64,000 nucleotides of DNA, taken from NCBI GenBank assembly GCA_964017185.1, contig OZ024883.1, positions 40,726,395 through 40,790,394 on the forward strand, given 5' to 3'. The position numbers and the translations under genes were made by a program. Source of the stretch: Rugalucina vietnamica. Its lineage: Eukaryota > Mollusca > Bivalvia > Lucinida > Lucinidae. The notes below the pieces were generated by a model, which had not been told where the DNA came from, made no database searches, and saw only the letters and a program-made list of their open reading frames with translations. Every line of letters begins with the position of its first letter. The first letter of the stretch is position 1. This document shows positions 1 to 64,000 of this stretch, piece after piece.

Positions 1-27
1 ACACAAGGTATTAAAAAATGAAAAACA

Positions 28-217
28 CCTGGTAATACACTGGCAAGAAAAATCTTTTATGTTTTGACAAGATAAGCATCTGGCAACACACTGGTAACAC
101 ACTGGCAAGAAATAACTTAAACTTTTGAAGATAAATTTGAGCCTGGTAACACACTGGCAAGAAATGTCTTTAACTTTTCAAGAGACTGTGTCTGGCAACA
201 CACTGGCAAGAAATGTC
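28..217 (+). repeat. Left subterminal array (copy 1, partial)
   Basis: Repeated CTGGTAACACACTGGCAAG blocks, spaced roughly 55-75 bp with AT-rich filler. The array continues leftwards out of the window, and copy 2 shows its full extent at 26092-26593. Confidence 0.85.
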
Positions 218-234
218 TTAACATATGGCAAAGG

Positions 235-329
235 TCAATAAAGGTTGGGGTTCCTGTGGGAATTACTGGTCCCTCTCACAACACTGTCAGGAAGTCCCTC
301 CACATTCACAATGGATTCATGACCAATTT
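235..329 (-). CDS. Candidate terminal exon, unknown protein
   Basis: On the minus strand a long pyrimidine tract ending TTTCAG precedes an open frame reading IGHESIVNVEGLPDSVVRG and then a TGA stop at 235-237. The acceptor-plus-stop layout fits a last coding exon. No upstream partner exon in matching phase could be tied to it and no family is recognised. The poly-A/T run may simply mimic a splice acceptor. An identical copy lies at 26611-26705. Confidence 0.3.
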
Positions 330-539
330 CTGAAAAAAAAAAAAAAAAAAAAATACATGTAATAATAATATGAAATGAATTATACTTACTCTGAATAACA
401 AAGCTAATTTGGTTCATTTGATCATAATTAAGATTATAAAACTTTCTTCATGCTCCACACAGCTGAGCATAAAATTTGGCTTGAATTTTCACTGACACTG
501 TAAGCCTCTGCAATGACTGATTAATTTAGTCCAAAGCCT

Positions 540-690
540 ATAACTAAGGTTATGTTGGGAACTTGGGGCGGACAGCTATTACCCTTGTAAAATCATTTCT
601 ATGGCAAGCCCCACAGAGGCAGATTACCAGTATTTTATGCTCATTTTTTCACCACTAGCTGTTCTTGAATCAGTAGAAGAAGAATGACAA
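540..690 (+). repeat. Degenerate SINE-like fragment
   Basis: The wording TTGGGAACTTGGGGC, GCAAGCCCCACAGAGGCAG, TTACCAGTATT and TTTTTTCACCACTAG is shared loosely with 52660-52790 and 61590-61765, so a dispersed family is likely. Copy 2 is at 26916-27066. Confidence 0.4.
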
Positions 691-767
691 TATAAATGCC
701 ACCCAATGAGTCATTGTGCACTTAACTAAATATTTCTGAGCAAAAATACCTGACTGATAAGAAATAC

Positions 768-874
768 CTTCTAGAGCTACATGCCATGGCCCTGTGTTGT
801 CGCACGCTCTTGTTTCTGCAGAGGTCGCCGTCTTTTAGTGGAAGGCAATTGTGACTTCTTTTCGGTTGGCGCAT
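768..874 (-). CDS. Candidate exon with splice donor, unknown
   Basis: The minus-strand open frame starts ATGCGCCAACCG and ends in AGAAG followed by the donor GTATTTC. It reads RSHNCLPLKDGDLCRNKSV in part, with two cysteines and many basic residues. An in-frame stop lies just before the ATG. Its phase does not join cleanly to the exon at 235-329. It could be decayed passenger sequence. Copy 2 is at 27144-27250. Confidence 0.25.
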
Positions 875-1104
875 TTATCTGCATACTTCATAGTATGCCA
901 GCTTTTGCATTTATCTAGAAATGAACAAATTAAATCATACTGATGACTGCTAAAGCACGAATACAACAAAACAAGCTTGTACAATGAATGTGAATCGAGG
1001 GATTCATGTGAGGATAGCCGGATGGCTACCTTTTTGGGATACAGCTAGTCATCTTGCTTTTTCTTGCATGTTGTAACATTTTTGTGATTTTTTTAATTGT
1101 TTAG

Positions 1105-1351
1105 TTTTACTGCCTGGTGTCTGTGTTGGGATTTTAAATTTAATTTACCCTATTCACACGAGTGTAACATGCAGTTTTTTTGCTCAGAATGTGGTGTACA
1201 AAATTTGGTGCACATTTTGTATAAGAACACCAAATTTCAGACTTTTTCCATAGATGTACAGTCATCGGACCCTGTGCAGGTTAAAGATCCCTCGGAGGAC
1301 TGCCGGGACCCATTGGATCTGAACAGTTTACTGATGAATGATCCAAAATGA
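1105..1351 (+). CDS. Candidate terminal exon with CxxC, unknown
   Basis: A T-rich tract ending TTTAG is followed by an open frame of about 82 codons with the segment MQFFCSECGVQNLVHILYKN and a C-terminus DPLDLNSLLMNDPK before a stop. The single CxxC and the acidic tail look protein-like, but no family is recognised and no upstream exon was linked. Copy 2 is at 27481-27727. Confidence 0.3.
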
Positions 1352-1670
1352 GGATTAAATCCTGGCACTTTAAGCCAGGCTATGGTGCCAGTTTTCTCCG
1401 GCCACACAGGTGTTACAAATGTTGAATTATTAATATATATTTTTTTTTGTGGGGGGAGGGTACAATTTCAGTTATATACTGGGAAACACACTTTATATTA
1501 TTATTTGTGCGGGTAGGCATTTTTTGGGGGGGAGGGGGGGGGGGGGGTTGATACAGAGGCTGGGACAACATTTGGCAAAATTTCAGAGAGACCCCACCAC
1601 ACACACAAACCAGCCCTACTGTACAATGTCACCAAGCTGGTGGTTTCCCCTCATAGTAAGTTCGTAAAAT

Positions 1671-2201
1671 CAGGGTCTCTATAGAAGGGGTCAAGAATCT
1701 TTGTCCTATGTTCAAAACTCTTGTATGTCAGTTTCGTATTTACTCACCTATAAAACATACATTAAAAATTTATAATTAATGTCAATTTACCATAATTCTG
1801 TTATTAATTCTTTCATTTTTTCTATATCAGAACATGCTAAATTATCTAGTGTACATTAATAATAGTACTATAGTTAGGTATTTATATCTGTTTTGATTTA
1901 ATATGTACCACAGTGTCCATTTTCACACTTTTTCATGCATTTTCACAATTTTCTGGAACATTGCGCAATTTATTTTGTTGAAAATTGTATGAATGTGAAG
2001 CTGATATGATGCATTGCTTATTGGAATGTATTTTATATCTTTGTTTTTTCACGATTTTTACCTTGGTGATAAATTCACTTTTGAGCAAGTTTTTTAACAA
2101 CCTCTTACACTGTCCATATATATGGTACTTGACATACCTGAGTTTTTTGATTATTGGAAAAATCAATACATAGTTTCTTGACCCCTTCTATAGAGACCCT
2201 G
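1671..2201. mobile_element. hAT-like non-autonomous element
   Basis: It starts CAGGGTCTCTATAGAAGGGG and ends with its exact reverse complement, with 27 bp of perfect TIR in all. Direct repeats GTAAAAT (1664-1670 and 2202-2208) flank it. CAGGG termini suit hAT, although hAT usually makes 8-bp duplications and 7 are seen. The interior is AT-rich with no coding potential. It is nested in the giant element, so it predates duplication. Copy 2 is at 28047-28577. Confidence 0.8.
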
Positions 2202-2595
2202 GTAAAATTGAAGTTGCCCCACCCACTAATCAAAACTTTTTGGACGACAGGAGCAGGCCAAAACCCTTTCACTGTTTCGGGTCGGCTCATTTTAAGCTCA
2301 ACTGTCTTCATTTCATCAGACTCTTACCAGTTTGTTTAGCAAAGTACTTGTCTAGTTTCTGTTGTGACATTATGGAAATTTCTAAATTGTCGCGCGTACA
2401 AAAACTTTTTCATTTTATAGACCGGAAATAATCAATAGGCGAACTCGTTTAATTAAGAATGTAATACGTCGTTATCGGCGCAGCGTAGGCCATAGTCTGT
2501 AAACGGCGACGCTATCGAGTTGAGTCGATCAGTCTCAGGCTAAATTTAGAACTTTGTCACGGGGAAAAACATTTTGGGTTGAAATACATCGAGCA

Positions 2596-2598
<3 letters not shown>

Positions 2599-2645
<47 letters not shown>
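2599..2645. repeat. Poly-T tract
   Basis: A T run of about 45 bases, preserved at the same length at 28975-29021 in copy 2. This is notable because such runs mutate quickly. Confidence 0.9.
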
Positions 2646-2650
<5 letters not shown>

Positions 2651-2843
2651 AAAGTAGAAAAAAAGTAGATGGCGCAAATCGGCAGACTAGACGGCGATAT
2701 CGCCGGCCGTGCGATATCGCCGCCAGCTGCTTTTGAGAGCACTGAACTGTTACAAGCTTTAATTAATAAAAGGGCCGATTTTTGAGCCTGCAAATGATTT
2801 TCTCTTCGATTTTGGGTCTCAATTCTAACTTGGGTTGGCAGGC

Positions 2844-2875
<32 letters not shown>
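2844..2875 (+). repeat. (GATA)n microsatellite
   Basis: About eight GATA units, with the same count at 29220-29251 in copy 2. Confidence 0.9.
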
Positions 2876-3385
2876 CGTGTGCTTAATGATTCATTACTGC
2901 TTCGATTAATGAACCGTAACTGCTCAATTAACTTCTTTATCTGGCACGTGCCGGGTGACTAAGATATAAAGTTATTTGAGTATAACTCATGACAATAGCT
3001 AAAATGGTTGATGATGAACTTCGAAATGCATACAAAGGCCAAACGAAGTGAGAAAACGTAGAAACCATTTTGTTTCCAAGCTTTTCCCTGTTTGTTACTC
3101 ATTAGAATCATGGTGTTTGTATATTTTGTACGTGCCAAGATGTTTTCTGGTTAAATTGGCCTCCATTTTGTAAGAAAGGCAACTGTTCTGTTCTGTTCGT
3201 AAATCCCACCTGTAGGAGCACCTCCTTGCGGAGTAAAAGTTAAGTCATATAAAATAAATAAGATACAAGAAGTCACACTTCACTGTCACACAAACCTTCA
3301 GAAAAAAATCACAAATGAAGTTTACACAGTAAAATCCACTGTATATATACACTTAAAAAAAGTTATATTGACAATCACCGAGTAG

Positions 3386-4021
3386 CTAAGTCTTGGTTGA
3401 AGCCCGTTTGGCAACAACAGAGCAGGCAAATTTGTAAAAGCCCCAGTCCTTCCTTTGACAGTCTGTGCTGCAAAATCTAGTGATGTGACAGCGGGCACAG
3501 CGCTTGAGTTCAGTTCCCTCTACAGTTAGCACACACTCCTGTATCACCGAAATCGTCGTCACTGTCAATGTTGCTATTAGAAGGTAGGAAGTCCTTTAGG
3601 ATGGCCTGTTCCTCATGTAAAGTAGCCGGAAGGGCAACACTCGACACCTGGCTATCAGAATGTGTGGAGCTGCTTGTCGGGCTACTAGGTTCAGATTCCA
3701 CCAGCACATATTGATCGGTTCTCTTTTGATATCTGATCTCCGATGAAAGGTCCAGTTCTTTGGGAACGGATTCAGGTTCCTTAGGAACGGCTTCAGAAGT
3801 AGCACGTTTCGGTGAGGTAGCTTTTTCAGCAGCCTTCTTCTCCAGGAAACGTTGCTGTCTCTTTCGAGCACGTCGTTTGGTAACTCAGCGTTTTGTTGTT
3901 TCGTAGAGCTCCTCCTTTGACTTTTCGGCGCACCCGGACTTGAACCACTTACTGTATTTACAGTGTGCCGTTCGTTATTGCGAACGTAGAAGTACATTAT
4001 CTGAACGGTAGAATAATACAA
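3386..4021 (-). pseudogene. Decayed MYND zinc-finger gene captured in giant element
   Basis: Read on the minus strand, an N-terminal part (MYFYVRNNERHTVNTVSGSS) leads, after a frame change near 3890, into a lysine/glutamate-rich stretch (RRARKRQQRFLEKKAAEK). A Ser/Pro/Asp-rich linker follows (SEPSSPTSSSTHSDS, NSNIDSDDDF). The C-terminal MYND finger starts with CANC, but a stop and second frame change near 3525 separate it from ELKRCARCHITRFCSTDCQ and the DWGFYKFAC end. The usual last-pair histidine is tyrosine here. MYND fingers bind zinc and proline-rich partners. Two frame breaks plus a lost ligand indicate a dead copy. The parent family beyond MYND is not recognised. Confidence 0.7.
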
Positions 4022-4509
4022 GATTTAGGTGTCCCAATTTTTTGACTTCAGTAATCACCTACTCAAAACATGGAGCAACGTTGCGTAATACATGTCATTA
4101 ATAGCCTTCAGCAATCTTTGTTTACGGTCACGTTATGGTTTATGGATAATCCCCTAGCGGGATATTGTGCATTGCTTGACTTATTTTCACAACTTTTATG
4201 GTTCACGCTTCGCGAGCAGTGAACTGTGTTGTCAAAAATGACGATTATCACTTGTGAATACATAAGCTGTTTAGGCAGCCGATACGGTTCATACACACAT
4301 TATGCTTTCTGTAAGGAAACATGATCATTCAGTTTTTAATATGCAAAAGGTAATTAAAATTACTTCATCTCCTAGTAGCATAAAGACAAACTGCAAGGAA
4401 ACGGCACCTTGGCGAATGCCTATAGGCAAACATTTTTTTCACATAGTACCACAAAGAGAAACTGTAAGAAAACGGCACCTTGGCGAAAGCCTGGCTTTTT
4501 TCTCATTCA

Positions 4510-4660
4510 CCATTTTTGCATTATCGGCTGGTTTCCTGCTGACAAAAATCAACATTGGAAAAACAGGTAACCAGAACCCCCCTCAGGGCGGTTTGTGGTT
4601 ACCTGCATTTCCAATATTGATTTTTTAAAGCTGGGAACCAGCGAATAATGCAAAAAATGG
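4510..4660. repeat. Long imperfect palindrome
   Basis: CCATTTTTGCATTATCGGCT at the left pairs with the complementary AATAATGCAAAAAATGG at the right. The inner arms (AACAGGTAACCAGAA and TTGTGGTTACCTG) pair around a GGGCGG-containing loop. It probably represents a foldback MITE. It is flanked on both sides by repeated AAACTGTAAGAAAACGGCACC-like pieces (about 4380-4500 and 4720-4830). Copy 2 is at 30886-31036. Confidence 0.65.
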
Positions 4661-4949
4661 TAAGAAAACTACACATTGGCATACAATCTCTCCTTTTTTC
4701 TTCTTTTCTCATAGTGCCATAAACGGAAACGGTAAGAACACTTCGCCTTGACAAACGATCTTTTTTTCTTCTTCTTTTATTCTTGTACCATAAAGAGAAA
4801 CTGTCAGAAAACTGCACCATGGGGGTTTCAAATCTGAGAGGAATGATAATTTGAACTGAAAATGTACAGTTTTAGTACAGCCACGATTTGTGGTGCTAAT
4901 CTGCCGCGTGTTATGTATAGAAATTGATCGAATCAGTATACGAAGATAG

Positions 4950-5176
4950 GATAGAACCTGTGTAGGATCGATCTTTAACCTGCACAGGGACTGTCCCTGC
5001 AAAGGGGTCCTCCAGGTAACGTCCCGATCCGAAGGACGGTGCACTGAGTCATGTCATCCCTGCAAACGACACGAAGAAAAGCGTGTGCGTACACCGATTT
5101 TTCCTCCCCGCAGACTATGATCGAACCTGGGAGCTCTAGCACCCGAGGCCATCGCCCTAACCACTGAGCTACCCCG
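4950..5176 (-). mobile_element. tRNA-derived SINE
   Basis: The minus strand carries an A-box-like TAGCTCAGTGGTTAGGGC and a B-box-like GGTTCGATCAT spaced as in a tRNA, then a non-tRNA body with CTCAGTGCACCGTCC and GGGACGTTACC. The acceptor-stem ends do not pair, so it is a SINE head and not a working tRNA gene. Copy 2 is at 31326-31552. Confidence 0.7.
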
Positions 5177-5751
5177 TTTAATAATGAAAAAATCAGTCAC
5201 CTGTACTATGTACAAAGCGTGGCATGGTGTAGAATCCTCTTTGCGTGTCTCCCCAGTCTACTGTCAGCAAGCTGGTTCTAGTTTGTTTATAATATGAGCT
5301 GATTACTGCTAGAAAAAATAGAAACACGCAATTCAGCTCTTTCAAAAAGTCGTTCTTTGTCATATATTTTTTGTCGAAAAAAATCGTCCTGCAACTAACG
5401 CGATATATCACGCCCTCTATCGACAGGCAGAGGCTCCAGGGAGGACAGACATGATCGACGTAATAAGACGACTGGATCAGCCGGGTTATCCTGCAACGCT
5501 GTGCGTGCTGTTGCTAGCATTTCTTATTAGCATTAATTCCAAAACAGCAACTTTGTTCAATCTCAAATGTTGATTGAATCGTCTCCTCTTAAATAGCGAT
5601 TTTTTAGCCAATTTATATTGCAAACTCGCAGCAGTAAAATGTTACCGGCCGTATGCTATGTTTCGTAGTGTTCCGCCGTTGACTTATCGACGCACCTCGT
5701 TTCAACCCCTATCTATCTATCTTTTGATTTTTTCTTCGGTCCTTTGAGACT

Positions 5752-5852
5752 GGGCCGAGTTGTCTTTTATGAATTGGGTCGAGTTGTCTTAATCCGAGAT
5801 TTTACTGGGCAGAGTTGTCCAGGGTCGAGTTGTCTTTGGGCCGAGTTGTCCT
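5752..5852 (+). repeat. CGAGTTGTC short repeat cluster
   Basis: Five units of the form GGGNCGAGTTGTCY occur at spacings of about 15-30 bp. The function is unknown. Copy 2 is at 32128-32228. Confidence 0.6.
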
Positions 5853-6189
5853 AAACCCTACTAGATAGTAACATGACACACGTTTCATGCCTATTTTTAA
5901 CATAAACAGAGAATTGTTTTTGAATTTATTGATTTTATAAATTATGCTACCATGCAGTGGCCCATAATTGTTATTAAATTTTCATTCTGTTCTATTCTAT
6001 TCTGTCGGAATATGATCGTGCATTTCCGTATAGAGTAAATACACTTTTTCAATATTGAAATTTGCCACTTTCGATAACTTTAAATGTTTTCTTTCAAAAC
6101 TATTTTGTCCTATCTTTTGTTAATTCAATCAAAAATGAGCAGTATCACAGTAGTTAGAATAATTAAGCTAAATATTTCGTGTCCGTAAT

Positions 6190-6301
6190 AGTTCGGTAGA
6201 TTCCGATGGCTTCGTACCGTGTGGCCGCGCGGCGGATGTGACGTCACAGTTCGTAGGCGCCAAAATTTGACCTGCGAGCGAGGCGTCTCCAATATGCGGT
6301 A
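6190..6301 (+). promoter_or_regulatory. CpG-rich promoter-like segment with CRE
   Basis: This is a local CpG-rich island in AT-rich DNA, including GTGGCCGCGCGGCGG, a perfect CRE palindrome TGACGTCA at 6239-6246, and GGCGCCAAAA. It lies directly before an ATG-starting exon at 6302 with a good donor. This looks like a captured housekeeping-type promoter. Activity is unproven. Copy 2 is at 32566-32677. Confidence 0.45.
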
Positions 6302-6482
6302 ATGAAATGGACAAATAACGGTAACAAACTCTCACCACACCATCTTAAACACGTGAAAGAACCGAAAAAAAAAACATCCTACAATGAATATGAGATTGGA
6401 GACGCAGGCCAGGCGACAGAGACCTGGAGACAGAACTTTCGAAATTTTCCAGCTTGGTGGCGGGCTTGGTGGTATGCAACTG
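6302..6482 (+). pseudogene. Captured spliced gene, exon 1
   Basis: The open frame runs from ATG at 6302 for 60 codons plus one base, then donor GTAAGATG. It is rich in Lys, His and Trp (NEYEIGDAGQATETWRQNFR, then WWRAWWYAT). The one-base overhang G joins in phase to the exon at 8723 (G|GG). That agreement continues to the third exon, which is strong evidence for a true spliced origin. The protein's C-terminus at 12327 is frame-broken, so the gene as a whole is judged dead here. Copy 2 is at 32678-32858. Confidence 0.55.
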
Positions 6483-6975
6483 GTAAGATGATTTTAAGTA
6501 CAAAGTAAAGGTAGTTTGGGCCCAACCGTTGGAAATCTTAGCAGATAAACTGCATTCCAACAGATTTATGAAATATGAGGCTTGACCTCAAAAATTATTT
6601 TCAAGTCCCCGGACTAAAAGTAAAGGTAGATATAATGCACCAGGATGGCGGGATCATGCGCGGATCCAGAAAATTTTCTCGGGCTGGGGAGGGGGGGGGG
6701 TCCAAATTCCCAGAAGGGGTCTGACGGAAAATTTCTCAACATGGCAAAAATTATCCAAGGATAAATCTATGGCAATTCCAGAGGGGGTCCGGACCCCCTG
6801 TCGGACTGTCCCCCGATCTGGATTTGCCCATGGGGATACCCAGGGGGAATTTAATAGGCAAATTTGACAATGTGGTCTAATTCGGCTAGATTGCACTTTC
6901 TAGTCTAGATTACATTTGGCCGATTCTGGTGAAGTAATCTAATTCCCCATCCCTAGGTCATGATGTTCTGTCTAA

Positions 6976-7244
6976 CGCACTAGTCATTGGTAATCCCGCC
7001 CCACCCCACCCCCGGGGGAATAGTGAATCCCCGGGGACAGCTGATTGGTAAAACCATGGCTAATTTCCCCCGCTGTCCACTATCTTTTCATTTCACTGCC
7101 CTCTTTGACTATAATGCAAACACCGGATAGTTCCCCGGCACTGCCAGGGCTAAGCTTTGGTAAAAACCCCGCTCATTTCCACGCTATACCTTGCCCTGTC
7201 TGGGGGGGGGGGGGTGCCGGGGCTACAAATGACTACAGTAGTGC
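6976..7244. mobile_element. Degenerate Harbinger-like MITE
   Basis: The left end CGCACTAGTCATTGGTAATC and right end CTACAAATGACTACAGTAGTGC are related to the TGCACCAGTCATTTGTAACC terminus seen at 41859 and 57979. The interior is G/C-rich with runs of C and G. Copy 2 is at 33352-33620. Confidence 0.55.
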
Positions 7245-7335
7245 TTAATTCTCAGGGGTTGGGATTTATAAATTGAAAACATTGACAGTAGTGCTTAATT
7301 CTCAGGGGTTGGGATTTATAAATTGAAAACATTGA
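7234..7335 (+). repeat. Two-unit 51-bp tandem duplication
   Basis: ACAGTAGTGCTTAATTCTCA and the following bases are repeated exactly once at a period of 51. Both units are present again in copy 2 at 33610-33711. Confidence 0.9.
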
Positions 7336-7980
7336 TAGGTGCATAAGCAATGATCAGGAACTGGCGTGATTAGAACCAAGTCCCAGCCTACAACCTATGT
7401 GGGAAAAACCAAATCCTGGGCTCTATGTTCTTACTTTAAAAGCCAAAATGCACTTCTCGCTATTGCCTATTCTACCACAAGCCTGGGACAAGGTAAAAAT
7501 AAAATGGTTGCTCCCGTATGTATGACCCGGGATGTATGAATACCATTTTCTTGCACCTCAGATCGAGTTTTCTGCTCACTACTTTGAATTTTCTTTTAAC
7601 TTAATTTCTGAACATCTGAAATCTGAGCATAAAATGACATTCAATTGTTTATTTAGTGGTGAAAGAACTTCTGATTTGAAACGAGCTAATTAAAGAGTTA
7701 CTGATTTGAAACATTTTATTCATAATTCTATAGCCGAGCAGTGATTGTCAGAATGACCCATCCCATACCCAGCGTTGGAACAGTCTGGAGATAGTGAATG
7801 GATCGTACGGACAGGATGACTCACTGTGTTAATGATATAGCGGAGATCAAGTTTGAACATCCTATACCTATTAGGGTGAGTCTTGTGACAAAAATTTAAG
7901 TCTCAAAATGATGTTTAAGTCTATTCTCCTTGAAAATAAATCTTAAAATGCATCGCCATCCTCTGACAATAAACTGTACG

Positions 7981-8240
7981 GGGTGGCCCCCGTGGCCGAG
8001 TGATTAAGGTCGCTGACTTCAGTGCACTTGATCATTCGATCATCTCACCTAGAGCTGTGGGTTAAATTCGCATCTCCCTCGGGGCACGAGTCACATGTGG
8101 GACAAACCAAGTTCTGCTTGCGAGCGTGTCAGGTGGTTTTTCACCGGGTACTCCGGTTTTCGACCCACCTACCGATTGATTTGTCTCGATATGAGTGAAA
8201 AAGCTTGAAAGGGACGTAAAACTGAATCCAAAAAAAAAAT
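7981..8240 (+). mobile_element. tRNA-derived SINE (GGGACGTAAAAC tail type)
   Basis: It starts GTGGCCGAGTGATTAAGG (A box, tRNA-Leu/Ser-like) and continues with a B-box-like GTGGGTTAAATTC. The body includes ACATGTGGGACAAACCAAG and GGTGGTTTTTCACCGG. It ends GAAAGGGACGTAAAACTGAA plus an A tract. The same family occurs at 22847-23055 on the other strand. Copy 2 is at 34357-34616. Confidence 0.8.
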
Positions 8241-8722
8241 AAACTGTAGTCAGTAATTATTTTTTTCTATCCAAAAGAATGACAACAAATGAAATCAAAT
8301 TTATTATCAAAAATACATAAAACAAATTTATGCATTCAAAACAATGTTCAGTTAAGAATTTGAAAGTCGAATCATAATGAACATGATGAAAAAATAGCAA
8401 ATTATTGAAGGAAAACTAATATTATTGTTGCAAGGGGAAAAAAGTTTTTGATTTTGAAGATCATTAATAAATTTTTTGGGTAAGGCCATTTTTCTAGGGT
8501 CGGTCGAGTATGGGGAAACAAATAAAAATTTTAATTTTGGCCTAATCATAGTATCGATTATCACTTTGGGCATCGATTAACCAGCTCTACATATGAATGT
8601 TTTTCAAGACATTGGAAATTGATACGTAATTTATGATGTGGCTGTAAGACATTGAAAATTGATACATATGATGCGGCTGTATGTTTTGCAAACACTGGCC
8701 AATGATGATTCTCTTTTCTCAG

Positions 8723-8782
8723 GGCAACCAAACAAAGTAACAGCAACCGAAGTCACCCCTTTCAAGTCTTCCACAAAACTGG
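8723..8782 (+). pseudogene. Captured spliced gene, exon 2
   Basis: A 60-bp exon with acceptor TTCTCTTTTCTCAG and donor GTAAGTTA. It reads QPNKVTATEVTPFKSSTKL in the phase expected from the exon ending at 6482, with a one-base overhang at each side. Copy 2 is at 35099-35158. Confidence 0.6.
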
Positions 8783-9200
8783 GTAAGTTATTCTTATTTT
8801 TTTTTTTTTTTATAAGGAGATACAATCAGGTTCCAAGCTTCATACACAACATTACATCTTTAAGGGAAAGTACAACTTACAAAAAATCTCACAATTAAGC
8901 AAACTGAGTCAGCAATCCTTTCCCAATTAAGTAGTGACTCAGAATATAACAATTTACCAAGTTACCAACCTAACAAAATTAAAGCAATATACATAAGAGT
9001 TGATCTCAGGTCCACTTCATTACAACTTGGTCATGCTACTGATTAGCTATCGCACCTGGTAAAGCAAGAATTCACTTAGAAAATAGTCCGACCAAGGGAA
9101 TGCAGGAAAAAAAAAAAATTTATATTTTAAAATGGGCTAACAGTCCATGCCGTCCACACTTGCATAAATTAATTTTGTTTCTGTCTCAATTTTGTTTCAG

Positions 9201-9249
9201 TCTCGGAGTCAGAAGAAAACAAACAGTACTTGCAACAGAAAACTCCAAG
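9201..9249 (+). pseudogene. Captured spliced gene, exon 3
   Basis: A 49-bp exon with acceptor CAATTTTGTTTCAG and donor GTAATAG. In the phase left by the exon ending at 8782 it reads VSESEENKQYLQQKTP, a polar helix-like segment. The next exon is uncertain. An acceptor-like TTTGCACAG near 11778 opens a frame reading GDPDLGLKSSPTAIVKGC that stops quickly. Copy 2 is at 35577-35625. Confidence 0.55.
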
Positions 9250-9479
9250 GTAATAGCATTTTTAAACACTTGTGTGAGGGATAATATGGTGTCACTATGA
9301 TTAACCCACGGATTCCCATCTAATGAACTCTTCCATCCTTAAATATTGGTAGAGTCCATTCCTGATTTTAGGGGTGCTAGGTGTAATTCATCAGGAAAAC
9401 AAGTCTGTGCAATATATACCCCCTTAAACCCCACTTTCATATAGTAAAACTGGGGTTTGCAGGGGTATACCTATTTTTT

Positions 9480-11537
9480 AGCTCACCTGAGCCGTTAGGC
9501 TCACAAGGTGAGCTTATAGGATGGCCATGATCCGGCGTCCGTCGTCCGTCCGTCCGTCCACAATTTCAAAGATCTTCTCCTCTGAAACCGCTTGGCCAAT
9601 CAAAGCCAAATTTTATATGAAGCATCAATAGGAAGGGGGAACCAATGTGTATATAAGAAATCCAGGTCACATGACCAAGATGGCCGCCATGCCCATATAT
9701 GGTAAAAACCCTTCAAAAATCTTCTCCAGAACCGGTGGACCGATTTCAACGAAACTTGGCATGAAGCATCAATGGCTGAAGCACTACAATATGTATATAA
9801 ATCATGTCCCTGTGATGACCTTGACCTATTTTACAGCAAGGTCAACATAGGTCACCAATGCATTTGAATGGGGAAAGCTTTTAAAATGTCATTTAAAGTT
9901 AAAGTCTTGCAGGAAATGGGCAGTAGGACAGTAAATTAATGATTCTGAAAAAAATTGGACCCCAGGGGCTCATATGCCCCCACCCCGGGGCAATATACAT
10001 ATATATCTCCATAATATTCAAACATCTTCTCCTCTGAAACCACTTGGCCAATCAAAGCCAAATTTTATGTGAAGCATCAGGGATAATTTTGGGAGGGGCC
10101 ATGGGCAAAATTGCCCTTTAATTTTCAAAATGGCCCCTTCTTTTTGAAATAATGGGCCGGTTTTATAATGTAAGTAGATAGGCAATAATGATTCTAGCCG
10201 AGCATTTTTCGTGAAATGGCCCCTTTCATTTTCAAGCCAACAATATCCCTGAAGCATTAATAGGAAGGGGTAACAAATATGTAGATAAAAAATCCAGGTC
10301 ACACGACCAAGATGGCCGCCATGCCCATATATGGTAAGAACCCTTCAAAAATCTTCTTCTCCAGAACCGGTTGACCGATTTCAGCGAAACTTGACATGAA
10401 GCATCGATGGCTCAAGCACTACAATGTGTATATAAATCATGACCCTGTGATGACCTTGACCTATTTTACGGCAAGGTCAACATAGGTCGCCAATGCATTT
10501 GAATGGGGAAAACTTTTAAAATGTCATTTAAAGTGAAAGTCTTGCAGGAAATGGGAAGTAGGACTGAATATTAATGACACTGAAAAAATTGGACCCCAGG
10601 GGCTCATGTGCCCCCACCCCGGGCAGGGATTTTTTTTGGGTGTCTCAGGGGCCGAAATAAGGCCCCATTCCCAATGAGATTTAGGTGACTTTTTTCCCAA
10701 TTTGGAGAAAAAAATTCCCAATCACAGCTGAAAATAATTTACTATAGGTCAATTCATTGTGAAACTCAAGCTCTGCTGTTTGAAATGCAGTTTAAATTTG
10801 ATGTTATGCTATTATTAATGATTCTAAATGCATAAGCTTGATTAACTATGTCAACTTGGAAAATATTATCAACTTTGAATATTCTGAAAATTTCCCAAAT
10901 TCGGGGTTTATGTCGCTAATTTTCCCAATCAGAAAGGCCCTAGGGCCCCTTCCCAAAATTGCCAAAAAAATCCCTGCCTGGGCAATATACATGTATATTT
11001 CCATAATATTCAAACGTCTTCTCCTCCGAAACCGCTTGGCCAATCAAAGCCAAATTTTATGTCATGCATCTATAAAATTGGGGAATCAATGTGTGCATAA
11101 ATAATCTAGGTCACATGACAAAGATGGTCGCCATGCCCATATATGGTAAAAACCCATCAAAATTCTTCTTCTCTGAAGCCAATAAACTGATTTCAAGGAA
11201 ACTTGGCGTGAAGCATCGATGGCTAAAGTACTCCAATGTATATATCCAATGTATATATAGATCAAGACCCTGTGATGACCTTGACCAAGTTTATGGCAAG
11301 GTCAACATGGGTTGCCTATGCATTTGAATTGGGAAAACTGTTAAAATGTCATTTGAAGGGAAATGCCAGGAGGAAATGGGCAAATGGACAGAATATTGTC
11401 TGAAGAAAGAAAATGGCCTATGGGCTTCATCTGCCCCTGCACTGGAGTTAAATACCATAATATTCAAACATGTTTATTGGTATATGCAGCAGATCTCAGG
11501 TGAGCGTTTACAGGACCATTGGTCCTCTGGTCTTATT
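9480..11537 (+). mobile_element. AGCTCACC foldback-tipped repeat, ~2 kb
   Basis: It opens with the hairpin AGCTCACCTGAGCC / GGCTCACAAGGTGAGCT and closes CGTTTACAGGACCATTGGTC. The interior is three degenerate sub-units, each with TCTTCTCCAGAACCGG-like, AAGATGGCCGCCATGCCCAT and TGACCTTGACCTATTTTA segments. The family is in both orientations across the window (13218, 18228, 58620, 60706, 63188). The hairpin followed by CTAA resembles a Helitron 3' end, but a matching 5' TC and AT target were not shown. It lies in an intron of the captured gene. Copy 2 is at 35856-37913. Confidence 0.7.
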
Positions 11538-11650
11538 TTTGCTTCAAAACATAGATTGTGGGTACTCGTTAGAACCACCTCGCTGAGGCGGTTCTAACGG
11601 GCAAGGTGGTTCTAACGTGTACCCACAATCTATGTTTTGAGCAAAAATAA
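11538..11650. repeat. Foldback with GTTAGAACC arms
   Basis: TTATTTTTGCTTCAAAACAT and the reverse TATGTTTTGAGCAAAAATAA bracket CATAGATTGTGGGTACTCG, its complement and a GAACCACCTCG loop. The same foldback abuts the CCAGAGGACC end of the AGCTCACC repeat at 58680 and 63188, so it may be part of the full-length element. Copy 2 is at 37914-38026. Confidence 0.75.
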
Positions 11651-12071
11651 AAAAAATATCAAGATTTTTCTGATGAAATTTTCATTTTTTACAACTAATA
11701 AAAATCTCTGTTTATTACATGGGCAAATTTTCATAATGTTTAGTTTAATTTGATTTTGAAAACACAATAAAATTTTCTTTTTAATTTGCACAGTAAAAGG
11801 CAACAGTGGGGACCCTGATCTGGGTCTGAAGAGTTCTCCAACAGCAATAGTTAAAGGCTGTTGAACAATTTCACCCATCCTCAACAAGTGGTTATAATCT
11901 ATGAGCAGAAGAAATATTTTAAGTAAGTGACATTTTCACATAGATCTTAATTTCAGATCTTAAAATGCTGTTAAGTTAAATGAATTAATTATTCATAGAT
12001 CTGTTTATAATACACGATATATATACGAGACCAGGGTCATTCTACAGAAATTCTTCCAATATATGCTCCTT

Positions 12072-12308
12072 GATGAGACGCATCATGAGAAAACAATGTT
12101 TTACATATGCGAAAATTAAGGTGCAGATCAGCTTCGTGATTACTGCGAAGCTGATCAGCCCCTATTTTTTCCCTACATGGATAGTACAATTCTACTTTCT
12201 ATGTCCAAAACTTCCAGCCTCTAGCCATCTTTTGTGGCTGTACAGCCCATGGCTTCTATCAGACCTGGGCAGAAACCACAACATTGGTTTTCTGTTGACG
12301 CGGCTCAA
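12072..12308 (+). mobile_element. GAGCCGCC-type MITE
   Basis: Degenerate ends (ATCATGAGAAAAC, GACGCGGCTCAA) flank the central palindrome GATCAGCTTCGTG / GCGAAGCTGATC, then GATAGTACAATTCTAC, GTACAGCCCATGG and CAGACCTGGGCAGAAACC. It sits in the intron just before the coiled-coil exon. Copy 2 is at 38448-38684. Confidence 0.75.
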
Positions 12309-12326
12309 CTGTGTTTCATAATTCAG

Positions 12327-12843
12327 TTCTAAGAAAACGAATCCGGAAACTCGAAGAGGACGTAAAGACCCTTAAGGATGATTTAAGGAGGATGACCAAG
12401 AAGTGTAGGAGGCTGGAAGAAAAGTTCGATGAAAAGACAGCAAAAACAGAGGCCCCATGCAAGAGCGCTCAATGAACCCAAAACCACACTGTCACAATCA
12501 ATCAAAGAAATAAAAGGGGAAATACCTTTGGAAGAATTTGATGAAACGGAAACAGAATGTTTGGCTGAAAAAGACATTAATGCAATCGTCAATGACAAGA
12601 CAGATCCTGTAAAGAGATTTTAAGGCCTTTGCAAGGCAATATTTACTGAAGAGGAACTTAAGTTCTGCAGCCCAACAGGAAAAACAACTACCAAGTGTGG
12701 GGAAGGCCCCCTCTAGATAGGGGCAAACTGAAACAGTTGTTTGCCATTGCTGAACAGCATTTACAATTTATGACAAGGGAATGTCCCATAAAAATTTGAG
12801 AATTTCCAAAAGGTTCTTAGACGAAAGTGAACAACTGTTTTAG
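12327..12843 (+). pseudogene. Captured spliced gene, last exon: coiled coil plus BEN-like domain
   Basis: After acceptor CATAATTCAG the frame reads RKRIRKLEEDVKTLKDDLRR, a basic coiled coil. About four frame breaks then follow through an acidic linker (EIPLEEFDETETECLAEKD) and a C-terminal part with FTEEELKFCSPTGK, LKQLFAIAEQHLQF and RISKRFLDESEQLF. The 'FTEEEL...TGK...KL..L' pattern resembles BEN domains, which bind DNA or chromatin. The fit is by eye. A MITE ends 18 bp before the acceptor. Copy 2 (38703-39219) has the same breaks. Confidence 0.55.
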
Positions 12844-13217
12844 TTTACCTTTATTAGCACTTGGTGAGTATTAGTATATATATAGGTAAGGATCCGGCGT
12901 CTGTCGTCCATCCATCTGTTCACTTATTGATTATTGTTGTTTCAAAAGTTTAGTTCTTTGAAGTTTTCATATAAAGGTAAATGCACCTATAAAGCTTGTA
13001 GTTATTTATATTGTATTACCAGTGTTAATGAAAACCAAATTATGAAACTGAACTGTACTGTTAACGCCTTAACGGTCAGAGATCTCCACAAAAACAAAAA
13101 TTACATTCAAATGTTCAGTCATGTTCATCCAGATTAGTTATGTTCTCTATGAATATGTCATGAAAATCATAAGTTACAGTAAATTTTCATGAACGGCTTT
13201 CAAATGACAATGTTTTT

Positions 13218-13680
13218 AGCTCACCTGAGCCTTTAGGCTCACAAGGTGAGCTTATAGGATGGCCATGATCTGTCGTCGTCCACCATTTTCAAAGATCTTC
13301 TCTGAAACCCCTTGGCCGATCAAAGCCAAATTTTATATGAAGCATCTATGGGAAGGGGGAACCAATGTGTTTATAAATAATCCAGGTCACATGACCAAGA
13401 TGGCCACCACACCGATATATGGTAAAAACCCTTCAAAATTCTTCTCCAGAACCACTGGACCGATTTCAAAGAAACTTGGCATGAAGCATCGGGAACTGGA
13501 GTACTACAATGTGTTTATAAATTATGACCTTTGGATGACCTTGACCTATTTTATGGGAAGGTCAACATAGGTCACGCATGCATTTGAATGGGGAAAATTG
13601 TTAAAATGTCATCTGAAAGGAAAAAAATTGCAGGAAATGGGCAAATGGACTGAAGATATGTGATTCTGAAAAAATCTGTA
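13218..13680 (+). mobile_element. Short AGCTCACC-type repeat
   Basis: One sub-unit only: the AGCTCACCTGAGCC tip, TTGGCCGATCAAAGCC, CACATGACCAAGATGGCC, and TTGACCTATTTTATGGG with TAGGTCAC. It ends in A-rich sequence without the distal terminus. Copy 2 is at 39594-40056. Confidence 0.7.
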
Positions 13681-13952
13681 ATTTGGTAGAAATTTCAATG
13701 ATCAAATTGATCATACCAATGCATTTTTTTTTCTGAAATTTTGCTGAAATACCAGTGCTATTTCACTGAAATTTCAGTGTGATTTTTGGTGAAATTTCAC
13801 CGAAATTACAGTGATAAATTAGTCAATATTTTAGCAGAATTTCGGTGAAATTCTGCTGGAATTACACTGTAATTACAGTAATAATTTGGATGATATTTTA
13901 GCAGAATTTCAGTGAAATTATTTCAGTGAAATTCCACTGAAATTACAGCACC
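13681..13952. repeat. Dense TTTCAGTGAAATT micro-palindromes
   Basis: About a dozen variants of GAAATTTCAGTG, ATTTCACCGAAATT and AATTACAGTGATAA in tight succession give many short self-complementary stretches. It lies directly beside the right subterminal array. No coding potential is seen. Copy 2 is at 40057-40328. Confidence 0.65.
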
Positions 13953-13964
13953 TTTTTCACCTGG

Positions 13965-14698
13965 GTGGAAACAAACTGGTAATACACAAAAGATAACTGG
14001 TAATACACTGGGAGTATACTGGAAACAAACTGGTAATACACTGGGAGACAACTGGTAAGACACTGACAATAGACTGGTGTCAAATACTACATTCTGGTGA
14101 CACTTGCAATAGACTAGAAGCAAACTGGTAATACACTGGAATAGCTACACTGGAAGCCAGCTGGTAACATGTTGGCAATACACTGGCAATAAACCTTTAT
14201 GGATTTTTATTGCCAGTGTATTGCCAGACCCCTTTAATACCAGTCTATTACCGGATATCTACCAGCCCCCAAAAAAGCTGGCAATACTATGGTAATAGGC
14301 TGGAAAATACCAAATACAGTCTATTACCATAGTACTACCAGCCTATTGCCAGTTATCCAGCCTATTGCCAGACTGTTGCCAGACTATTGCCAGATTTTCC
14401 GCCTATTGCCAGCCTGTTGACAGTCTGTTACCAGCTAGTTATAACTAAAATATATTTTTTGGAAAGATAAAAAACCTCAAGTTTTATCAACGACAGTCTA
14501 TTACCAGTGTATTGCCAGCATATAACCAGCATCATCCAACCCTGGCAATAAACTGGTACATAACTGGCAACACTCTGGTAACAAGCTGGCAATCTGGTAA
14601 TCATCTGACAATAATGTGGTAATACACTGGCAACAGATTGGCAATAAACTGGTAATAGACTGGTAATGGACTTGCAATGGACTGGTAATACACCTAAT
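13965..14698 (+). repeat. Right subterminal array (copy 1)
   Basis: ACTGGTAATAC-type 11-bp units run forward to about 14205. They then invert (TTGCCAGTGTATTGCCAG, CCAGTCTATTACC) to about 14520 and return to forward orientation up to the terminus. The inverted middle section could fold back. Confidence 0.85.
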
Positions 14699-14854
14699 TT
14701 TCATAAGGGAATGATTAATATTTCCAATAATTTGCCAATGCTCTGGCTATTGTTTTCTGTTTTACCTGCTGTTATTTGGGGAGCTTTTTTGTTTTGATGA
14801 AAGTTGTAGGAAATTAACACCTTTCCAATTGCTTTTCCAGCCATCAAAAGACAT

Positions 14855-15090
14855 TTGCTGTGTCATGAGGAAACTTGCCTTTTGCATGTGCAAAAACAAA
14901 CCTGCAGATCAGCTGTGCAGTAACTGCACAGCTGATCAACAGCTTTGTTCTTGCTCCATAGATATGACATTCTCTCTTCTTGCAGAATCCAAAATTTCAA
15001 GCCTCTTGGCATCTCTTCTGACTGTACAGCCTGGCTTGTGTCTGACCTGGTCCGAAAATTTGACAACAGTTTTCTTCATGGCGAGGCTCA
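14855..15090 (+). mobile_element. GAGCCGCC-type MITE, degenerate
   Basis: GTCATGAGGAAACTTGCC, then GCAGATCAGCTGTGCAGTAA with its mirror GCACAGCTGATC, CAAAATTTCAAGCCTCTTGG, GTCTGACCTGGTCCG and TTCATGGCGAGGCTCA. The order is the same as the better copies at 46112 and 47539. Confidence 0.7.
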
Positions 15091-17021
15091 TTTGGATAAC
15101 AGTACATATCAGTAATACCTTGGTGAATGGGATTCCCAGGAATTGTAGGCTGACTGAGATAGCTGGCACAATATCAGCCAGAATATATCATGAGAACTGA
15201 GAAACAAGTCCTTCTTACACCTTTTATATCTGCAGGTCACCTTTTGGAAAAGAGCTTGGGATTCCCAGGAATCGTACTGCTGTTTTTAAACATGATGAGA
15301 TTGTGATAATATCATCCCACTTCTGACACCATTATTACTCCCTGTTTTTGAATATATCTGACCACATAAGTCAATTACTACCAGTAGAACCCAAGTGTCA
15401 CACAAGTTCTTAGCTTTAGAGACACTTGTGTCTAAGCTGTAACAGCTGAACCATACACTATGAGTACACTCAAGAGATACAATGGGGATATTGCTTTAAA
15501 GACTCATCACGCATACGCGAAAGTCTATATGCGCATGCAGACTTGCATTTTATTGTAAAAAGTGTAAAAAAAAGATTATTTATTGGTTGATCTATTGCTT
15601 TACGTCCCTTTCAACAGCTAACATCCAGACACGATAGTAGCTGCTGACTGGGGAATAAAAGCAATAAATCACACAAAACTGTTTTTCGCGATTAAGCCCA
15701 AGTCCATCGAGACATTTTTCTTATGTTTGACGAGGCCTTTAATAACATCATTTCTGCATGTTACATGCATACATGCAGCCCTGTATGACAGCCAAAACAA
15801 ACTTTTATGAATGTTTCAAGCTAAAATTCAATACATCAACAGCTGTTTGATGACAGTACGGTATCTGATGTATATATTTCAAATTGTTTACAAGATAGTG
15901 TCATCAGCCGCTTATCAAACATAAACAGTTTGCATTTGATTATAAAATCTGCAACAAAATCATCATTTTTATGCTGATTTACTTCTGTTGCAGCTGTTTG
16001 AAACATGAGATCTGAATTTTTGCCAGTCATAAGCAGTTTTTGAGTTTTTGGGTGGAACAATACAAAATTGTTATCCCTGCATCACACTCATGTAAACTAA
16101 TCAAAATAAGTCAAGACCCAGCTGAAATTTTTCCACAGACTTAATTACTGCAAAAACGTCCAAAGTTTCTTTTGTGTGCAATTTTCAGCAACTAAGCTTG
16201 AATCATTCTTCTATAGATGGGTCGATTTACACTTATTTCAGTATATTTTCTATAGTGTGACACATGTTTCAGTAGACCTCATGAAAAGCTCCCTATTATT
16301 CCTATAGGAAAACTGGCAAACTTCTTGACACTCTCGGACAATGAAGCACATATTGCAAGACAATCTGCATATTTCACCTTGACACTTGGTGAAATCATAC
16401 TTTAGATGTTGTTGTCAAAATTGGATTGGATAAGCATTTTCAATCCTTACGAAATTTTTAAAATAAACAGTAAAATTTAGGCAATTTGGAGAAAAAATTG
16501 ACATGGAGCTTAACTTATTTTGACCAGTTTACATTATTTTGTCCAAAGTTTGCATGCAGAATGCAAATTATCAATTCAGTTTCATCTATATAATGCAAAA
16601 AATAAGTGGTCACGTAAAGATCGCCGCAAGTACATAAGCGTAAAGCAGGACTGGTGCTTCGATCACCTGATTTAAATGGACACTTCATTTTCATTTCTCA
16701 CCAATATTGTGCCGCACCTTTGTGGGCTTTTGCCCTAAGCATATTCAAATCTACAACCCTAAGCATGTCAAAATATCAATTATAAAACATGACAGCAGAA
16801 AAATGTGCAATTACAAAAACTGCACAACCGTAAAACTATTAGAATTCAATTAGACAGGTACAATAATTCATAAAACATCTTGTTAACTCGTTTCCAATCA
16901 TATTTTACCGCTATTTTAGTTCTGATCTTTTCCACGTTTTCTATCAATCTTCTAGCAGGGAGTGTGGTATAGGATGACTAGAAAGTGATGACAGATTCTT
17001 GTTTCTTACCAAATATTCTAC
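15091..17021. other. AT-rich DNA without recognised genes
   Basis: Only a SINE tail remnant (TTTACGTCCCTTTCAACAGC near 15600-15620, complement of the GGGACGTAAA end) is recognised. Open frames here are short and look random. Confidence 0.5.
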
Positions 17022-17115
17022 CCTGTACAAGACAAAACCAGTAAAAATTTCCTCCTCCAAATCCAACACAAAAGCCATAAGAAGCCAAAGTGAGCTCATA
17101 CTGTTCCCAACAAGC
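17022..17115 (-). CDS. Candidate internal exon, hydrophobic glycine-rich, unknown
   Basis: On the minus strand an acceptor CTGTATTGCAG leads into ACWEQYELTLASYGFCVGFG and GGNFYWFCLVQG, with a weak donor GTAGAATA. The hydrophobic, aromatic and glycine-rich content suggests a membrane segment. No phase-matched neighbour or family is recognised. It lies downstream (in RYK direction) of the RYK WIF exons but does not resemble the RYK transmembrane helix. Confidence 0.3.
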
Positions 17116-17153
17116 CTGCAATACAGTTTTTATCATGCTCAACTGCATTAAAT

Positions 17154-17459
17154 GTGATGATCAGTCTGCATGAAATACCAAATCCTCCTATCCTCCAATG
17201 TGGGCAAGAGTACAACAAAACCAGTTTTTACGAGGTTCTGCCGAGTTTCTCCAAGCATGGCTGGTGCTCCATTGGAAAAGCCATTAACACTGCTGAGCAT
17301 CCATGGAGCGAAACAAAAAGGGCAAAGAGAAACGTGTTAAATCTATTGTTTCATCTGACAAGTGTAAAACAAACAGACGCAGAGGGGGGTGGGGTAAAAA
17401 CAGCCAAAACCAGCATGTGTTACCACAAGCCTAAATTAGACTCTTTCAAAGAATTTTAA
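17154..17459 (+). CDS. Isolated 101-codon open frame, doubtful
   Basis: It has an ATG start, a middle part FSKHGWCSIGKAINTAEHPW and a basic stretch KRAKRNVLN. There is no recognisable domain and no clear promoter or splice sites. The opposite strand is also fairly open. It may be chance. Confidence 0.15.
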   Translation: MMISLHEIPNPPILQCGQEYNKTSFYEVLPSFSKHGWCSIGKAINTAEHPWSETKRAKRNVLNLLFHLTSVKQTDAEGGGVKTAKTSMCYHKPKLDSFKEF

Positions 17460-18227
17460 CATGATTTTCATTACATTTTCACATTTTTCTTTGAAATGAG
17501 ATGTCCAAAGTCCAAAGATTCAAGATAAGATCAGAATGCAAGCCTTATAATGCACTGTAACAGTTTAAGTAAAATATATGCTGGTGATGATAAGTATAAG
17601 ACATCTTTTTCCGGGGAGGTGCTGGAAATGAATTTTACAGAAGTTTGAATGGCTGCCATCTGGCTATTTCATTGCATAACATTTTCTAGTTTTCAGTTAA
17701 TTTTTGTCTCTCCTGAGATGGCTCATGAGCCTATGGCACTAGATAGAGTGTAGACCTTTGTCCATGGTAAGTTATCAGATCCACAGCAACGTTATATCTG
17801 ATTTTTGTCATTTTCCCTCCACTAAAAACAGACTATAGCTCACAGTAAAAAGCTATTGCAATAGACATAATGTTACTAACACTAAGCACTATATGCAAAT
17901 GTTGCTGTCTTAGCCCTCTTTGGTTTCATATTTTCTAAAAGCGGTATTTTCTCATGCCGCTTCGCCAAGACTATTTTGCTAATTAAGTGTGTTGGCTGAT
18001 CCTTAGTTGGAGAATTAATCTTGCCTGTCTGTCTGTCAGTCTATTCTTCTATTTCCTGCCTATTATTATTAATATCATAGATTTTTTTTTTCCTGCGTTC
18101 TGTGTTGAGAGAAAAATAATATTTCAGCATTTTAAATTCTGTCTCATAAGCTGGTGCAGTGACTTCAAAATATGAGGTCAGACTTCCCCTGATTTATAAA
18201 AAGGTAAATCTTAGAACAGATTTATAG

Positions 18228-19673
18228 ACCAGAGGACCAAGGGTCCTGTAAACGCTCACCTGAGATCTGCTATATTAACCAAATATTTATTTAAAAAATT
18301 TGCCCTTTATGGGGCCCAACCAACCAGTCAAAATAAAGGATCATTAAGACAAAAGTCAACCAAACTGTACAGGACTACTCTATAAACATTTCTGCAAAAA
18401 CAGAATTTAAAAATCTGTGATTGGACCAGAAAAAATAGCCAATTTCCACTTTGCCCGTTTTAAGTCTATTGAAACTTTAAGTTGCCATAGCAACCAGATT
18501 TCTAATCCGACTGAAATAAAAAACACAAATTATGTAGAGACTACTGTCAGGAACATGTATACAAAGTACAGGCTTCATGCCGCGGTAGACAATTTCTGAG
18601 GAGAAGATTTTTAAATGTTTTTCAAAATTTTACCCTTTATGTGGCCCCAGCAACCAATCAAAATAAAGGATTAGGAAAAAAGTCACATAAAACATAGAGA
18701 TATACTCAATAAATATTTCTGCAAAGACAAAATTCAAATACCTACAATTGGTCAAGAAAAAATAGCTAATTTCCACTTTTCCCATTATAAGTCTATGGAA
18801 ACCATAGCAACCAGAGTTCTTATCTGACTGGAATAAAAAACACAAATTATGTAGAGGCTACTGTCAGGAACATGTATACAAAGTACAGGATTCATCCACT
18901 TGACAGTTTCTGAGGAGAAGATTTTTGAATGTTTTTTTTTTCTTCAAAATTTTGTCCTTTATGGGGCCCCAGCAACCAATCAAAATAAAGGATTAAGATA
19001 AAACTCACAAGAAATGTCAAACACTACTCAATAAACATTTCTGCAAAAACAAAATTCAAATGTCTGCAGTTTTAGCGGAAAAATAGCCGATTTCCACTTT
19101 TCCCATTATAAGTCTATGGAAACTAAGTTGCCATAGCAACCAGAGTTCTTATCCGCCTGAAATAAAAAACACAAATTATGTAGAGGCCACTGTCAAGAAC
19201 ATATATACAAAGTACAGGCTTAATCCCCTTGACAATTTCTGAGAAGAAGATTTTTTAATGTTTTTCGAAATTTTGCCCTATATGGGGCCCCTGCAACCAA
19301 TCAAAATAAAGGATTAGGACAAAAGTCACAAGAAACTTAGAGGACTACTCAATAAACATTTCTGCAAAAACAAAATTCAAATATCTCTAACAAGACAGCA
19401 AAAACTGGCAATTTTCACTTTTTTCCATTATAAGTCTATGGGAAGCATAAGTTACCATAGTAACCACAGTACTTATCCGATCAAAACAAAAAACACAATT
19501 ATTCTTTCCCCCTACCTGTAGATGGTGTATGTGTAATATGAGAACAATCGGCCCAGCGGTTTCAGAGAAGAAGATCTTTGAAATTGTGGACAACGACGGA
19601 CGGACGACGGATGGACGCCGGAGCATGGGTATACTATAAGCTCACCTATGAGCCTTCGGCTCAGGTGAGCTAA
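18228..19673 (-). mobile_element. AGCTCACC-type repeat with ~325-bp internal units
   Basis: It opens ACCAGAGGACCAAGGGTCCT and closes with the hairpin GAGCCTTCGGCTC...GGTGAGCTAA. Inside, about four units of 321-330 bp carry CAATCAAAATAAAGGATTA, AAGTCTATGGAAAC and CACAAATTATGTAGAGGC. The unit content differs from the copy at 9480, so the same ends carry different internal repeats. Confidence 0.75.
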
Positions 19674-19710
19674 AAAAAAAAAGAGAATAAAAGCGCTGCA
19701 GGCATGCATG

Positions 19711-22147
19711 ATACCCCGCCACGCAAATTTAATTTAGCAAAAATGTTTGTCAATAAATTCTCAAGATAAAGAGCAGAACAAAATTTTGTCATAAATGAAG
19801 GACCATAACTCTGTAAACATTGATAAAATTTACCCATCTTCAATCCCAAACCACTACTTCCTGATTTGAACTTTTATACAAAGTTTGAAGAAAATTGGTT
19901 GATAAATGCACAAAACAGAGGCAGGAAACGAAATTTTAATGTAAATCATGGGCCATAACTCTGTACATATTTAACGAAATTTATTCATTTTCAATCCCAA
20001 ACCATTCCTTCCTGATATGAACTCCTATACAAGGTTTGAAGAAAATCGGTCCATAAATGCTCAAGATAGAGTCCGGAAACAAAATTTTAACGTAAATCAA
20101 GGGCCATAACTCTGTACTTATTTGACAAAATTTACCCATCTTCAATCCCAAATCACTCCTTCCTGGTATGAACTCCTTTACAAAGTTTTAAGAAAATCGG
20201 TCAATAAATGCTCAAGATAGAGCCCGGAAACAACTAGAATTGTCAGAGAATCTGACTATAGCCCCGCTTCTCAGCTTTTTTGCAGGGTGAAAAAAACAAT
20301 GACAGGTAAGTATCACAAGCTAGATCTCATCAATATTGATGCGCATACAAAATTTGGTCTGATTATGTCAATTCGTTCTCAAGATATTGAGCAGAAATGA
20401 AATTCTGACCTCAATAAAGGGCCATAACTCCGTCAAAATTTTGCCAAAAATGACGGGCAACAATCCCAAGCTAGATCTTGTCAATGATGATGTGCATACA
20501 AAATTTGGACGGATTCTGTCAATTCGTTTGTAAGATATTGAGCGGAAACGAAATTCTGAAGTCAATCAAGGGCCGTAACTCCGTCAAAATTTTGCGAAAA
20601 AATGATGGGTAACAATCCCAAGCTAGATCTTGTCAATGATGACATGCATACAAAATTTGGTCGGATTCTGTCAATTCGTTCTCAAGATATTGAGCGGAAA
20701 CGAAATTCTGACGTCAATTAAGGGCCGTAACTCCGTCAAAATTTTGCGAAAAATGACGGGTAACAATCCCAAGCTAGATCTTGTCAATGATGACGTGCAT
20801 ACAAAATTTGGTCGGATACTGTCAATTCGTTCTCAAGATATTGAGCGGAAACGAAATTCTGACGTCAATTAAGGGCCGTAACTCCGTCAAAATTTTGCGA
20901 AAAATGACGGGTAACAATCCCAAGCTAGATCTTGTCAATGTTGATGTGCACACAAAATTTGGTCTGATTCTGTCAATTCGTTCTCAAGATATTGAGCGGA
21001 AACGAAATTCTGACGTCAATTATGGGCCGTAACTCCGTCAAAAGTTTGCAAAAAATGACGGGTAACAATCCCAAGCTAGATGTTGTTAATGTTGATGTGC
21101 ACACAAAATTTGGTCTGATTCTGTCAATTCGTTCTCAAGATATTGAGCGGAAACGAAATTCTGACGTCAATCAAGAGCCGTAACTCCGTCAAAATTTTGC
21201 GAAAAATGACGGGTAACAATCCCAAGCTAGATCTAGTTAATGATGATGTGCATACAAAATTTGGTCGGATTCTGTCAATTCGTTCTCAAGTTATTGAGCG
21301 GAAACGAAATTCTGACGTCAATCAAGGGCAGTAACTCTGTCAAAATTTTGCGAAAAATGATGGTCAACAATCCCAAGCTAGATCTTGTCAATGTTGTTAA
21401 TGTACATACAAAATTTGGTCAGATTCTGTCAATTTGTTCCTAAGATATTGAGCGGAAAGGAAATGTTCACGGAATGACGGAATGACAGAATCACGGAATC
21501 ACGGAACCACGGAAGGACAAGGTGAATCCAGTATAGCCCCACTTTTCCAAAGCGGGGCTATAAAAATGTAACGTAAATCAAGGGCCATAACTCTGTACAT
21601 ATTTGAAGAAATTTACCCATCTTCAATCCCAGGCCACTCCTTCCTGGTATGAACTCCTATACAAAGTTTGAAGAAAATCGGTCAATAAATGCTCAAGATA
21701 GAGCCCGGAAACAAAATTTTAACGTAAATCAAGGGCCATAACTCTGTACTTATTTGACGAAATTTACCCATCTTCAATCCCAGACCACTCCTTCATGGTA
21801 TAATCTCCTATACAAAGTTTGAAGAAAATCGGTCAATAAATACTCGAGATAGAGCCCGGAAACGAAATTTTAACGTAAATCAAGGGCCATAACTCTGTAC
21901 TTATTTGACGAAATTTACCCATCTTCAATCCCAAACCACTCCTTCCTGATATGAACTCCTATACAAAGTTTGAAGAAAATAGGTCAATGAATGCTCAAGA
22001 TAGAGCCCGGAAACGAAACGCTGACGGACGGACGGACGGACGGACAGACAGACGGACGGACGGACAGATGGACGGACGGACACTCGAACGCAAATTTTTT
22101 TTGGAGGGTATAACATAATACCCCGCACTTTTTAAGTGGCGGGGTAT
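19711..22147. mobile_element. ATACCCCGCCAC TIR element built of 151-bp units
   Basis: It starts ATACCCCGCCAC and ends GTGGCGGGGTAT. Units containing GGGCCATAACTCTGT recur at 19951, 20102, 21583, 21734 and 21885, each a 151-bp step where uninterrupted. A (GGAC)n tract (22022-22080) precedes the right end. It is split by a second element at 20233-21562. Confidence 0.8.
20233..21562. mobile_element. CTATAGCCCCGC element with 151-bp satellite, nested
   Basis: The left end CTAGAATTGTCAGAG leads to TATAGCCCCGCTT at 20258. The right end is AAGCGGGGCTATA at 21550-21562. About seven units of exactly 151 bp carry CAATCCCAAGCTAGATCTTG and GATATTGAGCGGAAACG. It interrupts the host element between GCCCGGAAACAA and GTAACGTAAATC. 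Open frames through it repeat a similar peptide but shift frame every unit because 151 is not a multiple of 3. It is not coding. Confidence 0.85.
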
Positions 22148-22338
22148 AAAAAAGATTTAAATTAAAATTATAAATACCCAATTTTTTCCTAAAACATAAG
22201 GCAAAGAGGCAAGAAATAAGACAGCCCTTTAGCAATTCCGGAAGAATGTGATTCATGATTTACTAATTTATAAATTTGCAAAATATCAAAGACGCTTGTG
22301 ACAGATAATCATTCCCTCTGGATGGAAATCATTGTTAC

Positions 22339-22548
22339 CAGGGGCGTAGCTACGTGTACGCAAATACACATGTGCGTACAGCTTGATGTCACAAAATTGA
22401 GATTTTTTCAGAAATCATAGTACACGTATTCGAGATTTTTTTATGACTTTAAACAACCCTAAACAACTTTTCTACATCCATTAGACAGTACCCTCAGACA
22501 CCCGTTAACAAAGTGTGTACTCTGTATTTTTGCCCAGCTATGCTCCTG
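22339..22548. mobile_element. hAT-like MITE
   Basis: It starts CAGGGGCGTAGCTACG and ends AGCTATGCTCCTG, with GTTAC directly repeated on both sides. There is no coding content. Confidence 0.65.
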
Positions 22549-22782
22549 GTTACTAATATGACAATTAATGTACATCAGAAAAATGTTAAAATCTGATGGA
22601 CTGACGAAAATTCATTTGACTCTGGGGCAGCACTTTTACTGACAGTGACATTTTTTTAGCATATCACAAACTGACGTTATTAAGTTTGTAAACATACTTC
22701 TTTACCGACACATCTTTTTCCAAATTAAAGTTAAACAGTGTTGTAGAAAGTCGACTCAGATCAGTAGTTGTATAAAACATGC

Positions 22783-22785
<3 letters not shown>

Positions 22786-22826
<41 letters not shown>
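22786..22826. repeat. Poly-T tract
   Basis: About 41 T residues, close to a minus-strand SINE tail, so it may be the A-tail of that SINE. Confidence 0.85.
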
Positions 22827-22828
<2 letters not shown>

Positions 22829-22846
22829 TTTTAGTGTTTTTTTTCT

Positions 22847-23055
22847 TCAGTTTTACGTCCCTTTCAAGATTATTTCAGCTCATATAAGACGGGCCAAGCG
22901 GTAGGTAGGGTGAAAACAGGAGAACCCCCCGAGAAAAAAACACCTGACACACTCGCAAGCAGAACTTGGCTTGTCTCACATGTGGCCAGAGCGGCCGGCT
23001 CGAACCCACACCTGACACAGCGGTGAGATGAGTGATTGAGAAACAGCACTCTTAA
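22847..23055 (-). mobile_element. tRNA-derived SINE, head-truncated
   Basis: On the minus strand: GTGTGGGTTCGAGCCGG (B box), ACATGTGAGACAAGCCAAG, CTTGCGAGTGTGTCAGGTG, CCTACCTACCGCTTGG and the tail GAAAGGGACGTAAAACTGAA. It is the same family as 7981-8240. Confidence 0.75.
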
Positions 23056-23640
23056 CTTATGCAGTATTTTGCTTTCCTTTTGAATGAACATATTTAATTG
23101 GATTCACTAATCGTTCATCTGTCAGCCACCTTTGCCAGGCTACAAAATGAAAGTTGCTTTGCTCTAAACCTCCAATCAAGCCTCCCCGCCTGACAAAGGA
23201 AATCACTTTCACATTCTTGAAAAAAAAAAAATCAATTGACATTTATTACTTGGGCTTCAGTAATAAATCAACTTTGACAGTTTGGTAGTTTCATTTGAAA
23301 CATCATCAAATCCTGGGACTCAGCCAATTACCGCAACATAATCGGGAACTATTTTTTTGCGGGAGAGTGTAATTAAAAGATCGTGTAGTAAGGCAAAGCA
23401 AGCAATTAGTCCATGGGCACAGACGGTTGCACATGAATTCTAATTTCTTTTCATTGGAAAAGGATGAAAAAAAATTAATTGACGTTCATTGTCACAAAAC
23501 CTGCAAGTATGGCTAAAAATTAAAATGCTAATTGAATTGTCAAGTAGTTTGATGAAAAAATTATGTGCGTTTTTATAAAATTACAAACTTCACTGTGTAT
23601 GATTTTAAGCTGTTTTTGTAAAATTTAGATAAACCTTTGT
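23056..23640. other. Repeat-free block with one open frame and many ATTA motifs
   Basis: On the minus strand, 23057-23220 is an open frame after a TTTTTTTTTTCAAG tract, reading VRRGGLIGGLEQSNFHFVAW. No family is recognised. The rest has repeated CAATTAG, TAATTAAAAG and AATTAATTGACG homeodomain-type cores. It could be a spliced exon plus regulatory DNA, or chance. Confidence 0.25.
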
Positions 23641-25990
23641 ATATATGGTAAGCATTTTCCTGGTCCCAAAAGAAGATGTTTTGTGGAGTCTTAAGTGTAA
23701 ACCATACTGTTTATTTTAAGATTTTGTGGATGCCCAAGCTACTCTGGGTCATCAATGTGTGACACTGCCAGTCAGAGTACACATCACATTAGCATTACAA
23801 CAGTTTTGAATATGTACTTCAAGGTTCTTATACTAAAGCAGCAGACACATTATTTCTCCTTATTTATTACATCCGTTTAAATTGCATGTAATAATGCACT
23901 GATGTATGCACAGCATGCCCTGAGAAGACAGCTTTGCATCGAAAACAGTAGTGCAGTGACTAATTGTAACACTATGCCACATCAAAGAGTTCCACCTAGT
24001 TAAGCAAATGATAAGTTGGCAATAGTTCGGTCAGTGAGCCAGGTAAGTGGGGGTTTGGGTTTCAATGGAGTTCAACTGCACAAAGTTTATTTTTGAACTA
24101 TTGAATGATTGTGATACTTTTAAATTGCTTAAAATTTAAAACTCAAACCTAACTCAACTTGACTTTTTTATGATATTGTATATCGGCCATGTGATGGCAA
24201 TCACATGCAAAAAAATTAAAGTTCGGGGTAACAAAGAAAACTGTACAAGACTTTTTTCATGCAGATAACCTTGACCTTTAGTCACACGATCAAAGGTCAC
24301 ATGATTATAAACTCTGATGGATCACATGATCAAATTTGCTGTCAAATTGTGATATAACAATCCAGAATCACCTCTGAACTACTGCTTCCCATGTAACAAA
24401 TTACTTGGGGTTTCTTTGACAAAATATACACACAATCAATCATCGGTTGACAACTGTCCTAAATAAGATATATTTAAAGATGTTTAAATAAGAAATTTCC
24501 TAAATGAATCAAGTCGAACATGAGGAACATGATCGCAAGTCTGCTTTGAGCCTTATGTACGTTTTCATATTTTTAGTTAAGTTCGATCAGGTAACTGAGT
24601 GGCCGCCTATTGAGGAATAGCTGCTCACTCGGCTTACAATATGTTTTCTTGGTATAAGCACCTAAATGTTATTTTGGTTTTTTCCCACCCCTCGGTTTGT
24701 GAAGTGGGAATTTCTTTCTGATTGCACCATTTCCTGATCATTGCCTACTTTTATCTTTTTGTTATGTACTCAAGCTGGATGCCCAACCACCAATCTACCA
24801 ATTTTTTTTTCATTCATTCAAAATTGTTATAGCAACAGAATTATAAGAGTGTAATTCCCAACAGGACAGGAAAAACCTTTACTTTATAAACCAGACTACA
24901 GTAACCGGGGTCACAGGTTTGACCCTGGGCTTCTCCAGTCGTTTGAATGAGATTATAAATCGAGGTCTCAAGACAATTTCCCAGGACAAGCTGCTGCATA
25001 GACAAACTGAGATGGGGCTGGAGACTATGTGCCTAATGTGTTGTCTTTCATGAAGGGACCTAGTCGTCAGATCTGACTAAATACAGAGCAAAAAAAATAT
25101 TAAAAAAAAAACTGTACAAAACTTTAATAAAACCCTTTTATCAAAACAAGTTTATTTCATTTGCAAACTTATTGCCTCTTCAATCATTTGAATAACAGCA
25201 GCCACACTCCAAATTATCGAATCCTAACAGCCTTTTGGATTTTTCTGAAGCTCCTATGATAAATGTTGTTCTTTATCAATGCATGAAATGTAAATTATAT
25301 TTTTTCAACAAAATTACAATGGAGTCAATTTGTTTACATAGTTCTGGGGAAAGATTAATAGACAGACTCATTTATAAAATGTAGACACAATTTTGAGCCA
25401 TGTTAAGGGAAAATTTCCAATCTGGAAAACTTCTGCAAACCCAGTTGCAGAAAGCTACAGAATTAAGAAATATGTATCTCACATTTCTTTGTTGTTGGAG
25501 ATTTACATCATTTAAATGGTCAAATATGCCAGGATGGCCAGTTATCCCATCATATGCAAGCCCCCTGCATACAGATTACCTTTTCTAAGTGCAAATTCTT
25601 TTACCATTTACTGTCAATGCTCTTCTTGAATCAAGGCTGTCTAAGGAAAAATGGAAGTAGAGATACTTTTATGACCAAATCTTCGAAAATCTTCAAAAGA
25701 ATGTTTCAAACAATGAAGTATCATATTACACTGGTTATATCCAGAGACAACCAACACAATTGTGAACAACCAACACAGCTGAAATTTATATGCGAATATA
25801 GAAAATAATTACATGTCTGAGAACAACTTTAAACAGATTATTCTGATCCATGGTAGGTTGTTCCAATATTTGCATCCTACCACCTTTATTCTTGGTTTCA
25901 ACTGCATTGGTTGTTCCCAGTCACATTGGTTGTCTTTGGATAACCAATGTGGTAACAAATGCCAGTTTTTTTATGCCACCATTTATGATA
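23641..25990. other. Intergenic or intronic AT-rich DNA
   Basis: At 24630-24765 there is a dispersed repeat shared with 59671-59796 (TCGGCTTACAATATGTTTTC, GGTTTTTTCCCACC, GTGGGAATTTCTTTCTGATT). At 25742-25955 a weak foldback holds ACAACCAACACA and its complement. No gene is recognised. Confidence 0.5.
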
Positions 25991-26073
25991 TGAACCGCGA
26001 TGCGAGAAAGCAGCGGTCTTCATGGGGTTCCGACCAGGTCCAACAAAAATCGGCCTGTACAGTCACAGAAGCA
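25991..26073 (-). mobile_element. GAGCCGCC-type MITE, left half, interrupted by giant element
   Basis: It begins TGAACCGCGATGCGAGAAA and runs through CCGACCAGGTCC and CGGCCTGTACAGTCACAGAA, matching the intact reverse-oriented MITE at 52077-52303. It stops at the giant element's left terminus. The remainder lies 15 kb away at 41086. Confidence 0.8.
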
Positions 26074-26084
26074 CCCTTACGAAA
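26074..26084 (+). repeat. Left TIR of giant element
   Basis: CCCTTACGAAA, matching the reverse complement of the right end at 41075-41085 (CCCTTATGAAA) at 10 of 11 positions. Looser similarity continues to AGGT. Confidence 0.75.
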
Positions 26085-26091
26085 CAGGTTT

Positions 26092-26593
26092 CTGGCAATA
26101 CACTGGTAATAAACTGGCAATACACTGGCAATAGTCTGGTAATACACTGGAGTGACTGGCAACACAATGGCAATACACTGGTGATAGGTTGTTAATAAAA
26201 ATATGACATATGGTAATATACTGGCAACAATTACCAGCTATTACCAGCTACCTGACAGACTGGTATTAGGCTGTTTACAGACTGGTAATACAATGGCAAC
26301 ACACTGGCAATATTGCCAGTCTATTGCCAGTTGCTGGTAGTAAATGCAGTTTCTTCAATCTTGTTTGCAGCTGGATACACAAGGTATTAAAAAATGAAAA
26401 ACACCTGGTAATACACTGGCAAGAAAAATCTTTTATGTTTTGACAAGATAAGCATCTGGCAACACACTGGTAACACACTGGCAAGAAATAACTTAAACTT
26501 TTGAAGATAAATTTGAGCCTGGTAACACACTGGCAAGAAATGTCTTTAACTTTTCAAGAGACTGTGTCTGGCAACACACTGGCAAGAAATGTC
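26092..26593 (+). repeat. Left subterminal array of giant element (copy 2)
   Basis: Short units of the form ACTGGYAAYAN, about 11 bp each, begin 18 bases inside the left terminus and are mixed with inverted units (TTGCCAGTCTATTGCCAG near 26311). Subterminal motif arrays in DNA transposons commonly serve as transposase sites. That role is inferred here. Confidence 0.8.
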
Positions 26594-28046
26594 TTAACAT
26601 ATGGCAAAGGTCAATAAAGGTTGGGGTTCCTGTGGGAATTACTGGTCCCTCTCACAACACTGTCAGGAAGTCCCTCCACATTCACAATGGATTCATGACC
26701 AATTTCTGAAAAAAAAAAAAAAAAAAAAATACATGTAATAATAATATGAAATGAATTATACTTACTCTGAATAACAAAGCTAATTTGGTTCATTTGATCA
26801 TAATTAAGATTATAAAACTTTCTTCATGCTCCACACAGCTGAGCATAAAATTTGGCTTGAATTTTCACTGACACTGTAAGCCTCTGCAATGACTGATTAA
26901 TTTAGTCCAAAGCCTATAACTAAGGTTATGTTGGGAACTTGGGGCGGACAGCTATTACCCTTGTAAAATCATTTCTATGGCAAGCCCCACAGAGGCAGAT
27001 TACCAGTATTTTATGCTCATTTTTTCACCACTAGCTGTTCTTGAATCAGTAGAAGAAGAATGACAATATAAATGCCACCCAATGAGTCATTGTGCACTTA
27101 ACTAAATATTTCTGAGCAAAAATACCTGACTGATAAGAAATACCTTCTAGAGCTACATGCCATGGCCCTGTGTTGTCGCACGCTCTTGTTTCTGCAGAGG
27201 TCGCCGTCTTTTAGTGGAAGGCAATTGTGACTTCTTTTCGGTTGGCGCATTTATCTGCATACTTCATAGTATGCCAGCTTTTGCATTTATCTAGAAATGA
27301 ACAAATTAAATCATACTGATGACTGCTAAAGCACGAATACAACAAAACAAGCTTGTACAATGAATGTGAATCGAGGGATTCATGTGAGGATAGCCGGATG
27401 GCTACCTTTTTGGGATACAGCTAGTCATCTTGCTTTTTCTTGCATGTTGTAACATTTTTGTGATTTTTTTAATTGTTTAGTTTTACTGCCTGGTGTCTGT
27501 GTTGGGATTTTAAATTTAATTTACCCTATTCACACGAGTGTAACATGCAGTTTTTTTGCTCAGAATGTGGTGTACAAAATTTGGTGCACATTTTGTATAA
27601 GAACACCAAATTTCAGACTTTTTCCATAGATGTACAGTCATCGGACCCTGTGCAGGTTAAAGATCCCTCGGAGGACTGCCGGGACCCATTGGATCTGAAC
27701 AGTTTACTGATGAATGATCCAAAATGAGGATTAAATCCTGGCACTTTAAGCCAGGCTATGGTGCCAGTTTTCTCCGGCCACACAGGTGTTACAAATGTTG
27801 AATTATTAATATATATTTTTTTTTGTGGGGGGAGGGTACAATTTCAGTTATATACTGGGAAACACACTTTATATTATTATTTGTGCGGGTAGGCATTTTT
27901 TGGGGGGGAGGGGGGGGGGGGGGTTGATACAGAGGCTGGGACAACATTTGGCAAAATTTCAGAGAGACCCCACCACACACACAAACCAGCCCTACTGTAC
28001 AATGTCACCAAGCTGGTGGTTTCCCCTCATAGTAAGTTCGTAAAAT

Positions 28047-28577
28047 CAGGGTCTCTATAGAAGGGGTCAAGAATCTTTGTCCTATGTTCAAAACTCTTGT
28101 ATGTCAGTTTCGTATTTACTCACCTATAAAACATACATTAAAAATTTATAATTAATGTCAATTTACCATAATTCTGTTATTAATTCTTTCATTTTTTCTA
28201 TATCAGAACATGCTAAATTATCTAGTGTACATTAATAATAGTACTATAGTTAGGTATTTATATCTGTTTTGATTTAATATGTACCACAGTGTCCATTTTC
28301 ACACTTTTTCATGCATTTTCACAATTTTCTGGAACATTGCGCAATTTATTTTGTTGAAAATTGTATGAATGTGAAGCTGATATGATGCATTGCTTATTGG
28401 AATGTATTTTATATCTTTGTTTTTTCACGATTTTTACCTTGGTGATAAATTCACTTTTGAGCAAGTTTTTTAACAACCTCTTACACTGTCCATATATATG
28501 GTACTTGACATACCTGAGTTTTTTGATTATTGGAAAAATCAATACATAGTTTCTTGACCCCTTCTATAGAGACCCTG
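28047..28577. mobile_element. hAT-like non-autonomous element (in copy 2)
   Basis: Same element as 1671-2201 with the same flanking 7-bp GTAAAAT repeats. It was carried inside the giant element rather than inserted independently. Confidence 0.8.
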
Positions 28578-28971
28578 GTAAAATTGAAGTTGCCCCACCC
28601 ACTAATCAAAACTTTTTGGACGACAGGAGCAGGCCAAAACCCTTTCACTGTTTCGGGTCGGCTCATTTTAAGCTCAACTGTCTTCATTTCATCAGACTCT
28701 TACCAGTTTGTTTAGCAAAGTACTTGTCTAGTTTCTGTTGTGACATTATGGAAATTTCTAAATTGTCGCGCGTACAAAAACTTTTTCATTTTATAGACCG
28801 GAAATAATCAATAGGCGAACTCGTTTAATTAAGAATGTAATACGTCGTTATCGGCGCAGCGTAGGCCATAGTCTGTAAACGGCGACGCTATCGAGTTGAG
28901 TCGATCAGTCTCAGGCTAAATTTAGAACTTTGTCACGGGGAAAAACATTTTGGGTTGAAATACATCGAGCA

Positions 28972-29026
<55 letters not shown>

Positions 29027-29219
29027 AAAGTAGAAAAAAAGTAGATGGCGCAAATCGGCAGACTAGACGGCGATATCGCCGGCCGTGCGATATCGCCGCC
29101 AGCTGCTTTTGAGAGCACTGAACTGTTACAAGCTTTAATTAATAAAAGGGCCGATTTTTGAGCCTGCAAATGATTTTCTCTTCGATTTTGGGTCTCAATT
29201 CTAACTTGGGTTGGCAGGC

Positions 29220-29251
<32 letters not shown>

Positions 29252-29761
29252 CGTGTGCTTAATGATTCATTACTGCTTCGATTAATGAACCGTAACTGCT
29301 CAATTAACTTCTTTATCTGGCACGTGCCGGGTGACTAAGATATAAAGTTATTTGAGTATAACTCATGACAATAGCTAAAATGGTTGATGATGAACTTCGA
29401 AATGCATACAAAGGCCAAACGAAGTGAGAAAACGTAGAAACCATTTTGTTTCCAAGCTTTTCCCTGTTTGTTACTCATTAGAATCATGGTGTTTGTATAT
29501 TTTGTACGTGCCAAGATGTTTTCTGGTTAAATTGGCCTCCATTTTGTAAGAAAGGCAACTGTTCTGTTCTGTTCGTAAATCCCACCTGTAGGAGCACCTC
29601 CTTGCGGAGTAAAAGTTAAGTCATATAAAATAAATAAGATACAAGAAGTCACACTTCACTGTCACACAAACCTTCAGAAAAAAATCACAAATGAAGTTTA
29701 CACAGTAAAATCCACTGTATATATACACTTAAAAAAAGTTATATTGACAATCACCGAGTAG

Positions 29762-30397
29762 CTAAGTCTTGGTTGAAGCCCGTTTGGCAACAACAGAGCA
29801 GGCAAATTTGTAAAAGCCCCAGTCCTTCCTTTGACAGTCTGTGCTGCAAAATCTAGTGATGTGACAGCGGGCACAGCGCTTGAGTTCAGTTCCCTCTACA
29901 GTTAGCACACACTCCTGTATCACCGAAATCGTCGTCACTGTCAATGTTGCTATTAGAAGGTAGGAAGTCCTTTAGGATGGCCTGTTCCTCATGTAAAGTA
30001 GCCGGAAGGGCAACACTCGACACCTGGCTATCAGAATGTGTGGAGCTGCTTGTCGGGCTACTAGGTTCAGATTCCACCAGCACATATTGATCGGTTCTCT
30101 TTTGATATCTGATCTCCGATGAAAGGTCCAGTTCTTTGGGAACGGATTCAGGTTCCTTAGGAACGGCTTCAGAAGTAGCACGTTTCGGTGAGGTAGCTTT
30201 TTCAGCAGCCTTCTTCTCCAGGAAACGTTGCTGTCTCTTTCGAGCACGTCGTTTGGTAACTCAGCGTTTTGTTGTTTCGTAGAGCTCCTCCTTTGACTTT
30301 TCGGCGCACCCGGACTTGAACCACTTACTGTATTTACAGTGTGCCGTTCGTTATTGCGAACGTAGAAGTACATTATCTGAACGGTAGAATAATACAA
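29762..30397 (-). pseudogene. Decayed MYND zinc-finger gene (in copy 2)
   Basis: Same reading as 3386-4021, with both frame breaks and the His-to-Tyr change present. The decay therefore happened before the element made its second copy. Confidence 0.7.
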
Positions 30398-32677
30398 GAT
30401 TTAGGTGTCCCAATTTTTTGACTTCAGTAATCACCTACTCAAAACATGGAGCAACGTTGCGTAATACATGTCATTAATAGCCTTCAGCAATCTTTGTTTA
30501 CGGTCACGTTATGGTTTATGGATAATCCCCTAGCGGGATATTGTGCATTGCTTGACTTATTTTCACAACTTTTATGGTTCACGCTTCGCGAGCAGTGAAC
30601 TGTGTTGTCAAAAATGACGATTATCACTTGTGAATACATAAGCTGTTTAGGCAGCCGATACGGTTCATACACACATTATGCTTTCTGTAAGGAAACATGA
30701 TCATTCAGTTTTTAATATGCAAAAGGTAATTAAAATTACTTCATCTCCTAGTAGCATAAAGACAAACTGCAAGGAAACGGCACCTTGGCGAATGCCTATA
30801 GGCAAACATTTTTTTCACATAGTACCACAAAGAGAAACTGTAAGAAAACGGCACCTTGGCGAAAGCCTGGCTTTTTTCTCATTCACCATTTTTGCATTAT
30901 CGGCTGGTTTCCTGCTGACAAAAATCAACATTGGAAAAACAGGTAACCAGAACCCCCCTCAGGGCGGTTTGTGGTTACCTGCATTTCCAATATTGATTTT
31001 TTAAAGCTGGGAACCAGCGAATAATGCAAAAAATGGTAAGAAAACTACACATTGGCATACAATCTCTCCTTTTTTCTTCTTTTCTCATAGTGCCATAAAC
31101 GGAAACGGTAAGAACACTTCGCCTTGACAAACGATCTTTTTTTCTTCTTCTTTTATTCTTGTACCATAAAGAGAAACTGTCAGAAAACTGCACCATGGGG
31201 GTTTCAAATCTGAGAGGAATGATAATTTGAACTGAAAATGTACAGTTTTAGTACAGCCACGATTTGTGGTGCTAATCTGCCGCGTGTTATGTATAGAAAT
31301 TGATCGAATCAGTATACGAAGATAGGATAGAACCTGTGTAGGATCGATCTTTAACCTGCACAGGGACTGTCCCTGCAAAGGGGTCCTCCAGGTAACGTCC
31401 CGATCCGAAGGACGGTGCACTGAGTCATGTCATCCCTGCAAACGACACGAAGAAAAGCGTGTGCGTACACCGATTTTTCCTCCCCGCAGACTATGATCGA
31501 ACCTGGGAGCTCTAGCACCCGAGGCCATCGCCCTAACCACTGAGCTACCCCGTTTAATAATGAAAAAATCAGTCACCTGTACTATGTACAAAGCGTGGCA
31601 TGGTGTAGAATCCTCTTTGCGTGTCTCCCCAGTCTACTGTCAGCAAGCTGGTTCTAGTTTGTTTATAATATGAGCTGATTACTGCTAGAAAAAATAGAAA
31701 CACGCAATTCAGCTCTTTCAAAAAGTCGTTCTTTGTCATATATTTTTTGTCGAAAAAAATCGTCCTGCAACTAACGCGATATATCACGCCCTCTATCGAC
31801 AGGCAGAGGCTCCAGGGAGGACAGACATGATCGACGTAATAAGACGACTGGATCAGCCGGGTTATCCTGCAACGCTGTGCGTGCTGTTGCTAGCATTTCT
31901 TATTAGCATTAATTCCAAAACAGCAACTTTGTTCAATCTCAAATGTTGATTGAATCGTCTCCTCTTAAATAGCGATTTTTTAGCCAATTTATATTGCAAA
32001 CTCGCAGCAGTAAAATGTTACCGGCCGTATGCTATGTTTCGTAGTGTTCCGCCGTTGACTTATCGACGCACCTCGTTTCAACCCCTATCTATCTATCTTT
32101 TGATTTTTTCTTCGGTCCTTTGAGACTGGGCCGAGTTGTCTTTTATGAATTGGGTCGAGTTGTCTTAATCCGAGATTTTACTGGGCAGAGTTGTCCAGGG
32201 TCGAGTTGTCTTTGGGCCGAGTTGTCCTAAACCCTACTAGATAGTAACATGACACACGTTTCATGCCTATTTTTAACATAAACAGAGAATTGTTTTTGAA
32301 TTTATTGATTTTATAAATTATGCTACCATGCAGTGGCCCATAATTGTTATTAAATTTTCATTCTGTTCTATTCTATTCTGTCGGAATATGATCGTGCATT
32401 TCCGTATAGAGTAAATACACTTTTTCAATATTGAAATTTGCCACTTTCGATAACTTTAAATGTTTTCTTTCAAAACTATTTTGTCCTATCTTTTGTTAAT
32501 TCAATCAAAAATGAGCAGTATCACAGTAGTTAGAATAATTAAGCTAAATATTTCGTGTCCGTAATAGTTCGGTAGATTCCGATGGCTTCGTACCGTGTGG
32601 CCGCGCGGCGGATGTGACGTCACAGTTCGTAGGCGCCAAAATTTGACCTGCGAGCGAGGCGTCTCCAATATGCGGTA

Positions 32678-32858
32678 ATGAAATGGACAAATAACGGTAA
32701 CAAACTCTCACCACACCATCTTAAACACGTGAAAGAACCGAAAAAAAAAACATCCTACAATGAATATGAGATTGGAGACGCAGGCCAGGCGACAGAGACC
32801 TGGAGACAGAACTTTCGAAATTTTCCAGCTTGGTGGCGGGCTTGGTGGTATGCAACTG
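32678..32858 (+). pseudogene. Captured spliced gene, exon 1 (in copy 2)
   Basis: Same as 6302-6482. Its partners in this copy are 35099-35158, 35577-35625 and 38703-39219. Confidence 0.5.
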
Positions 32859-35855
32859 GTAAGATGATTTTAAGTACAAAGTAAAGGTAGTTTGGGCCCA
32901 ACCGTTGGAAATCTTAGCAGATAAACTGCATTCCAACAGATTTATGAAATATGAGGCTTGACCTCAAAAATTATTTTCAAGTCCCCGGACTAAAAGTAAA
33001 GGTAGATATAATGCACCAGGATGGCGGGATCATGCGCGGATCCAGAAAATTTTCTCGGGCTGGGGAGGGGGGGGGGTCCAAATTCCCAGAAGGGGTCTGA
33101 CGGAAAATTTCTCAACATGGCAAAAATTATCCAAGGATAAATCTATGGCAATTCCAGAGGGGGTCCGGACCCCCTGTCGGACTGTCCCCCGATCTGGATT
33201 TGCCCATGGGGATACCCAGGGGGAATTTAATAGGCAAATTTGACAATGTGGTCTAATTCGGCTAGATTGCACTTTCTAGTCTAGATTACATTTGGCCGAT
33301 TCTGGTGAAGTAATCTAATTCCCCATCCCTAGGTCATGATGTTCTGTCTAACGCACTAGTCATTGGTAATCCCGCCCCACCCCACCCCCGGGGGAATAGT
33401 GAATCCCCGGGGACAGCTGATTGGTAAAACCATGGCTAATTTCCCCCGCTGTCCACTATCTTTTCATTTCACTGCCCTCTTTGACTATAATGCAAACACC
33501 GGATAGTTCCCCGGCACTGCCAGGGCTAAGCTTTGGTAAAAACCCCGCTCATTTCCACGCTATACCTTGCCCTGTCTGGGGGGGGGGGGGTGCCGGGGCT
33601 ACAAATGACTACAGTAGTGCTTAATTCTCAGGGGTTGGGATTTATAAATTGAAAACATTGACAGTAGTGCTTAATTCTCAGGGGTTGGGATTTATAAATT
33701 GAAAACATTGATAGGTGCATAAGCAATGATCAGGAACTGGCGTGATTAGAACCAAGTCCCAGCCTACAACCTATGTGGGAAAAACCAAATCCTGGGCTCT
33801 ATGTTCTTACTTTAAAAGCCAAAATGCACTTCTCGCTATTGCCTATTCTACCACAAGCCTGGGACAAGGTAAAAATAAAATGGTTGCTCCCGTATGTATG
33901 ACCCGGGATGTATGAATACCATTTTCTTGCACCTCAGATCGAGTTTTCTGCTCACTACTTTGAATTTTCTTTTAACTTAATTTCTGAACATCTGAAATCT
34001 GAGCATAAAATGACATTCAATTGTTTATTTAGTGGTGAAAGAACTTCTGATTTGAAACGAGCTAATTAAAGAGTTACTGATTTGAAACATTTTATTCATA
34101 ATTCTATAGCCGAGCAGTGATTGTCAGAATGACCCATCCCATACCCAGCGTTGGAACAGTCTGGAGATAGTGAATGGATCGTACGGACAGGATGACTCAC
34201 TGTGTTAATGATATAGCGGAGATCAAGTTTGAACATCCTATACCTATTAGGGTGAGTCTTGTGACAAAAATTTAAGTCTCAAAATGATGTTTAAGTCTAT
34301 TCTCCTTGAAAATAAATCTTAAAATGCATCGCCATCCTCTGACAATAAACTGTACGGGGTGGCCCCCGTGGCCGAGTGATTAAGGTCGCTGACTTCAGTG
34401 CACTTGATCATTCGATCATCTCACCTAGAGCTGTGGGTTAAATTCGCATCTCCCTCGGGGCACGAGTCACATGTGGGACAAACCAAGTTCTGCTTGCGAG
34501 CGTGTCAGGTGGTTTTTCACCGGGTACTCCGGTTTTCGACCCACCTACCGATTGATTTGTCTCGATATGAGTGAAAAAGCTTGAAAGGGACGTAAAACTG
34601 AATCCAAAAAAAAAATAAACTGTAGTCAGTAATTATTTTTTTCTATCCAAAAGAATGACAACAAATGAAATCAAATTTATTATCAAAAATACATAAAACA
34701 AATTTATGCATTCAAAACAATGTTCAGTTAAGAATTTGAAAGTCGAATCATAATGAACATGATGAAAAAATAGCAAATTATTGAAGGAAAACTAATATTA
34801 TTGTTGCAAGGGGAAAAAAGTTTTTGATTTTGAAGATCATTAATAAATTTTTTGGGTAAGGCCATTTTTCTAGGGTCGGTCGAGTATGGGGAAACAAATA
34901 AAAATTTTAATTTTGGCCTAATCATAGTATCGATTATCACTTTGGGCATCGATTAACCAGCTCTACATATGAATGTTTTTCAAGACATTGGAAATTGATA
35001 CGTAATTTATGATGTGGCTGTAAGACATTGAAAATTGATACATATGATGCGGCTGTATGTTTTGCAAACACTGGCCAATGATGATTCTCTTTTCTCAGGG
35101 CAACCAAACAAAGTAACAGCAACCGAAGTCACCCCTTTCAAGTCTTCCACAAAACTGGGTAAGTTATTCTTATTTTTTTTTTTTTTTATAAGGAGATACA
35201 ATCAGGTTCCAAGCTTCATACACAACATTACATCTTTAAGGGAAAGTACAACTTACAAAAAATCTCACAATTAAGCAAACTGAGTCAGCAATCCTTTCCC
35301 AATTAAGTAGTGACTCAGAATATAACAATTTACCAAGTTACCAACCTAACAAAATTAAAGCAATATACATAAGAGTTGATCTCAGGTCCACTTCATTACA
35401 ACTTGGTCATGCTACTGATTAGCTATCGCACCTGGTAAAGCAAGAATTCACTTAGAAAATAGTCCGACCAAGGGAATGCAGGAAAAAAAAAAAATTTATA
35501 TTTTAAAATGGGCTAACAGTCCATGCCGTCCACACTTGCATAAATTAATTTTGTTTCTGTCTCAATTTTGTTTCAGTCTCGGAGTCAGAAGAAAACAAAC
35601 AGTACTTGCAACAGAAAACTCCAAGGTAATAGCATTTTTAAACACTTGTGTGAGGGATAATATGGTGTCACTATGATTAACCCACGGATTCCCATCTAAT
35701 GAACTCTTCCATCCTTAAATATTGGTAGAGTCCATTCCTGATTTTAGGGGTGCTAGGTGTAATTCATCAGGAAAACAAGTCTGTGCAATATATACCCCCT
35801 TAAACCCCACTTTCATATAGTAAAACTGGGGTTTGCAGGGGTATACCTATTTTTT

Positions 35856-37913
35856 AGCTCACCTGAGCCGTTAGGCTCACAAGGTGAGCTTATAGGATGG
35901 CCATGATCCGGCGTCCGTCGTCCGTCCGTCCGTCCACAATTTCAAAGATCTTCTCCTCTGAAACCGCTTGGCCAATCAAAGCCAAATTTTATATGAAGCA
36001 TCAATAGGAAGGGGGAACCAATGTGTATATAAGAAATCCAGGTCACATGACCAAGATGGCCGCCATGCCCATATATGGTAAAAACCCTTCAAAAATCTTC
36101 TCCAGAACCGGTGGACCGATTTCAACGAAACTTGGCATGAAGCATCAATGGCTGAAGCACTACAATATGTATATAAATCATGTCCCTGTGATGACCTTGA
36201 CCTATTTTACAGCAAGGTCAACATAGGTCACCAATGCATTTGAATGGGGAAAGCTTTTAAAATGTCATTTAAAGTTAAAGTCTTGCAGGAAATGGGCAGT
36301 AGGACAGTAAATTAATGATTCTGAAAAAAATTGGACCCCAGGGGCTCATATGCCCCCACCCCGGGGCAATATACATATATATCTCCATAATATTCAAACA
36401 TCTTCTCCTCTGAAACCACTTGGCCAATCAAAGCCAAATTTTATGTGAAGCATCAGGGATAATTTTGGGAGGGGCCATGGGCAAAATTGCCCTTTAATTT
36501 TCAAAATGGCCCCTTCTTTTTGAAATAATGGGCCGGTTTTATAATGTAAGTAGATAGGCAATAATGATTCTAGCCGAGCATTTTTCGTGAAATGGCCCCT
36601 TTCATTTTCAAGCCAACAATATCCCTGAAGCATTAATAGGAAGGGGTAACAAATATGTAGATAAAAAATCCAGGTCACACGACCAAGATGGCCGCCATGC
36701 CCATATATGGTAAGAACCCTTCAAAAATCTTCTTCTCCAGAACCGGTTGACCGATTTCAGCGAAACTTGACATGAAGCATCGATGGCTCAAGCACTACAA
36801 TGTGTATATAAATCATGACCCTGTGATGACCTTGACCTATTTTACGGCAAGGTCAACATAGGTCGCCAATGCATTTGAATGGGGAAAACTTTTAAAATGT
36901 CATTTAAAGTGAAAGTCTTGCAGGAAATGGGAAGTAGGACTGAATATTAATGACACTGAAAAAATTGGACCCCAGGGGCTCATGTGCCCCCACCCCGGGC
37001 AGGGATTTTTTTTGGGTGTCTCAGGGGCCGAAATAAGGCCCCATTCCCAATGAGATTTAGGTGACTTTTTTCCCAATTTGGAGAAAAAAATTCCCAATCA
37101 CAGCTGAAAATAATTTACTATAGGTCAATTCATTGTGAAACTCAAGCTCTGCTGTTTGAAATGCAGTTTAAATTTGATGTTATGCTATTATTAATGATTC
37201 TAAATGCATAAGCTTGATTAACTATGTCAACTTGGAAAATATTATCAACTTTGAATATTCTGAAAATTTCCCAAATTCGGGGTTTATGTCGCTAATTTTC
37301 CCAATCAGAAAGGCCCTAGGGCCCCTTCCCAAAATTGCCAAAAAAATCCCTGCCTGGGCAATATACATGTATATTTCCATAATATTCAAACGTCTTCTCC
37401 TCCGAAACCGCTTGGCCAATCAAAGCCAAATTTTATGTCATGCATCTATAAAATTGGGGAATCAATGTGTGCATAAATAATCTAGGTCACATGACAAAGA
37501 TGGTCGCCATGCCCATATATGGTAAAAACCCATCAAAATTCTTCTTCTCTGAAGCCAATAAACTGATTTCAAGGAAACTTGGCGTGAAGCATCGATGGCT
37601 AAAGTACTCCAATGTATATATCCAATGTATATATAGATCAAGACCCTGTGATGACCTTGACCAAGTTTATGGCAAGGTCAACATGGGTTGCCTATGCATT
37701 TGAATTGGGAAAACTGTTAAAATGTCATTTGAAGGGAAATGCCAGGAGGAAATGGGCAAATGGACAGAATATTGTCTGAAGAAAGAAAATGGCCTATGGG
37801 CTTCATCTGCCCCTGCACTGGAGTTAAATACCATAATATTCAAACATGTTTATTGGTATATGCAGCAGATCTCAGGTGAGCGTTTACAGGACCATTGGTC
37901 CTCTGGTCTTATT
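35856..37913 (+). mobile_element. AGCTCACC repeat (in copy 2)
   Basis: Same as 9480-11537, carried within the giant element. Confidence 0.7.
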
Positions 37914-38702
37914 TTTGCTTCAAAACATAGATTGTGGGTACTCGTTAGAACCACCTCGCTGAGGCGGTTCTAACGGGCAAGGTGGTTCTAACGTGTACCC
38001 ACAATCTATGTTTTGAGCAAAAATAAAAAAAATATCAAGATTTTTCTGATGAAATTTTCATTTTTTACAACTAATAAAAATCTCTGTTTATTACATGGGC
38101 AAATTTTCATAATGTTTAGTTTAATTTGATTTTGAAAACACAATAAAATTTTCTTTTTAATTTGCACAGTAAAAGGCAACAGTGGGGACCCTGATCTGGG
38201 TCTGAAGAGTTCTCCAACAGCAATAGTTAAAGGCTGTTGAACAATTTCACCCATCCTCAACAAGTGGTTATAATCTATGAGCAGAAGAAATATTTTAAGT
38301 AAGTGACATTTTCACATAGATCTTAATTTCAGATCTTAAAATGCTGTTAAGTTAAATGAATTAATTATTCATAGATCTGTTTATAATACACGATATATAT
38401 ACGAGACCAGGGTCATTCTACAGAAATTCTTCCAATATATGCTCCTTGATGAGACGCATCATGAGAAAACAATGTTTTACATATGCGAAAATTAAGGTGC
38501 AGATCAGCTTCGTGATTACTGCGAAGCTGATCAGCCCCTATTTTTTCCCTACATGGATAGTACAATTCTACTTTCTATGTCCAAAACTTCCAGCCTCTAG
38601 CCATCTTTTGTGGCTGTACAGCCCATGGCTTCTATCAGACCTGGGCAGAAACCACAACATTGGTTTTCTGTTGACGCGGCTCAACTGTGTTTCATAATTC
38701 AG

Positions 38703-39219
38703 TTCTAAGAAAACGAATCCGGAAACTCGAAGAGGACGTAAAGACCCTTAAGGATGATTTAAGGAGGATGACCAAGAAGTGTAGGAGGCTGGAAGAAAAG
38801 TTCGATGAAAAGACAGCAAAAACAGAGGCCCCATGCAAGAGCGCTCAATGAACCCAAAACCACACTGTCACAATCAATCAAAGAAATAAAAGGGGAAATA
38901 CCTTTGGAAGAATTTGATGAAACGGAAACAGAATGTTTGGCTGAAAAAGACATTAATGCAATCGTCAATGACAAGACAGATCCTGTAAAGAGATTTTAAG
39001 GCCTTTGCAAGGCAATATTTACTGAAGAGGAACTTAAGTTCTGCAGCCCAACAGGAAAAACAACTACCAAGTGTGGGGAAGGCCCCCTCTAGATAGGGGC
39101 AAACTGAAACAGTTGTTTGCCATTGCTGAACAGCATTTACAATTTATGACAAGGGAATGTCCCATAAAAATTTGAGAATTTCCAAAAGGTTCTTAGACGA
39201 AAGTGAACAACTGTTTTAG
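38703..39219 (+). pseudogene. Captured gene, coiled coil plus BEN-like exon (in copy 2)
   Basis: Same as 12327-12843 with the same frame breaks, so the gene was already broken when the giant element moved. Confidence 0.5.
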
Positions 39220-40340
39220 TTTACCTTTATTAGCACTTGGTGAGTATTAGTATATATATAGGTAAGGATCCGGCGTCTGTCGTCCATCCATCTGTTCACT
39301 TATTGATTATTGTTGTTTCAAAAGTTTAGTTCTTTGAAGTTTTCATATAAAGGTAAATGCACCTATAAAGCTTGTAGTTATTTATATTGTATTACCAGTG
39401 TTAATGAAAACCAAATTATGAAACTGAACTGTACTGTTAACGCCTTAACGGTCAGAGATCTCCACAAAAACAAAAATTACATTCAAATGTTCAGTCATGT
39501 TCATCCAGATTAGTTATGTTCTCTATGAATATGTCATGAAAATCATAAGTTACAGTAAATTTTCATGAACGGCTTTCAAATGACAATGTTTTTAGCTCAC
39601 CTGAGCCTTTAGGCTCACAAGGTGAGCTTATAGGATGGCCATGATCTGTCGTCGTCCACCATTTTCAAAGATCTTCTCTGAAACCCCTTGGCCGATCAAA
39701 GCCAAATTTTATATGAAGCATCTATGGGAAGGGGGAACCAATGTGTTTATAAATAATCCAGGTCACATGACCAAGATGGCCACCACACCGATATATGGTA
39801 AAAACCCTTCAAAATTCTTCTCCAGAACCACTGGACCGATTTCAAAGAAACTTGGCATGAAGCATCGGGAACTGGAGTACTACAATGTGTTTATAAATTA
39901 TGACCTTTGGATGACCTTGACCTATTTTATGGGAAGGTCAACATAGGTCACGCATGCATTTGAATGGGGAAAATTGTTAAAATGTCATCTGAAAGGAAAA
40001 AAATTGCAGGAAATGGGCAAATGGACTGAAGATATGTGATTCTGAAAAAATCTGTAATTTGGTAGAAATTTCAATGATCAAATTGATCATACCAATGCAT
40101 TTTTTTTTCTGAAATTTTGCTGAAATACCAGTGCTATTTCACTGAAATTTCAGTGTGATTTTTGGTGAAATTTCACCGAAATTACAGTGATAAATTAGTC
40201 AATATTTTAGCAGAATTTCGGTGAAATTCTGCTGGAATTACACTGTAATTACAGTAATAATTTGGATGATATTTTAGCAGAATTTCAGTGAAATTATTTC
40301 AGTGAAATTCCACTGAAATTACAGCACCTTTTTCACCTGG

Positions 40341-41074
40341 GTGGAAACAAACTGGTAATACACAAAAGATAACTGGTAATACACTGGGAGTATACTGGAA
40401 ACAAACTGGTAATACACTGGGAGACAACTGGTAAGACACTGACAATAGACTGGTGTCAAATACTACATTCTGGTGACACTTGCAATAGACTAGAAGCAAA
40501 CTGGTAATACACTGGAATAGCTACACTGGAAGCCAGCTGGTAACATGTTGGCAATACACTGGCAATAAACCTTTATGGATTTTTATTGCCAGTGTATTGC
40601 CAGACCCCTTTAATACCAGTCTATTACCGGATATCTACCAGCCCCCAAAAAAGCTGGCAATACTATGGTAATAGGCTGGAAAATACCAAATACAGTCTAT
40701 TACCATAGTACTACCAGCCTATTGCCAGTTATCCAGCCTATTGCCAGACTGTTGCCAGACTATTGCCAGATTTTCCGCCTATTGCCAGCCTGTTGACAGT
40801 CTGTTACCAGCTAGTTATAACTAAAATATATTTTTTGGAAAGATAAAAAACCTCAAGTTTTATCAACGACAGTCTATTACCAGTGTATTGCCAGCATATA
40901 ACCAGCATCATCCAACCCTGGCAATAAACTGGTACATAACTGGCAACACTCTGGTAACAAGCTGGCAATCTGGTAATCATCTGACAATAATGTGGTAATA
41001 CACTGGCAACAGATTGGCAATAAACTGGTAATAGACTGGTAATGGACTTGCAATGGACTGGTAATACACCTAAT
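40341..41074 (+). repeat. Right subterminal array (copy 2)
   Basis: Same sequence as 13965-14698 at offset 26376. It ends eleven bases before the right terminus. Confidence 0.85.
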
Positions 41075-41085
41075 TTTCATAAGGG
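41075..41085 (-). repeat. Right TIR of giant element
   Basis: TTTCATAAGGG. Copy 1 has the same terminus at 14699-14709. Beyond this point the two copies diverge completely, which fixes the boundary. Confidence 0.75.
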
Positions 41086-41230
41086 CAGGCTTGAAATTTT
41101 GGCTATAAGTAGAAGAGGAATTGTACTATCCGAGTAGTGAAAACAAAGGTGCTGATCAGCTGTGCAGTTACAGTTACTGCACAGCTGATCTGCGCCTTTG
41201 TTTTCACATATGCAAAAATCTGGTTTTCTC
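41086..41230 (-). mobile_element. GAGCCGCC-type MITE, right half
   Basis: It starts CAGGCTTGAAATTTTGGC and continues with TTGTACTATCCGAGTAG, the GATCAGCTGTGCAG hairpin and TTTGTTTTCACATATGC. This is the exact continuation of the half ending at 26073. The outer terminus is degraded after GGTTTTCTC. Confidence 0.8.
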
Positions 41231-42016
41231 TGAATTTTCAAGCCAGATTTTTTACTGGCACTATTGTTTTGGAGTCTGAGAATTTGCAGTTTTGGAAGAA
41301 AGAATATTTAAATTGACAGTTAAACCCCCTGTGGTACATAGATTTACAATAATGGGATGCATTTCTTCAAGGGCTATGACAGTTAACAGTCTAATTCAAT
41401 TAAATTTGAATACTGATGCCTTGTGAATTTTGTTCTTTCAGACTCAATAATGTTTTGCATGAGCCTCTTTCAGAAAAAAGCTGCATTATTGTTAATTGCA
41501 AAAAACAATGTCACAGACAAAATGGCTGAAATTTGCTCCTTGCAAGCTTGTTTATGGCTTAACATCCCAGTTAACATTTTTGGTGATGCAACGAAAGAAA
41601 AAGCTCAATTGCATATGTTTAGTGATACAGGGGGTAAGGTATCTTGTTAAAGCTAGTAGGACCCCAGTAAAACAGCAGCAATTGTACAGGGATGAAACAA
41701 AGCTTTGTTTGTTTTGTGGTTTAATGTCCCAGCCAAAAACTTTTCAGTCAGGTTGGGAAACACTGAAGATAAGTATTCTTATGACAAGCTTAAGAAAACC
41801 TAGCTTAAAAACAGCTCCGATCAGAAAAAAAATAAAATTATTGACGGCTCATGACTAATGCACCAGTCATTTGTAACCACTGCCTCCCCACCTACGGGGA
41901 TGGGCGGGGACAGCAACTTTTTGCAAAATAAAGCCCTGCTATAACCCCCGCACTATGGGGACATATGGGAGGTAAAAACACTGCTCTTTTTCCCCCACCC
42001 CCGGGGACAGGTAAAA

Positions 42017-43580
42017 CTAGAATTGTCAGAGGATCTGACTATAGCCCCGCTTCTGAGCTTTTTGCTAGGGAGAGACAAACAATGATGGGCAACAATGCCA
42101 AGTTAGATCTTGTTAATGTTGATGCACATAAAAAGATTAATCAGATTCTGACAATTTGTTCTCAAGGTATTGAGCAGAAACAAAATTCTGACATCAATCA
42201 AGGGCCAAAACTCTGTTAAGATTTTGCAAAAAATGACTGGCAACAATCCCAAGCTAGATCTTGTCAATGTTGATGTGCATACAAAATTTGGTCAGATTCT
42301 GTCAATTCATTCTCAATACATTGAGTGGAATCTATATTCTGACGTCAATCAAGGGCTGTTACTCCGTCAAAATTTTGCGAAAAATGACAGGCAATGTTGC
42401 TAAGCTAGATCATGTCAATGTTGATGTGCATATAAAATTTGGTCAGATTCTATCAATTTGTTCTCGAGATATTGAGCGGAAACAAAATTCTGACGTCAAT
42501 CAAGGCCCATAACTGCGTAAAAATTTTGCGAAAAATGACAGGCAAAAATCCCAAGCTAGATCTTAACAATGTTGATGCGCATATTAATTTTGGTCAGATT
42601 CTGTCAATTTGTTCTCGAGATATTGAGCGGAAACAAAATTCTGACGTCAATCAAGGGCCGTAACTTTTGTCAAAATGCTATGAAAAATGACAGGCAACAA
42701 TCCCAAGCTAGATCTTGTCAATGTTAATGTGCATACAAAATTTGGTCAGATTCTGTCAATCGGCTTTCAAGATATTGAGCGGAAACGAAATTCTGACGTC
42801 AATCAAGGGCCATAACTCAGTCAAAATTTTGCGAAAAATGACAGGCGACAATCCCAAGCTAGATCATGTCAATGTTGATGTGCATACAAAATTTGGTCAG
42901 ATTCTGTCAATACGTTCTCGAGATATTAAGTGGAAACGAAATACTGAAGTCAATCAAGGACCGTAACTCTGTCAAAATTTGGCCAAAAATGACGGGCAAC
43001 TATCCCAAGCTAGATCTTGTCAATGTTGATATGCACACAAAATTTGGTCAGATTCTGTCAATTTGTTCTCAAGATATTGAGCGGAAACGAAATTCTGACA
43101 TCAATCAAGGGCCATAACTGAGTCCAAATTTTGCGAAAAATGACGGGCAACAATCTCAAGCTAGATCATGTCAATGTTGATGTGTCTATAAAATTTGGTC
43201 CGATTATATCAATTTGTTCTCGAATTATTGAGCGGAAACGAAATTCTGACGTCAATCAAGGGCCATAACTCCGTCCAAATTTTGCGAAAAATGACGGGCA
43301 ACGATCTCAAGCTAGATCATGTAAATGTTGATGTGCATATAAAATTTGGTCAGATTCTATCAATTTGTTGTCGAGATATTGAGCGGAAACGAAATTCTGA
43401 TGTCAATCAAGGGCCGTAACTCTGTCAAACTGATGCCAAAATGACAGGCAACAATCTCAAGCTAGATCATGTCAATGTTGATGTGCATATAAAATTTGGT
43501 CAGATTCTATCAATTTGTTCTCGAGATATTGAGCGGAAACGAAATTCTGACGTCAATCAAGGGCCATAACTCCGTCAAAA
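42017..43580. mobile_element. CTATAGCCCCGC element with 151-bp satellite, right end missing
   Basis: It opens CTAGAATTGTCAGAGGATCT and TATAGCCCCGCTT as at 20233. About ten units follow with CAAGCTAGATC and GATATTGAGCGGAAAC, mostly at a 151-bp step. It stops after CCATAACTCCGTCAAAATT with no GGGGCTATA terminus, so it is truncated. Confidence 0.8.
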
Positions 43581-44047
43581 TTACATCAGGTGTTAACATG
43601 TATGTTACCATGGCAACAATTTTAATTGAACGGGTACCCATTTTTCAGTCACGTTTTTAAATTGCCTGGCAACTTGCCAAGAATTTAAGATCAAAGTTAT
43701 GATCAACAAAACATTATTTTCTTTTAGAAATTTTACTTTATAACATAACAAGACAAGAATTGTTTTGCAATATAATTAAAATTCATGTTTCTATCCCCCA
43801 AATTCACTTAAGAACTTGCATTTTTTCACTTTAGGAACTCATTTATGACCACTGAATGTACATCGATTCAAGGAGGGAATAAGCTCTCACTAGGATTTTG
43901 AGAGCAAGATTCTAAGAATACTTCACTGGAAAAAAGTTGGAGTCAGAAATGAAAACTTGGAGTTTGACCATGAAAACTTGGAGTTTTACCCTTAATAATA
44001 TATTTCAATTTTTTTTTCAACAAGGATTCCACTGAAAATTTGCTCAT

Positions 44048-44056
44048 GTCCATTTT

Positions 44057-44087
<31 letters not shown>

Positions 44088-44106
44088 TTTTTTTTTTTTT
44101 TTTTTT
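44048..44106. repeat. (TTTA)n followed by poly-T
   Basis: About eight ATTT units then about 20 T, just before the pyrimidine tract of the candidate exon at 44134. Confidence 0.85.
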
Positions 44107-44133
44107 ACAAAAGCCAATACTTGTTTTTTCCAG

Positions 44134-44323
44134 ACGTAACAAAATTGTTAGAGAATACTGAAGTAGAAGCAGCCAAAATTTATAAATTAAGGTTTTTATC
44201 ACACATGAAGGCAATTAAGACCAATACCGATGCCAGGAGACTGCTGAATATTCATTACAAAGAAAAATGCTTGTGCTTTAAAGGGACCGATGTAATGTCA
44301 TTAGTTTTCGTGGCCGTAGAAAG
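44134..44323 (+). CDS. Candidate captured internal exon, unknown
   Basis: Acceptor CTTGTTTTTTCCAG, then a fully open 190-bp frame reading VTKLLENTEVEAAKIYKLRF and TNTDARRLLNIHYKEKCLCF, then donor GTGTGT. The composition is soluble and helical, unlike the AT-rich noise around it. It sits inside the 3.4-kb Harbinger-like element, so it is either a piece of that family's own gene or a captured host exon. No family is recognised. Confidence 0.45.
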
Positions 44324-44639
44324 GTGTGTTTTTTCTCTTCTTTTCTGCCGATTTTTCTTTCAGAAGTTCTTAAAAACAATTGACATTGTGATTCATTCTC
44401 TCATTCAGAGAATTTTTATGCAAATAGTAGAGGAAACATGTGCAAAAAACGGAAAATCGCACAAGAAAACGATCTCTCTATTGTGTTAATTGTTCCGTCT
44501 CTGTAGCGAATTACGACGAGCATATTTGCGTAGACTTATTTCACTGCAGTGTATTATCGCTAACAATATATTTTAACTTCATCATGTTTTCCTATCATTC
44601 CTATGAACTAACACAAATTTGTGATCCGTGAAAATTGAC

Positions 44640-45150
44640 CTGTCAATCTCCATCAACAAAAACTTGATCGTCAGCTTACTGCGCTCTGATTGGCTAAGGG
44701 CACAATTAGTTCACGCCTACTGCTTCCCCATGTCAGTGGCACGTACGTGTCGGTCACTAGCTTGACCTTTGAACAATGTCTAGCGGCTACGATGCCTTGA
44801 TCTCTCGGCAGTAGCTAATTTTCTCACCTAATTTATGGAAAATTTTGGACGCGTCGCTAGAAACAAACATGGCGTAATGCGCGAGAATCCACGGCAGTGA
44901 ATTTTAGGCGTGCGAAACGCAAAACACGCGTAAAAATACGCCCTTATTGGAGTTATGGAGAGCACAAAAGCAGCTGCGGGAATGGGTATTTTTGTTAAAA
45001 ATATTGATAGAATTTTCTCACTTTTGTTTTTGCTTCGAAGCCACCATCTTTGAAATGTCCTCGGGAGATTTCTTCGTTACTGCTCTGCTAAAAGACGACC
45101 ATCGCTCCGGTAAAACACGCGTAAAACACTGCTATTTTTCCGGCCCATTC
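44640..45150. promoter_or_regulatory. CpG-rich promoter-like segment in TIR element
   Basis: CpG density rises sharply (GACGCGTCGCTAG, GGCGTGCGAAACGC, AACACGCGTAAAA), with an inverted CCAAT box CTGATTGGCT at 44686. On the minus strand AAGATGGTGGC near 45045 resembles a YY1-type start. It looks like a captured gene 5' end. Direction and activity are unknown. Confidence 0.35.
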
Positions 45151-46111
45151 CACAGCTATCGCCCCGCTATTTTGGCGCCAAATCACTATCCCAGCACTTA
45201 CACGGCCCTGCCGGGGCACTCAATAGGTAATTACCCCGCTCATTAGCCCGGCCATTCCCCGGCTATCCCCGTAGGTGGGGGGGCAGTGGTTACAAATGAC
45301 TGGTGCATAACCCTTGATTCCAAAGCATCCATGGACATTTTTTCAATTACTGCTCAGAGTTTTTTGGCATGTCAGAATGTCAGGCATTGTTGTTAGAACT
45401 CTGAAGTTGCTTTTGACAGTTTTTCAATTTATCCCTGAAGAAAACAGCAAAGAGCATTTAAAAAAGCATGAGATGAGATGTGTCATGAGAAATCCTACTG
45501 GAAGTGTTTCCATTTTCCAACTAGGTCAGGCATAGTTTTCCCTAGCTGTACATACACCAAAGCTGATGTGAAAGCAGCACTTGTTGTTTTATCCACAGAA
45601 AATTATATACACCTAGACCACTTTATAACACGGCTCATTACAACATGGTTTTGGATATAACACTGATCATAATGATTGTTGGACTCCAAATGTACTATTT
45701 TTGCTTTATGTCTATACATTTTACTCTCGTTATAATACAGATTGGATAGCTAGCATGGAAATTGGCTTGGACCCCAGCAATAGTGTTATAAAGAGGTTGA
45801 GGTGTAGTTACTGTTCTGCTAGTGCCTTTGATTCTAATATTGTATGCAAAAAACAGGTTTGCACATGATATGGCTCATATTGAAATCTGAACTTGACATG
45901 GCTTTGCAATTTAGAATGCTCCTAAAATTGAGATTCAAGGAACTTCTGTTTAGCAGTATTTAAACCCATTTTAACTGATGCTCTCATAATTATTCAGATG
46001 AACAAATATATGTTAGTCATATCATGACAAAAAGCTGTTTTTGCCAAAGCAAATGCTCATTTATAATCAGCTGTTCACTGATAAAATGCATTACTATGTA
46101 TAGGAAGCAAA

Positions 46112-46343
46112 TGAGCCGCCCCATGGGAAAACCAACAATTTGCATTTGCATATGCGAAAACAAAGGCGCAGATCAGCTTCGCGGAAACCGCAAAGCTGAT
46201 CAGCGCCTTTGTTTTCGCTACACCAATTTTCTTCTACTTAAATCCGAAATTTCAAGCTTCTAGCTCTTTTCTGTGCTTGTACAGCCGGTTTGTGTCGGAC
46301 CTGTTCGGAAACAGCATTGTTGGTTTTCTCACGAGGCGGCTCA
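46112..46343 (+). mobile_element. GAGCCGCC-type MITE
   Basis: TGAGCCGCC and GGCGGCTCA ends with inner GGGAAAACCAACAATT / TTGTTGGTTTTCTC. The central palindrome is GATCAGCTTCGCGG / CCGCAAAGCTGATC. It is one of the best copies. Confidence 0.85.
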
Positions 46344-47538
46344 AATATAGAAACAGCTGATCTGTATCTTTTATATAATTTCCCATTATTAAATATGTGC
46401 AACAGAATTTTATTAGTCTGTATCTCAAAATCATGATCTGATTTACACAGAATCTGTTTTGGAGTTAAGTTTGCATTGATGTGAACTTAAATTTCTGAGG
46501 TAGTTGACATATTACCAGCTGCAGAAAACCCATAACCCATAATTTGACGAATGGATTCTCCCATCATTATCATTTGGATTAGTCCATTTTCATTTTTAGA
46601 GGTGTTACGAGTGATTTTTATTTTTTTTATCTCATTTTTCGATGAAATTACTCTGTGCAAACAGAATAGCCCCAGATGGGGCGGCGTCACATTGGGGCTA
46701 TGCTGTTTGCCTATGCCCCATAAAAGGGACTCCAGGCTTAAATGAGTTAATGATTGTTTTCTTGGGACTGGTATGGAGGAAATGGGTACTCAAATCAGTC
46801 TTGTCTGTGAATGCTTTTGTGTTGGTTATGCTTCAGCAAAAACAGATCAGCCATAGTCTAGAGCTCTGACATACTACTCAATGAAACTTTGGCTCTAACT
46901 TCAGTTAAGTATCCTCTACAAATGGCTGCCAAATGCACCAATTAACTCCTCTCAAACATATTATTATTACTGTATTTTTTGCTCAAAGCATAGTTATATG
47001 GATCTACAATCACTCTTTGTGCACTGCTTGTTTGCTAAGTCGTTGATGAACTTACAAGTCAACAATCTTTCAGTCATGTTGAGACAACACACTGTTTGGG
47101 GGCAGAAATAACAAAGAACTGTTCTAAAATTTATCATTGTAAAACTGTCATTTTGACACCATGAAAAAAAAAAAAAAAAAAAAAAAGAAAAAAACAATTA
47201 TACACAATTAGCATGGGCGAATTGACTTAATGTTCCATCTTCTTGACATATAATCTTATTTGTTTTTGCATATTTTCTTCATAATGTAACAGATACATTT
47301 GGCACGAAATCCAAGACACTGTGCTTGACTGGCGTAATTAATTTTCTGTCAAGGTAAATAATTACGGCAGTTTATTAAGATGATATTTAATATCTGTTAC
47401 CACTTATTTTTGGTTACCTTAACATTTAAAATCTCAAAAATTGTAAGAAAATTTCATGCTATATGCACAAGTAATTAATACTTGTAATAAATACAATGTA
47501 TGTAGAAGGAGGCCACCAGATAAGACACAAATTATAAT

Positions 47539-47774
47539 TGAGCCGCCACATGGGAAAACCAACAATCTGCATATGCGAAAACAAAGACGCAGATCAGCTT
47601 CGCGGTAACCGCGAAGCTGATCAGCGCCTTTGTTTTCGCTACACGGATAGTACAATTACTCTACTTTCTAAATCCAAAATTTCAAGCTTCTAGCCAGCTT
47701 CTGTGCTTGTACAGCTCGGTTTGTGTCGAACCTGTTCGGAAACCACATTGTTGGTTTTCCCACGAGGCGGCTCA
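47539..47774 (+). mobile_element. GAGCCGCC-type MITE
   Basis: TGAGCCGCCACATGGGAAAA and TTTTCCCACGAGGCGGCTCA ends, with a near-perfect central palindrome around GCTTCGCGGTAACCGCGAAGC. The flanks ATTATAAT and ATTATAAC suggest an 8-9-bp duplication with one change. Confidence 0.85.
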
Positions 47775-48589
47775 ATTATAACAATTCAAAATTATGTTTG
47801 TAGCTTTTGAATAAACAAAACTGTAGGTTGTGTGAATCTCCATGTCAATTAGAATCCCCTTGTTTTCGCAATTCATATCAGCAAGGAAGACACCAATTTT
47901 TGTGGAAAAGCTATTCTTGGAATTATCAAATAAAGTAATCCAATACATGCCTTGTCTGAACAGTTGTTTCAAGGCAGGTAACATTTGGAAAAGATTCAAG
48001 GCAACAGATTTCTTTTGAAATATTATTCTTCTGACAAACATAATCATGCCACTGAAAAAAGGTCTTGGTCATTCTGACCTAAACAAGGACTTACATATTT
48101 TTTTTTAATATAAAACTTGCAGTTTACTCTTTTAGTATGAAACCCAACCTCAAGGACCACCATCAAGCACTTGTCTACAAAGGCATATCTTCCAATTCTT
48201 TAAACCAAAGCGCCTGTATAATTCAAGAAGCCTTTACGGTGTAGTGCTGAAGCAATTCAGTAAGTGTCCTCCACAACATATCAATTCAATCTGAAACGTG
48301 GGTGGTGATCAGATTAGCTGCTGCGGCTGTATCATGGCATATCCTGAATTTTCTGCATCAACTACAACAAAGGTTTTCTCATGAAACTGCTCAAGTTTAA
48401 GAGGGTTATAAATAACAGTATAACAAAAATGCCAAAAGTTTGCAATGGCATGTGACTTTTATTGCTACATAAGTATTTTTTGGTCAATATCCCACTTATG
48501 TTTTTATCTTCATTAATTGTGTTATTATCTTAATTGTTGATTTGGCACCAATGCAAAAAGATGGAAAATAATATTGAGGCATAATCATT

Positions 48590-48826
48590 TGAGCCGAGTC
48601 ATGAGAAAACCAGATTTTTGTCTAATCGAAAACAAAGGCGCAGATCAGCTGCGCAGTAACTGCTCAGCTGATCAGCACCTTTGTTTTCGCTACACGGATA
48701 GTACAAGTCGTCTTCTTCCTAAATCCGAAATTTCAAGCTTCTAGTCTTTTTCTGAGAGTATACAGGCTGGTTTGTGTCGGCCCTGGTCGGAAACTCCGAA
48801 GACGGGTTTTCGCACGTAGCGGCTCG
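48590..48826 (+). mobile_element. GAGCCGCC-type MITE with 9-bp target duplication
   Basis: TGAGCCGAGTCATGAGAAAA to GCGGCTCG, flanked on both sides by ATAATCATT (48581-48589 and 48827-48835). A 9-bp duplication is characteristic of Mutator-like elements, though one copy is thin evidence. Confidence 0.8.
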
Positions 48827-48933
48827 ATAATCATTCGGTCATGATCTCAGCTGAAAATAGCAGCTTTGGTTCAGAGCTTTTTTTTAATTGTCTGTTTTAA
48901 ACTGCGAAACATGCATGCTCATTCATTAATACC

Positions 48934-49050
48934 CCTCCCCCCCCCCCCCCCCCCCCCCACCACCACACACACACACATTTTTTGAGGGCAATGTAATCTA
49001 GCCAGCCTTTGACTTTTGCACAGTCCTGCATGGAGGTGGTGGGGGGGGGG
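48934..49050. repeat. C-run, (CA)n and G-run cluster
   Basis: A C tract of about 20 bases (48938-48959), a CA repeat, and a G tract near 49040 that could pair with the C tract. Confidence 0.7.
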
Positions 49051-49670
49051 GGGTGACTAAATCACAGTAAACTGTAATGGAACAACTTTTTACACATAAG
49101 ATGGGTGGCCTGCTCGATCAGTTACAAATGATTAATGCATTACAGCCCATTAGCATATTTGCTTGCTATGGTAATGTTCTCTCTTACAAGAAGACCTTCA
49201 TGAGAAGGGAGTAAGAAAATTACAGCCCCGTCTGCCCCCATGAGCTAAAATACATTGCTTTGAGCCCCACTTTTTCCCCCTTTTTTCTTCTCAATCAATC
49301 TTACTCATACTGCAATCATGGTGGTCTGCGTATCTTTTACAACAAACATGTAATTTTTTCTAACTATATGGCGTAATTTGACAAGCAGTTTCTCTGACTC
49401 TTGCATTTTTTCTTGAAGGAAAGAGACAATATTATTAATACATGTCATTTCACTTTGAAATGTGTTTATTTTTATTTTGAAATAAATGTGTTTAACAGAT
49501 TTAGATGGTGAATTAGTGCAATGGGATCAGAAGAAAATTAACTTCTTGTAGAATTGGAGGAAAGAAAACTTTTTTTTTTTTTTTATGGGTTCCCCAGCTC
49601 ATCCAGAAATGTGTCCATTTTGCTATCAGAAGTGAAGCTAGCATCACTGCAAAGTGCAATGCTTATTTAT

Positions 49671-50050
49671 GTTACATCTACACTGGGCCACGTTCTCATC
49701 ACGTCCTTACCTTGTCCTAATAATTCAAGAACGTAGCGAGGACGGGGTCAAAATGAAATAATTTCTGGTTTGTAAGTTCATACTACGTCCTCGCTACGTC
49801 CCCACTACATCCTTACTATGTCCGCATCACGTCCTTACTACGTCCTTCACGTTTCCACTAGGTTCTTACTACACACTCACCAAGCTCATCCCGTTTATAC
49901 TACGCCCTTACAACATCCTCGCGAAGACCAAGCAGTTCACGCCACGCGCTTACTACGTTTTCAGCACGTTCTAACTGTTTATGCATTATAATAATTGTGC
50001 TCAGTTGAAGAATCCATCCTCAACGCTGCTAATAATCTGTTGAAACCTTT

Positions 50051-50106
<56 letters not shown>

Positions 50107-50880
50107 TATCATCATCATCATTTTCATAGCTCATAGCTAGGGGCGCACCCAGCAATAACTTATCCTATTCTGCAAGTGCACCGGGTAAGTTTTTTGGTGT
50201 TATTGAAGGAGAGCGAATTGCAAGAGTACTTCTCAGTTCCTTTTTCATTTCAACTCAACTCAATTTTCTTTGCAAATCATATAACATATAACATTTCAAA
50301 ATGATTGACGCAAAAGCTATTGCTTCAGGGGACGAGTCAATTAAAACGAAAATAATAAAACGGGGAGGACGTGATAAGAACCTGGCGTGAACGTGGTAAG
50401 AACCTACAGAGGAAGAGCTGGGAACCGCAAGGACGTGATATGAACGCAGTGAAGTCTTCTAGGTCATGGTATGGACGTACTAGAAGCGTGGTAGGGTCTT
50501 ATCGAGAACCTGATGGACGCAGCGCGGAGGTAGTGAAGATGTAGTGAGGTCTTGATGGTCTGCAACAGGTTCGTATACCACAACCATGAAGACCTTACTA
50601 CGTTTGCACTACATTCTTACTACATCCTACAAGTTCCTACTACGTCCTTACCACGTCTTTACTACGTCGTTACTGTGTTCTAATTCCATCCCGTCCTTGC
50701 CACGTTTCTTTTGTGCATGTTCAAAATTTGACCAAGACCTTCCTGTCCATCAAGACCTCGCTTTGTCCTTACTACTTTCCTCCCACGTCCTACAAGACCG
50801 TACCACGTTCTTACCGCGTCCTTAATTTTTTTAGGACGTAGTAAGGACGTGGTGAGAACGTGGTCCAGTGTAGACGTAAC
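49671..50880. mobile_element. TIR element with 11-bp-period arms
   Basis: It begins GTTACATCTACACTGGGCCA and ends with the near-complement ending GTCCAGTGTAGACGTAAC; the TIR is over 40 bp. Each arm is a run of 11-bp units such as CTTACTACGTC and CCCACTACATC, pointing opposite ways. The middle holds a (CAT)n tract at 50051-50120. There is no transposase, so it is non-autonomous. Confidence 0.8.
50051..50120 (+). repeat. (CAT)n microsatellite
   Basis: About 22 CAT/ATC triplets with one T interruption, in the centre of the 11-bp-arm element. Confidence 0.9.
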
Positions 50881-52076
50881 ATTAGCAATATTCAGTTCTT
50901 AGGGACTATTTGGTCATAAAAATACATGTATGTCAAAATGGCAATTCTTCCTTTACTGATCATTCACGGCTTGAGGGCAGTTGACTGTTAAAGGTTATAG
51001 AATGTGCACTTAATACAATCTGCCTCCAAGAGGTTAACCTCAGAAAAGCTGACCATCCCCATAAAAATTCAGCTATTTATTGGTAGACATAAAACATCAA
51101 ATTTCAGTAATACCAAGCAATATTATACATCTTATCTGCTGCTCTACTCATTTAATGGACAATATTTTTTCTCAGAAACATGTAACTGCATGAGGCACAT
51201 GAAAGAGGCAGGTTTATCATTATAGAAGGAGGTTATCTCTTTGATAGAAGAATGCAATGACAATAAAATACATAGGGGGTTGGTTGCGCAATTATTATTT
51301 TTACAATTTTATATCAGCTCTGCATGTATGAAAAATATTTTGTTTGTCACATCCATAAGAGCTGTTCCAAAGCATTTTACAAAAGACCCTTTTTATTTTC
51401 TTTAAATTTCCTCATAATTCAAACATTGAAACACTATGATAATTGCTGGCTGGGTTGGTCTAAATAAATAACTAATAGTATACTTTATTCCCTAAGTGAG
51501 AACTGATGCCATGTTATAGGGTAGAAATTGGCTTCATTTGGTAATTTGGTTATTTCCCCATAGAACTTTCAGGATTTCTATTTTTACAATTTTCTATTTT
51601 CAAACTATTAGAACAATTACTACATCAAGTATTATGTATGAAAAAAAAAGAAAAAAAAATACAAGAGAAACATGCCAGCAATTCCACCAATTCCAGAGAG
51701 AATTTACATTATGTTAATTCATCCCCCTCCCTCTAGCCATCTTTCTGTCTAAAATGATAGAAAACAGATAATTTGCCTTTCTTTTAATTATCATTCAGTT
51801 TTGAAGGCTTTTTACTCTCCTCAGAAGAAATCCTGATTTTTATATATTTTGACAAATTAAATGCAGAAATCTGCAATACAGCCATGTTTGTTTGGGGTTT
51901 TTTTAGCAGTCTTTTTTTTACATGCAACTGATTTTTTTCAATCCTCTCCATATAGCCATCCTCTTTGGCTCTAAAGGCTAATGTTTGCTGGACCTCATTG
52001 GCGACACCAAAGACAATTTTTCTCGCTCAATCTGCTTAACTCTAGAAATTATTCCCCTGCTTCCAACCTTCAAATA
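50881..52076. other. AT-rich DNA, nothing recognised
   Basis: No repeat ends or convincing exons were seen. A short minus-strand frame near 52000-52040 (VKQIEREKLSLVSPMRSSK after TTCTAG) is too weak to call. Confidence 0.4.
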
Positions 52077-52303
52077 TGAGCCATGACGCAAACTGGTCTT
52101 CAGGGTTTCCGACCAGGTTTCACACAACCGGCCTGTACAGTCACAGAAAGATGACTAGAATTTTGGATATAAGTAGAAAAGGGATTGTACTATCCGAGTA
52201 GCGAAAACAAAGGCGCTGATCAGCTTCGCAGTTACTGCGAAGCTCAGATCTGCGTCTTTGTTTTCGCATAGGCAAAATTCCGTTTTTCTCATGATGTGGC
52301 TCA
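52077..52303 (-). mobile_element. GAGCCGCC-type MITE
   Basis: Reverse-oriented intact copy: TGAGCCATGACGCAAAC, TTTCCGACCAGGTTTC, GGCCTGTACAGTCACAGAAA, the GATCAGCTTCGCAG hairpin, and TGATGTGGCTCA. It was used as the reference for the uninterrupted target of the giant element. Confidence 0.8.
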
Positions 52304-52551
52304 TATCATAACTGTCAGTTTCTAAAGATCCTATACTTTATGTTTGCTAATTATCTCATCCACAGCAATTAAAATAGATAATTCAATTAAAACATGAGAT
52401 AGGCATTAAGTGTAACAGGATTAGCAAGTACCAGCTTTTCTAAAAAGCTAACAAACATTTCATCAAAAAGAACTGATAGATATGTAGCCCTGAGTCACTT
52501 TATTAAAGGATGGAAGCATCTTCTCAGCCTATATTATTGTCTTTATCAATT

Positions 52552-52602
52552 GTGTGTGTGTATGGGGGGTTGGGGTGGGGGCTGGGGGTGTGGGTTGGGG
52601 TA
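52552..52602 (+). repeat. G-rich tract with quadruplex potential
   Basis: A (TG)n start followed by at least five runs of three or more G separated by one to four bases (GGGGGG TT GGGG T GGGGG CT GGGGG TGTGGG TTGGGG). Confidence 0.8.
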
Positions 52603-52659
52603 GTTCTTGATTTTGTTTTAGTTACTAGTGTTTTACATACATCCACATTCAACAGCTAA

Positions 52660-52790
52660 GTTAATGTCAGGATGTTCAGCTATCCTAGCTACATAGGTCC
52701 TTGTCAAGCTTCCAAGAGGCAAGTTACCAGTACTAAGTGCACAGTTTTTTCACTACTGATAAACTGCTCTTCTTTATTACCATCAGAAGA
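52660..52790 (+). repeat. Degenerate SINE-like fragment
   Basis: Shares CAAGAGGCAAGTTACCAGTA, AGTGCACAGTTTTTTCAC and a following AGAAGAGG with 540-690 and 61590-61765. Confidence 0.4.
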
Positions 52791-53285
52791 GGATGAATAG
52801 CCCTAGAAACATTTTCAAGTCATTAAATGATTTGCAGCACATCGTTGGCTCGTTTACAAAACCTCGTAACTGCAAAAAAACAAATTTTTCAGGAGAAGCA
52901 AAACGCTAAAACTTGTATATAAATAATTTTACAAATTGTCGTATACACAAAACTTGATAAATGAAAGCTAGAAGCAGATTCTAATGATGGATTAAAGAAT
53001 GCATTTATGAGAAATCATTCATATGCAACTTTTGCATATCTAAAAGATAAAAAATTTCTTGTATTTAATTTTTTTGAAATTGCATATACGAGGTTTTGTC
53101 ACCTTTTTTCAAGTCCGTTTACCATTTGTAGTTACCAGGTTTTGTAAGGCCATCGAAAAACTAACTTCCCATTGGACATAACCTACAAGGCTTTGTCACA
53201 AGCTGAATTTGAATGTTTTGAACCGTGCCATGTGAAAAAACGATTTTTTGAAAAAAGTGCAGTTACGAGGTTTTGTCAACGAGCC

Positions 53286-53356
53286 AAACGACATGAGGAT
53301 TGAACACAGGCCTGCTTCCTTACAAATCGGCAAGCTACCTGCTGAGCTATTGTGTA
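53286..53356 (-). mobile_element. tRNA-like SINE head
   Basis: On the minus strand, A-box-like TAGCTCAGCAGGTAGC and B-box-like GTGTTCAATCCTC at tRNA spacing. The stems do not close, so it is not a working tRNA. Confidence 0.5.
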
Positions 53357-53504
53357 ATATGTGGGTGTTCTACAGACTCGGTGGGGTTTTATGGTAATAT
53401 AAATCAGACTCTAAAAACCTCTTTGATTTTGTAACATGTATGGTTACATGAATCTGCCACAAAATTGATTGACATATCAACATGCTACTGCTGGATAAAA
53501 ATCT

Positions 53505-53788
53505 ATATACTGTACAAAATTGTTAATGCACCATCATAAGCAAGCAGACAACCCCGTATTAGGCACAATATTTCCTCGTAAGATTTCAGTCTGAATGAGT
53601 TGTCAGTTACTGAGAAGCTGATATTTGCTTTTGTTTTCACAAATGCAAAATGCTGGTTTTCTCATGACGCCGCTCTAATCTATACTGTACAAAACTGTTA
53701 ATGCACCATCATAAGCAAGCAGACAACCCCAGATAAGGGAGCATCTTTCCTCTTAAAATTTCTCTCAAACGAAGTTGTCAGTTACTGC
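53505..53788 (+). repeat. Imperfect ~179-bp direct duplication
   Basis: TATACTGTACAAAATTGTTA through AAGCAAGCAGACAACCCC appears at about 53507 and again at about 53686. A GAGCCGCC-type MITE end fragment (GGTTTTCTCATGACGCCGC, 53600-53676) lies between. Confidence 0.7.
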
Positions 53789-54001
53789 TGAAAGAATGTA
53801 CACTTAATACCGGTAAACTACCTCTGGTATGCTTTACTAGAAACAGTGTGTTTGAGATAACTGTTAATGCTTGATATAACATGAAATGTGTCCATGAGCC
53901 ATAAAACCCAAACTACACAACAGCCTAGCATCAATCATCATCATCATCATCATTTTAAAGACTGTATAAGTCCTCTATCATGGGTTGGACATTCCCGATA
54001 A

Positions 54002-55064
54002 GGCCAAGATAAAATATATTCGTGGTTCCGGTCGCCCGACCGTCCCTAGATTTGATGCCCGACCCTTAACTTTTTCTTCAGGTGTCAAATTCCGAATATT
54101 TTTTTTCACTCGTTTTTTCGGTAGTCCCGGTTTTTATCAATCTCGGATCGGATGGGGCTTTCATACCGCACCAGAATCCGGTGAGTAGTTGTACCATTTC
54201 CGGTTTAGAAGATGGCCGCTTGCTCGCGGCTTGCACCAGGCCACATTTTCTTCTGGCCTGTCGAATGAAGAAATGCGACCACATCCCTGAAGAGAAGAAG
54301 ACGTTTCTGTCTGTCGCTACGAATGAAACAGTCACTGACATATTTCGTAAATGCCATGACCATGCAGGCCAGAATTACGATGAAAAAACACCACTGTTTT
54401 ACTGCAGAATGCAGTTTGGGATTGACCAATTCCGACGAGAAATTTCAGGTATGTTTTTAATCTGTCAGCATTTAAATATGCTGGCGCGACTTGTTCTGTA
54501 GATAGTTCTATGACCGCTTTGTTATATGTGCATTGGAAGTTGCCCATATTGATTGTTTACAATAACTACACCAATCCTTAGTTACCCCACCCCTTCAGGC
54601 TAGTTACTATACATTGGGTTTATGCAAGGGTGGGGGATGAATACCTGGCCAGCGCCTAAGGGGAACCCCTGCTCATTTTTTTTAGATGTTGACTTAGTTT
54701 TTTTTTTTTGTTTTTTTTTCAAGGATTTTTTTTGGGGGGGTCTATGTTTTCATGTATTAAAAGTTCAAGTGTGGAAGGATCAACATTTGGTTCATGTAAA
54801 CATGGTGTAAAAACAAAAGCGAAAACCAAGGAAGATACAAGTTTTATATTCACATTTATATTGTTACAAACAACACTATTATAAGAAAACAATGAAAATG
54901 CAACAGTTTATTAAAATAAACTTTATAACAAACAACATTATTACAAGATACTTGATTCTAAAAAAAAAAAAAAAAAAATTTAAAAATAAAATAAATTTTC
55001 CTACCTACCTACCCTATTTTTCAAAACCATGTGATAGGAACCACGAATATATTTTATCTTGGCC
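54002..55064. mobile_element. Harbinger-like 1.06-kb TIR element with captured first exon
   Basis: It starts GGCCAAGATAAAATATATTC and ends with the exact complement; 28 bp of perfect TIR. TAA is duplicated at 53999-54001 and 55065-55067. It contains a first-exon-like ORF with donor (54265-54448) and an AT-rich right part. It is shorter than an autonomous Harbinger. Confidence 0.85.
54265..54448 (+). CDS. Candidate captured first exon, unknown
   Basis: ATG at 54265 opens 61 codons plus one base before donor GTATGTTTT. It reads MKKCDHIPEEKKTFLSVATN and YDEKTPLFYCRMQFGIDQFR. The upstream segment contains AAGATGGCCGC (YY1-like) at 54212 and CpG-rich sequence, as expected for a promoter-proximal exon. 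The frame is also open further upstream. It may be part of a degenerate transposase or a host gene. No family is recognised. Confidence 0.4.
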
Positions 55065-55177
55065 TAAGTCTTCCTCGCAGGGCCCCCTCCATTCAGTCTA
55101 GATCTGGTGTCAACGAAATCCATCCCAAGTTCCTTTTTGTAATATTTCTATACAAGTTCTTCATTTCATGATACATT

Positions 55178-55337
55178 TGAGCCTCATCGTGAGAAAACCA
55201 ACAATCTGCATAGGCGAAAACAAAAACGCAGATCAGCTTCGCAGTAACTGCAAAGCTGATCAGCGCCTTTGTTTTTGCTACAGGTATATAGTACAATGCC
55301 TCTACTTTCTAAATCCAAAATTTCGAGTTTCTAGCCT
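55178..55337 (+). mobile_element. GAGCCGCC-type MITE, 3'-truncated
   Basis: TGAGCCTCATCGTGAGAAAA, the hairpin GATCAGCTTCGCAG / TGCAAAGCTGATC, and CCAAAATTTCGAGTTTCTAG, then sequence diverges. Confidence 0.75.
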
Positions 55338-55379
55338 GCTCATTGTCACTGCTCATTTGTATTTATTTTACTTTTTAGT

Positions 55380-55590
55380 AATTTAATATCCCAGTCAACA
55401 GTTTTTCAGGCATGTCAGGATGGGGTCATTGCTTCCTGACTATTAACCAGTGCTATGAGGATGTAATGCGTCAAGGATGTAATGTGTAATGTGTCAAGCT
55501 CAAGAACACAACCCGGTGCAAGTGGGGACTGACCCCCACCCCTCTGACGAGCTAATTTCTAGGCCATCGCTCTCCCCATTCACTGATTTT
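55380..55590 (-). repeat. SINE-like fragment
   Basis: TTTAATATCCCAGTCAACAG resembles pieces at 41550 and 41715 (TTTAATGTCCCAGCC). A tRNA-like end on the minus strand is suggested but weak. Confidence 0.35.
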
Positions 55591-56400
55591 AATTTGTGTA
55601 ACTAACAAATTTCCTGCAGTATAGGAAGACTATAATGATAACTGTTTTATTGTAGTTTTTCATCTTCTATCACAAATTCTTATCTAATGATTTACCTGAA
55701 AGCAGGTTCTAACAGAGGGCTTATCAGCAACAGGATAAGTCAAAAATTTGATGATAATTTGTAGAATAATTTATGATAATTCTAAATAAATATGTATATT
55801 TTTGAGTACTCAATCTGTTTGCCTCTATAAAGCCATTCTAATGAATATCCAAAACATATGATTTTATGGAGAAATAATGAAAGTAATAAAAAAAAAACAT
55901 CACAAAATACATCTGCTTATTTTGGCTTTGCATTTTACAGGTAAAAAGCATATAGCAGAAAATCAAAACAAAAAATTCTACAGTTAGATTATCATCTCCT
56001 AGAGTGGAAATCCAAATTGTGACAACCAAAACATACAAACTTGCAGCTGTATTTTAATCTGGTTTATCACTTTTTAGCAGTTTATATTTTTTTATATCCT
56101 CATAAGTTGAAAAAATCTTCTGTTTGCCCTAAATGCCCAAACCTTAAACCTGACATAAAGAAACTGTCCATCTATTTAGGATTACATTGTGTGCTTCTAC
56201 GAAGCTCATAGTATCATTACGGCATATATAATCTAAGGCTGAACATTGCATTGTGCAAAGGTATAGACTCAACAAATGTTGCAACAAAAATTGTTTTAAT
56301 GCCAGAATTAATTGTTTATGCTAAGAAAAATACTCAAATATGCATATTATGACAGTTCATTACTTTGACAGGACACAGCTGGATAAAAGCATCTGATATT

Positions 56401-56600
56401 TGAGCCAAGACATGAGAAAACCGGATATTTGCATATGCAAAAACAAAGGCATAGATCAGCTCCTTTTTTTTGCTACACTGATAGCACAATTCCTCCTCAG
56501 TCTACTTACATCCAAAATTTCAAGTTTGTAGCCTATAGACTGGTTTATGTCAGACCTGGTCAGAAACCACCGTAGACCAGTTTCCTTGCATTGCTGCTCA
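56401..56600 (+). mobile_element. GAGCCGCC-type MITE, internally deleted
   Basis: TGAGCCAAGACATGAGAAAA, CAAAGGCATAGATCAGCTCC (one palindrome arm missing), GTCAGACCTGGTCAGAAACC and TGCTGCTCA. Confidence 0.7.
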
Positions 56601-56607
56601 AATGATA

Positions 56608-56844
56608 TGAGCCTATGCGTGACAAAACCAACAATTTGGGTTTCTGACAAGGTCCAACACTAACCGGCCTGTACAGCCTCAGAAGCAGGCTATAAACCTG
56701 AAAGTTTGTATGAAGGAAGAAGAGGGATTGTACTATCCATGTAGTGAAAACAAAGGCGCTGATCAGCTTTGCAGTTACTGCACAGCTGATCTGCATCTTT
56801 GTTTTCGCCTATGCAGATTGTTGGTTTTCCCATACAGTGGCTCA
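56608..56844 (-). mobile_element. GAGCCGCC-type MITE beside RYK exon
   Basis: TGAGCCTATGCGTGACAAAA, GGCCTGTACAGCCTCAGAAG, the hairpin GATCAGCTTTGCAG, and TACAGTGGCTCA. It ends 18 bp from the donor side of the RYK exon at 56863. Confidence 0.75.
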
Positions 56845-56862
56845 TATCATATGTAAGCCTAC

Positions 56863-56997
56863 CTTTTGTGCAGAATTTCTTCCTCCTGAAGTCCAGAACT
56901 GTGACATTGGATGCCGAGAAGATGCTGATATTTAGTTGGATATTGATATCAACCTCTGTAGTTATGGCCCCTGTGCACGGAAACTTGATCTTAAAAC
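56863..56997 (-). CDS. RYK: RYK receptor, WIF-domain exon C
   Basis: Acceptor TTTCTTCTTCAG, 135 bp, donor GTAGGC. It reads FKIKFPCTGAITTEVDINIQ, LNISIFSASN and VTVLDFRRKKFCTK, ending one base into a codon. It matches the last part of the RYK WIF domain (SCTGKVDSEV, NFKRRKMC), with both expected cysteines and N-linked sites NIS and NVT. The following transmembrane and pseudokinase exons were searched for leftwards by eye and not found. Confidence 0.9.
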
Positions 56998-57111
56998 CTG
57001 AAGAAGAAAGCAGTGTTTATATTTATCACTCAAGAAAATGATGTTGAAGGACAAGGTGCATAGCTGGCTAACCATCTGCAACTTAAAAGAGCGTAAAGCC
57101 AGTTTGATTTG

Positions 57112-57285
57112 GCAAAAGTGTTGGTTGATTTGGGGTTTAAAGTCCCACCTACAGCTAAGGTCATATGGAGATGGGATCTCTGTTTAAAGCGTTATTCGAC
57201 AGACTGGAGAAGCCCGGGATTGAATCTGTGACCCCTGGTTTACAAGGCGAGTGGCTTCACCACTGCGCCACAGAGGCCTCTAAGC
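57112..57285 (-). mobile_element. tRNA-derived SINE in RYK intron
   Basis: On the minus strand TGGCGCAGTGGTGAAGCC (A box) and CAGATTCAATCCCGGGC (B box), followed by a body ending near CCCAAATCAACC. Confidence 0.65.
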
Positions 57286-57382
57286 AATGTGATTTATCTT
57301 CACATTTTCAGTCTATTTTGTCACATCTGTATGCCTCCCAGTTGTGTACATCATCTATGTTATGGGTTGAGGCTAGCCAGGG

Positions 57383-57620
57383 CCCGAGGTTATAGAACTT
57401 TTTTCATGCTCAGCTCAGCTGAGACTAAAATTTATCCTGCTCATAAATGTTAAAATACCAACTATTGTTGGCATTTTAACATTTATGAGCGGGATAAATT
57501 ACTACATCTTGAGTTTTGATCCTGAATTTTCCACTATTTTTTACCATTTTAACATCTGTGAGCAGTTGAAATTTCATGCTCAGCTGAGCTGAGCTTGAAA
57601 AAAGTTTTATAACCTCGGGG
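57383..57620. mobile_element. CCCGAGGTTATA foldback MITE
   Basis: The ends CCCGAGGTTATAGAACTTTT and AAAAGTTTTATAACCTCGGG are complementary, with inner CTCAGCTCAGCTGAG arms and a central TGTTAAAATACCAAC / GTTGGCATTTTAACA hairpin. A sister copy is at 61833-62073. Confidence 0.8.
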
Positions 57621-57730
57621 CCTGATGGCTGCCTTGCTGGGAAAGGGCTAGTCATCTTGTTCTTTATATGCCTGTTGCTCAATTTTGTGTGATGTATTTT
57701 GTTGTCCTTTCTTTCCAACTTTTAAATCTA

Positions 57731-57950
57731 ATTGAGTCCTCCGTCAAACCACCCATCATTAATATTCATTTTTATATTGACCATTCAAATCAGCACATTA
57801 GCTAACGGTCAATGACGGTTAGACAACAAGGGGGTTGGACAAACAAACCAACACATGCTTTTTACATGTAAATATAGGTGCAAAAACACAATGTTTGTCT
57901 AAGGAAATAGGGGTGGGCGTGGTTATACCTTGCTGGCGGAGGAGTCAATT
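57731..57950 (+). mobile_element. ATTGAGTCCTCCG MITE
   Basis: The ends ATTGAGTCCTCCG and CGGAGGAGTCAATT are complementary. Inside: CGGTCAATGACGGTTAGACA and AATAGGGGTGGGCGTGG. The inverted sister copy is at 62294-62515. Confidence 0.75.
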
Positions 57951-57978
57951 GTATCAATTTCTGACCTTTCTATTTTTA

Positions 57979-58283
57979 TGCACCAGTCATTTGTAAGCAC
58001 TGCCCCACCCCCCCTCCCACTTCACACACACACACACACCTACGGGGAAGGGTGGGGGACAGCCGGGCTAAAGTGCTGGGCAATTACTTTTCCAGTGTCC
58101 TGTCAGTGCAGGGGAAATGACGGGGTTTGGGGTATTAGGATCCTTACCCCAGGGAGATTTTCTATTGCGATGGGTGGGGCAAAGAGCAAAGTTTTGACCT
58201 CCAGTGTGCCCCCTGGGGGTGGGGCTCATAGCAGGCGCACTTCCCCATAGGTGGGGGAGCAGTGGTTACAAATAACTGGTGCA
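57979..58283. mobile_element. Harbinger-like MITE (TGCACCAGTCATTTG ends)
   Basis: It has the same ends as the 3.4-kb element at 41859, is 305 bp long, and is flanked by TTA on both sides (3-bp TWA duplication). The interior is G/C-rich with a (CA)n tract. It is a deletion derivative of the same family. Confidence 0.8.
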
Positions 58284-58619
58284 TTACTGTTATACTTGTA
58301 ATCCCTTTATTAATTGCTACATTCCCATTGTGAAACCAGCCCTGTTACAGGATTCAAGGTCTTATGTCTCATGTGAATCTGGATTTCTCTGCTTAATATG
58401 CCTTATGAATTTTGATGTGATTTTGATGCAGTTATATCTCCTTGTTATGAGAGCATGACTTGTCAGATCAGTATCTATTCTTTATTCATTGGACCTTAAT
58501 TCTGCCAGATATTGTGTTTTGTTAATCTCATAGTATTGGAAAGATGGGATTTCTTTGAATTCTTGGGAAACACTTACTCATCAGCTGTTTACATCAGGAA
58601 AACATGTCCATGAAATGTT

Positions 58620-59931
58620 TACCCCTTTAAACCCCACTTTTAAATCGTGAAAATGGGGTTCGCAGGGGTATATCTGTTTTTCTTATTTTTGCTCCAAAAC
58701 ATCGATTGTGGGTACTCGGTTCTAACGTGTATCCATAATCTATGTTTTGAGCAAAAGTATTAACCAGAGGACCAATGGTCCTGTAAACGCTCGCCTGAGA
58801 CCTGAGATATATACCAATAAACTTGTTTGACTAGAATGGTAATATACATGTATATAACCCCAGGGAAGGGTCAGAGCAACCTCTGGAGTCAATGTCTTTT
58901 TTAAATCATAAAGATTCAGTCCATTTGCCAATTTACTGCAAGTTTTGCCCTTCAAATGACATTGTAACAATTTTCCCCGTTCAAATGTGTGGGCAACCTA
59001 AGTTGACCTCGCTGTAAAAAAGGTCAAGGTCATCCCAGGGTCATGATTTATACAAATTTTGTAGAGCTCCATTGCCTGATGCTTCATGCCAAGTTTCAAA
59101 ATCATATGCCTTCTGGTTCTGGAGAAGAAGATTTTTAAAGGTTTGTGCTATTTATACCCATGGCGGCCATCTTGGTCATGTGACCTTGACCATTTATACA
59201 AACTTTCATTCACTCTTCCTAAGAATGCTCCACATAAAGTTTGGCTTTGATTAGCCAAGCGGTTTAAGAGAAGATGTTTGAATATTATGGTCATACACAT
59301 GTATATTGCCCCAGGGCAGGGGCAGACAACCCTCTGGGCCCAAAATATTTTAATAAACAATTTGCTCATTCCTAGCAAGTTTTTTGCCATTAAATGACAT
59401 TTTCCTATTTTTTCCCATTCAAATGCATGGGCGGCCTAAGTTGACTTTGCTGTAAAAAAGGTCAAGGTCATCCCAGGGTCATGATTTATATAAACTTTGT
59501 AGGGCTCCATTGCCTGATGCTTCATGCCAAGTTTCAAAATCATAGGCCTTCTGGTTCTGGAGAAAAAGATTTTTAAAGGTTTTTGCTATTTATAGCCATG
59601 GCGGCTATCTTGGTCATGTGACCTGGACCATTTATATAGACTTTCGTTCCCCCTTCCTAAGGATGCTCCATCGGCTTACGATATGTTTCATGGTATAAGT
59701 ACCTGATTGTTAGTTTGGTTTTTTCCCACCTCGGTTTTTGGAGTGGGAATCTTTTTCTGATTGCGCCTTTTCCTGATCTTTGCCTACTTGTACCTTTCCA
59801 TATGAAGTTTGGCTTTGATTGGCCTAGCGGTTTCAGAGGAGAAGATCTTTGAAATTGTGGACGGACTACGAACGCTGGAGCATGGGTATACTATAAGCTC
59901 ACCTGTGAGCCTTCAGCTCAGGTGAGCCAAA
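58620..59931 (-). mobile_element. AGCTCACC-type repeat in RYK intron
   Basis: It starts with TTTAAACCCCACTTTTAAAT and the GTTCTAACGTG foldback, then ACCAGAGGACCAATGGTCCT. Two sub-units with TGGCGGCCATCTTGGTCATG and AAAAAGGTCAAGGTCATCCC follow, then the hairpin GAGCCTTCAGCTCAGGTGAG. An unrelated dispersed repeat (59671-59796, also at 24630) is inserted near the end. Confidence 0.75.
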
Positions 59932-60094
59932 AATATCAAAATTTTTCCGGATGAAAAAAATTCTGTATATTGCATGGGCGTGCATATTGCATGGGCTTGA
60001 TATTATGTTATATAGGCCTCAGTTGCAACATAGTTTAAACTTTTTCTGTCAGACAGTCAGCAATGGGGCTTGAAGACATGATTCTGTCTATACT

Positions 60095-60178
60095 AGGAGA
60101 GTTTGAAACTCTTCAATCCGGAGGTATATGAGGTTATCCATGTTTATTGCAGTGGGGTTGTAAACTTAAAACCTTATC
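60095..60178 (-). pseudogene. Decayed second version of RYK exon B
   Basis: On the minus strand YKIRF, a stop, then VYNPTAINM. The nucleotides GGAGGTATAT..GAGGTTATCCAT parallel exon B (GGAGGTATATTAGGTTGAGG). It lies about 400 bp downstream of exon B in the transcript direction and lacks a clear donor. Confidence 0.65.
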
Positions 60179-60240
60179 TTGTACAGAAAAACACTCCACA
60201 TGATGGTAGCAAGGATTTCCAGACTTGCTAAGATATTATA

Positions 60241-60355
60241 CAATTGTTGCCCTTGAGTGAGGGTGACATGACGATTTGTTCAACCGAGGCAGGCAATATA
60301 ACCTGTCGAGGGTGAACAAATCGTCATGTCACCCTCACTCAAGGACGGCAATTGT
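60241..60355. mobile_element. Long palindrome (foldback MITE)
   Basis: CAATTGTTGCCCTTGAGTGA and GGGTGACATGACGATTTGTT pair with GAACAAATCGTCATGTCACC and CTCACTCAAGGACGGCAATT. The loop is about 25 bases. Confidence 0.85.
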
Positions 60356-60579
60356 TTTATTATGCCAAACCACTTTTGAAACAAATTATCGACATGCCAC
60401 ATGACAAATGCAGGTGACTGTATGTGCAACTTCATATTTAGGTAGATATGACGTCAGAGGGTAATATGATCATGCGTCATGACAGAATAGCACCCTTCAT
60501 GTGACCTGCTCTGGCCCAATCAAAATCCACACTCAGCCAATGAATATTTATGAGGTATAATAAACCATAATTGACTTAC

Positions 60580-60679
60580 TAGTGAGAGTGTTAGGAACTT
60601 TCCCATCTGGAGGTATATTAGGTTGAGGCATATCCATGGCCGTTGGATTGGAAACTTTGAACCGCATCTTGTAATACAT
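60580..60679 (-). CDS. RYK: RYK receptor, WIF-domain exon B
   Basis: Acceptor TTTCTTTACAG, 100 bp (33 codons plus one base), donor GTAAGT. It reads MYYKMRFKVSNPTAMDMPQP then NIPPDGKVPNTLT. AMDMPQ is identical to human RYK and the spacing to the preceding and following exons is preserved. The WIF1 secreted inhibitor fits less well at this motif. Its one-base overhang joins the exon at 56997 to give TSFKIKFPCTG. Confidence 0.9.
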
Positions 60680-60705
60680 CTGTAAAGAAAATACAACATT
60701 AAAAC

Positions 60706-61292
60706 CAGAGGACCAATGGTCCTGTAAACGCTCACCTGAGACCTGAGATATACACCAATAAACTTGTTTGACTAGAATGGAAATATACATATATATAACC
60801 CCAGGGCAGGGTCAGAGCAACCTCTGGAGTCAATTTCGCTTTTAAATCATAAAGATTCAGTCCATTTGCCAATTTACTGCAAGTTTGCCCTTCAAATGAC
60901 ATGGTAACAATTTTCCCCATTCAAAAGCATGGGAGACCTAAGTTGACCTTGCCATAAAATAGGTCAATGTCATCCAAGGGTCATGATTTATACAAACTTT
61001 GTAGAGCTTCATTGCCTGATGCTTCATGCCAAGTTTCAGAATCATAGGCCTTCTGGTTCTGGAGAAGAAGATTTTTAAAGGTTTTTGCTATTTATAGCCA
61101 TTGTGGCCATCTTGGACATGTGACCTTGACCACGTTCCCCCTTCCCAAGGATGCTCCACATGAAGTTTGGCTTTGATTGGCCAAGTGGTTTCAGAGGAGA
61201 AGATGTTTGAAAAGTGTGAACGACGACAACGGACGACGGAGCATGGGTATACTATAAGCTCACCTGTGAGCCTTCGGCTCAGGTGAGCTAAA
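60706..61292 (-). mobile_element. Short AGCTCACC-type repeat in RYK intron
   Basis: CCAGAGGACCAATGGTCCTG to GAGCCTTCGGCTCAGGTGAG, with a single internal unit (GACCTTGCCATAAAATAGG, CCATCTTGGACATGTGACC). It lies immediately 5' of RYK exon B. Confidence 0.75.
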
Positions 61293-61589
61293 AATAATTT
61301 TACAAGTCACATACATAATAATTTTCCTAAATTGAGACATGTCTGAAATGTTTGTAATTTTCAGGCAAATATTGTAGGACAATGAATGCAAACTCATTGG
61401 TACCAGCCATGAGTAACCAACCAATATTGTTTTATTATGCAGTGTACTGATGCTATATATATACATGTACCTTTTTATAGTAATCAAGCAAAGACGGGAA
61501 TATTGATGAAATTTAAACTTTTTCTTTTCTATTTTTGTATGTTTTGCCAAAACTGTCAAAAAAAGGTTTGTTTGTATGTTGTGTCAGTG

Positions 61590-61765
61590 CTTTATGTCCT
61601 TGGTCAACAGCTTAATATTGAATAAGTCATGTCAGGAAAGATACTTAACCTAGCCACACCTGTTCCTGGGCAAGACTCCCAGTGGCAGGTTACCATTACT
61701 GAGTGCACATTTCTTTTGCCACAAACCGACATCCTTTCTTGAATCAGAGGTAGAAGAATGGCATG
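61590..61765 (+). repeat. Degenerate SINE-like fragment
   Basis: TTTATGTCCTTGGTCAACAG, GGGCAAGACTCCCAGTGGCA and GAGTGCACATTTCTTTTGCC parallel 540-690 and 52660-52790. Confidence 0.4.
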
Positions 61766-61832
61766 GGAAATATTTTTAACTGATGACCAAATCTTCATGA
61801 ATTAGAATGATTGTGTCAGACATGAGGATCTG

Positions 61833-62073
61833 CCCCCGAGGTTATTTAACTTTTTTCAAGCTCAGCTCAGCTGAGCATGAAATTTCAACTGCTCGACGAT
61901 ATTGAAATAGTCAAAATTAGTGGAAAATTTAGGTTCAAAACTCAAAAACTAGTAATTTATCTTGCTCATAAATGTTAAAATGCCAACAATTGTTGGCATT
62001 TTAACATTTATGAGCAGGATAAATTTCAGTCTCCTGCTGAGCTGAGCATGAAAAAAGTTTTATAACCTCGAGG
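61833..62073. mobile_element. CCCGAGGTTAT foldback MITE
   Basis: CCCCCGAGGTTATTTAACTT to AAAAGTTTTATAACCTCGAG with the same CAGCTCAGCTGAGC and TTAAAATGCCAACAATTGTT hairpin. It lies 56 bp downstream of RYK exon A. Confidence 0.8.
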
Positions 62074-62129
62074 CCTGGTCTGTTTCGGTACGAATCAGAA
62101 CAATGGATCAAGCTATCAGGAAAACTTAC

Positions 62130-62266
62130 ATCCGGTGGGGGAGGTCTGAGGTTTTGCCATGTGAATAAGATGGAGTCGATGTTTGGTCCAATTGGCATGT
62201 TGAACTGCAGGGCATATTTATTCTTGATTCCATTTCGAACATAGTAAAGCTGTGCATCAGGGATAC
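62130..62266 (-). CDS. RYK: RYK receptor, WIF-domain exon A
   Basis: Acceptor ATATTTCCAG, 137 bp, donor GTAAGTTTT. It starts with two bases of a codon and reads IPDAQLYYVRNGIKNKYALQ, then FNMPIGPNIDSILFTWQN and RPPPPD. Vertebrate RYK has LYYVRN and ALSF at the same place in its WIF domain, the extracellular Wnt-binding module of this single-pass pseudokinase (Drosophila Derailed, worm LIN-18). It joins in phase 0 to 60679. The signal-peptide exon must lie right of here and was not recognised. Confidence 0.88.
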
Positions 62267-62293
62267 CTGGAAATATACAGTAGATCTGTTAGC

Positions 62294-62515
62294 TAATTGA
62301 CTCCTCCGCCAGCAAGGTATAGCCACGCCCACCCCTATTTCCTTAGACAAACATTGTGTTTTTGCACCTGTATTTACCTGTAAAAAGCACGTGTTGATTT
62401 GTTTGTCTAACCCACGTGTTGTCTAACCGTCATTGACCGTTAGCTAATGTGCAGATTTGAATGGTCAATATAAAAATGAATATTAATGATGGGTGGTTTT
62501 ACGGAGGACTCAATT
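62294..62515 (-). mobile_element. ATTGAGTCCTCCG MITE
   Basis: Reverse-oriented relative of 57731-57950, starting AATTGACTCCTCCGCC and ending CGGAGGACTCAATT. It is 27 bp upstream of RYK exon A. Confidence 0.75.
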
Positions 62516-62574
62516 GTAAGACATGTATCGATTAGACAAATGTTGGGAATGATCACCGACAGGCATGTTGATTT

Positions 62575-62681
62575 ATATGTAGGGGGGTGGCCTGACATTC
62601 TGAACCATTAAGCATTATTGCATCTTGTTTCCATTCCAAAAACAGTACACCTGATGAGTGTCTGGGATACCTGCAAATCCT
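62575..62681 (-). pseudogene. Decayed second version of RYK exon A
   Basis: Acceptor AAGGATTTGCAG, then GTATCCCAGAC gives IPDTHQVYCFWNGNKMQ and a stop. After an internal deletion, QNVRPPPY follows, matching the end of exon A (QNLRPPPPD). It lies 309 bp upstream of exon A in the transcript direction. It is dead as it stands. Confidence 0.7.
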
Positions 62682-63187
62682 TAAAAAGCTGGGATTGCAA
62701 TGAGAAAATTTCTGTAACAGAGCATGCTGTTTTTCTTGGAAAAAAAACCCCTAAATTTCCTGAAAGTTTACGGTAAAATTGATGAGGATAGAAATCTACT
62801 GAACACAAGAACAAAAAGTTATCAAAACATGTTACTTTTTTGCACTTCCTGTAGCATTATGAAAACATTTTTAGTCTAGACTAACCTGCAACTTTTGTTT
62901 ATATAAAATGCCAAAATTGAGTTCAATATTTATAAATTATCAAGCATACCAAGTTTCTAAACAGCATTAAAAACATTTTAAAAGATAAACAGAATCTTGA
63001 AATCACATAAAATACAAACTGATCGGTGAAGATGTTTGAATAGATAGTTAAGTACTGTTCAATGTTGTGGTGTAAGAATTTTGGTTCTTATCTATCAGTC
63101 TCATTATGAAAACATGCCCATGCAATACACAGAGATTTTTAAATTTGTAAAAAATGAAAATTAAAACGAAAAATTTTGATATGTTTC
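62682..63187. other. AT-rich DNA 5' of the RYK exons
   Basis: No signal-peptide exon or promoter for RYK was recognised. Either that exon is beyond the right edge or it was missed. Confidence 0.4.
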
Positions 63188-64000
63188 TTATTTTTGCTCA
63201 AAACATAGATTGTGGGTACACGTTAGAACCGCCTCGGTGAGGCGGTTCTAACCGAGGTGGTTCTAACGAGTACCCACAATCTATGTTTTGGAGCAAAAAT
63301 AAGAACCAGAGGACCAATGGTCCTGTAAACGCTCACCTGAGTCTGCTGTATATACCAATAAACATGTTTGAATATTATGGTATTTAACCCCAGTGCAGGG
63401 GCAGATGAAGCCCTTGGGCTGTTTTCTTTTTTCAGAATAGTTAATATTCTGTCCATTTGCCAATTTCTTGCTGGCTTTTCCCTTCAAATGACATTTTAAC
63501 AGTTTTTCCCATTCAAATGCATGGGCAACCCATGTTGACCTTGCCATAAACTTGGTCAAGGTCATCACAGGGTCATGATTTGTATATACATTGTAGTACT
63601 ATAGCCATGGATGCTTCACGCCAAGTTTCATTGAAATCAATCTATTGGTTTCAGAGAAGAAGATACATGTATTTGAAGGGTTTTTACCATATATGGGCAT
63701 GGCAGCCATCTTGGTCATGTGACCTAGATAATTTCTAGTTTCTTTGAAATCGGTCCACCAGATTCAGAGAAGATTTTTGAAGGGTTTTACCATATATGGG
63801 CATGGCAGCCATCTTGGTCATGTGAACTAGATAATTTATATATACATTAATTCCCCCATTCCATAGATGCTTCACATAAAATTTGGATTTGATTCGCCAA
63901 GCGGTTTCAGAGGAGAAGACGTTTCAATATTACGGTAATATACATGTATATTGCCCCGGGTGGGGGCAGATGAGCCCCTGGGGTCCAATTTTTTTCAGAA
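63188..64000 (-). mobile_element. AGCTCACC-type repeat, runs off window
   Basis: It starts with the TTATTTTTGCTCAAAACATA foldback and GAACCGCCTCGGTGAGGCGG core, then CCAGAGGACCAATGGTCCTG and sub-units with CTTGGTCAAGGTCATCACAG. The hairpin terminus is beyond the right edge. Confidence 0.75.

Follow-up and report, generated by a model that had tools for sequence, protein, structure and literature searches.

Described transposons and the Rugalucina element

Target-site duplications of 8, 9 and 6 bp accompany hAT, Mutator and Maverick/Polinton elements, respectively. piggyBac elements, whose ends start with CCC, use a TTAA target and a 4-bp duplication, Kolobok elements also duplicate TTAA, Tc1/mariner elements duplicate TA, and Helitrons have neither inverted ends nor a duplication. 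Dense subterminal repeats are typical of CACTA/EnSpm elements. How does the element found in a 64,000-nucleotide stretch (the window) of the genome of the bivalve Rugalucina vietnamica compare? Its ends, CCCTTACGAAA and TTTCATAAGGG, are 11-bp inverted repeats that differ at a single position, in agreement with the complementary ends given in the preliminary description of the window. None of its 39 complete copies matches at any duplication length from 4 to 11 bp, which separates the family from hAT, Mutator and Maverick/Polinton, while inverted ends and 2-bp duplications distinguish it from Helitrons. The ends start with CCC as in piggyBac, but 0/39 copies match at 4 bp and TTAA duplications are absent, unlike piggyBac and Kolobok. 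TA is the commonest duplicated dinucleotide (11/24), yet 13 of the 24 duplications are not TA and depart from Tc1/mariner. A virus-like or Maverick element was considered and rejected, as the duplication length is wrong and Pfam detects no such genes in the window copy.

CACTA/EnSpm elements (CMC, CMCT) resemble the present element in large size and dense subterminal repeats. The 2-5 bp duplications given for CMCT in PMC12730594, which also lists 8 bp for hAT, cover those seen here, 24 of 39 copies at 2 bp and two more at 3 bp. However, CACTA/EnSpm termini are mostly 5'-CA..TG-3' where ours are CCCTTA..TAAGGG. The DDE transposase of these elements bears C(2)C and H(3-4)H motifs; six-frame Pfam profiles of copy 2 detect no transposase, and a partner may be encoded elsewhere. 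Judged by its sequence, the element is CACTA-like in duplication size and not in its ends. Plant Pack-TYPE elements (Pack-CACTA, Pack-MULE) are non-autonomous, carry gene pieces and hop locally (PMC8903248). Ours likewise holds gene pieces (MYND and BEN-like) between inverted ends with no transposase detected by Pfam in copy 2; Pack-TYPE ends are those of a known autonomous superfamily. For the present ends, no autonomous partner turned up in the exact-end and looser-end searches or among the first 100 of 187 motif-pair matches. In the PHIS group (Harbinger, ISL2EU, Spy), 0-, 2- and 3-bp duplications occur (PMC12730594, PMC4482050), and the AT-leaning targets are shared with our family. ISL2EU duplicates AT within A|AT|T (PMC4482050), whereas AT accounts for only 4 of our 24 duplications. 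This literature, compared by topic and not by end sequence, weakly suggests that no named family has the ends CCCTTACGAAA/TTTCATAAGGG.

Table 1. Features of the two copies and the copy 2 insertion site, in window coordinates unless a contig is named
Feature	Position	Strand	Remarks
Copy 1, visible part	1..14709	+	303 bases further left of window; whole copy C15:40726092-40741103
Right inverted end, copy 1 (TTTCATAAGGG)	14699..14709	+	sequence
Split MITE-like repeat, left part	25991..26073		outer limit from preliminary description
Left CA of target-site duplication, copy 2	26072..26073		sequence at junction
Copy 2, 15,012 bp	26074..41085	+	identical to copy 1
Left inverted end, copy 2 (CCCTTACGAAA)	26074..26084	+	sequence and genome pattern search
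Left subterminal CTGGYAAY zone	26092..26575		partly 11-bp spaced; 18 within first 700 bases, both strands
MYND-finger ORF piece	29798..30260 (copy 1: 3422-3884)	-	Pfam; frame change just before finger
Dispersed repeat, one internal copy	35851..36329		others near 36626-36999, 37353-37773, 39589-40050
Further copy of that split MITE-like family, inside element	38463..38624	-	alignment
BEN-like exon piece	38772..39172 (copy 1: 12396-12796)	+	stop and frame change in window copy
Right subterminal CTGGYAAY zone	40352..41065		both orientations; 24 within last 700 bases
Right inverted end, copy 2 (TTTCATAAGGG)	41075..41085	+	sequence and genome pattern search
Right CA of target-site duplication, copy 2	41086..41087		sequence at junction
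Split MITE-like repeat, right part	41086..41230		outer limit from preliminary description; palindromic core 41137-41207

Two identical copies in one window

The preliminary description reported two matching blocks of ~14.7 kb, and alignment bears this out: positions 1-14709 and 26377-41085 are 100% identical across 14,709 bases, and the whole copies agree at 15,012 of 15,012 positions. The bases left of the window place the start of copy 1, CCCTTACGAAA, exactly where it had been forecast, 303 bases before position 1. The accompanying forecast of AA ahead of it failed; TA precedes copy 1 and AA follows, so that no 2-bp duplication exists there. At copy 2, CA is present at both junctions as described, and the proposal that this copy splits a MITE is upheld by the joined flanks, which align over the joint with seven other copies of the repeat, one of them within the element. 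The joint falls in a stretch that varies by ~7-8 bases in length among repeat copies, and these copies are therefore no proof of a 2-bp duplication; the proof comes from the statistics of the 39 copies.

Homology continuing leftward past both copy starts had been named as a check on insertion, and the 1-kb flanks have none that meets the junctions. The upstream flanks share two short matches (22 bases, E 0.12; 11 bases, E 0.43). Downstream, the split repeat matches a further repeat copy at ~14867-15004 in inverted orientation, and there are short matches besides. Insertion and not tandem duplication, as originally argued, accounts for these data: the exact ends are shared, the flanks differ, copy 2 splits its target repeat, and the genome has 39 complete copies, of which 24 carry a 2-bp duplication. 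Segmental duplication or misassembly in place of transposition would explain complete identity across 15 kb, but it is exceedingly improbable given that the same pair of inverted ends marks the breakpoints of 39 complete copies, whose flanks differ. Against misassembly, moreover, the assembly has kept differences between other close copies (6/1999). The absence of any difference in 15,012 positions bears out the claim of recent mobility, and the identical window copies look like the result of a very recent short-range jump.

Four pairs of copies lie less than 100 kb apart, against 0.15 expected and a maximum of 2 in 2000 shuffles. The chance model places copies uniformly and uses guessed values for the length of contig C13 and for where two partial copies start. 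For distances of 1 and 2.5 Mb, 8 and 13 pairs were counted (1.6 and 3.8 expected), an excess that the highest shuffle equalled. Sisters on the same chromosome differ at 0/15,012 positions in the window pair, 6/1999 in the C16 pair and 0/2000 in the C7 pair; those on C6 received equal scores in genome DNA searches in which 40 candidates each were scored. The close copies C15 42.067/42.087 are not mutual nearest relatives among the copies compared, and closeness therefore does not always reflect a direct hop.

Genome-wide copies and their target sites

A search of the 1.09-Gb genome for the ends, as proposed in the preliminary description, found 40 left and 41 right ends. The right ends comprise 39 of 40 exact-end pattern matches, the chance match C7:44997778 having been dropped, plus two from DNA search only; end pairing gave 38 complete pairs, and one was added from further searches. 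The genome DNA searches each scored 40 candidates, out of 45, 88, 2447 and 2196. The 39 complete copies span 13.7-24.2 kb, lie on 16 contigs and have differing flanks; the five read whole share one common core, and three ends are unpaired. What was first presented as a two-copy case holds for the window pair and not for the family, which numbers ~42 copies (39 complete, 3 unpaired ends). One unpaired end, C2:35118500, may belong to a truncated or short copy; none of the interior matches listed (BEN, MYND, DNA searches) fall there. Unusually for cut-and-paste elements, none of the 39 complete copies is a short, internally deleted one.

A 2-bp duplication flanks 24 of the 39 complete copies, compared to a mean of 6.5 and a maximum of 16 in 2000 shuffles of the flanks. 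Leaving out C3:9862448, whose changed right tip makes its boundary and TA duplication uncertain, the count is 23/38. The other 15 copies, copy 1 included, lack this 2-bp match despite tips that agree with those in the window, and two of them match at 3 bp. One-base mismatches are found in 11 of the 15 (P 0.023), an excess noticed post hoc. That 15 of 39 copies have no clean 2-bp duplication is unusual. Two further ideas were tried and rejected. Chimaeric copies formed by exchange of two insertions would leave swap-compatible pairs, and the 15 copies yield one (C4 23.1, C17 19.80) against 0.53 expected, no clear excess. For a circle carrying donor coupling bases, no flank dinucleotide, read by eye, is common to the members of the window, C16, C7 or C6 sister pairs.

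Interior and mode of movement

The motif CTGGYAAY occurs 42 times in the terminal 700-base zones and 4 times in the 13,612 interior bases. Between these zones, the gene fragments claimed earlier are present as MYND and BEN-like pieces, in keeping with the description of a large terminal-inverted-repeat element carrying such fragments. Does this interior encode the element's own transposase? An autonomous element, its transposase interrupted by introns or so diverged that Pfam misses it, and its full interior kept because needed, would be consistent with the size of the complete copies (all at least 13.7 kb), with the core common to the five read whole, and with the lack of a short derivative with the same ends in exact and looser end searches. 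It would also accommodate a BEN-like exon with no clear second genomic source (one remnant, 71% over 41 residues) and a MYND ORF whose part ahead of the finger is open almost throughout in 24 copies. However, six-frame Pfam analysis of copy 2 (26300-40801) detects no transposase, and the MYND finger is the only convincing domain there; BEN is reported for the exon as it occurs in C9 and not in the window's own frames. Moreover, the MYND frame changes just before the finger in 4/4 copies inspected (window, C4, C9, C1), and its ORF family is also represented many times elsewhere in the genome, with 150 of 203 candidates scored. In 12 copies the BEN-like frame runs uninterrupted through all 137 residues, and in 3 others it contains one or two stops; the remainder have it shortened, shifted or stopped. 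Among the five copies read whole, it is broken in three. We therefore regard autonomy as unlikely.

The mosaic interior could also reflect a macrotransposon, in which host DNA lay between two small elements of this end type and the outermost ends transposed as a unit, a route proposed for plant Pack-TYPE elements (PMC8903248). This origin is very unlikely here, as a search allowing up to 2 mismatches shows no remnant of an inner end in the expected place and orientation, the sole near match, CCCTTGTAAAA at element position 885, is oriented like an outer left end, and the exact-end and looser-end searches found no small elements with exact ends of this kind.

Very probably, the element is a large DNA transposon with terminal inverted repeats that is non-autonomous, relies in trans on a transposase made elsewhere and often hops locally. 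The exact 11-bp inverted ends, subterminal motifs, 2-bp duplication in 24/39 copies, unrelated flanks, 39 complete copies, mosaic interior with broken gene pieces and absence of a Pfam transposase from the window copy all point to this reading. Set against it are the 15/39 copies without a 2-bp match, the lack of an autonomous partner in the searches described below and of short copies among the 39, the C15 42.067/42.087 copies that are not nearest relatives among those compared, and the pair excess at 1 and 2.5 Mb that a shuffle equalled. The transposase would bind CTGGYAAY near both ends and cut at the CCC/GGG tips; the element would then be joined to a 2-bp-staggered, AT-leaning target, with gaps filled by host repair. 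Copy number could rise by the usual cut-and-paste routes, donor-site repair from the sister strand or movement during replication, and frequent short hops would yield two identical copies 26 kb apart. On this reading, the family is a young and clear example of a non-autonomous transposon of very large size that has taken broken gene pieces, probably animal-like, to some forty places in one genome, with sister copies recording hop distances. Why does a cut-and-paste family keep 15 kb of cargo and so often leave mismatched duplications? It is conceivable, though we consider it doubtful, that the family is moved by a transposase lineage as yet undescribed, with CCCTTAYGAAA ends and a loose 2-bp duplication that is frequently mismatched, whose mechanism preserves the 15-kb cargo over short derivatives.

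The ends, motif and coordinates provide a handle for finding the transposase. Exact-end patterns returned the family and one chance match, with neither an autonomous partner nor a small element. A looser end pattern gave 78 matches, against 6 in a reversed control; C3:31802714, C8:39685773 and C12:18326675 resemble chance matches, while C3:43679424 and C6:41880318 carry CCCTTACCAAA and the CTGGYAAY motif. The motif pair alone gave 187 matches (control 0), and the first 100 listed (C1 to part of C9) returned, outside the family, the same two loci. No autonomous partner with matching ends appeared in the exact-end and looser-end searches or among these 100. Similarity between the C3 and C6 loci, at 92.7%, extends to either side of the end-like point, which is therefore no boundary there. 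With up to 3 mismatches, CCCTTACCAAA occurs 58 times (117 in the control), and without mismatch at these two loci only.

A further block, C16:16100-17660, is colinear with the element interior at ~88-93% identity. It is absent from the MYND matches listed (150 of 203 candidates scored), and the nearby stretches 10900-11899 and 25600-26399 hold no element ends. This block is probably either a source of the matching interior segment or an old remnant.

Identical copies and local movement

Within the window, blocks 1-14709 and 26377-41085 run for 14,709 bases without any difference. Copy 1 had been forecast to begin outside the window, and reading of the bases to its left located CCCTTACGAAA exactly 303 bases before position 1; over their full length, copies 1 and 2 are identical at 15,012 of 15,012 positions. 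The AA expected ahead of copy 1 was not borne out: this copy is preceded by TA and followed by AA. Copy 2 does sit, as the preliminary description held, inside a repeat with CA at both sides, and further copies of that repeat occur in the window. Homology running past the junctions had been named as an argument against insertion; in 1 kb on each side of both copies, none meets them. If per-site rates of 1-8e-9 a year are assumed, 0 differences in 15,012 bases dates the window hop to no more than about 12,000-100,000 years before present (95% bound).

The genome searched comprises 1.09 Gb in 47 contigs, of which C1-C17 are cited here by position; the window corresponds to C15:40726395-40790394. 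Comparison of the inner 2 kb covered 20 of the 40 left ends and 20 of the 41 right ends. The window copies show 0/2000 differences at the left end and at the right end, and their next nearest relatives lie at C14 39.8 Mb (2/1982, right) and C16 26.5 Mb (3/1982 right, 10/1986 left). Among the matches listed, these four copies match without a break through 32890-32993, a segment that most others skip and that the C6 pair matches at 90%. Sister copies are also found at C16 37.569/37.592 Mb (6/1999 differences, 22 kb apart), C7 7.26/8.00 Mb (0/2000, 734 kb apart) and C6 52.32/52.49 Mb (equal scores in two interior searches). Among 42 copies, four pairs fall within 100 kb versus 0.15 expected (maximum 2 in 2000 shuffles); within 1 and 2.5 Mb there are 8 and 13 versus 1.6 and 3.8, numbers that the highest shuffle equals. 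Close pairs are not always sister pairs, since C15 42.067 and 42.087 Mb are not mutual nearest relatives among the 20 right ends compared.

Family extent, ends and target site

In a genome-wide pattern search, the left end (CCCTTAYGAAA, then CTGGYAAYA within 30 bases) gave 72 matches at 40 separate places, while the reversed control gave none; a query with the left 500 bases recovered the same 40 places. The right-end pattern returned 39 right ends and one chance match (C7:44997778), and two more right ends, C3:9862448 with a changed tip and C2:35118500, emerged only from a 500-base query. Left and right 500-base queries paired into 38 complete copies, and end-pattern searches with sequence reading supplied the 39th (C1:19627788-19651824). 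The 39 measure 13,700-24,187 bases (median 15,012) and are spread over 16 contigs. The unpaired left end C2:15857375 is followed by interior matches, and a BEN-like match precedes the unpaired right end C8:48672274. No interior match accompanies unpaired C2:35118500 among the matches listed; this copy is possibly truncated or short. The end-pattern searches, which changed-tip copies would escape, found no shorter derivatives with family tips.

Eleven bases at one end recur, inverted and with a single mismatch, at the other. The left 700 bases contain 18 CTGGYAAY motifs and the right 700 contain 24, some of them 11 bp apart, versus 4 in the 13,612 bases between. Of the 39 copies, 24 have flanks identical at 2 bp (shuffled pairings: mean 6.5, maximum 16 in 2000), or 23 of 38 without C3:9862448; none of the 39 has matching flanks at 4 to 11 bp. 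The duplications are TA (11), AT (4), AA, TC and GA (2 each), and CA, TT and TG (1 each). Fifteen copies have no clean 2-bp duplication although their tips are unchanged; two of these match at 3 bp (TTA, CTA), and 11 have exactly one base in common, a pattern noticed post hoc (shuffle P 0.023).

Interior and nested sequences

Five copies were read whole: the window copy, C4:23125930, C9:10813686, C1:19627788 and C7:3643496. All have one core in common, with pairwise substitutions of 0.8-1.4% over 12.9-13.25 kb aligned. The 24-kb copies hold nested insertions, some of which appear to be reverse-transcriptase-type ORFs. In the C1 copy, one frame passes from the MYND finger directly into the retroelement.

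Coordinates of nested, related and neighbouring features
Feature	Locus	Position	Remark
Retroelement-like ORFs	L095 (C9 copy)	311-3145	nested
Retroelement-like ORFs	L098 (C1 copy)	4520-7306	nested
MYND-ended frame	L104	4619-5458	open, 279 residues; good finger at its end
Motif-bearing locus	L105	53-1507	outside family
Motif-bearing locus	L106	1-1400	outside family
Interior-like stretch	L109/L110 (C16)	16100-17660	near start of C16; colinear with element interior, about 88-93%
151-bp tandem repeat arrays	window	19749-22018; 42076-43582	downstream flank of each copy; similarity about 85-92%
321-bp unit, tandem array	window	18290-19502	
Region of 11-bp-spaced units	window	49669-50882	arrays at 49782-49846 and 50593-50674

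Six-frame Pfam analysis of 26300-40801 detected no transposase in the window copy. Its single convincing domain is a minus-strand MYND finger (E 2.4e-6), which forms the end of an ORF whose reading frame shifts just ahead of the finger. The pre-finger ORF is open nearly full length in at least 24 family copies; in the remaining ones listed it is split, cut short or stopped. The ORF belongs to a family of its own that is present at many further genomic positions, in some of which frames of 200-322 residues are open; the L104 frame, one of these many relatives, perhaps represents a transposon-borne ORF family.

A plus-strand exon matches BEN in its C9 form (E 1.4e-4; 22.4 bits, just below the Pfam cut-off of 23.2), and Pfam reported no BEN in the window's own frames. 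In C9 and C7 the exon is open; a stop or a shifted frame breaks it in the window copies as well as in C4 and C1. All 69 candidates from a genome search were scored: in 12 copies the frame stays open across 137 residues, 3 carry one or two stops and the rest are shortened or shifted. One BEN-like remnant (C14:18669019) lies outside the family.

Around the interior-like stretch on C16, two further stretches contained no element ends.

Mechanism and classification

Anatomically the element is a terminal-inverted-repeat DNA transposon, mobilised in trans by a presumed outside source. A transposase so supplied would recognise the ends through the subterminal CTGGYAAY motifs, cut at the tips and join with a 2-bp stagger, probably by cut-and-paste chemistry, with reinsertion often near the donor.

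In the passages compared, CMCT elements have 2-5-bp duplications and in most cases CA..TG ends, Plavaka types have TGT or CATCA termini, and Harbinger-related elements make 0-, 2- or 3-bp duplications (PMC12730594); ISL2EU uses AT (PMC4482050). The element's ends match none of the end sets named there; it is therefore filed by architecture, not superfamily, as a TIR transposon that is non-autonomous and carries captured gene pieces, a variant of that known kind. Plant Pack-TYPE elements are described as carrying gene pieces, hopping locally and possibly gaining DNA by joint movement of neighbours (PMC8903248), and CACTA families of 16-20 kb are described from a red alga (PMC6431247). A survey of bivalve transposons provides context (PMC10294476).

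Loci L105 and L106, which are the motif-bearing places at C3:43679424 and C6:41880318, are 92.7% alike. In both, the family motif adjoins CCCTTACCAAA and lies beside an exon reading HGMADIIVG..NNAIIEVKT. The exon had no convincing Pfam match; we take it to resemble PD-(D/E)XK nucleases. Within the window, 49669-50882 contains 11-bp-spaced units of ACTACGTCCTT and its reverse, with a 55-base inverted match (87%) between its two sides. Its build is like that of the element ends but its motif differs, and it may represent a second family with this architecture.
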